From: an uncultured Prevotellaceae bacterium
GTDB taxonomy: Bacteria; Bacteroidota; Bacteroidia; Bacteroidales; Bacteroidaceae
Length of the DNA stretch: 37,949 bases
Reading direction: 5' to 3'
Assembly (NCBI GenBank): GCA_902761605.1
Contig: CACWLC010000032.1
Span: 1 to 37,949 of the forward strand
The position numbers and the translations under genes were made by a program. Every line of letters starts with the position of its first letter. The first letter of the stretch is position 1. A model generated the notes under the pieces. The model had not been told where the DNA came from. It saw only the letters and a program-made list of their open reading frames with translations, and searched no databases. Below, piece by piece: positions 1 to 37,949 of this stretch.

Positions 1-11
1 ATAAAAAAGAG

Positions 12-93
12 TGCCCAGAACAGGACTCGAACCTGCACGCCTCGCGGCACACGCACCTGAAACGTGCGCGTCTACCAATTCCGCCACCTGGGC
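12..93 (-). tRNA. tRNA-Leu (anticodon CAG)
   Basis: The reverse strand folds as a class II tRNA. It has acceptor stem GCCCAGG against TCTGGGC, a D-arm with GGTAGAC, an anticodon arm with loop TTCAGGT (anticodon CAG, reading CUG), a long variable arm (TGCCGCGAGGCG) and a T-arm with GGTTCGAGTCC. The discriminator is A. CCA is not encoded, because the next bases are CTC. It lies about 50 nt downstream of tRNA-Gly on the same strand, so both are probably cut from one precursor made from the promoter near 261-291. Confidence 0.96.
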
Positions 94-145
94 ATTTTGA
101 ATCATCAAAGCCATTCCTTGATGCCTCTTTTTTGTTCAATAAGTG

Positions 146-218
146 AGCGGAAAACGGGACTCGGACCCGCGACCCCAACCTTGGCAAGGTTGTGCTCTAC
201 CAACTGAGCTATTTCCGC
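146..218 (-). tRNA. tRNA-Gly (anticodon GCC)
   Basis: The reverse strand gives a standard 73-nt tRNA. It has acceptor GCGGAAA paired with TTTCCGC, a D-arm with AGCTCAGTTGGTAGAGC, an anticodon loop TTGCCAA (GCC) and a T-arm with GGGTCCGAGTCCC. CCA is not encoded. It is the first gene of a two-tRNA transcript with tRNA-Leu. Confidence 0.96.
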
Positions 219-260
219 GTTTTTTCCTCACATGAGGGCCATCTCTCTCGATTGCGGATG

Positions 261-291
261 CAAAGGTAATGCTTTTTTCGGAACTGGCAAA
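261..291 (-). promoter_or_regulatory. sigma-ABfr-type promoter of the tRNA-Gly/tRNA-Leu unit
   Basis: On the reverse strand TTTG (291-288) is followed after 19 nt by TACCTTTG (268-261). This matches the Bacteroidota -33/-7 consensus (TTTG, N19-21, TAnnTTTG). Transcription would start roughly 35 nt before tRNA-Gly. Confidence 0.8.
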
Positions 292-330
292 CTTTTTTCG
301 TGATTTTTTTCAAAAAAAGTGCCATTTTAT

Positions 331-349
331 CGAAAAATAGCCTATTTCG
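331..349 (-). terminator. possible 3' hairpin downstream of nspC
   Basis: A short inverted repeat (CGAAA...TTTCG with inner AAATA/TATTT) sits just after the nspC stop. It is followed on the transcript, about ten bases later, by a run of seven T. Its core resembles the hairpin after uxaC at 2731-2749. The stem is short and AT-rich, so terminator activity is uncertain. Confidence 0.35.
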
Positions 350-354
350 GGGCT

Positions 355-1497
355 TTAATCCATGCGATTTCGGTAATCTTCGTACGTAAACTGACGTAAA
401 ATCTCCAGTTCACCATTCTCGTGAAGCATGCCGATCGAAGGGTGAGAAATGCCATTAAAAGTGTTGGTCTTAACAGTCGTATAATGAATCATATCCTCAA
501 AAATCACTTCCTCGCCTATCTGCAGCTCATGATCAAACTGCCACGAACCCATGAAGTCACCACTCAGGCAGCTGTTTCCCCCAAGGCGATAGCGATAATC
601 AGCATATTCCGAATTTTCCGAGGACTCTGAATCCTCCCAGAAAACCGCCCCGCGGACATCAGGATAATACGGCATCTCCAGACAGTCGGGCATGTGGCAG
701 GTGAAACTCACATCAAGAATGGCTGTCTTAATACCCTTGTCCTCTACGATATCCACCACATGCGATACCAAGGGACCCGTCTGCCAGGCAAAAGCGCTAC
801 CAGGTTCCAAGATCACCTTCAGCCAAGGATAGCGCTTGTGAAAGTCCTGCATCAGACGAATAAGCAAATCGACATCGTAGTCCTTTCGGGTCATCAGATG
901 ACCGCCTCCGAAGTTGATCCATTTCAGCTGCGGGAACCACTTCGAGAATTTTTCCTCTATATGCACCAACGTCCTCTGGAATACGTCTGCCCCACTCTCG
1001 CAGTGACAATGACAATGGAAGCCTTCAATGTCGTCGGGCAACACTTCCGGCAGCTTGTCGGCAGTGACGCCGAACCGGGTGCCGGGTGCACAGGGATTAT
1101 ATAATAATGTACCCACCTCGGAATACTCCGGATTGACCCTCAGTCCTACGGAAACGCCTGCAGCTGCCACACGCTGATGATAGCGCGCATATTGCGACAG
1201 AGAGTTGAACGTGAGATGCGACGAACAGCTGATGATCTCATCAATCTCCTCGTCGGTATAGGCCGGTGAATAGGTATGCGCCTTCGCGCCGAACTCCTCG
1301 AAAGCCAGACGGACCTCCGACAGCGAAGAGGCGGTAGTAGCGCTGATATACTCGCGGAAGATGGGGAACGTTTTCCACAATGCGAAGGCCTTGAACGCAA
1401 GGATGATCTCTATATCGGCTTTCGCCGCAACATCAGCGATAAGCCTGAGGTTGCGGCGAAGCTTCTTCTCTTCTATAATATAAATAGGTGTAGCCAT
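355..1497 (-). CDS. nspC: carboxynorspermidine decarboxylase
   Basis: This is a PLP-dependent decarboxylase of the alanine-racemase fold. It would convert carboxynorspermidine or carboxyspermidine to norspermidine or spermidine in the cytosol, the last step of the alternative polyamine route of many Bacteroidota. Visible hallmarks are the PLP lysine in ILAFKAFALW (residue 36 from the ATG), the HCHCHCESG stretch near residue 160, INFGGGH near 195, EPGSAFAW near 231 and GGNSCLSGD near 306. The length (380 aa) suits NspC. The reading frame could open one codon earlier at TTG, but the ATG at 1497 overlaps the upstream stop as TGATG, so translational coupling to the histidine kinase gene favours ATG. 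No gene for the preceding carboxyspermidine dehydrogenase is present in the window. Confidence 0.93.
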   Translation of the reverse strand: MATPIYIIEEKKLRRNLRLIADVAAKADIEIILAFKAFALWKTFPIFREYISATTASSLSEVRLAFEEFGAKAHTYSPAYTDEEIDEIISCSSHLTFNSLSQYARYHQRVAAAGVSVGLRVNPEYSEVGTLLYNPCAPGTRFGVTADKLPEVLPDDIEGFHCHCHCESGADVFQRTLVHIEEKFSKWFPQLKWINFGGGHLMTRKDYDVDLLIRLMQDFHKRYPWLKVILEPGSAFAWQTGPLVSHVVDIVEDKGIKTAILDVSFTCHMPDCLEMPYYPDVRGAVFWEDSESSENSEYADYRYRLGGNSCLSGDFMGSWQFDHELQIGEEVIFEDMIHYTTVKTNTFNGISHPSIGMLHENGELEILRQFTYEDYRNRMD

Positions 1498-2642
1498 CAA
1501 CTCTGTAATAATGGAACAGTAAAACTAAAGGTTGAACCCTGACCCTCGACAGACTCAACATAACAGTCACCACCATTCTTGCGGGCGAAGTCCTGACAGA
1601 GCTGAAGTCCAAGACCTGAGCCTTCCTCACCACCAGTACCGTATGTGGTCTCTCCCTTATGGAAGATAGTGTCGAGACGATCTGCTGCGATACCAACTCC
1701 CTGGTCCTTGACACTCACGCGAGCAAAGTCGCCTTCATTGGCCATAAGGATCTGGATAGTGGAATTCTCCGGAGAGAACTTGATGGCGTTTGACATGAAG
1801 TTACGCAGAACGGTCTTCAGCATATCATTGTCGGCATGTACCTTCAGAGGTGCTTCTGTCTTCTGCAGGTCGAGGGTGATATGTTTTGTCTGAGCAATCA
1901 TCTCGAAGATCTCCACAACACCTGGGATGATGTCGTTGAGGTCGAGATCCTGAAGAACAACATTAAGACGTCCCGTCTGGCTCTTGGTCCATTTCAGAAG
2001 GTTGTCGAGAAGGTCATGTACCTCCTCTGACTCTCTGTTAGCCTGATCAAGGAGAGTATAGAGCTCAGGACCTACGGTATCTGCAGATGTCGACTGCACC
2101 ACGAGGTTGAGCACCATACGGATGCTTGCCATAGGAGAGCGGAGGTCATGGGCGATAACGGAATACATCTTATCACGGTTGTTAAGCGTAGCCTTAAGTT
2201 CCTTATTCTGCTTCTCGATGATTCGCTTAGCGGCCACGAGGGATATCTGCTGCATCACACGCATAATAAGCTCCTCCTTATTGAAGGGCTTGGTAAGGAA
2301 GTCGCTGGCTCCCACCTGGAATCCCTTTACAAGGTCCTGAGGCGTGTTAAGCGCTGTGAGGAAGATAATGGGGATATCCTTGAGCTCATCGTCCTTCTTC
2401 ATGATGACTGCAGTATCGAAGCCGTTGATGTCGGGCATCATAACGTCAAGAAGAATAAGGTCGGGGTGCTCCTTGCGAGCCTGCTCTATACAAGCATTAC
2501 CACAGTTAGCAGTACAAACCTGGAATTTCTCATTTGTCAATAATATCTTAAGCAATAGAACATTGCTCATCACATCGTCGACAATAAGAATCTTATAGTC
2601 ACTACGGTTTATTTTTGATTCTAATGTTGCTCCAGCGTCCAT
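1497..2642 (-). CDS. soluble response regulator-histidine kinase fusion (REC-HisKA-HATPase)
   Basis: A 381-aa cytosolic two-component protein with the receiver at the N-terminus. The receiver (residues 17-130) has acidic pocket VDD (21-23), phospho-acceptor D66 in LLDVMMPD and conserved K118 in TKPF. A linker helix leads to the HisKA domain with H165 in IAHDLRSP. The HATPase domain shows NAIKFSPEN, DQGVGI and GSGLGLQL boxes. There are no membrane segments, so it must be fed by another kinase or phosphotransfer protein, or sense internally. A consensus promoter lies directly upstream and the stop overlaps the nspC start, so it probably shares a transcript with the polyamine gene. The true partner and output are not visible. 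Confidence 0.9.
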   Translation of the reverse strand: MDAGATLESKINRSDYKILIVDDVMSNVLLLKILLTNEKFQVCTANCGNACIEQARKEHPDLILLDVMMPDINGFDTAVIMKKDDELKDIPIIFLTALNTPQDLVKGFQVGASDFLTKPFNKEELIMRVMQQISLVAAKRIIEKQNKELKATLNNRDKMYSVIAHDLRSPMASIRMVLNLVVQSTSADTVGPELYTLLDQANRESEEVHDLLDNLLKWTKSQTGRLNVVLQDLDLNDIIPGVVEIFEMIAQTKHITLDLQKTEAPLKVHADNDMLKTVLRNFMSNAIKFSPENSTIQILMANEGDFARVSVKDQGVGIAADRLDTIFHKGETTYGTGGEEGSGLGLQLCQDFARKNGGDCYVESVEGQGSTFSFTVPLLQS

Positions 2643-2669
2643 TTAAAAAAAGGTAGTTATTTCAATCTG

Positions 2670-2701
2670 CAAAAATAATGGAATAATTCGAAAACTCCAA
2701 A
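2670..2701 (-). promoter_or_regulatory. sigma-ABfr-type promoter of the histidine kinase-nspC operon
   Basis: Reverse strand TTTG (2701-2698), 20 nt, TATTTTTG (2677-2670). The -7 box lies about 28 nt upstream of the kinase start codon. Confidence 0.65.
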
Positions 2702-2730
2702 TTATTCCACTACTTTTTGCATTTTACACC

Positions 2731-2749
2731 TCGAAATGAGCCATTTCGA
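2731..2749 (-). terminator. perfect 8-bp hairpin downstream of uxaC
   Basis: TCGAAATG and CATTTCGA form a perfect inverted repeat around a 3-nt loop, 27 nt after the uxaC stop. No strong T-run follows. It may be a 3' end stabiliser or a weak terminator, or a repeat element shared with 331-349. Confidence 0.4.
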
Positions 2750-2775
2750 AGCGAATAAGCCCTAAAAAAAGCTAT

Positions 2776-4182
2776 TTAATAGAACTTAAAGTATCTCTTT
2801 GCGTTGTTATAAGAGATATCTTCTACCATACGGCCGAGAATCTCCATATCATATGGAAGCAGGCCCTTCTCTACGTCATTTCCGAGGATATTACAGAGAA
2901 TACGACGGAAATACTCATGACGAGGATAGCTCAGGAAAGAGCGAGAGTCGGTAAGCATACCAACGAAACGGCTCAGGAGTCCGAGCACAGAGAGAGCGTT
3001 CATCTGACGAATCATGCCGTCCATCTGATCATTGAACCACCAGCCGCTACCAAACTGAATCTTTCCTGGCTCGCCACCCTGGAAGTTGCCAAGCATGGTT
3101 GCGATAACCTCGTTGGCACATGGGTTAAGAGTATAGAGGATGGTACGGGTGAGCTTGTCCTCCATATTCAGCTTGTTGAGGAACTTGGACATTGCCTTTG
3201 CGGTATTGAACTCACCAATAGAGTCGAAACCAGTGTCGGCACCAAGCTTATTGTACATTTTTGTGTTGTTGTCGCGGATTGCACCATAGTGGAACTGCTG
3301 TGTCCAGTCAGCATCAGCATCCATCTCTGCCATAACGGTGAGGAAGCAGTTCTTATACTGACGGATCTCGAGGTTAGAGAGCTGCTGGCCACGCATTGCC
3401 TTCTCGAAGATGGTCTCGATCTGAGAATCGGTATACTCCTCATCATAGAACTCCTCGATACCATGATCTGAGAGCTTACATCCCTGCTCCTGGAAGAAGT
3501 CATGACGCTTCTGAAGAGCATCAACCATATCAGCAAACTTCACGATGTTAACACCGCTAACCTGTGCGAGCTGCTCAACATACTTTGAGAACTCAGGCTT
3601 CTCGATGTTCATAGCCTTGTCAGGACGCCAAGCAGGAATCATGATAGGATCATCGGCTGCCTTGTGCTTAGCATACTCGATATGGTTATGCAGATCATCA
3701 ACGGGATCGTCGGTAGTACATACACACTCAACATTGTAGTGCTTCATCAGGCCACGAGCAGAGTACTCTGGCTGCTTCAGCTTCTCATTACACTCATCGA
3801 AGATCTCACGGGCTGTCTTTGGAGAGAGCTGCTTCTCGATACCAAAGGCTGTCTTCAGCTCAAGGTGTGTCCAGTGATACAGAGGGTTACGGAAGGTGTA
3901 AGGCACCGTCTCTGCCCACTTCTCGAATTTCTCCCAGTCAGAGGTGTCCTTGCCTGTGCAGTACTTCTCATCGATACCATTGGTACGCATTGCGCGCCAC
4001 TTATAATGGTCGCCACCAAGCCACAACTCAGTGATGCTCTTGAAACGATGGTCGTTGGCCACCATCTCGGGGATAAGATGACAGTGATAGTCGATGATGG
4101 GCATCTTAGCCGCATGATTGTGATACAAGTCCTGAGCTACCTGAGTCTCAAGAACGAAGTTATCGTCATTGAATTGCTTCAT
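2776..4182 (-). CDS. uxaC: glucuronate/galacturonate isomerase (uronate isomerase)
   Basis: A 468-aa protein matching the full length of UxaC (about 470 aa). It is an amidohydrolase-superfamily enzyme that isomerises D-glucuronate to D-fructuronate and D-galacturonate to D-tagaturonate, the entry step of hexuronate breakdown. The N-terminal metal-site motif IIDYHCHLIPE is at residues 29-39. Other typical stretches are LYHWTHLELKTAFGI, VVCTTDDP-like VECVCTTDDPVDD and PAWRPDKAMNIE. SGWWFNDQMDGM, LSYPRHEYFRRILCNILG and the end NNAKRYFKFY are family-typical. It is transcribed divergently from ansA and has its own -7 box at 4232-4225. No other uronate catabolic gene is next to it. Confidence 0.97.
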   Translation of the reverse strand: MKQFNDDNFVLETQVAQDLYHNHAAKMPIIDYHCHLIPEMVANDHRFKSITELWLGGDHYKWRAMRTNGIDEKYCTGKDTSDWEKFEKWAETVPYTFRNPLYHWTHLELKTAFGIEKQLSPKTAREIFDECNEKLKQPEYSARGLMKHYNVECVCTTDDPVDDLHNHIEYAKHKAADDPIMIPAWRPDKAMNIEKPEFSKYVEQLAQVSGVNIVKFADMVDALQKRHDFFQEQGCKLSDHGIEEFYDEEYTDSQIETIFEKAMRGQQLSNLEIRQYKNCFLTVMAEMDADADWTQQFHYGAIRDNNTKMYNKLGADTGFDSIGEFNTAKAMSKFLNKLNMEDKLTRTILYTLNPCANEVIATMLGNFQGGEPGKIQFGSGWWFNDQMDGMIRQMNALSVLGLLSRFVGMLTDSRSFLSYPRHEYFRRILCNILGNDVEKGLLPYDMEILGRMVEDISYNNAKRYFKFY

Positions 4183-4224
4183 AATTTTGTTGTTTGTTTT
4201 TTAGAAGTTCATTAAAAATCTCTG

Positions 4225-4232
4225 CAAAGATA
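4225..4232 (-). promoter_or_regulatory. -7 element for uxaC
   Basis: TATCTTTG on the reverse strand, 43 nt upstream of the uxaC start codon. A clear TTTG at the -33 spacing is not seen. It lies only 23 bp from the oppositely oriented identical -7 box for ansA, so the two promoters overlap. Confidence 0.6.
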
Positions 4233-4255
4233 ACAATAATATCGCATAAAATCAC

Positions 4256-4263
4256 TATCTTTG
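4256..4263 (+). promoter_or_regulatory. -7 element for ansA
   Basis: TATCTTTG, 30 nt upstream of the ATG chosen for ansA. Because the TTG at 4261 lies inside this box, the longer reading of ansA from that TTG is very unlikely. Confidence 0.65.
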
Positions 4264-4293
4264 CAGCAAAATAATTACGTAAACGTTATCTGT

Positions 4294-5325
4294 ATGCAGC
4301 GTAGGATTCTTCTTATATACACTGGCGGTACTATCGGAATGAACCGCAACCCCAAGACAGGAGCCCTGGAACCCTTTGATTTCGAGCACCTGTTGAACAA
4401 CGTGCCGGAACTCGTGCAGTTTGATACTATCATAGAGACATTCCAATTTGACCCTCCTATCGACTCCAGCGATATGTCGCCTGCGCGGTGGACGGACATC
4501 TCACATTGTATAGCAGATCATTACGACCAATATGACGGTTTTGTGGTGCTTCACGGCACAGACACGATGGCATATACCGCCTCTGCCCTATCCTATATGT
4601 TGGATAACCTGACGAAACCCGTGATATTCACAGGTTCGCAGTTGCCTATAGGACAGCTCCGCACAGACGGAAAAGAGAATCTCATATCATCGATAGAGAT
4701 AGCAGCAGCATGCGATGACGAAGGGCATGCGCTGGTGCCCGAGGTGGGTATCTATTTCAATAGTCATCTGCTGAGAGGCAATCGCACTACAAAGCAGAGT
4801 GCTGAGGAGTTTAATGCCTTCGAATCGTTCAATTATCCACACCTTGTGGATGCAGGAGTGAACATCACATATCACCATGAGCGTATCCTGAAGCCAGACT
4901 TCACAAAGCCGATGACGCCACATTTCCGTCTGGACAACAATGTCATCATCTTCTCACTCTTCCCAGGAATACGCGAAGATCTTATACGTCATATCATACA
5001 TACTCCCAACCTGAAGGCTATCGTGATGCGTACCTTCGGTTCAGGCAATGCCCCACAAAGCCCATGGCTCTTGAATGCCCTGAAGGAGGGATATAAAAGC
5101 GGTAAGGTGATAGTGAATATCAGCCAATGTATGCAGGGAGCTGTTGAGATGTCGCGCTATGATTGCGGATATCACCTGCAGGAGGCTGGAGTGATCAGTG
5201 GTAGGGATATGACAGTAGAGTCTGCAGTAACTAAACTGATGTTTCTTCAGTCTCATTACCCAGACTCTCCTGATATCGTGCGCACTCTTATGCAACAGAG
5301 CATACGAGGCGAGATGACTATTTAG
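4294..5325 (+). CDS. ansA: type I (cytoplasmic-type) L-asparaginase
   Basis: Hydrolyses L-asparagine to aspartate and ammonia. With the ATG at 4294 the protein is 343 aa, the usual length of AnsA. It has no signal peptide, consistent with a cytosolic enzyme. The first catalytic threonine lies in LIYTGGTIGM (T13), and the second motif HGTDTMAYTASALS carries the Thr-Asp pair of the family. TGSQLPIGQLRTDGKEN and MRTFGSGNAPQ are also typical. The frame is open 11 codons further upstream to a TTG, but that codon lies within the promoter. The stop overlaps the stop of the convergent barrel gene (shared TTAG). Confidence 0.95.
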   Translation: MQRRILLIYTGGTIGMNRNPKTGALEPFDFEHLLNNVPELVQFDTIIETFQFDPPIDSSDMSPARWTDISHCIADHYDQYDGFVVLHGTDTMAYTASALSYMLDNLTKPVIFTGSQLPIGQLRTDGKENLISSIEIAAACDDEGHALVPEVGIYFNSHLLRGNRTTKQSAEEFNAFESFNYPHLVDAGVNITYHHERILKPDFTKPMTPHFRLDNNVIIFSLFPGIREDLIRHIIHTPNLKAIVMRTFGSGNAPQSPWLLNALKEGYKSGKVIVNISQCMQGAVEMSRYDCGYHLQEAGVISGRDMTVESAVTKLMFLQSHYPDSPDIVRTLMQQSIRGEMTI

Positions 5326-6878
5326 AAAGTGTAGCCGATGGTGAAGAGCACCTGATGGCGATTGTTCTTCACCTCTACAGGGTCGCAGAGATTATCATCT
5401 GCTGCAATTTCATTGTCGATATAATTCATGAATGGCATGAACTCACCCTTCTGTGTGGAATACTGGTAGGCGAAGGCAAGGTTCACATCGCCAACCTGGT
5501 AACCAAGACCACAAGTGATGCGATTGGTGGCCTTCCAGTTGGTGAAGTCTGTTGCAGAACTGAAATATGAACCTTCGCTCTGAATGGTGCCATCCTTGAA
5601 TCCATCCTCCTGATACTTCGGAGAGACATAGTTGTAGCCCAAACGTACTGCCATCTCTGGGACAGGCTTAAGCTCTGCACCAAGCTTCAAGGTATATACG
5701 CCCTTGAGGGTCTGCTCGGTATGACGATTCATCTCAGAGTCGCTACTGCTGTTCTCACGATATGTGTCTGTCCAATAGTCGTAATATCTGCCAGTCTTAT
5801 AACGGGTGTCGAGAGAACCATAGTCGGCATACTCGAAACCAGCACCAAGGGCAAGCATCTGTCCTACGGTATGACCAAGGCTCAGACCAAACTTCCAAGG
5901 AGTCCAAAGCTTGAAATCAAGCTTCTCGTTGTTTGTAACTGAGGTGCCATAAGCGTCAGTTAAGATCATCGATGTGGAGTTCTCTGTGGTGAGATTGTAG
6001 AAGGTAGGAGTTGCTACAGAAAGTCCGAAACGGAATGGTGACTCCTCAATAGGACGGATGATGACACCTCCCTTGATATTGAAACCGGTACCACTGATAC
6101 GACGATCATCGCTGACACGGATCTTAAAGCCGTCAAGACTCTCTTCATACTCACCATAGTGCTTATAATGTACACCATGAATACCTACTGTAAATCCCCA
6201 ATAGAAACGATCATTCACGTTACCGCTCAGGTTGAAGTCGTACTCTCCGATATATCCCTTGTGATTACGGTTCAAGGTGTAAGCTGAAGCTTCATCATAA
6301 TACCAGACATTATCATCGGTATCGAAGTTCAGGTTACGGGTGTACATGTCGTCGAGCTGGTTGCAGGATGCAAAGGGACTATCGATGTTTGGCCATCCTC
6401 TTGAGTCTGTGCCGTCATAGAGCAGACCATTCTTTGCCTTAGCATATGTAAGTTTGTTCTGAGAGGCATGGCTCAGACGATCCTCAGCAGAGAGGATAAA
6501 CCCAAAGTTGGCATTCTTGTGATAGTTGAAGGCGAAGTTAGTATAAGAACTCTCACCTGTACGTACTGAATATACGAATCCTACCTGATCGAAACTCATA
6601 CGGGTCTTATTAGAGCCAGCGAAGTCTTTTGCTCCCTCCTGAGTGTTGAAACCAAAGGAGGCGCTTATGTTTGACTTGCGGAACAGGCCTATACCTGCTG
6701 GGTTGCTGCCGATGGTGGAGATGTCGGCTCCAAGAGCATCCATCGCACCTCCCATACCCACGTAGCGTGCTGTACCGTTGAGATCTTCTGTTGCTATCTT
6801 AGCATTCTCATAGGTCTCCTGTGCAACAACTGGCATAGCCGTAGCCAGGACAAATATTGAAACAAATATCTTCTTCAT
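5322..6878 (-). CDS. OMPP1/FadL/TodX-family outer-membrane transport protein
   Basis: A beta-barrel protein of about 518 aa. From the ATG at 6878 it begins with a clear signal peptide (MKKIF, hydrophobic core, cleavage after AQ near residue 20). The mature N-terminus carries the family plug-type sequence ARYVGMGGAMDALGAD and NPAGIGLFRKS. It ends in alternating strands with terminal HQVLFTIGYTF, a C-terminal aromatic typical of outer-membrane barrels. FadL-family members import long-chain fatty acids or other hydrophobic compounds; the substrate here is unknown. ATGs at 6890 and 6884 are in frame but fall in the repeat spacer. It follows the Tyr/Trp-rich protein gene by 34 nt, so the two are probably cotranscribed. 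Confidence 0.87.
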   Translation of the reverse strand: MKKIFVSIFVLATAMPVVAQETYENAKIATEDLNGTARYVGMGGAMDALGADISTIGSNPAGIGLFRKSNISASFGFNTQEGAKDFAGSNKTRMSFDQVGFVYSVRTGESSYTNFAFNYHKNANFGFILSAEDRLSHASQNKLTYAKAKNGLLYDGTDSRGWPNIDSPFASCNQLDDMYTRNLNFDTDDNVWYYDEASAYTLNRNHKGYIGEYDFNLSGNVNDRFYWGFTVGIHGVHYKHYGEYEESLDGFKIRVSDDRRISGTGFNIKGGVIIRPIEESPFRFGLSVATPTFYNLTTENSTSMILTDAYGTSVTNNEKLDFKLWTPWKFGLSLGHTVGQMLALGAGFEYADYGSLDTRYKTGRYYDYWTDTYRENSSSDSEMNRHTEQTLKGVYTLKLGAELKPVPEMAVRLGYNYVSPKYQEDGFKDGTIQSEGSYFSSATDFTNWKATNRITCGLGYQVGDVNLAFAYQYSTQKGEFMPFMNYIDNEIAADDNLCDPVEVKNNRHQVLFTIGYTF

Positions 6879-6881
6879 AAC

Positions 6882-6907
6882 CATTATCATTTATCCATTA
6901 TCATTTA
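6882..6907 (-). repeat. intergenic direct repeat of ATAAATGATAAT type
   Basis: On the reverse strand the unit TAAATGATAATG occurs twice in tandem in the spacer before the barrel gene. The same unit pair recurs at 30321-30348 and, degenerated, at 31747-31779, always between two genes of a minus-strand operon. Confidence 0.7.
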
Positions 6908-6912
6908 ATAAC

Positions 6913-7998
6913 TTAGTGTCTGCGGCCTCCGAAAGAGCCTCCTCCGCCACCACCTCCGCTGCGGCTTCCGCCAATGGTTCCACCACCACCGCGGCTACCA
7001 CCAAAGGAACCGCCTGAGCTGCCACTTGAGTAACTGCCGCTGCTACGAGATGAACTGCCTGAGTAAGAGTCACTACGACTGCCGGAGTAAGAACCGCTGC
7101 TGCGATTGCCTCCGAAGGTGCCGTAAGAGTTTGTTACCCTGCCAGAAGACCTTGAAGAACCATATCTGGAGTTACGTGCATCGAGAGTATTGCTACGAGT
7201 ACCGCTGGTGCCGAAACGTGAACGGTCAGAACGTGCTATACCAGATCCTCCGAAGGTGCCTGAACTATGAGTAGTGCTGCGCCCGTTGGATATTCCACGG
7301 GGTCCACGGAAATTGATTCGTCCGTGATTCTGTGTGCCTGATACTCCATTGTGGGTATAGTAACGGCCTCCGCCACCTCCGTAATAATAATAACGAGGAT
7401 AATGCCAGCTGTAATAGCCATAATAATATGGTGAATGCCAGGTATAGTACCAAGGAGAATACCAGCCGTAATACCAAGGATTGAACCATGGGTCATACCA
7501 AGAGTCATACCATCCGTACCAGCCACTATAGTACCATCCGGGACCATAATACCAGGGGTCATACCAGCCTCCATACCATCCATATGTGCGATAGTACCAG
7601 GGAGAATGCCACATATAATCTTTGCGACCTTTCTCATAGCCTGCCCAGAAAGCTACATTGTCAGCGATGTCATAATCATCGAAACGCTGTAACTTTTTGG
7701 TAATAGCGTAATCCTCAGTCTCCAGAGAGTCGGGATATACTCCCTTCTCAGCGCTGAAATCAATAATATCGCTCTTAGTGGAGTCGCCATCCAAAACCTC
7801 ATATTTGCTTTCCAGACGATTGTACTCCTCTACAGTACGATTGCTGCCAGAATAGTATGTCTCCTGCTCAGGAACAGTATTCTCGACAGTAGCCTTCTTT
7901 ACCTTCTTCTTTGGAACGAAGTAAAGATCATCAGTCTGTGCCACAATTGACAATGGCATCACACCAAACAGGATTGAGATCAGGAAAAACTTCTTCAT
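6913..7998 (-). CDS. secreted low-complexity protein rich in Tyr/Trp/Gly with Ser/Gly/Arg tail
   Basis: I do not recognise a named family. From the ATG at 7998 the protein is 361 aa with a signal peptide of about 21 residues ending in VAQ. A charged segment (residues about 25-120) is followed by about 100 residues made almost only of Tyr, Trp, Gly, Pro, Asp and Ser in WYxPWYYGW-like units. Then come a GGGGG stretch and a Ser/Gly/Arg tail ending in GGGGGGGSFGGRRH. Such a composition suggests an envelope or extracellular structural protein; that is inference. ATGs and a GTG further upstream exist, but the GTG at 8022 is only 5 nt from a -7 box, so it would not lie on the message. The gene precedes an outer-membrane barrel in the same orientation. 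Confidence 0.8.
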   Translation of the reverse strand: MKKFFLISILFGVMPLSIVAQTDDLYFVPKKKVKKATVENTVPEQETYYSGSNRTVEEYNRLESKYEVLDGDSTKSDIIDFSAEKGVYPDSLETEDYAITKKLQRFDDYDIADNVAFWAGYEKGRKDYMWHSPWYYRTYGWYGGWYDPWYYGPGWYYSGWYGWYDSWYDPWFNPWYYGWYSPWYYTWHSPYYYGYYSWHYPRYYYYGGGGGRYYTHNGVSGTQNHGRINFRGPRGISNGRSTTHSSGTFGGSGIARSDRSRFGTSGTRSNTLDARNSRYGSSRSSGRVTNSYGTFGGNRSSGSYSGSRSDSYSGSSSRSSGSYSSGSSGGSFGGSRGGGGTIGGSRSGGGGGGGSFGGRRH

Positions 7999-8026
7999 AT
8001 TTTCATACATTTTATAATTCACGATG

Positions 8027-8057
8027 CAAAATTATAATTAAATCTCGTGCAAAATTA
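8027..8057 (-). promoter_or_regulatory. two candidate -7 boxes for the Tyr/Trp-rich protein operon
   Basis: TAATTTTG occurs on the reverse strand at 8034-8027 and again at 8057-8050. Neither has a clear TTTG at -33. Either would give a leader that includes the ATG at 7998. Confidence 0.4.
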
Positions 8058-8099
8058 AGGAAAAACCCTAATATGAGATAGGATTTTCCCTATTTTTTG

Positions 8100-8107
8100 T
8101 AATTTTG
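8100..8107 (+). promoter_or_regulatory. -7 element for prmA
   Basis: TAATTTTG, 20 nt upstream of the prmA ATG. The -33 box is not clear. The promoter faces away from the box pair at 8027-8057. Confidence 0.45.
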
Positions 8108-8127
8108 CACCGAAATTTAACATCAAG

Positions 8128-8991
8128 ATGAAATATTACGAAGTGAAATTCGGGATTGTTCCCATGAATGACGATTCTCGCGACGTACTTGCGGCAATGG
8201 CTGGAGAGGCTGGTTTTGAAACCTTCGAGGAATCGGAAGAAGGGCTTACGGGATATGTACAACAGGAGCTGTTCGACGAGAATGCCCTGAAGTCTGTCAT
8301 CGAGGATTTTCCCTTTGAAGGCACCAGCATCAGTTATGAAGTATGTGAAGCTGAGGATAAGGACTGGAATGAGCAGTGGGAACAGGAAGGATTTGAACCT
8401 ATAGTTGTCGGAGGCGCCATTGTCGTTCATGATGGAAGACATCTGCCTGAGGGAGATTACCAGATTTCTATAGAGATTGATGCGAAACTGGCCTTCGGAA
8501 CAGGAACTCACGAAACCACAAGAATGGTTTGCGCAACACTTCTCTCTCTTCTCAACAATCCTGAGCGGAGCTCGCCCAATCCCCGCGTACTTGACTGTGG
8601 CACAGGAACGGGCATCCTCTCAATATGTGCTTTGAAGCTTGGAGCATGTGAGGCCGTTGGCTATGATATCGATGAGTGGAGTGTGGATAACGCACGACAT
8701 AATGCTGTGATAAATAGAGTTGACGACAAGTTCACATCACTACTTGGCGATGCTATGATATTAAATAATGTGGAAGGAGTATTTGATATCGTACTTGCAA
8801 ACATCAATCGTAATATCCTGCTTGCAGATATGCCGATGTTCTGCAAAAAGATGGCCAAAGGCGGAAAACTGATTCTGAGCGGATTCTATACAGAGGATAT
8901 CCCAATGTTAGTGGAAAAGGCTAATACCCTCGGACTTCATCTCGAGAGTAAGAAATCAGATAATAACTGGGCTTGTATCATACTGAGTTAA
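8128..8991 (+). CDS. prmA: ribosomal protein L11 methyltransferase
   Basis: A SAM-dependent methyltransferase that trimethylates ribosomal protein L11. The length (287 aa) matches PrmA (about 290). The N-terminal L11-recognition part is followed by a Rossmann domain with FGTGTHETTRM (about residue 124), the SAM motif VLDCGTGTGILSICALKLGA, an acidic motif AVGYDIDEWSV and the catalytic-loop motif VLANINRNIL. It is monocistronic. Its TAA stop overlaps that of the convergent GH25 gene by four bases. Confidence 0.96.
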   Translation: MKYYEVKFGIVPMNDDSRDVLAAMAGEAGFETFEESEEGLTGYVQQELFDENALKSVIEDFPFEGTSISYEVCEAEDKDWNEQWEQEGFEPIVVGGAIVVHDGRHLPEGDYQISIEIDAKLAFGTGTHETTRMVCATLLSLLNNPERSSPNPRVLDCGTGTGILSICALKLGACEAVGYDIDEWSVDNARHNAVINRVDDKFTSLLGDAMILNNVEGVFDIVLANINRNILLADMPMFCKKMAKGGKLILSGFYTEDIPMLVEKANTLGLHLESKKSDNNWACIILS

Positions 8992-9887
8992 TCTGCACTA
9001 TAGGCCTTCTCACCTATAGTCTCTTGTGAGCCTATCGTCATCTGACGAAGGTCATAGTATGAGCCGTTGTAGATATTAAAGTCTACGTTGCCCTTGATTC
9101 CAGGAAGACGTCCTGCGTCAGTATGCTGCCAGAACTTCCAGCTGCCTTTGTATTCAAGGGAGTCAACATAATAATGAGCTATCCAGTATGGATAATCATT
9201 AAAGATGGAATCACTGAGATATCGCATCTTAAATTTAAAATAGGTGTAGATTATCGGCTTCACCTGATAGTGTTTCTCCACGATACCCAACCATTGGAGA
9301 ACAGAAGCCTTAAACTCTGCATCCGTCTGGTTCTTAGGCTTATGCTCCACATCGAGCACAGGAGGGAGGTCACCATTCTCGAGTTTTGCCACCTTAAGAA
9401 AGTTATATGCCTGTTGTTCTGCCGGAGAGTGAACACTATAGAAATGATATGCCCCTCGGGTAAAGCCATTCTCACGTGCCTGATAGAAATTCTCGTGGAA
9501 GTTCTCGTCAGTCTGTGTGGCTCCCTCTGTGGCCTTAATCATAATAAAACGAATAGGACACTTGTTGATCATTCCCTCATCCTTCAACTTATCCCAGTTG
9601 ATGCGTCCCTGATGATGGGAGATGTCTATGCCGTGAATCTCATAGCCTTCGGGATAACTAACATCGCCATAGAGAGCTCTCCATCGGAATCCGAATGGCG
9701 ATACGAAGAAATAGTAGAAGAACCAAATGTAGCCCGCCACAATGGCTGCACCACCTATCCACCATCCCCATGAAGGAACCTTCTGTAGGATACGTATCAA
9801 GATGTTTGGCCGACGCTTGCCCTTTGGACCATGATAGGTATGGGTAGTGCCGATGCCCTTGCGGCGGACTACACGTTTCTTAGACAT
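8988..9887 (-). CDS. membrane-anchored GH25 muramidase (lysozyme-like)
   Basis: A 299-aa protein with a very basic N-terminus (residues 1-30), one transmembrane segment (about 42-63) and a GH25 domain from about residue 85 to the end. The catalytic-site motifs are GIDISHHQG (D88) and LPPVLDVEHKP (D179, E181). FIMIKATEGATQTD, RGAYHFYSV and PIIYTYFKF are also typical. GH25 enzymes cut the MurNAc-GlcNAc bond of peptidoglycan. The type II membrane topology places the domain in the periplasm, so a role in remodelling the cell's own wall is likely. It starts 6 nt after the pfp stop, so it shares that transcript. Confidence 0.93.
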   Translation of the reverse strand: MSKKRVVRRKGIGTTHTYHGPKGKRRPNILIRILQKVPSWGWWIGGAAIVAGYIWFFYYFFVSPFGFRWRALYGDVSYPEGYEIHGIDISHHQGRINWDKLKDEGMINKCPIRFIMIKATEGATQTDENFHENFYQARENGFTRGAYHFYSVHSPAEQQAYNFLKVAKLENGDLPPVLDVEHKPKNQTDAEFKASVLQWLGIVEKHYQVKPIIYTYFKFKMRYLSDSIFNDYPYWIAHYYVDSLEYKGSWKFWQHTDAGRLPGIKGNVDFNIYNGSYYDLRQMTIGSQETIGEKAYSAD

Positions 9888-9893
9888 CAGAGA

Positions 9894-11531
9894 TTACTTA
9901 GCCTGCTCGAGAGCAAGAGTCTTGGTAGGCTGGTCGCAAACCTCTGTAGGTCCCCAGTACTGGATAGGACCAGGATATACGTAAGCTGTCTTACGAGCCC
10001 ACTCATCACGATGAGCAGCAAACTCCTTGAATGGAGCACCGTCGAGCTCAACGAGAGCCTTACGGATAACAGGCTTCATCTCACCAGCACGCTTCTCCAT
10101 GTTCATCATCATTGTGATGGGCACACCACCAGCAATCCACTGCTCTGCAGGAGCTGTTGTGTTCTTAACGATAGCCATATAACCTGTCTTGCCGTTAGCA
10201 ATCAGCTGAGCTGCTGAGGTACCAAGAGCATAGCAGTAGTCGGCATCGAAGTTAGAAGGAGCAGCGCAACGTCCCTCGTAACCGAAGAAGTGGTGCTGAG
10301 CTGAGAACTTACCAGTGTACTTGCCTTCCTTCTTCATCTTCTCGAGCTTCTGAGCTACCATTGTTGAGAGCAGCTTCTCGGTCTCGATCAGAGATACCTG
10401 TACGTTTCCGTGTGGGTCGCGGTCGAGAGCCAGCTGACGAGCAACACCTGTAGGCAGGCTGTTGAATACAGCAAGATTCTCATCAGTCAGGTGAGCCTTA
10501 ACGAAGTCGATCGACTCGTGACGATCCAGCTCCTTAGCCTCTGGCATAGCCAGAACGTCGTTCAGCTGAGCAATCAGCTTCTTGATAGCAGGAATGAACT
10601 CGATAACACCCTCAGGGATGATAACAGTACCGAAGTTGTTACCATCAGCAGCACGCTGGCAAACAGCGTTAGCGATGTATGTTACGATATCGTCGAGGCT
10701 CATACCCTTCTGCTCGATCTCCTCAGAAACGAGACAGATATTTGGCTGAGTCTGCAGGGCGCACTCCAGAGCGATGTGAGATGCTGAGCGACCCATTACC
10801 TTAATGAAGTGCCAGTACTTACGTGCTGAGTTACAGTCGCGCTCAATGTTACCAATCAGCTCAGAGTATGTCTTACAAGCTGTATCGAAACCGAATGAAG
10901 TCTCAATCTGATCGTTCTTCAGGTCACCGTCGATAGTCTTAGGACAACCGATTACCTGTACACCGTAGTTCTTGGCAGCATAGTACTCAGCCAGTACACA
11001 AGCGTTGGTGTTAGAGTCGTCACCACCGATAATAACGATAGCCTTGATGTCGAGCTCACGGATAATCTCCAGACCCTTCTCAAACTGATCCACCTTCTCC
11101 AGCTTTGTACGGCCAGAACCAATCATATCAAAACCACCAGTGTTACGATACTCGTCGATAATCTCTGGAGTCAGTTCCATATAATTATGGTCTACCAGAC
11201 CACCAGGACCCAGGATGAAACCAAAGAGACGGTTCTCAGGATTAAGCTTCTTTATCTGATCGAAAAGACCTGTAATAACGTTGTGACCACCAGGAGCCTG
11301 ACCACCAGAAAGAATGATACCCACGTTCATCTTCTTATTATTAGCCTCTGTAGCGGGTTCAAACTCTACGATAGGCATACCATAAGTATTAGGGAACAGT
11401 TTCTTAATCTCTTCCTGATCACCTACACTCTGAGTAGCGGCGCCTTCCTTGATTTTTACAGCACCCTGAAGAGCCTTTGGCAGCTTTGGCTGATAAGCAG
11501 CTCTTGCGATTTGCAATGCACTTTTTTCCAT
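9894..11531 (-). CDS. pfp: pyrophosphate-fructose-6-phosphate 1-phosphotransferase
   Basis: Reversibly phosphorylates fructose-6-phosphate with PPi. The 545-aa length matches the long PPi-PFK clade. PPi use is supported by GGDDSN (169-174), where the second Asp replaces the Gly of ATP enzymes, and by Lys in PKTIDGDL (197-204), where ATP enzymes have Gly. The catalytic Asp is D201. The phosphate-binding loop [12 protein letters not shown] is at 73-84 and the substrate motif [16 protein letters not shown] near 260. The other, ATP-type PFK of this window is at 19962-20939. It is first in a two-gene unit with the GH25 gene. Confidence 0.96.
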
Positions 11532-11576
11532 AATCTAAAAATGTTTATTTTGAATGAATATTTGGTCTTCGGACTG

Positions 11577-11584
11577 CAAAATTA
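11577..11584 (-). promoter_or_regulatory. -7 element for pfp
   Basis: TAATTTTG on the reverse strand, 45 nt upstream of the pfp ATG. A TTTC 21 nt upstream may serve as the -33 box. Confidence 0.5.
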
Positions 11585-11657
11585 ATTAATTTATGTCAGA
11601 AAATAGAAAGAAATTAAGCGAAAAACAACATTTTAATATTTTTTTTAGATACATTAT

Positions 11658-11688
11658 CTTGCGAATCCAATATTTTTGATTATCTTTG
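11658..11688 (+). promoter_or_regulatory. sigma-ABfr-type promoter of the 11.7-17.8 kb operon
   Basis: CTTG (11658-11661), 19 nt, TATCTTTG (11681-11688). The -7 box is a perfect match and lies 42 nt upstream of the ATG at 11731. Confidence 0.7.
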
Positions 11689-11730
11689 CTTACTGAATAT
11701 ATCAAAATAAACAAAATTGGAGGAAAAAAT

Positions 11731-11997
11731 ATGGCGAACAAAAGAGTATTAAAGAAAGCAATTCACGGAGTATGTGACGAACTTTTTGCAGAAGCAGTAG
11801 CTTTAATGCATTATGGAGAAAAAGGTCAAAAAGAGAATGCAAAAGCACAACTTTATGCTATCGCAAAGATGGAAGATGAGTGTATTCGTAGAGTATCCCA
11901 CCCAGAACCAGGCATGAAGGCAAATGCTTACTTCAAAGATCTTAGAGAGAAGTTTGCTGCACAGCTAAGTGATATTGTAGATCAAATGAACGGATAA
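11731..11997 (+). CDS. small helical protein of unknown function
   Basis: An 88-aa protein that I do not recognise. It is predicted to be almost wholly alpha-helical and rich in Ala, Lys and Glu, with no signal peptide or membrane segment. Start choice: the frame is open upstream to a TTG at 11686, but that lies in the promoter. The ATG at 11731 is preceded at 7 nt by TGGAGG (11718-11723), a strong Shine-Dalgarno site, which is uncommon in this phylum. The stop overlaps the next ATG as TAATG. As the strongly initiated first gene of the operon it may be abundant; that is inference. Confidence 0.85.
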   Translation: MANKRVLKKAIHGVCDELFAEAVALMHYGEKGQKENAKAQLYAIAKMEDECIRRVSHPEPGMKANAYFKDLREKFAAQLSDIVDQMNG

Positions 11998-12545
11998 TGG
12001 GTTTTTGTAACTGGCTTTTATATAAGAAGATGGGATGGTCTGTTGAAGTAACACAAGACCATCCTGACAAATATATTATCTGTCTGGCTCCACACACTAG
12101 TAATTGGGATTTTGTTATCGGACAACTATATACCCGCGCTGAAGGGATGAAGAACAATTTCCTTATGAAAAAGGAATGGTTCTTTTGGCCTTTAGGACCT
12201 ATTTTCAAGAAGATGGGAGGAATCCCCGTATACCGTCAGAAGCACACAAGCATGACAGACTCAATGGCAGAGACAGCAAAAGCTGCAAAAACGTTCCATC
12301 TGTGTATTACACCAGAAGGCACACGTTCTGCTAATCCTGAGTGGAAGAAAGGATTCTATTTCATTGCACTGAAAGCAGGATTGCCAATTCTTCTCTATGG
12401 TGTGGATTACGAGAAGAAACTCATAAAATGTACGAAGACCATTATCCCCTCAGGCGATCTGGAGAAAGACATGCGAGAGATAAAACTCTATTTTAAGGAT
12501 TTCAAAGGCAAGAAACCCGAGAATTTTACTATAGGAGAGATATAA
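11997..12545 (+). CDS. PlsC-like lysophospholipid acyltransferase family protein
   Basis: A 182-aa member of the acyltransferase family that acylates lysophosphatidate or related lipids at the inner membrane. The HX4D catalytic motif is HTSNWD (H33, D38) and the phosphate-binding motif is PEGTRS (106-111). LGPIFKKMGGIPVYRQ (66-81) fits the third family block. It is shorter than PlsC proper (about 240 aa) and lacks an obvious N-terminal membrane helix. It is closer to the short family of predicted acyltransferases common in Bacteroidota, so the acceptor is not certain. It is coupled to both neighbours: a 1-nt overlap upstream and a directly abutting ATG downstream. Confidence 0.88.
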   Translation: MGFCNWLLYKKMGWSVEVTQDHPDKYIICLAPHTSNWDFVIGQLYTRAEGMKNNFLMKKEWFFWPLGPIFKKMGGIPVYRQKHTSMTDSMAETAKAAKTFHLCITPEGTRSANPEWKKGFYFIALKAGLPILLYGVDYEKKLIKCTKTIIPSGDLEKDMREIKLYFKDFKGKKPENFTIGEI

Positions 12546-15506
12546 ATGATCATATCCTGTGAAGAAACGGAAAAGTTAAGGTGGATGGTGAGAGTGTTGC
12601 TGATATTATTCACTATTCACTGTTCACCATTCTCTCTTTCCGCCTCACCAGCACCAAAATCAAAACCAAAGAAGAAAGTACAGCAGGTTCAGCAAAGTCC
12701 GCTTGAGAAATCTCTTTCCAGCTACTTTAATTCATATAAGGTAGAAGGACAGGTGATACGTAACAAGATAAAATTCGAGAAAGTTGTAATCAACGATTCT
12801 CTTATGACGGTATGTGTTGTTGCCAATGCTGCTTTCGGAGAGCAGATGTTCACTCCTGATAATACTGAGAAGACTTATAGCGATGTCAAGGCACTGCTGC
12901 CTGACAGTTTGCAGACATGGGGACTGCGCATAGAGTCAGGAGGTTGGGATATCAGAGATCTTGTAGCCAACTATCGCAGGACTACCCCTGACGCATCTCG
13001 CGCTTGGAAAAATACTTATAAAGGAACCCCCTGGGTAAGTAATGCCTCACGCCCCTACTCTATCAGCAATGGTCTGAATAACAGGCACTTCTCTATATGG
13101 GCGAGTCATGGTATATATTACAATATTGCCAAGAACAAATGGACTTGGCAGCGAGTCCCTCTGTTTTGTACCAGCGAGGATCTCTTTACGCAGACAATAG
13201 TAGTGCCTTATCTCATCCCTATGCTGGAGAAGGCAGGAGCTGTGGTGTTCACCCCTCGTGAACGCGACTGGCAGAAGAATGAGGTGATAGTAGACAATGA
13301 CTCTGTAGCCACAGGATATGCAGAACATCCCAATCACAAGAACTGGCAACAAGCCCCACTTCCCGGATTCGCTCTCCATCAGGGAAACTATGTCGATAAT
13401 GAGAATCCCTTTGAGGCGGGAACAGCACGTATCATCGAGACTACAGAACATCATAATCACCAGAGCACGATAAGTTATCAACCTAACATCCCCGAGGCTG
13501 GGAAATATGCTGTCTATGTAAGCTATCAGACAGTCGAATGCAGTACCGACGATGCCCGTTATACTGTATGGCATAAGGGCGTGCCAACAGAATTTCATGT
13601 GAATCAGCAGATGGGAGGTTCTACATGGGTATATCTTGGCACTTTCGATTTCGGCGAGGGTTCTTCTGAGGCTAATCGAGTGGTGCTGTCAAACCTCAGT
13701 TCTAAGAAAGGTCTCGTTACTGCTGATGCTGTAAGATTCGGAGGTGGTATGGGAAATATCGAACGTGGAGGGATGCTTAGTGGCATGCCCCGCTGTTTGG
13801 AGGCTTCACGTTATTATGCTCAGTGGGCAGGAATGCCGTATAGCGTATATCACACTAAAGATGATGACTATGGTGATGATATTAATACCCGTTCTAACAT
13901 GACAAATCTGCTTGGCGGAGGATCATGTTATATGCCTGACACCACAGGACGAAAGGTGCCCATCGAACTGTCATTAGCTGTACACAGCGATGCAGGCTAT
14001 ACACTTGATGGAAAGAGAAATACTGGTACTCTCAGTATCTGTATGACAACCTTCCGCGACTCTACTCTCAATGCAGGATTTACCCGTCTTGCATCACGTG
14101 ACCTCGCAGACGAACTCCTAAGTGCACTGCCAAGCGATATCCTGAAGAAATACGGCAAATGGAATATCCGCGAGCTCTACGACAGGAACTACTCTGAGTG
14201 TCGTGTGCCAGAGGTGCCGAGTGCCATCCTTGAGATGCTCTCACACCAGAACTTCGCAGATATGAAGATGGCACAGGATCCGAATTTCAAATTCGACCTC
14301 GCACGTTCTATTTACAAGGTGTTGTTGCGTTATACGGCAAGGATGCATAACACCAGCTATACCGTACAACCACTGATGCCCGAGGACATGAGTGTAAGTC
14401 TCACAGACAAGGGCGAGGCGAAGATATCATGGACCACAGTAGAGGATGCCCTTGAACCTACCGCCCACCCTACATCCTTTATATTATATACTGCAAAGGA
14501 TGACAGCGACTATGACAACGGACAGATAATCTCAAAATCCCCAGCAATAGTAAAACTTGAACCCGACAAACTCTACTCCTTCCGTGTGGCAGCAGTCAAC
14601 GATGGCGGAGAGAGTTTCCCCAGCGAGGTGGTATCGTGTCTCTATAATCCCACATCTCAGAAACAGGTGCTTATCGTGAATGGTTTCCATCGTCTGGCAT
14701 CGCCTGAGGTTGTGGATGGTCTCGCAAGTCAAGGTTTCGACATGACTCAGGATCATGGTGTGAGTCATGGTCTCACTGCAGGATGGAGAGGCATACAGAC
14801 AAACTTTGATAAGTTCCGTATGGGTAAGGAAGGGCCTACAGGTCTTGGATTCACCAACGACTCTCTTGCCGGACATTTCTATGGCGGTAACGATTTCGAC
14901 TATATCCGGACACATGCTAAGGCTATTGCCTCTGCCCACAGATACAGCATCGCCAGTTGTTCTACGAAGGCGATAGAAAAAGGATATACCACCCTCGAGG
15001 GATATGAGATGACAGACCTCATTCTCGGATTAGAGCGTGCTGATGGTTATTCTCTGGTACAGGGTAAGACTTTTACCCCAGAGCTGCAGGCACATCTCAG
15101 AGCTTTCACAAGTCAGGGAGGAAATCTGCTGGTTAGCGGAAGTTATATAGGACGTGACATGCGAATGCAACATGAGCGTAAGTTTCTTGAAGATGTTCTG
15201 AAATGTCAGTATTACGGTACTAACAACGACTCTCTACGCAGTGATACGATACAGGGATTGGGATTGACCTTCACTTTCTATCGTACACCTAATCATAAGC
15301 ATTATGCAGCAGATCATCCTGACTGTCTCCTGCCTCTCTCACCTGCTTTCCCAGCAATGAAATACGGTGATGATCAGGCGGCATGTATCGCATATAGCGG
15401 TACTGACTATCGTGTACTCACTATGGGATTCCCCTTTGAGTGTATCACTGAGGAACAGAAACGTGAGGCAATAATGCGAGGTATACTAAAATTCTTATTA
15501 CAATAA
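12546..15506 (+). CDS. large exported divergent N-acetylmuramoyl-L-alanine amidase-like protein (often labelled xanthan lyase)
   Basis: A 986-aa multidomain protein. A hydrophobic segment (residues about 14-33) acts as signal peptide; an internal ATG at 12585 (residue 14) may be the real start. An amidase_3-like fold is suggested by SHG (H188), LAVHSDAGY (H480) and VPSAILEMLSHQN (E563), which fit the zinc ligands and catalytic Glu. The fold is interrupted by a beta-rich golvesin-like insert (about 300-400). An FN3 domain follows (about 605-695), then a C-terminal alpha/beta domain (about 700-986) starting QVLIVNGFHR. Proteins of this layout are annotated xanthan lyase in Bacteroidota, a name with little support here. 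Peptidoglycan cleavage is inference. It directly abuts the acyltransferase gene. Confidence 0.75.
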   Translation: MIISCEETEKLRWMVRVLLILFTIHCSPFSLSASPAPKSKPKKKVQQVQQSPLEKSLSSYFNSYKVEGQVIRNKIKFEKVVINDSLMTVCVVANAAFGEQMFTPDNTEKTYSDVKALLPDSLQTWGLRIESGGWDIRDLVANYRRTTPDASRAWKNTYKGTPWVSNASRPYSISNGLNNRHFSIWASHGIYYNIAKNKWTWQRVPLFCTSEDLFTQTIVVPYLIPMLEKAGAVVFTPRERDWQKNEVIVDNDSVATGYAEHPNHKNWQQAPLPGFALHQGNYVDNENPFEAGTARIIETTEHHNHQSTISYQPNIPEAGKYAVYVSYQTVECSTDDARYTVWHKGVPTEFHVNQQMGGSTWVYLGTFDFGEGSSEANRVVLSNLSSKKGLVTADAVRFGGGMGNIERGGMLSGMPRCLEASRYYAQWAGMPYSVYHTKDDDYGDDINTRSNMTNLLGGGSCYMPDTTGRKVPIELSLAVHSDAGYTLDGKRNTGTLSICMTTFRDSTLNAGFTRLASRDLADELLSALPSDILKKYGKWNIRELYDRNYSECRVPEVPSAILEMLSHQNFADMKMAQDPNFKFDLARSIYKVLLRYTARMHNTSYTVQPLMPEDMSVSLTDKGEAKISWTTVEDALEPTAHPTSFILYTAKDDSDYDNGQIISKSPAIVKLEPDKLYSFRVAAVNDGGESFPSEVVSCLYNPTSQKQVLIVNGFHRLASPEVVDGLASQGFDMTQDHGVSHGLTAGWRGIQTNFDKFRMGKEGPTGLGFTNDSLAGHFYGGNDFDYIRTHAKAIASAHRYSIASCSTKAIEKGYTTLEGYEMTDLILGLERADGYSLVQGKTFTPELQAHLRAFTSQGGNLLVSGSYIGRDMRMQHERKFLEDVLKCQYYGTNNDSLRSDTIQGLGLTFTFYRTPNHKHYAADHPDCLLPLSPAFPAMKYGDDQAACIAYSGTDYRVLTMGFPFECITEEQKREAIMRGILKFLLQ

Positions 15507-15533
15507 TCATAAACTTTTTAACACCTACCAATT

Positions 15534-15878
15534 ATGAAGATTCAAGCAAACTCATCAGGGACACGCAGTATCGAAGTAGAAGAACTGCACTTAGAAACAA
15601 TCGAGAAGTATCAATTGTTCCGTGATCTTATTGATTCCAACGGATATGTTGACGAACAGGTTCTCGACAAGCTGAAATTTAATGTCCGTGCTCTCTTAGA
15701 GTCACAGGCTGCTATCGACAAAGAACTTCTAAACCTCTGTCTCGACGTGATCTATCATCCAAACATGAAGGCTTACGGACTTCAGCAGCTGGTTCTGCTC
15801 TATATCAACTGGAAGAATCAGGGCAACGAAAATCTCGGAAGCACAACGAGGTCGATACAGGGAACACCGTTTAATTAA
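15534..15878 (+). CDS. conserved-looking small protein of unknown function
   Basis: A 114-aa soluble protein that I do not recognise. The middle (residues about 20-100) is helical, with LETIEKYQLFRDLIDSNGY and LLNLCLDVIYHPNMKAY. The ends are polar and probably disordered. It has no signal peptide. It lies 27 nt after the amidase-like gene and 10 nt before the radical SAM gene, so it is part of the same operon. It has no Shine-Dalgarno site, unlike the first gene of the unit. Confidence 0.78.
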   Translation: MKIQANSSGTRSIEVEELHLETIEKYQLFRDLIDSNGYVDEQVLDKLKFNVRALLESQAAIDKELLNLCLDVIYHPNMKAYGLQQLVLLYINWKNQGNENLGSTTRSIQGTPFN

Positions 15879-15888
15879 ACTTTCAACT

Positions 15889-17841
15889 TTGGAATATAGA
15901 CTGACGGATTTCCTGCCAACGACGAAAAAAGAGTTGGAACTCAGAGGATGGGACGAAGTAGATGTAATCCTGTTTTCTGGCGATGCCTATGTGGATCATC
16001 CTGCCTTTGGAGCTGCTGTCATAGGACGAACACTCGAGGCTGCAGGTTATCGTGTGGCTATAGTGCCACAACCTGACTGGCATGGAGACTACCGAGACTT
16101 TAAGAAGCTGGGGCGTCCAAGACTCTTCTTTGGTATCGCACCTGGCTGTATGGACTCGATGGTAAACAAATATACCGCTGCCCGCCGTCTGCGCTCTGAG
16201 GATGCATACAGTCCTGATGGTCGACATGATATGCGCCCGGAATATCCGACAATAGTCTATACAAAAATTCTTAAAGAACTGTATCCTGACGTACCAGTTA
16301 TACTCGGAGGTATCGAGGCTTCGCTTCGACGTGTGACACATTATGACTACTGGCAGGATAAGCTGCGCCCATGTATCCTCTGCGACTCTGGCGCTGATAT
16401 GATAACATACGGCATGGGCGAAAAGACCACTATCGCTCTTGCAGAACAGATTGCCTTAGGACGAAACATCAAAGATATCCGTGAACTTCCACAGACCGTA
16501 TATCTCGCACGCAAGGAAGATATATTAGGGGGTATTACAGAAAAGGATATCGTGATGCATAGCCATGAGGAGTGTCTTCGTAACAAACGTGCTCAGGCAG
16601 AGAATTTCCGGCACGTCGAAGAACAGTCGAACATGATGCATGCCCAGAGGCTAATACAGGGTGTGGGCAATAAGTATGTCGTAGTGAATCCTCCCTATCC
16701 TCCAATGACAACAGAGGAGCTTGATGCATCATTCGATCTGCCATATACCCGTCTGCCACATCCAAAATACAAGGGAAAGAGGATTCCTGCCTTCGAGATG
16801 ATCAAATTCTCTGTGAATATCCATCGCGGATGTTTCGGAGGATGCGCTTTCTGTACCATCTCGGCACATCAGGGAAAATTTATCACCTGCCGTTCTAAGG
16901 AGAGCATCCTCAAAGAGGTTAAGCAAGTAATAGAGATGCAAGACTTCAAAGGTTATCTCTCAGATCTTGGTGGCCCTTCTGCAAATATGTATGGTATGCA
17001 CGGACGTAATCTTGCGGCATGTGAGAAATGTAAACGCCCCAGTTGTATACATCCGCAGATATGTCCTAACCTCGACACAAATCATCAGAAACTCTTGGAT
17101 ATCTATCATGCCGTCGATGCTCTGCCCGGAATAAAGAAGAGTTTCATTGGCAGTGGTGTGCGCTATGACCTTTTGTTACATCGAAGTAAAGATGAGGCTG
17201 CCAATCGTGCGGCTCAGGAATACACTCGTGAACTGATATGTAATCACGTCAGTGGACGACTGAAAGTTGCCCCAGAGCATACTTCAGATCGTGTGCTTAT
17301 GCACATGCGGAAACCTTCTTTCAAGCAGTTCTATGAGTTTAAGCGTATCTTCGACCGTATTAATCGTGAGGAGAATCTGCGACAACAGATAATACCATAT
17401 TTCATATCCTCGCATCCAGGATGTCAGGAGGCAGATATGGCAGAGCTCGCTGTACTTACTAAGGAGCTTGATTTCCACCTGGAGCAGGTGCAGGACTTTA
17501 CTCCCACACCTATGACAGTTTCTACAGAAGCTTGGTATACAGGATATGATCCCTACACTCTGGAACCTGTCTTCTCTGCGAAGAGTCCAAAAGAGAAACT
17601 TGCCCAAAGACAGTATTTCTTCTGGTATAAACCTGAAGAGCGTCGTAACATAGAGCAGAGTCTGAAACGTATAGGACGCCCTGATCTTATTAAGAAGCTA
17701 TATGAAGGTCAGGCACCTGTATATAATACCCAGAAATCGTATGGTGCCCCTAAGTCGTATAATCCTAATTTCAAGAATGGCTCTCGCCCTGTAGAATCGA
17801 AAAAAGATAAGAGGAAACGTCCTGGTAATAAGAAATATTAG
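15889..17841 (+). CDS. ygiQ: YgiQ-family radical SAM protein
   Basis: A 650-aa radical SAM protein of the YgiQ family (UPF0313); its reaction is not established. The N-terminal domain opens with FLPTTKKELELRGWDEVDVI and GDAYVDHPAFG. The 4Fe-4S cluster motif is RGCFGGCAFC (C315, C319, C322). A second Cys group CEKCKRPSCIHPQICPN and the typical SGRLKVAPEHTSDRVL, SSHPGCQ and QVQDFTPTPMTVSTEAWYTG follow. The last about 50 residues are basic and variable. The start is a TTG: there is no in-frame ATG before the conserved N-terminus, and the TTG lies 10 nt after the preceding stop. It is the last gene of the five-gene operon. Confidence 0.94.
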   Translation: MEYRLTDFLPTTKKELELRGWDEVDVILFSGDAYVDHPAFGAAVIGRTLEAAGYRVAIVPQPDWHGDYRDFKKLGRPRLFFGIAPGCMDSMVNKYTAARRLRSEDAYSPDGRHDMRPEYPTIVYTKILKELYPDVPVILGGIEASLRRVTHYDYWQDKLRPCILCDSGADMITYGMGEKTTIALAEQIALGRNIKDIRELPQTVYLARKEDILGGITEKDIVMHSHEECLRNKRAQAENFRHVEEQSNMMHAQRLIQGVGNKYVVVNPPYPPMTTEELDASFDLPYTRLPHPKYKGKRIPAFEMIKFSVNIHRGCFGGCAFCTISAHQGKFITCRSKESILKEVKQVIEMQDFKGYLSDLGGPSANMYGMHGRNLAACEKCKRPSCIHPQICPNLDTNHQKLLDIYHAVDALPGIKKSFIGSGVRYDLLLHRSKDEAANRAAQEYTRELICNHVSGRLKVAPEHTSDRVLMHMRKPSFKQFYEFKRIFDRINREENLRQQIIPYFISSHPGCQEADMAELAVLTKELDFHLEQVQDFTPTPMTVSTEAWYTGYDPYTLEPVFSAKSPKEKLAQRQYFFWYKPEERRNIEQSLKRIGRPDLIKKLYEGQAPVYNTQKSYGAPKSYNPNFKNGSRPVESKKDKRKRPGNKKY

Positions 17842-17859
17842 CAGATTTACGTCTGAAAA

Positions 17860-17891
17860 TTTGCGTATATCCCAAAAATTGTCTACCTTTG
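17860..17891 (+). promoter_or_regulatory. sigma-ABfr-type promoter of tRNA-Arg
   Basis: TTTG (17860-17863), 20 nt, TACCTTTG (17884-17891). The -7 box has the same sequence as that of the tRNA-Gly/Leu promoter. Confidence 0.8.
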
Positions 17892-17927
17892 CAGCCGATT
17901 TCCAGATAAAGGAATCAAAATAATGAT

Positions 17928-18004
17928 GGTTCGGTAGCTCAGCTGGATAGAGCAACTGCCTTCTAAGCAGTAGGTCTTGGGTTCGAGCCCCAACCGAATC
18001 ACCA
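17928..18004 (+). tRNA. tRNA-Arg (anticodon TCT), CCA encoded
   Basis: A standard tRNA with acceptor GGTTCGG against CCGAATC, D-arm AGCTCAGCTGGATAGAGC, anticodon stem ACTGC/GCAGT with loop CTTCTAA (TCT), and T-arm TTGGGTTCGAGCCCCAA. The discriminator is A at 18001, followed by CCA in the DNA (18002-18004), unlike the two tRNAs at the left edge. Confidence 0.96.
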
Positions 18005-18009
18005 AGAGA

Positions 18010-18045
18010 AAAGCCTGACGAGAAATCGTCGGGCTTTAAATTTTT
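18010..18045 (+). terminator. rho-independent terminator of tRNA-Arg
   Basis: AAAGCCTGACGA pairs with TCGTCGGGCTTT (12 bp including one G-T pair) around a GAAA tetraloop. AAATTTTT follows. It separates the tRNA from the muramidase gene 17 nt further on. Confidence 0.85.
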
Positions 18046-18062
18046 AAAAGAGGGTGACTTTT

Positions 18063-19469
18063 ATGAGAGTTGACAACAATAATATCGCGCAGAGTCGCAG
18101 AGAACATAGAAGCTTCGCAGAGAATTTTCTATGCAGGTTCAGTGTCTCTACGAGAATGATATCGGCTCTGGCTTTATTAATTCTCTCCTCTTGTAATAAT
18201 AATACGCCTGAGTCTGAAATAACCGACTCCAAGATGGGTAACATATCCTCATCACTATCACTTGATTCTCTGTACACACAGATGAATCGTGATCTTAAAT
18301 CAGAGCTCGACTATTATCTTGAGCGTCATAACGTAGAAGATGAGGGGTATGAGATGGTAGCTGCCTTCGCCAATGGAAAACGCCATAGTGAGAATATCGA
18401 CACAATTGCGATAACAAACATCGGACGATGGAAAGGCAAGAAGCGTGAGGGTACTGCTATATCACGCGACTCATTAGGACGTATCACCATAGGACATTGG
18501 GATAATGATACCCTCACCAGTGGTATACGTATAGACTCCACAGGAACATACATTGGAGCCTTCAAAAATGGTCGCCCAGGCGTGATCACAGATGCTAAGG
18601 CGGAAGGACATGGAGCATATATAGCTACCTCAGGACATTACTTCGAGGGACACTGGGAAAAAGACCAGCGACAGGGTTTCGGACTTCAACTTCTGGAAAA
18701 CGAAGTTGTAACAGTCTTGAAAACCGGTCATTGGCAGGAGGATGTCTTCAAGGGTGAACGTATGAACTACACCTCTGAACGTATCTATGGTATCGACATA
18801 TCACGTTATCAGCATGGTCATGGGCGTAAGAAATATCCTATCTATTGGGATAAGCTCCGCATACGTCATCTTGGTTCTAAAAGTAAGAAGAATATTTCAG
18901 GTGAAGTAGACTATCCTGTATCGTTTATCTTTATCAAGTCTACACAAGGTATTTCAATCCGAAATCCTTATTACGCCTATGATTATGCTGCAGCCCGCAA
19001 ACATGGAATACCCATAGGAGCCTACCACTTCTTCTCTACAAAATGCAGTGGTGCTGCTCAGGCGCAGTATTTCATAAATAGCACACTATTCCGTACAGGC
19101 GATCTTCCTCCTGTGCTGGATATCGAACCTTCTGACAGCCAGATATCAAGTATGGGCGGTTCTATGACTATGTGGAGTCATATCCGCACATGGTTGAATG
19201 CTGTGGAGCGCAGATGTGGCGTAAAACCTATCCTCTATGTAAATCAGCGTTTCGTAAACAAATACCTGCCTGATGCTCCAGACATCAAGCGTAACTATAA
19301 TATATGGATTGCTCGTTATGGTGAATATAAGCCAGACGTAAAACTTGTAGTATGGCAGCTGTCGCCTGATGGACGTGTAAACGGTATAACTGGCGAGGTA
19401 GACATCAATGTGTTTAATGGTTACCAGACACAGTTTGACGAGTTCCTCTCTAAGGAATGCATAAAGTAA
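18063..19469 (+). CDS. GH25 muramidase lipoprotein with MORN-like repeats
   Basis: The lipobox LLILSSC is followed by NNN, then a helical stretch. MORN-like units come next (YIGAFKNGRPG..., YFEGHWEKDQRQGFG; about 130-210 from the ATG). A C-terminal GH25 domain has GIDISRYQ (D245) and LPPVLDIEPSD (D353, E355). GH25 enzymes cleave peptidoglycan glycan chains, and MORN-type repeats may bind lipid or protein. Start: the ATG at 18063 has GAGGG 8 nt upstream but gives a 31-residue arginine-rich extension encoded by CGCAGAG-repeat DNA. An ATG at 18156 would start the protein directly at the lipoprotein signal (MISALALLILSSC). I cannot decide between them. A linkage to rlmH, 19 nt downstream, is likely. 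Confidence 0.87.
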   Translation: MRVDNNNIAQSRREHRSFAENFLCRFSVSTRMISALALLILSSCNNNTPESEITDSKMGNISSSLSLDSLYTQMNRDLKSELDYYLERHNVEDEGYEMVAAFANGKRHSENIDTIAITNIGRWKGKKREGTAISRDSLGRITIGHWDNDTLTSGIRIDSTGTYIGAFKNGRPGVITDAKAEGHGAYIATSGHYFEGHWEKDQRQGFGLQLLENEVVTVLKTGHWQEDVFKGERMNYTSERIYGIDISRYQHGHGRKKYPIYWDKLRIRHLGSKSKKNISGEVDYPVSFIFIKSTQGISIRNPYYAYDYAAARKHGIPIGAYHFFSTKCSGAAQAQYFINSTLFRTGDLPPVLDIEPSDSQISSMGGSMTMWSHIRTWLNAVERRCGVKPILYVNQRFVNKYLPDAPDIKRNYNIWIARYGEYKPDVKLVVWQLSPDGRVNGITGEVDINVFNGYQTQFDEFLSKECIK

Positions 19470-19488
19470 TAACCTAAAACCCAATGAT

Positions 19489-19959
19489 ATGAAAACTATC
19501 TTAATTCTCGTCGGAAAGACAGTAAACAAGCATTTCATTGCCGGCATTGAAGATTATTCGGAGCGTATCAGCCATTATATGCCCTTCGAGATAGTTACCA
19601 TTCCTGAGCTCCGCAATACGAAGAACCTCAGTGAAGAGCAGCAAAAAATATCTGAGGGCGATCTGATACTTCGTCAGATACAACCCTCAGACACTGTAGT
19701 TCTCCTTGATGAACACGGTAAAGAATTCCGTAGTATCGAATATGCCCGCTGGCTTCAGCAGAAACAGCAGACTGCCCGTCGTCTGGTCTTTATCATTGGA
19801 GGTCCTTACGGATTCTCCGATGCCGTTTATTCACGCTCTAACGAGAAGATATCATTATCAAAGATGACTTTCTCCCATCAGATGGTGCGACTTATCTTCA
19901 CTGAGCAGCTCTACCGCGCTTGTACCATCATCAAGGGTGAACCTTATCACCACGAGTAA
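19489..19959 (+). CDS. rlmH: 23S rRNA (pseudouridine1915-N3)-methyltransferase
   Basis: A SPOUT-fold methyltransferase acting on pseudouridine 1915 of helix 69 in assembled ribosomes. The length is 156 aa, as usual for RlmH. The SAM-binding trefoil knot motif FIIGGPYGFSDAVY and the C-terminal KISLSKMTFSHQMVRLIFTEQLYRA with terminal GEPYHHE are diagnostic. The TAA is only 2 nt from the stop of the convergent pfkA gene. Confidence 0.97.
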   Translation: MKTILILVGKTVNKHFIAGIEDYSERISHYMPFEIVTIPELRNTKNLSEEQQKISEGDLILRQIQPSDTVVLLDEHGKEFRSIEYARWLQQKQQTARRLVFIIGGPYGFSDAVYSRSNEKISLSKMTFSHQMVRLIFTEQLYRACTIIKGEPYHHE

Positions 19960-19961
19960 GC

Positions 19962-20939
19962 TTAGATGCTCAGCTCGTCGAGAACCGTGATAAGACGCTT
20001 ATCGAAACGCTTGTCTGTACGTATGCACTCAGAGAATGGTACATAGACCACATCATTATTGCGCACACCTATCATGACATTACGCTGTCCCTGCATGATA
20101 GCCTCGATTGCTCCCACACCAGTAATAGAAGCAAGAATCCTGTCACGTGCCGATGGAGTACCTCCACGCTGCAGGTGACCAAGAATGGACACACGCACAT
20201 CGAACCCAGGGAACTCCTTCTTTACACGATCAGCATAATAAAGAGCACCACATTTAGGACTCTCCGACACAATGACAATACATGACTTCTTTGACTTACG
20301 GATACCACGTCCCATAAAGGCAGCCAACTGGTCTACGTCTGTTGTCTCCTCAGGAACGATAGCTGCCTCTGCACCACATGCAATAGCGCAGTTCTGAGCC
20401 AGGAATCCTGCATCACGTCCCATCACCTCCACAAAGAAGATACGCTCGTGGGAGTTGGCTGTATCGCGGATACGGTCCACACACTCCATGATTGTATTCA
20501 TCGTAGTGTCATAGCCAATGGTAGAGTCTGTACCATAGAGGTCGTTGTCGATAGTGCCTGGCAGTCCGATAACGGGGAAGTCAAACTCCACACCAAAGTT
20601 CCAAGCTCCTGTAAGAGAGCCATTACCACCAATAACTACGAGTGCATCGATCTCTTCTTTCACACAAGTATCGTAGGCCTTCTGCATACCCTCTGGAGTC
20701 ATAAACTCCTTGCTGCGGGCAGTCTTCAGAATGGTTCCTCCACGAGTGATGATACCACTTACATTCTCTGTGGTAAACGGCTTTACTTCACCCTTGATGA
20801 GTCCGTCATAGCCTCTGTAGATACCCTTGATCTTGAATCCATTATAGATTCCAGAACGAGTAACAGCGCGTATGGCTGCATTCATGCCAGGAGAGTCGCC
20901 TCCCGATGTGAGAATACCTATGGTCTTAATCTTAAGCAT
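19962..20939 (-). CDS. pfkA: ATP-dependent 6-phosphofructokinase
   Basis: Phosphorylates fructose-6-phosphate with ATP, the committed step of glycolysis. The 325-aa length fits bacterial PfkA. The ATP site is [17 protein letters not shown] (8-24) and the catalytic motif [13 protein letters not shown] (126-138) carries D131. ATP specificity is supported by Gly in GGNGS (104-108) and Gly in PGTID. The Asp that normally precedes that Gly (GGDGS; Asp103 in the E. coli enzyme, close to the Mg-ATP site) is Asn here. Whether that changes activity is unknown. It starts 11 nt after the metallopeptidase stop and is the last gene of a long minus-strand run from atpD. Confidence 0.95.
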
Positions 20940-20950
20940 ATTATTAACAT

Positions 20951-21823
20951 TTAAAGATCATTGTAGTTCTGAATACTGAAGGTAGATGTCTGCATATCGC
21001 CAGTCTCGAAGCCTCTGCGCAACCAACGCTTACGCTGCTCAGAAGTACCATGAGTGAACGACTCCGGAGTAGCCCTACCCTGTGCCTTCTTCTGCAGCCA
21101 GTCATCTCCGATGGCCTTCGCTAGTTCAAGACCCTTCTCGAGGTCACCATACTCCATAGAGTGGTTCATGTCATCCTCGTAGTGAGCCCATACTCCAGCA
21201 TAGTAGTCAGCGAGAAGCTCCAGGCGCACACTGATCTGATTGGCACTTACCTTATCTGTCTGACTCATGGCCTGATGAGCCTTGCCCAAGATGCCAAGAG
21301 AATACTCCACATGGTGACCTATCTCATGGGCGATAACATAAGCATAAGCAAATGTGTTACCCTCAACACCCAGCTGTCGTTTCATCTGGGTGAAGAATGA
21401 GAGGTCTATATAAAGTTTCTGGTCACCAGAGCAGTAGAATGGTCCTACAGCTGCGGAAGCACTTCCGCATGCAGAGTTCACCTGATTAGTGAAGAGCACA
21501 AGTGTAGGAGGCTCATAGGTACGTCCCAGTTCCTGGAACACCTTACTCCACACATCCTCCGTAGATGCGAGGATCTGCTTACAATCAGTTGCCAGCTGCT
21601 GTTCCTCTTCTGTGAAATTCTGCTCATCTACAGTTTCTGTCTTTGCCGACATCTGCTGCTGTGCAGCCTGAAGACCTGCTGAGAGAGGATCACCTCCACT
21701 CATCCAAGCAAACAGTGCTGCTACGATGATAGCACCAATACCTCCGATACCTGCTTTGGCTCCACCGCTCATACTGCGACGGTCCTCAACATTACTACTT
21801 TCTCTTCTTCCTGTAAGTTTCAT
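20951..21823 (-). CDS. YpfJ-type membrane-anchored zinc metallopeptidase
   Basis: A 290-aa protein of the neutral zinc metallopeptidase family (YpfJ). A short cytosolic N-terminus (residues 1-22) precedes one membrane segment (about 24-42) and a polar linker. The catalytic domain carries zinc site HEIGHH (166-171) and a downstream Glu-containing helix ([16 protein letters not shown]). [25 protein letters not shown] is typical of the family. The substrate is unknown. It starts 12 nt after the atpG stop, so it is probably read from the ATP synthase transcript. Confidence 0.9.
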
Positions 21824-21835
21824 AACTTTTCGTTA

Positions 21836-22807
21836 TTAATTATTCACTGAGCCTCCAACAATATCGAGCAGTTCATTTGTAATAGCCTGCTGTCGACTCT
21901 TGTTGTACTGAAGGTTCAGTTCACGCAGCAACTCATCGGCATTATCTGTAGCCGTCTGCATAGCCACCATTCGTGCAGCATGCTCAGAGGCATTGGAGTC
22001 GAGCAGAGCGGTATAAAGCATCAGATGTGCGAACTTAGGAATAAGCTGTGAGAGCACAGTATCCATATCCGGCTCCACGATGAAGTTATCGTTGAGTGGC
22101 TTCACATCGTCCATCTTCTTCTCTGTCTCACGCTCACCTCTCTTCTTTAGATACTCCTGCGACTCCTTCGTAGCGATAATGCTCGTAAGATCACGCTCAT
22201 GATCGGCCTTCAGCTCCGACTCTATATCTATAGGTAGGAAGGTCTTTCGGGTAAGAACCTGTGAACCTGCGCTCTTAAAGTGATGGTAAATCAGTTCAAC
22301 CTTATCTATCTCACCCTCAGCGAATTTCGTACCAAGTTCCATTGCGATATTGATGCAGTCCTGTACGTTGGGCTTATCTGCAAGAGCAGAGAATTCTCCT
22401 TGTACGTTCAGTCCCATCTTCTTCGCTTTCTCATACACCTTTCTGCCTATCGGATAAATCTCGACATTCTCACGTCCGATCTCCTTTGCGTAATCATCAA
22501 CGGCCTGATTCATCATCTTGATAGTGTTGGCATTGAATCCTCCGCAGAGTGAGGAATTGGATGTGAAGACCACGAGAGCAGCCCTTTTTATAGGGCGCTC
22601 CTGGTCAAATATCGTGTGAGCCTCTGCTTCTGCTGCGAGAAACGACTTGAGGATGTGCTCCAGCATCGTCTCGTAAGGCAGCATATTCTGTATTGCCACC
22701 TGTGCGTGATGCAGTTTGCTGGAGGCCACCATCTTCATAGCCGATGTGATCTTTCGCGTGGAATTGACTGAGGCTATGCGGCCTTTAATTTCTTTCAGGC
22801 TAGGCAT
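21836..22807 (-). CDS. atpG: F-type ATP synthase subunit gamma
   Basis: The rotating central stalk of F1. The N-terminal helix MPSLKEIKGRIASVNSTRKITSAMKMVAS and the C-terminal ARMVAMQTATDNADELLRELNLQYNKSRQQAITNELLDIVGG are the conserved coiled-coil parts that enter the alpha3beta3 head. SNSSLCGGFNANT is the conserved Rossmann-like part. At 323 aa it is longer than the E. coli subunit (about 287), owing to inserts around residues 200-230. It starts 6 nt after atpA. Confidence 0.96.
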   Translation of the reverse strand: MPSLKEIKGRIASVNSTRKITSAMKMVASSKLHHAQVAIQNMLPYETMLEHILKSFLAAEAEAHTIFDQERPIKRAALVVFTSNSSLCGGFNANTIKMMNQAVDDYAKEIGRENVEIYPIGRKVYEKAKKMGLNVQGEFSALADKPNVQDCINIAMELGTKFAEGEIDKVELIYHHFKSAGSQVLTRKTFLPIDIESELKADHERDLTSIIATKESQEYLKKRGERETEKKMDDVKPLNDNFIVEPDMDTVLSQLIPKFAHLMLYTALLDSNASEHAARMVAMQTATDNADELLRELNLQYNKSRQQAITNELLDIVGGSVNN

Positions 22808-22813
22808 AGGCTA

Positions 22814-24400
22814 TCAGCTTTTATAAGTTCCTGCGATGTCGGCCATCACAGCCTCGATCTTTGCAGTCGTTGCATCGTCAATCTTTCCGCTGGCGAGTGT
22901 CTCTATCACTTCAGGATTAGAAGAGCGCAGTTTGTCAAGGAAGGCATTCTGACACTCACGAACCTTTGGAATAGGTACCTCGCGCATCAGTCCGTGCACA
23001 CCACAATAGAGGATTGCGATCTGCTCGCCTACTGGCATTGGGCTGTACTGAGGCTGGATAAGCAGCTGATTGTTCTTACGTCCGCGATCCAGTGTCATCG
23101 CTGTCACAGCATCCATATCTGAAGAGAACTTCGAGAATGCCTCGAGCTCACGATACTGTGCCTGGTCGATCTTCAGTGTACCAGCCACCTTCTTCATTGA
23201 CTTGATCTGTGCTGAACCACCCACACGAGATACGGAGATACCTACGTTGATGGCAGGACGGAAGCCTTGGTTGAAGAGGTCTGACTCTAGGAAGATCTGA
23301 CCATCGGTGATGGAGATTACGTTAGTAGGAATGTATGCTGACACGTCACCAGCCTGAGTCTCGATGATAGGCAGAGCGGTGAGTGAGCCACCACCCTTCA
23401 CATGACCCTTCATACACTCTGGCAGGTCGTTCATCTGCTCAGCCACCTCCTGCTGCTCATTCATCTTAGCTGCACGCTCCAGAAGACGAGAGTGGAGATA
23501 GAACACATCACCAGGATATGCCTCACGTCCAGAAGGACGACGCAGGATCAGTGATACCTCACGATAGGCCACAGCCTGTTTAGAGAGATCATCATATACT
23601 ACGAGTGCTGGCAGACCACGATCGCGGAAATACTCACCGATGGCAGCACCTGCGAACGGAGCATAATACTGCATAGCAGCAGGATCAGCAGCGGTAGCAG
23701 CTACCACGATGGTGTAAGGCATAGCGCCATGCTCCTGAAGTGTAGACACGAGGGCTGCAACGGTAGAGGCCTTCTGGCCGATGGCAACATAGATACAATA
23801 GACAGGCTTTCCTGCCTCATAGAAACTCTTCTGGTTGATGATGGTATCAACGGCGATGGCGGTCTTTCCCGTCTGACGGTCACCGATGATGAGCTCACGC
23901 TGTCCACGTCCGATAGGTATCATCGAGTCGATGGCCTTCAGACCTGTCTGCAGCGGCTCCTTCACGGGCTGACGGTAGATCACACCAGGAGCCTTACGAT
24001 CCAACGGCATCTCAAAGGCACCGCTAAGATCAATGTCTCCCTTACCGTCGATAGCTTGTCCCAGTGGGTTGATAACGCGACCCAGCATGTTGTCGTTCAC
24101 GAGGATAGAAGCAATACGCTTCGTACGCTTAACAACCATGCCTTCCTTGATGCCTGAGGTGGTACCCAGAAGCACACAACCTACGTTGTCCTCCTCAAGG
24201 TTCATCACGATAGCCATCGTCCCGTTTTCAAACTCCAGCAGCTCGTTGGCCTCGGCGTTGCGCAGTCCGTAGATACGGGCCACACCATCGCTGACAGTCA
24301 GCACAGTACCTACCTCGTCGAATTTCTCGGCATTGGAGATACCCTTGAGCTGGTCGAGCAGTACCTGGGATACTTCGCTTGGTTTAATCTTATCTGACAT
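22814..24400 (-). CDS. atpA: F-type ATP synthase subunit alpha
   Basis: The non-catalytic nucleotide-binding subunit of F1. The Walker A motif is GDRQTGKTA (about residue 171), with Walker [17 protein letters not shown]. The arginine-finger region is [16 protein letters not shown]. The 528-aa length is slightly above the usual 510. The spacer to atpH (27 nt) is made of A-rich AAAAGTAAAA-like units on the coding strand. Confidence 0.97.
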
Positions 24401-24427
24401 TTTTTAATCTTTTACTTTTTTACCTTT

Positions 24428-24964
24428 TTACTTTTTCAAGGTCGTTAGGATGGAATTGAGCTTTGTCTTGACACTCGCATCCATGCGATAGGTGTCGTAC
24501 TCGAGTATGAATCCCCCGATGATATCGGGGTTCACCTCGGTCTCGAACTCCACCGTTCCATTAGTCTTACTCTCCACCATCTGTCGCATCTTCTGCTCTG
24601 TGGCAGTAGATACAGCTGCAGCGGTGATGAGACGTCCACGGATGACATTCTTCTGTTGGCGGTAAAGCGTGACGTACGAATTGGCGATGAACTGCATCAC
24701 GTTCTCGCGGTCTTCCTTCAGCACCAGCTGGATAAAGGCCTTGGTCAATTCAGAAGGCTTCGTTCCCACAGCAGTAGCGAGAAGAGTCTCTTTCTTGTCC
24801 TTCGAGAGCATCGGATTGTCTATCGTAAACCGCAGCTGTGGCACCTCGACATAGCTCTTGGCGAGCTGTTGCATCTCGGCGTATACAGCATCTTCGATTT
24901 TCGCGTCTGTAGCACTCTTCAAGAGCGCCCGGGCGTATCTTACCGATATGACTCCTATATCCAT
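24428..24964 (-). CDS. atpH: F-type ATP synthase subunit delta
   Basis: Links the top of F1 to the peripheral stalk. The length (178 aa) matches. The N-terminal helical domain begins ISVRYARALLKSA, and the C-terminal conserved block FETEVNPDIIGGFILEYDTYRMDASVKTKL is characteristic. It lies 10 nt downstream of atpF. Confidence 0.94.
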   Translation of the reverse strand: MDIGVISVRYARALLKSATDAKIEDAVYAEMQQLAKSYVEVPQLRFTIDNPMLSKDKKETLLATAVGTKPSELTKAFIQLVLKEDRENVMQFIANSYVTLYRQQKNVIRGRLITAAAVSTATEQKMRQMVESKTNGTVEFETEVNPDIIGGFILEYDTYRMDASVKTKLNSILTTLKK

Positions 24965-24974
24965 ACGTTATCGC

Positions 24975-25490
24975 TTAATTGTCAGTAGAAACCTCATCCA
25001 GCATACGGTCAATCAGATCCATCTGCGCCTTGTCGTCCTTGAGATTCTGACGGAGCACCTTTGAGGCAATCTCCACAGAGAGCTCAGCGACCTGCTGACG
25101 TATATCGGCGATGGCTGCCCTCTTCTCCTGTTCGATGGCGAGTTTTGCATCACCAAGGAGACGGGCGCCCTCCTCACGTGCCTTCTGCTGAGCCTGCTCA
25201 ACGATAGCATCGCGCGTCTCTGCAGCCTCCTTGAGGATCTGTGCCTGACGGTCACGGGCCTCCTGAAGGATTGCCTCACCTTCCTGCTTGATGTTCTCCA
25301 GACGCTCAGAGGCCTCATGGGCTTTCTTGAGGCTGTCCTCGATGAACTTATTACGCTCCTCCACCATACCTACGATAGCGGGGAATCCGTATTTTGCAAG
25401 CACGAAGAAGACAACTGCAAACGCCAGAAGCATCCAGAACAAGAGTCCCAGATCTGGGGTGAGGATTGCTGGCAGTTTACTGAAATCCAT
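24975..25490 (-). CDS. atpF: F-type ATP synthase subunit b
   Basis: The peripheral stalk. One N-terminal membrane helix (about residues 13-33, LLFWMLLAFAVVFFVLAKYGF) is followed by a long charged coiled coil rich in Glu, Ala, Arg and Gln up to residue 171. Length and layout fit. It follows the c-subunit reading frame by about 40 nt. Confidence 0.95.
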   Translation of the reverse strand: MDFSKLPAILTPDLGLLFWMLLAFAVVFFVLAKYGFPAIVGMVEERNKFIEDSLKKAHEASERLENIKQEGEAILQEARDRQAQILKEAAETRDAIVEQAQQKAREEGARLLGDAKLAIEQEKRAAIADIRQQVAELSVEIASKVLRQNLKDDKAQMDLIDRMLDEVSTDN

Positions 25491-25532
25491 TCGCTATAGG
25501 TTTTTATTAATTACTAATTTGCGAAACGGATA

Positions 25533-25739
25533 TTACTTGATCAAGAATGCACAAGCTGCAATAGCGAAGAGAGCACAACCCTCAACGAAAGCAGATGTCA
25601 GAATCATGTTGGTCTGGATCTTACCAGTAGCCTCTGGCTGACGAGCGATAGCGTCCATAGCGCTGCCACCAATCTTACCAATACCCAAACCTGCACCAAT
25701 TGTTGCAATACCTGCACCGATACCGCAGCCCTTAAGTTG
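25533..25739 (-). CDS. atpE: F-type ATP synthase subunit c, 5' end missing or unresolved
   Basis: The open frame encodes 68 residues. Helix 1 is GCGIGAGIATIGAGLGIGKI, the polar loop ARQPEATGK, and helix 2 has the ion-binding E53 in SAFVEGCALF. Subunit c forms the proton-driven ring. The Gln and Ser that usually accompany Glu in sodium-binding rings are Ile and Gly here, which suggests H+ coupling. The oddity is the 5' end: the frame reads TAA CAA CTT AAG GGC TGC, so an in-frame stop lies three codons before GGC and no ATG, GTG, TTG or CTG is available. About nine residues of helix 1 appear lost compared with E. coli. Upstream is only a 35-nt A/T repeat and the atpB stop. Confidence 0.85.
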   Translation of the reverse strand, partial: QLKGCGIGAGIATIGAGLGIGKIGGSAMDAIARQPEATGKIQTNMILTSAFVEGCALFAIAACAFLIK

Positions 25740-25746
25740 TTATTAA

Positions 25747-25781
25747 TATATTTTTTATTTTATATTTTTTATTTTTTATTT
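25747..25781 (-). repeat. 35-nt A/T repeat, copy 1
   Basis: On the coding strand this is A-runs spaced by single T, placed between the atpB stop and the atpE frame. A second copy, identical over 35 nt, is at 36881-36915, again directly after a stop codon. Confidence 0.8.
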
Positions 25782-25783
25782 TT

Positions 25784-26830
25784 TTACTCCGCGTGGTGCT
25801 CCTTATGGGCAAGCCCTATAAACACCGCACTAAGCATAGTAAAGACATATGCCTGGACGAAAGCCACCAGCAGCTCCAGTGCATTCATAAAGAGGAGCAT
25901 GATGATACTGAAAGCGTTAAGTCCTAAGCCGAATCCTACACCCATCGACCAACCGAGGAAGATCACACACGTAAATGACAATATCACAGCGTGACCAGCC
26001 ATCATGTTGGCAAAAAGACGGATCATCAGAGCGAAAGGCTTTGTGAATACTCCGAACAGTTCGATGAGTGGCATTACCGGAGCGGGGTAAGCCTTCAGGA
26101 ACAGAGGCACCTCTGGCCAGAAGATCTCCTTCCAGTACTCCTTGTTGGCAAAGAGGTTGATGGCAAGCATCGTACATATCGCCAGGAAGAAGGTGATATT
26201 GATGTTACCAGTCACGTTTGCGCCTCCAGGGAATACAGGAATCAGTCCGATGAGGTTACAGGTGAGTATGAAGAAGAACACCGTGAGCAGATAAGGAGCA
26301 TACGGTTTGTAATGCTTCTCACCTATCGACGACTTGATGAGGTCATCATGTATCGTCATCACGATCATTTCCATCGCTCCCACAAATCCCTTCGGGGCCT
26401 CGCTCTTTGCGTCGTGCTTCTTATACCAGCGTGCACAACTGAGGAAGATAATGATAAGCACGGCCACCACGATCCATATCTGCAGCACACTCTTGGTGAT
26501 GCTCAGATCCAGCGGACGAACCTCTTCCCCACCTACGCGCTCATAGATCTTTCCGTGATGCTCTTCACTGAAGAAGAAGGGCTCCGGCAGACTGTGAGCT
26601 GTACAGAAGTGCCACTCTCCGGTATTCTCACTACGTACGATGATAGGCAGCGGAATGCTGATATGACTGCCCTGGTAACTGGCGATATGCCATTCGTAAG
26701 AGTCAGCAAGGTGCTCCAGTACTATCTCAGGGATATCGAGCTCCTTATTATCCTCACCCTCATTGGCCCAGACAGACATTGGCAGCAAAGCTACTACCAT
26801 CAGGAGGATTATCGTTTTTAATTCTTTCAT
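25784..26830 (-). CDS. atpB: F-type ATP synthase subunit a
   Basis: The stator half-channel of F0. From the ATG at 26830 the protein is 348 aa. It begins with a signal-peptide-like segment ending in WAN (about residue 23), followed by a periplasmic domain of about 85 residues, a layout known in Bacteroidota. Five or six membrane helices follow. The essential arginine is in ALMIRLFANMMAGH, with conserved NALELLVAFVQAYVFTML near the end. A TTG two codons upstream is the only alternative start. Confidence 0.95.
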   Translation of the reverse strand: MKELKTIILLMVVALLPMSVWANEGEDNKELDIPEIVLEHLADSYEWHIASYQGSHISIPLPIIVRSENTGEWHFCTAHSLPEPFFFSEEHHGKIYERVGGEEVRPLDLSITKSVLQIWIVVAVLIIIFLSCARWYKKHDAKSEAPKGFVGAMEMIVMTIHDDLIKSSIGEKHYKPYAPYLLTVFFFILTCNLIGLIPVFPGGANVTGNINITFFLAICTMLAINLFANKEYWKEIFWPEVPLFLKAYPAPVMPLIELFGVFTKPFALMIRLFANMMAGHAVILSFTCVIFLGWSMGVGFGLGLNAFSIIMLLFMNALELLVAFVQAYVFTMLSAVFIGLAHKEHHAE

Positions 26831-26862
26831 ATACAATATATTAGCAAACTTCGATAAAGTTT

Positions 26863-27252
26863 TTAAGAGCGGTTAGACAGTCTTGCGAAGAAGAATGAAT
26901 GGTGAACGAGTGATACCACATAATACGCCATGAATACCATGAAGAACTGTAGCATCGTATCGTTCTTGTCAGCGAGATACCATGCGAACATCACTCCCAG
27001 TGCCAGTAGCAGTCTGAATCCCGACACTGCAGTAAAGAATGTCGGCAATGACTCCTTGTGGTTCGATGCCACCCAACGCCATATCAGTGCTATTGCCACA
27101 CCTGTCACCAGCAGGAAGGATGAACTGACAATCATCTCAGCCCACAGGTCTAAGTCCCACACCTTCCCCACGATTCTTACTAAGAAGTTCATCACCAAGA
27201 AGATGACGACGGTCTGAAGGATGTATTTCTTGCACTGTTTGTTGATGTCCAT
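26863..27252 (-). CDS. small membrane protein in ATP synthase operon, AtpI-like position
   Basis: A protein of about 129 aa with four hydrophobic segments (about residues 13-30, 42-60, 73-92 and 98-118). It lies between atpC and atpB, where other bacteria have AtpI, a c-ring assembly helper. I see no clear AtpI sequence signature, so assignment by position only is inference. The ATG at 27252 is preferred over a GTG two codons upstream. Confidence 0.75.
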   Translation of the reverse strand: MDINKQCKKYILQTVVIFLVMNFLVRIVGKVWDLDLWAEMIVSSSFLLVTGVAIALIWRWVASNHKESLPTFFTAVSGFRLLLALGVMFAWYLADKNDTMLQFFMVFMAYYVVSLVHHSFFFARLSNRS

Positions 27253-27270
27253 TATCACGCGCGTACCTTA

Positions 27271-27513
27271 TTATTTTAATTCTACACAGAGGCTAACCAC
27301 ATTCTTCTGCACCTCTACGAAACCGCCCAGAATCTCCAAAGATGTCTTACCCTCGCTGTTAAGATACTCTACAGTACCTTTCTGCAGGGTAGAGATGATT
27401 GGTGCGTGGTCAGTGAGTATCTCAAACTGTCCCATTGCTCCAGGCACAAGGACACTCTCTACCGTTCCATCGAACTCAATCTTTTCGGGCGAAACAATCT
27501 TCAGCTGCAACAT
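27271..27513 (-). CDS. atpC: F-type ATP synthase subunit epsilon (short form)
   Basis: An 80-aa protein containing only the N-terminal beta-sandwich (LKIVSPEKIEFDGTVESVLVPGAMGQFEILTDHAPII). The C-terminal two-helix domain that brakes ATP hydrolysis in longer epsilon subunits (about 135 aa) is absent. The next gene starts soon after the stop, so the short form is not a frame break. The spacer to atpD (32 nt) consists of TCAAGAATT-type repeats. Confidence 0.93.
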   Translation of the reverse strand: MLQLKIVSPEKIEFDGTVESVLVPGAMGQFEILTDHAPIISTLQKGTVEYLNSEGKTSLEILGGFVEVQKNVVSLCVELK

Positions 27514-27545
27514 AACTTCAATTTTTCAATTCTTGAATTCTTGAA

Positions 27546-29078
<1,533 letters not shown>

Positions 29079-29127
29079 TTAATATTTAAAGTTACTTATT
29101 CTGTTTAGAGTTATTTTTAGCTGATTG

Positions 29128-29135
29128 CAAAGATA
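29128..29135 (-). promoter_or_regulatory. -7 element for the ATP synthase operon
   Basis: TATCTTTG on the reverse strand, 55 nt upstream of the atpD ATG. A TTTC 19 nt further upstream is the best -33 candidate. Confidence 0.6.
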
Positions 29136-29214
29136 AACATTTTTTCTTAAACAAGAAAACATTTCCATAAAATATTTCTAAATTATATCACTTTAACCCC
29201 AAAATCGGACATTT

Positions 29215-30315
29215 TTACCTGTTCAGGGCGATGTTATAATTGAGATATTTGGGATTTCCTGTCACTTCTTCTATCACCTTCACAAACGGAGGGAAATTGA
29301 TTGTCTCTTTTTCCGTCACTCCCTTTGTCTCCATCATCACGAGGTCGCAGACTGGCTCAATGAAGGTGTCAATCTCAAAGAACTGTCCCTTCCAGATAAA
29401 GCTCTGACGGCGTTTCTTGATGGTAGCACGATATGGATCAGCCTGTTGCAACATCTGCTCGTAGAGGTTGTTGTCTACCTGTCGCTCCGTCTCTATCACC
29501 TCCGATTCCGAGAGGCGTTTCTTCGAGCGGTGCACATTGATCACCTTACCTCCGCTGAACTGTCTGCGACGCAGTCTCACCTCTGTTCCCGGCTCTGCCA
29601 CGAGATATGTCTGTGTTATCTCACTCTCCGAGCACTCTGGTATCTCTCCTGTTATCTCCACACGGAATATCTTCTCCTCCTGTGCTGGCTGCGGCAATCC
29701 AACTACCTTGGCTATCTCATTGAGCACACGGTTGAGCTTCGCCTCGAAGTCATCATGGTTGTTGATCACTCGCAGATGCGGATGACCCGTCCACGCATTG
29801 ATGATCTTCTTGTCCAGCTCACGAGCGATACGCAGACCTTCCTCGTTGGCCTGTTCGTATCGTGTGGCATTGGTGGCAGTGGTATAATACTGCTCAGCGC
29901 CATCGGCAGCCGACACCAGGTGAAGCACTGCATCATAGCGTTCCAGCAGTTCATTGGGATTGGTACCTGCCATCGCCGTTATCTCCTGCCATTCCTCGGG
30001 TTTAATATATGCCGAGATATCCATCGTTCCTCTGTCGCACACGATGAGCACGGGTTTTGTACATACCTCCGCGAGGGTCCTGAACTGATCCTCCAGAGCC
30101 AGTTGTGTCTCCAGGATAGCCCTCTCTCCCTGATAATATAGGTCGCGGTTGGGCGTGAGGTAGTTCCATCCCGCCGTACTGTATATCGTAGGCACCTCAG
30201 GCACGTTAAACACCTTATATCCGAAGCCGGAGAAATACTCCGTTATCTTCACCAGTGCAGTAGTCTTTCCCGCACAGGGTCCTCCTGTCAATACGATCTT
30301 CTTAATATCTCGCAT
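29215..30315 (-). CDS. AAA_28 NTPase with C-terminal CYTH-like domain
   Basis: A 366-aa protein in two parts. Residues 1-190 form a NadR/thymidylate-kinase-like P-loop NTPase (Walker A GGPCAGKTT at 11-19, VLIVCDRGTMDISAY near 88). From about 200 on, a CYTH/triphosphate-tunnel-like domain follows, with alternating charged strands (VRLRRRQ, KVINVHRSKKRL, FIWKGQFFEIDTF). The same domain pair is known in eukaryotic TTD14 proteins; the substrate here is unknown, with a phosphorylated nucleotide or polyphosphate being possible. It is the last gene of the kinase-NhaD operon, 30 nt after nhaD. Confidence 0.82.
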   Translation of the reverse strand: MRDIKKIVLTGGPCAGKTTALVKITEYFSGFGYKVFNVPEVPTIYSTAGWNYLTPNRDLYYQGERAILETQLALEDQFRTLAEVCTKPVLIVCDRGTMDISAYIKPEEWQEITAMAGTNPNELLERYDAVLHLVSAADGAEQYYTTATNATRYEQANEEGLRIARELDKKIINAWTGHPHLRVINNHDDFEAKLNRVLNEIAKVVGLPQPAQEEKIFRVEITGEIPECSESEITQTYLVAEPGTEVRLRRRQFSGGKVINVHRSKKRLSESEVIETERQVDNNLYEQMLQQADPYRATIKKRRQSFIWKGQFFEIDTFIEPVCDLVMMETKGVTEKETINFPPFVKVIEEVTGNPKYLNYNIALNR

Positions 30316-30320
30316 ATATA

Positions 30321-30348
30321 ATTATCATTTATACATTATCATTTATCA
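30321..30348 (-). repeat. intergenic direct repeat of ATAAATGATAAT type
   Basis: Two copies of ATAAATGATAAT in tandem on the reverse strand fill the spacer between nhaD and the NTPase gene, overlapping the nhaD stop. See also 6882-6907 and 31747-31779. Confidence 0.7.
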
Positions 30349-31743
30349 CATCACCGCCCACAGTGCTGTCATTCCGACAATCCATCCAACGAGCACCTTC
30401 GGTGTAATGTTCTTAATATACCATCCCAGCTTCACATGCTCCATCTTCATCAGTGCGATACCTCCGATGCTGCCCACAGACAACAGACATCCTCCAACTG
30501 CTGTTGCATAGGCGATAATCTTCCAGTAGGCACCGTTCTGTACGAAGTTTGCCATATAGTCTGAGTCCACCCACATAACGAGCTGCCGGTTCTCGAGCAG
30601 AGGATAGAGCGATATGTTGCTGATGGCGATGGTGAAGGTGTCAACGATACTGCTCAACAGTCCTGACAGCACTCCCACTATCCACACATTATGTATATTA
30701 TAGTCTATCCATGCCGACACATCGCCGAACACTCCCGTCTCTGTCACCACGCCCATACCCAGCATGATACCCATCACGAAGAGCATCTGCTGTATCGACC
30801 CGTATTTCAGAGCCTGTGGCATACGGCGCTCCATCATCACGTCGGCATTCATCAGCTTGCGGTTAAATGCCTCGTTGACCACCCACAGAACACTGAGCAC
30901 ACAGAGAGCACCGAGGAATGGTGACAGCTTGGTAATGTTATGGAATGTAGGGATAAACCATAGTCCACCGATACCTACGAAGAGCATCACTATTCTCTGC
31001 CACTGGTTGAGGTTGGTGTCGTCGCCTCGATACGGCATCGGCGACCACTGGGTGTCGAGCTTGTCAGGCAACTGTCTGTTGATCAGTACCGTAGGTATCA
31101 CCCATGCCAGCACAGCGGGCAGTGCGAGAGTCATCGAGAAGTCTGATGCCGTCACGCGCCCGTCTTCCCAAAGCAGTATTCCCATAGGATCGCCTATCAC
31201 CGTAAAGCATCCTCCGCAGTTGGCTGCTATCACGATGGCGCTACCGATGAGCATCCTCTGTCGGCGGTTCTGTACTATCGAGTGCATTATCACGAGCATC
31301 ATAGTGGCGGTTGTCAGGTTGTCGAGGTTGGCGGATATGATAAACGTGGCGAAGGTAATGGTCCACAACAGTCGTTTGGGGTTACGTGTCTTTATCCATT
31401 TCTGTATGAAGTCGAAGCATCCGTTGTTGTTGAGTATCTCGATTATCGACATAGTTGCCAGTAGGAACATCACGATACTCGCAGCCCGTCCAACGTAGCT
31501 CAGGAATATCTCATTATAGATAAAAAACTTCACCGCATTACTCGACGGCTCTTCACCAGCCAGATACTCTGCATACTCACGCGGGTGCTGTGACATCACG
31601 AAGTCAGTACCCCAGCTGATGTATACCACCCAGCCAATGGTACCCAGAAACACAGCTATCGCCGACTTGTTCACCCTGGTCAGATGACCGGTGGCAATCA
31701 GCAGGTAGCTTATAATAAGCATCGAAACGATGATAAGTGTCAT
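30346..31743 (-). CDS. nhaD: NhaD-type Na+/H+ antiporter
   Basis: A 465-aa inner-membrane protein of the ion transporter superfamily with about 11-13 hydrophobic segments. NhaD hallmarks are NLDNLTTATMMLV (near 160) and NCGGCFTVIGDPMGILLW (near 200). LSSIVDTFTIAISNISLYP and AVGGCLLSVGSIGGIALM are in the second half. It exchanges cytosolic Na+ or Li+ for protons. It lies between a sensor kinase and an NTPase gene in one operon, next to the ATP synthase locus. Confidence 0.93.
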   Translation of the reverse strand: MTLIIVSMLIISYLLIATGHLTRVNKSAIAVFLGTIGWVVYISWGTDFVMSQHPREYAEYLAGEEPSSNAVKFFIYNEIFLSYVGRAASIVMFLLATMSIIEILNNNGCFDFIQKWIKTRNPKRLLWTITFATFIISANLDNLTTATMMLVIMHSIVQNRRQRMLIGSAIVIAANCGGCFTVIGDPMGILLWEDGRVTASDFSMTLALPAVLAWVIPTVLINRQLPDKLDTQWSPMPYRGDDTNLNQWQRIVMLFVGIGGLWFIPTFHNITKLSPFLGALCVLSVLWVVNEAFNRKLMNADVMMERRMPQALKYGSIQQMLFVMGIMLGMGVVTETGVFGDVSAWIDYNIHNVWIVGVLSGLLSSIVDTFTIAISNISLYPLLENRQLVMWVDSDYMANFVQNGAYWKIIAYATAVGGCLLSVGSIGGIALMKMEHVKLGWYIKNITPKVLVGWIVGMTALWAVM

Positions 31744-31746
31744 ACT

Positions 31747-31779
31747 ATTATCATTTATTCTTTATCCGTTATCATTTAT
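31747..31779 (-). repeat. degenerate intergenic repeat of ATAAATGATAAT type
   Basis: On the reverse strand ATAAATGATAAC and ATAAATGATAAT are separated by 9 nt in the spacer between the kinase stop and the nhaD ATG. Confidence 0.6.
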
Positions 31780-33335
31780 ATTATCTTCACCGGTGCCCAG
31801 AACCATACAACAGTTCCCCTACCGTCTTCCTCATTGTCCCTCGCACCCATCTGTCCTCCATCCTTGTCGATAATAGCCTTACAGATGCTCAGTCCGAGAC
31901 CCGGTGTCTCTTCCTGCAGATATGTATTCTTGTCCGACAGGAGGGCGAAGATGTTCTCCTTCAGGTTCTCCGGCAGTCCTCGGCCAGTATCCTTCACTTC
32001 CACGAAGATACCGTCCTGCTTGGCGTAGTAAGTGAGAGTGATGGTACCCTCAGTGGTATACTCACGGGCATTGTCCAACAGATGCATCACGATCACTCTG
32101 AGCAGTTTCTCATCCAGTCTTGCCCTCATACCTCCTATGGGGTCAACCACCTTCAGCAGCACACCCTCATGCAGCTGCATACGGGTCTCTGCAGCATACT
32201 CCGCCATCTTCTGCTCCACGTCGACTACCGTACGGTCGAAGAGCTGATTGTTTCCCTCAATATCCGACAGCGACAGCAACTCGTTAATCAGGTGCAGCAG
32301 CTGCAGTCCGTTGCTGTTTATCAGTCCCAACAGTTCCTTCTGTTCATCTTCGGGCATAATCTCCGTGGGCGAACTCATCAGCAAGTCAGAGAATCCTATG
32401 ATGGCATTCAGCGGTGTACGCAGCGAGTGGCTGAGGTTACTGAGGAAGATATCCTTCAGCTCCTCACTCTTCTTGGCCCGATCCATCTCTTTCATTATCA
32501 TCTTTCTGGCTATTCGTTCCTGTACTATCACCAGCACAAGACCAACGATGATGACAGAGGCCAGCAGCCACCATACCCATCTGGGGATCACCGTCTTTCC
32601 GAAAGCCGCTCTTATATTGCCGTAAACGTCGTCTATCTCTCCTTCATCCTCCATCTTGTCGAGTTCTGTGTTGATTGCGTCGATAAGCTTTTTGTCGTGG
32701 CTCACATAGCAATACTCTCTCGGTGTCAGTGCGAGGTCGGCTGAGCTAAGGTCGTCGAGTTCCAGCTCCCCGATGAAATAGCGAGCCTGAAATCGGAAAC
32801 ATATCAGTGCGTCGTACTTACCCTTCTGCAGATCTAGGAACGCGCCCTTCAGGTCTTCCACCACCATCGCTTTGGCTCCCACCTTGGTGAGGGTGTCGAT
32901 GATAGGTCTCGACTTCATCAGGGCTATCTTCTTACCCTCCACGTCGCGCAGTCCGAAACGGCCCTCCGACTTCTTTGAGTAAACTATCTGGTAATAGAGT
33001 CTGAACACGGCTCTTGAGTAGTTCGTCTGGTCCTTACGGTATGGTGAATATACCATCATGCCGAGGTCCACCTTTCCGTGCAGCACGTCGCCTGCGATAT
33101 TCGCCCATGTATTTGGAGCAAAGGTGAAAGGTATGTCCATCCTCTCCATCAGCCTGCGAGTAAACTCCACGTCGAAGCCACGGGGAATACCTTTTCCATC
33201 GATGTATTCCATCGGGGCATAGTCCATGTCGATACCGAAGAGCAGTGGTTTATCCTTCGAATAGCCAAGGTTGTCAGCACTTGCCGAAAGGGCAAGCGTC
33301 AGCAGCAGTAGTAGGTTTAGTATTCTCTGTCGCAT
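31776..33335 (-). CDS. sensor histidine kinase with periplasmic SBP_bac_3 binding domain
   Basis: A 519-aa protein. A signal peptide (1-20) is followed by a periplasmic amino-acid-type binding domain (about 30-245; LLFGIDMDYAPMEYIDGKGIPRGFDVEF, KVDLGMMVYSP). A membrane helix lies at about 253-271 and a short coiled linker follows. HisKA has H303 in LSHSLRTPLNAIIGFSDLL, and the HATPase domain has LLDNAREYT, DTGRGLP and GLGLSICKAI. It lacks a receiver, so the partner regulator is elsewhere. The ligand is probably a small molecule, as for related kinases, but cannot be read from the sequence. It is the first gene of the nhaD operon. Confidence 0.92.
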   Translation of the reverse strand: MRQRILNLLLLLTLALSASADNLGYSKDKPLLFGIDMDYAPMEYIDGKGIPRGFDVEFTRRLMERMDIPFTFAPNTWANIAGDVLHGKVDLGMMVYSPYRKDQTNYSRAVFRLYYQIVYSKKSEGRFGLRDVEGKKIALMKSRPIIDTLTKVGAKAMVVEDLKGAFLDLQKGKYDALICFRFQARYFIGELELDDLSSADLALTPREYCYVSHDKKLIDAINTELDKMEDEGEIDDVYGNIRAAFGKTVIPRWVWWLLASVIIVGLVLVIVQERIARKMIMKEMDRAKKSEELKDIFLSNLSHSLRTPLNAIIGFSDLLMSSPTEIMPEDEQKELLGLINSNGLQLLHLINELLSLSDIEGNNQLFDRTVVDVEQKMAEYAAETRMQLHEGVLLKVVDPIGGMRARLDEKLLRVIVMHLLDNAREYTTEGTITLTYYAKQDGIFVEVKDTGRGLPENLKENIFALLSDKNTYLQEETPGLGLSICKAIIDKDGGQMGARDNEEDGRGTVVWFWAPVKII

Positions 33336-33368
33336 TGGCTATTTAAAGGTTTATCCTCATATTGGCTA

Positions 33369-33400
33369 CAAAATTAGGCAAAATAATCCAAATCACCAAA
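33369..33400 (-). promoter_or_regulatory. sigma-ABfr-type promoter of the kinase-nhaD-NTPase operon
   Basis: Reverse strand TTTG (33400-33397), 20 nt, TAATTTTG (33376-33369), 33 nt upstream of the kinase ATG. Confidence 0.75.
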
Positions 33401-33432
33401 TAATATACGATATTATTTTGCTTAAACCCCGA

Positions 33433-33467
33433 AAAAAATTAAAAACCCGGAGGACATCACCCCGGGT
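33433..33467 (-). terminator. rho-independent terminator of the accessory module
   Basis: On the reverse strand ACCCGG...CCGGGT (with an inner GG/CC pair) is followed by TTTTTAATTTTTTT. It lies 22 nt after the stop of the P5-like gene and ahead of the kinase promoter, so it insulates the housekeeping operon from the accessory genes. Confidence 0.82.
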
Positions 33468-33488
33468 CTTCAGTTATTTTCACAGCGA

Positions 33489-33908
33489 TTACTGTCCTAC
33501 CCTTGCGAGGGTCCAGCCTTGCATCATGGAGAAGACGTCGGGCTGACGACCGCCCTCAACGATAGCCATCGCCAGACCGAGGGCCATCCAACGGGATGGA
33601 TAGAGCGACGGGATACCTAATGGCTCTTCGGAATCGATGCCAGTGAGGTCTGATACCTTCTTGATATAGGCCTCTGTATCATTCTCATTGGATGGAGCCC
33701 ATCTCTTGATGATCTTGCGGATGGTAAACAGACGATACTTATGATAGTAAGTCTTGGTGAGGATCACGAAGGCTGCCCTCCAACCCATTGCCATTGATTC
33801 AAACTTAAAGAATGAAGGGTCGTTCTGCTTTGCATCCAAACCCTGCCACTGATCCTTACTACGACGGATATTAAGTGGATTATTATTACGAATATTTCTT
33901 GGTGTCAT
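33489..33908 (-). CDS. structural protein P5-like (phage-type peptidoglycan-associated) protein
   Basis: A 139-aa protein beginning MTPRNIRNNNPLNIRRSKDQWQGL. This pattern is found in phage P5-like structural proteins and related lysozyme-like enzymes that are common in Bacteroidota mobile elements. FESMAMGWRAAFVILTKTYYHKY and TIRKIIKRWAPSNENDTEAYIKKVSDLTGI continue the family pattern. There is no signal peptide. Muralytic activity is not demonstrated. It is the last gene of the accessory module and is followed by a terminator. Confidence 0.78.
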   Translation of the reverse strand: MTPRNIRNNNPLNIRRSKDQWQGLDAKQNDPSFFKFESMAMGWRAAFVILTKTYYHKYRLFTIRKIIKRWAPSNENDTEAYIKKVSDLTGIDSEEPLGIPSLYPSRWMALGLAMAIVEGGRQPDVFSMMQGWTLARVGQ

Positions 33909-33964
33909 AATTGTAAAAATGTAAATTGATAAAAAATAAAAAAAGACGTAAGACGTTTCAGACG

Positions 33965-36415
33965 CTATTTGCGATTCTTTTTCTGTGATGATGCCTTGAT
34001 ATCCTTATTCACCTTCTTGAACTTGCCATCAGGCAGCATTTCTATTAACCCTGACTTATTCCATCGCCATACTACGTCACGGTTATGCGAGAGGATCTTC
34101 TGATCATTCATCTTCTGTTTCAGCTGGTCACGAGTAAACTCTTCTGGCATCATATCAAACAGGATTCCTGTCTTCGAAGGCCTCTTCTCCTTGCCATTAA
34201 GCACCTCATTGGTATCCTTGCCATACTTCGCTATCAGCGCCTCCACAGCGTAGTTGCTCACATAGAGGGCATTGGCTATGACCTTCTTCTTGACATCTGC
34301 CGTTGGCTTCTCTCCGAGCAGATAGAAGATGATCATTCCGGCCCTGAATCCGTCGTTGGCAGCACGTCGGCGATAGGTATCCCTGGCACGGCTTACCTCC
34401 TTCAGACTCAACAGGCGCTGTTGTTCCAGCCAGTCTTCTATCACGTCGTTAAGCCAGTCGAGGTTCATAAAGTGCTCCTCTGCCACATTGCCCTGCTCAT
34501 CCATCGAGAGCGAGTGGTACACATGGTTTACCGTATCCGTTATCACCTTCTGCTGCAAGGCCGACAGAGGCTTCCACTTAGGTATCTTCGCACCAAACTG
34601 ATCAGGCAGCATCACCGGAATAGTTCTTGTCACCAGACCATCCTCGACATTGCGGAAGAACTTGCCCATCGAGAGGGGTGTCCCAGATACGAGAAGGTTA
34701 TAAAAGATTCTTGCCTTTCCTGAGAACGAATTCTCCGACATGAATTTCTGTCCGGCAATACCGTTCTCGTATGCTATTCGGTAGATGTCAGAGAGCTGGC
34801 CCCAGGTGCCACGATTATGCTGCTTTACCATCGTGTCTACCTCAGGGCAGATAGTTACCGAGTGCAGGCCTTTATTCTGGTAGTTCTGCTTCAACAGGGC
34901 GGTCACTGACACCGTGGCGGGGATGATACGCTGAATCACCATCGGGTCTTCAGGCTGCTTCGCCTTGTTGCGGCATTTCTTCAGCTCCCGTTCATACTCT
35001 ATCTGCTTCTCTTCGCCCTTGGCATCATCGGCAGCCATAGGCTCCAGTAGCATATCGCTGACGTCGATAATCCACGACTTACCTGAACCGGAATCGCCCT
35101 CAACAGTTACGAAGAACGAAGGTGAATGGACACGTCCGTCAAAATACCTCGCTCGGAGCTTCGAGGCGATACATGCAAGACAGAAGAGTACGGTAAAATA
35201 GATCATCTCCACATAATCCTTCGGAGCCCTGCTCACCCACTGCTTAAACACCGGCACCAACGGTGGCAGACTTTCTCCCCAGCTGCTCTTATACTCTCCG
35301 TCGTAATCGTCCTTGCCAAGACTGGCAATAAACTCATCATCATCGAGAGCATCCTCATCCTGTTCGTCCACCTGCATCGAGGCATCGTCGATACCCATCT
35401 CGTGGAGCACCTTCCAGAGCAGATAAGGCAGTTTCTCCGACGGTCTGCGCTTGGCAGCACTCTTGGCGATAGGCTCTACCTCATCCCATTTCAGACCCCA
35501 GTAAGGTATCAGCGTCTGTAGCACCTCTTCCTTATAGTCCACAATCGGGGCCATGTTCGAGAGCACCTTATAGGTTCTGGTGTTCCTGTCGCCTACATCC
35601 GGCTTTCCGCCACAGAGGGTAATCACATTATCCCTTATCTCCGTCAATTTATGCCCCCGATACTCGGTCTGCAACCTCTCTCCGTTGCTCCCCACCGGCA
35701 TCCCCTCGGCATCAAACCTTAGATGCAGCTCATAATCCCCTCTCTTCTCATCGCTTTGCGCCTCTTGCTTTTCGCTGGGACTCTCAGCGTCACATGGGGA
35801 TGTGACGCCCTCATCTACCCCATCATCTTTCAATATTCCATTATCAAAATATATCCAGAAATCCAGCGTCGGCACGAAGCTCGGATGCCCGATATCCTTT
35901 ACTTTTCCATCGATACTCTCAGCAGCAGGATCATCCTTATGCATCTTCTTAAACTCCTCGATATTCGCCTCATTATCCTTCCCTGGCAACAGCTTTGTCA
36001 GGATAATTCTCAACCCTTCTCCACTTGGAGTAACATGGGCACCCTTGGTATGTTCCTTCATCACCTTTGCCACCATCTGCCTGCGCTCCTCATCCTTGAT
36101 GGCCTTGGCATCAAGCAGCCTGTAATACACCTCTGTCGGATCTTCCTTCAGGTGGTCGCAGTCGATAAAGAACAGTCCTGTATCCATTGCTCCCTCAGTA
36201 CCTCTCGGACTACCGTCCTTATACCTTGCTCCCCATGTCACCACAGGCAGCATCTCCTTTCCTGGACGGATATCCTCGCCCGCCTTCTGCAGCTCTGCTA
36301 TCTTAGCCATACCGTTTTTGGTCTGCCTTGATGTCTGGAGCTTGCTCAAGACCGCAGTGGTCAGTGTCTTCGCACTGCGGTCCTTTACACTGTTAAAATA
36401 ACTCGGTCTCATCAT
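33965..36415 (-). CDS. VirE-N / DUF3987 primase-helicase-like protein
   Basis: An 816-aa protein. The N-terminal part (about 50-195) resembles the VirE-N (BT4734/BF3469) primase-polymerase-like domain with FFIDCDHL (D85, D87) and [13 protein letters not shown] (127-139). The middle (about 245-330) is of the primase C-terminal type. From about 380 it is a DUF3987-type ATPase with Walker [10 protein letters not shown] (439-447). Such proteins occur in Bacteroidota mobile elements and are thought to act in replication of the element. The C-terminus is rich in Lys and Ser. It overlaps the preceding gene by ATGA. Confidence 0.85.
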
Positions 36416-36780
36416 GCCTTCTTATTCAAAAGGTTAAAATACTCCTTCATCTCCTCGATGGCACCGTCTTCCAGCACCTTGTCGAGTCCATCACACACAT
36501 CACGCTTCAGTTCCTCCACGATATCCTCCGGACTGAGCTTGCTCGACACGGCTGCATACACACCCACATGTCTTCTGCCCATCTTGATCCATCCGTTGAC
36601 CAGGTCGCGCAACGTCAGTATCAGCGGCTTCTTACGAGGCTGGCGGTTATACGGCTTGAACTCCAGCACCATCTTCCCGTCAATCTCCACATACCTTAGT
36701 CTACCACTCACTACGAGCTCACCCTTACTCTTCTTCAGGGCCAGCATGGCTTCGTCGCCAAAAAATACTTTTTTAATCAT
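36412..36780 (-). CDS. accessory-module protein of unknown function (122 aa)
   Basis: I do not recognise a family. The N-terminal half is predicted beta-rich and basic ([32 protein letters not shown]). The C-terminal half is helical and acidic ([33 protein letters not shown]). The four-base overlap with the VirE-N/DUF3987 gene suggests translational coupling and a joint task, perhaps in nucleic-acid handling (inference). Confidence 0.75.
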
Positions 36781-36880
36781 TTTGTTGAAAGATTTCGAGT
36801 CTTATGGGTCAGAGCGAAGAGATAGCTGTCGACAATTTAAACCTGGTACTCTTCCCTCACTCGTCACCTTTCAACCCCAG

Positions 36881-36915
36881 TATATTTTTTATTTTATATT
36901 TTTTATTTTTTATTT
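36881..36915 (-). repeat. 35-nt A/T repeat, copy 2
   Basis: Identical over 35 nt to 25747-25781. It overlaps the stop codon of the upstream gene (36910-37182). The rest of the spacer to the next start (36781-36880) holds no gene or promoter that I can see. Confidence 0.8.
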
Positions 36916-37182
36916 AATCTTCACGATTTCCCTTGCCAGAACATCCTGATAATACACTCCCTGATTCTCATGCGATGAGAAACTTAGATCGGCTGCCACC
37001 AGCTCTCCCTCCTGATACTTCACCGTTGCACCGTTGCCCAGTACAATAGCGACGTATTCAGTGTAGTTGTCGCCAATCTCCTTCAATCGGATGATACACT
37101 TCTGGATCTTCTGACCCTCTTGTTTCTTACTTGTTACTTCGATGGGCTCTGTCTGTCCCACAACTCTTAAAATTTTGACCAT
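36910..37182 (-). CDS. small probable OB-fold-type protein of the accessory module
   Basis: A 90-aa protein composed of short beta strands (KILRVVGQTEPIEV, IQKCIIRLKEI, EYVAIVLGNGATVKY, ELVAADLSFSSHENQGVYYQDVLAREIVKI). The pattern resembles small OB-fold, DNA-binding-type proteins of phages and mobile elements. No definitive motif is visible, so the single-strand-binding idea is inference from strand pattern and from the adjacent primase-like gene. Confidence 0.7.
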   Translation of the reverse strand: MVKILRVVGQTEPIEVTSKKQEGQKIQKCIIRLKEIGDNYTEYVAIVLGNGATVKYQEGELVAADLSFSSHENQGVYYQDVLAREIVKIK

Positions 37183-37195
37183 AATAATTTTTTGT

Positions 37196-37621
37196 TTAAA
37201 TGTTAATATAAATCGAGCCTTTTTGCTCTGTGTATTCCTTTCTTATCTGCTCCGTCGACATTATCTGAGTCGCTAATATCTTACTCTCATAATAATCTTC
37301 ACGTTGCTGCAGGTACTTCTCTCGGTGATAGTTCAGATAGTCCAGGCTCTTAACCTTACCATTACCCTCACCGGCATTCTGAAGTTTAGGATGCATCTCC
37401 CACTGACTGCAATACTGCCACGAAGCCACTTCGTAATCAATCTTACTGCACATGCGCCCGTCATTGGTTATCTTCCTGTACTTACACGATGCACAGCATC
37501 TGCGTATCTCCATTCCATATCGGTTTCTCATAACTTCGGAGATTATTTGCATCTTCTCTGCCACTTCGTAAACCTCACATCGGTCTCTGAAGTTCATTTT
37601 TACTACTTTTGCTTTTTTCAT
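37196..37621 (-). CDS. cysteine-rich protein of unknown function (141 aa)
   Basis: The N-terminal half carries CCASCKYR, MCSKIDYEV and YCSQW, four or five cysteines that could bind zinc or a cluster. The C-terminal half is helical and charged (DYLNYHREKYLQQREDYYESK). I do not recognise a family. It is 13 nt before the next gene of the module and 12 nt after the preceding one. Confidence 0.72.
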   Translation of the reverse strand: MKKAKVVKMNFRDRCEVYEVAEKMQIISEVMRNRYGMEIRRCCASCKYRKITNDGRMCSKIDYEVASWQYCSQWEMHPKLQNAGEGNGKVKSLDYLNYHREKYLQQREDYYESKILATQIMSTEQIRKEYTEQKGSIYINI

Positions 37622-37633
37622 AATTTTGTATTC

Positions 37634-37949
37634 TTATATCGCATTCATATAATCCTCAATCTCACAATCATTAGGCTTGAAGTTTATCCAATAGCACTTT
37701 TCCGGTATTGTCATCGCCGCCTGCAGTAGTTTCTGCGATACAATAATCATCGTCTTAGAGAATGTCTCGCGCCAAACACGATTTAGCCTCTCCTCCGAGA
37801 ACTGCTCCTCGTCAGCACGACGATTTTCAAACAGGGCCAGCCGGTAAGCCACAATGAAATATTGTGAGAAGATGGCAAAATCGAAATTCGTTTCCAACAG
37901 ATCTTCCACAAACCAGTGGGCTGCCAGTTCCATCGCTGTGTCTGCATCC
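37634..37949 (-). CDS. accessory-module protein of unknown function, probably cut by the window edge
   Basis: At least 99 aa from the ATG at 37933, but the frame stays open to the window end (DADTAMELAAHW), so the true start is probably outside. Mostly helical, with aromatic stretches (NFDFAIFSQYFIVAYRLALF). No recognisable domain. It is the upstream-most visible gene of the accessory module. Confidence 0.65.
   Translation of the reverse strand, partial: DADTAMELAAHWFVEDLLETNFDFAIFSQYFIVAYRLALFENRRADEEQFSEERLNRVWRETFSKTMIIVSQKLLQAAMTIPEKCYWINFKPNDCEIEDYMNAI

Follow-up and report, generated by a model that had tools for sequence, protein, structure and literature searches.

Can an uncultured Prevotellaceae bacterium make the c subunit of its F-type ATP synthase from a gene, atpE, that appears to have no start codon? 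The question is raised by a stretch of 37,949 nucleotides of its draft genome (contig CACWLC010000032.1 of assembly GCA_902761605.1), the whole of which was analysed and is referred to here as the window. Within it, the conserved atpE frame lies in a complete-looking operon, and the candidate answers range from an error of assembly to a real loss or an unusual mode of translation.

The atpE locus and its operon

On the minus strand, the stop codon of atpB (TAA at 25784) is followed by an A/T-rich spacer and then by the atpE frame, which reads TAA (25742-25740) CAA CTT AAG GGC TGC and remains open to the stop at 25535-25533 (Table 1). The frame counts 68 codons after the in-frame TAA, which lies three codons ahead of the first conserved residue, as the first-pass annotation of this DNA had stated; its further statement that no ATG, GTG, TTG or CTG lies between the atpB stop and the frame was borne out on reading the spacer, where none of the four occurs. 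The earliest in-frame start-like codons, the TTG of GAGLGIG and then the ATG of GSAMDA, fall within the helices and are too late to serve as c-subunit starts. The frame matches PF00137 with 52 bits against a curated cut-off of 24, and its place next to atpB and atpF is that of a member of an F-type operon. Two full transmembrane helices and a translatable start were also looked for in atpE; there is no start, and the N-terminal part of helix 1 is absent. As assembled, atpE is an incomplete gene, and the lost stretch, judged from alignment, appears to include about half of helix 1. The window contig is continuous and without N.

Pfam matches were obtained for all other subunits (a, b, alpha, beta, gamma, delta and epsilon), and the neighbouring genes are complete, in agreement with the earlier description of them as intact. 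A 131-codon open frame between atpC and atpB (26863-27258, minus strand) has no Pfam match, and may, from its position, be an atpI-like gene. No PF00137 match other than the atpE frame occurs in the genome, whose 80 contigs total 2.73 Mb (84.7% complete), and a V/A-type ATPase, sought in the same 84.7% complete genome, gave no match over cut-off (PF01496, 17.5 bits against 30.7); both an additional c subunit and an ATPase of the V/A type were rejected on these grounds. Elsewhere in the window, two phosphofructokinase-family genes (PF00365) lie on the minus strand at 9894-11531 (134.5 bits) and 19962-20939 (343.6 bits), and an 816-residue protein encoded at 33965-36415 (minus strand) matches DUF3987 (24.2 bits) and BT4734-like_N (21.9 bits), both under the curated cut-offs.

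Table 1. Features of the atpE locus and the surrounding operon, in window coordinates
Feature	Position	Strand	Basis
atpG (subunit gamma)	21836..22807	-	PF00231
atpA (subunit alpha)	22814..24400	-	PF00006, PF00306, PF02874
atpH (subunit delta)	24428..24964	-	PF00213
atpF (subunit b)	24975..25490	-	PF00430
atpE without start: 65 conserved codons and stop	25533..25730	-	PF00137 match, translation
Blunt junction, 53 nt of closest relative missing	25731..25732	-	alignment with L076, length and edge homology
A/T-rich atpB-atpE spacer, including 35-nt stretch 25747-25781	25731..25783	-	sequence reading; similar spacer in L076
atpB (subunit a), longest open frame	25784..26836	-	PF00119, 201 bits
atpC (subunit epsilon)	27271..27513	-	PF02823
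atpD (subunit beta)	27546..29072	-	PF00006, PF02874; 99% match in L076
Second exact 35-nt A/T copy	36881..36915	+	exact identity with 25747-25781

Comparison with relatives

A scan of named genomes with AtpB gave 438 relatives, of which the best 80 were retained. The closest relative found was locus L076 (MAG RUG12212), with an AtpB 99% identical to that of the window and an unbroken atpE of 79 codons. In a MAFFT alignment with L076, one 53-nt block is missing from the window where the spacer meets the first conserved codons; BLAST splits the gap into 26, 4, 6 and 6 nt, and the single block rests on the MAFFT alignment (the L047 row of the spacer alignment was disregarded, as it held the wrong part of that locus). 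With L076 as reference, the missing block carries the atpE start and 14 codons, which in this intact relative lie upstream of the point where the conserved frame of the window begins. The earlier estimate of a first helix about nine residues shorter took E. coli as its reference; it is corrected by the closest relative, which has the start and 14 residues more (79 against 65 matching codons). There is 0 nt of homology between the edges of the block, L076 serving as proxy, and the join is blunt. The CTTAA-type short repeats once suspected at the edges were not found, and a deletion between short direct repeats was rejected for the lack of homology there.

Window and L076 are colinear over 15.2 kb (window 18177-33353) at 93.4% identity, and across this distance gaps of at least 4 nt in the window are confined to the atpB-atpE interval; on the opposite side there is one, of 8 nt at window 27528, between atpC and atpD. 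Colinearity with the L076 contig is lost at window 18177, shortly beyond a tRNA gene (17928-18001), and at 33353; farther along, only window 35940-36239 has a match, to the first 300 bases of the L076 contig. The window flanks outside 18177-33353 may be variable regions.

Of 100 genomes sampled from the genus, 81 matched, the one that holds the window included, and the other 80 have open frames of 79-114 codons, compared with 68 here. When the 79-residue protein was searched in 398 genomes of the genus, 343 matched, again with its own included; among the matches listed, only its own starts at residue 14, the others starting at residues 1 to 8. Some of the 55 unmatched genomes, for example G257, may be accounted for by contigs that break at atpE. 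With the atpE genes of Prevotella and Xylanibacter (PF00137), that of the window shares the place between atpB and atpF, and its 65 codons are 95-100% identical at the protein level to many relatives, whereas the window assembly differs in being without the start codon and 14 codons. Relocation of the atpE start elsewhere in the genome was rejected, since a degenerate 27-base pattern drawn from relatives, covering a portion of the missing block together with the codons that directly follow, gave 0 other matches in the genome with up to 3 mismatches.

Damage at atpE in other assemblies

In a gene-by-gene test, atpE was unbroken in 74 of the 80 named loci. Contigs end inside atpE in 3 of the 80 (L098, L099 and L138); seven contigs among the 80 end less than 3 kb downstream of atpB, three of them inside atpE. 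In-contig deletions in or beside atpE are present in 3 of the 80 loci, all different and, with relatives as proxy, all blunt: 16 nt inside atpE, near 4248, in L077 (RUG13469); 40 nt inside atpE in L095 (RUG14503); and 75 nt near 4024-4025 in L113 (RUG12989), a loss that runs from the end of atpB through the spacer into the start of atpE. L077 and L095 keep the atpE ATG, and their damage is internal and splits the protein match. All three deletion-bearing loci belong to one rumen MAG series, the deletions being in 3 of 13 five-digit RUG-named MAGs compared with 0 of 64 other evaluable loci (Fisher p 0.004, with a post hoc grouping). The atpE start is present in each of the 14 loci titled as isolates among the 80.

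The same test was applied to other genes of the operon as a control. It flagged atpC in 0 of 80 loci, and atpB (6/80), atpF (21/76) and atpH (5/75) were flagged with a frame change in none; among the 4 of 76 loci flagged for atpD, L098 has a frame change and L113 has its first 38 residues unmatched, and the flag for atpA, in 1 of 11, is a frame change in L095. The last locus has a second deletion, of 52 nt in atpA (its damage sites lie near 2879 and 4378). The control is crude, many flags being end or length variation, and only frame changes and in-contig losses were counted as damage; the L113 loss was not flagged by it and was seen via protein matches and the shared-DNA comparison. Besides atpE, frame damage affects atpD and atpA as well, in MAGs that are named in the same way.

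Shared DNA at the breakpoint

Along L076, the most widely shared exact 61-mer begins at 4147 in atpE and is common to 22 of 79 loci. The right edge of the loss in the window corresponds to L076 4152, 5 nt from the beginning of this 61-mer, and is marked by the start of the most widely shared stretch. The window breakpoint ranks in the top 1.0-1.2% of positions by sharing, the unusual sharing that an artefact would predict, and lies in the most widely shared DNA of the 7-kb operon; taken together, the three breakpoints within atpE (window, L077 and L095) rank in the top 0.9-1.4%. The L113 edge is merely in the top 7-17% of positions, and the 52-nt atpA deletion of L095 lies at 33-100%, at no widely shared stretch. 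Because this last deletion is off widely shared DNA, such DNA is not the whole cause of deletions of this kind. The sole other stretch common to at least three loci is L076 5182-5244 in atpH, where up to 13 of 79 loci carry an identical 61-mer.

Contig breaks at this point of atpE are seen in other assemblies too (L098, L099, L138, G257:C58 and G199), as an artefact would also predict. G199 has two contigs that terminate within atpE and whose overlap is exact over 121 nt, the pattern that a graph branch should leave, and G257:C58 ends 8 nt beyond the breakpoint position of the window (G395:C31 was taken as L076, G199:C137 is L099 and G153:C13 is L098, and none was counted twice). Contig breakage at conserved regions is described in PMC11479545. 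The breakage in metagenomes described there resembles the present case in that near-identical DNA occurs in many contexts and contigs end in it (L098, L099, L138 and G257:C58); it differs in that a short housekeeping gene is affected here, and that the window, L077, L095 and L113 show a small gap-free deletion, not a break. For the rumen compendium of PMC6785717, every sample is reported to have been assembled with idba_ud.

Origin of the missing start

The missing atpE start very probably arose as an artefact when a draft genome was assembled from metagenome reads, to judge from the assembled sequences compared here. This reading is favoured because the 80 other matching genomes have frames of at least 79 codons, because L076 is intact and, over 15.2 kb, window gaps of at least 4 nt occur in the atpB-atpE interval alone, because different blunt deletions (16, 40 and 75 nt) occur in or beside atpE in five-digit RUG MAGs only, and because contigs end inside atpE (three of the seven ending nearby, G199 and G257:C58) while the breakpoint falls at the most shared DNA. 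The DNA of the AtpE first helix is nearly identical across many Prevotella species, for which reason short-read assembly graphs would branch there and contigs would break; two contig ends wrongly rejoined at the branch could then give a gap-free contig with a blunt 53-nt loss. We infer that the genome is such a MAG and that the loss was made by the joining step of the assembler. However, joins made by a graph error usually retain a word common to both sides, and the search for one, with relatives as proxy, found 0 nt of edge homology, which counts against an artefact; an artefact without a shared word would need a blunt contig join. Some scaffolders trim contig ends at an estimated negative distance, which would give blunt losses. 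The explanation is also weakened because the L113 edge and the L095 atpA deletion do not follow the shared-DNA rule. With an artefact as the preferred reading, the apparent loss of the start is most likely ordinary, and the atpE in the cell itself is most likely a normal gene of about 79 codons.

A real and very recent 53-nt deletion in the sampled strain, inactivating the F-type ATP synthase in an operon that has not yet decayed, comes second and is unlikely. The uninterrupted contig, the complete neighbouring genes (as expected of a very young event) and the lack of the missing block elsewhere in the genome, by a pattern for part of it, are consistent with such a deletion, but it would remove the sole c-subunit gene found in a genome (84.7% complete) with no V/A-type ATPase over cut-off, its edges are without homology, and similar but different deletions cluster at atpE in one MAG series and in 0 of 14 isolates. 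The first-pass annotation had proposed a deletion or assembly collapse, or noncanonical initiation, with a preference for an artefact or else a very recent event; our comparison agrees with that preference, with the artefact first and the recent deletion second, and lends noncanonical initiation no support. Such initiation, at AAG or CTT within three codons after the in-frame stop, would yield a c subunit without about 14 N-terminal residues and with a shortened first helix. The downstream frame is open and fully conserved, which by itself is compatible with continued use; nevertheless, just CAA, CTT and AAG stand between the stop and the first conserved residue, every one of the 80 other matching genomes has a longer frame, no other match among those listed begins at residue 14, and the lost part would, by alignment, take about half of helix 1, all of which makes this start highly improbable.

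The 35-nt repeat of the spacer, reported earlier to recur at 36881-36915, does so exactly; a repeat finder listed no repeat of at least 20 nt within 25500-26900, and the exact 35-nt pair is also absent from its list. No Rfam element was found in the spacer, the window having just three tRNAs at gathering thresholds. With up to 3 mismatches in 33, the A/T stretch has 14 near-copies in the genome compared with 6 for a reversed control pattern, and because of this ratio and the similar spacer in the intact L076, the repeat looks like ordinary low-complexity spacer DNA outside the defect. That a mobile or recombining A/T element caused the loss is hardly credible: two exact copies in the window and the 14 near-copies would favour it, but the control suggests that much of this signal is low-complexity A/T, L076 has a similar spacer at the same place, and the lost block adjoins the spacer and is not flanked by two copies of the element. 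The proposed route of collapse through CTTAA repeats or the A/T element does not hold, the join being blunt and the spacer still in place.

Implications

Were the noncanonical start true, which is much less likely than a deletion, it would mean that translation of a c-ring gene begins at a non-AUG codon, and were the deletion real, the strain would be without a working F-type ATP synthase. If the missing start is an artefact, it is a warning that small gap-free MAG deletions in conserved housekeeping genes, such as atpE, can be misread as gene loss or unusual translation.
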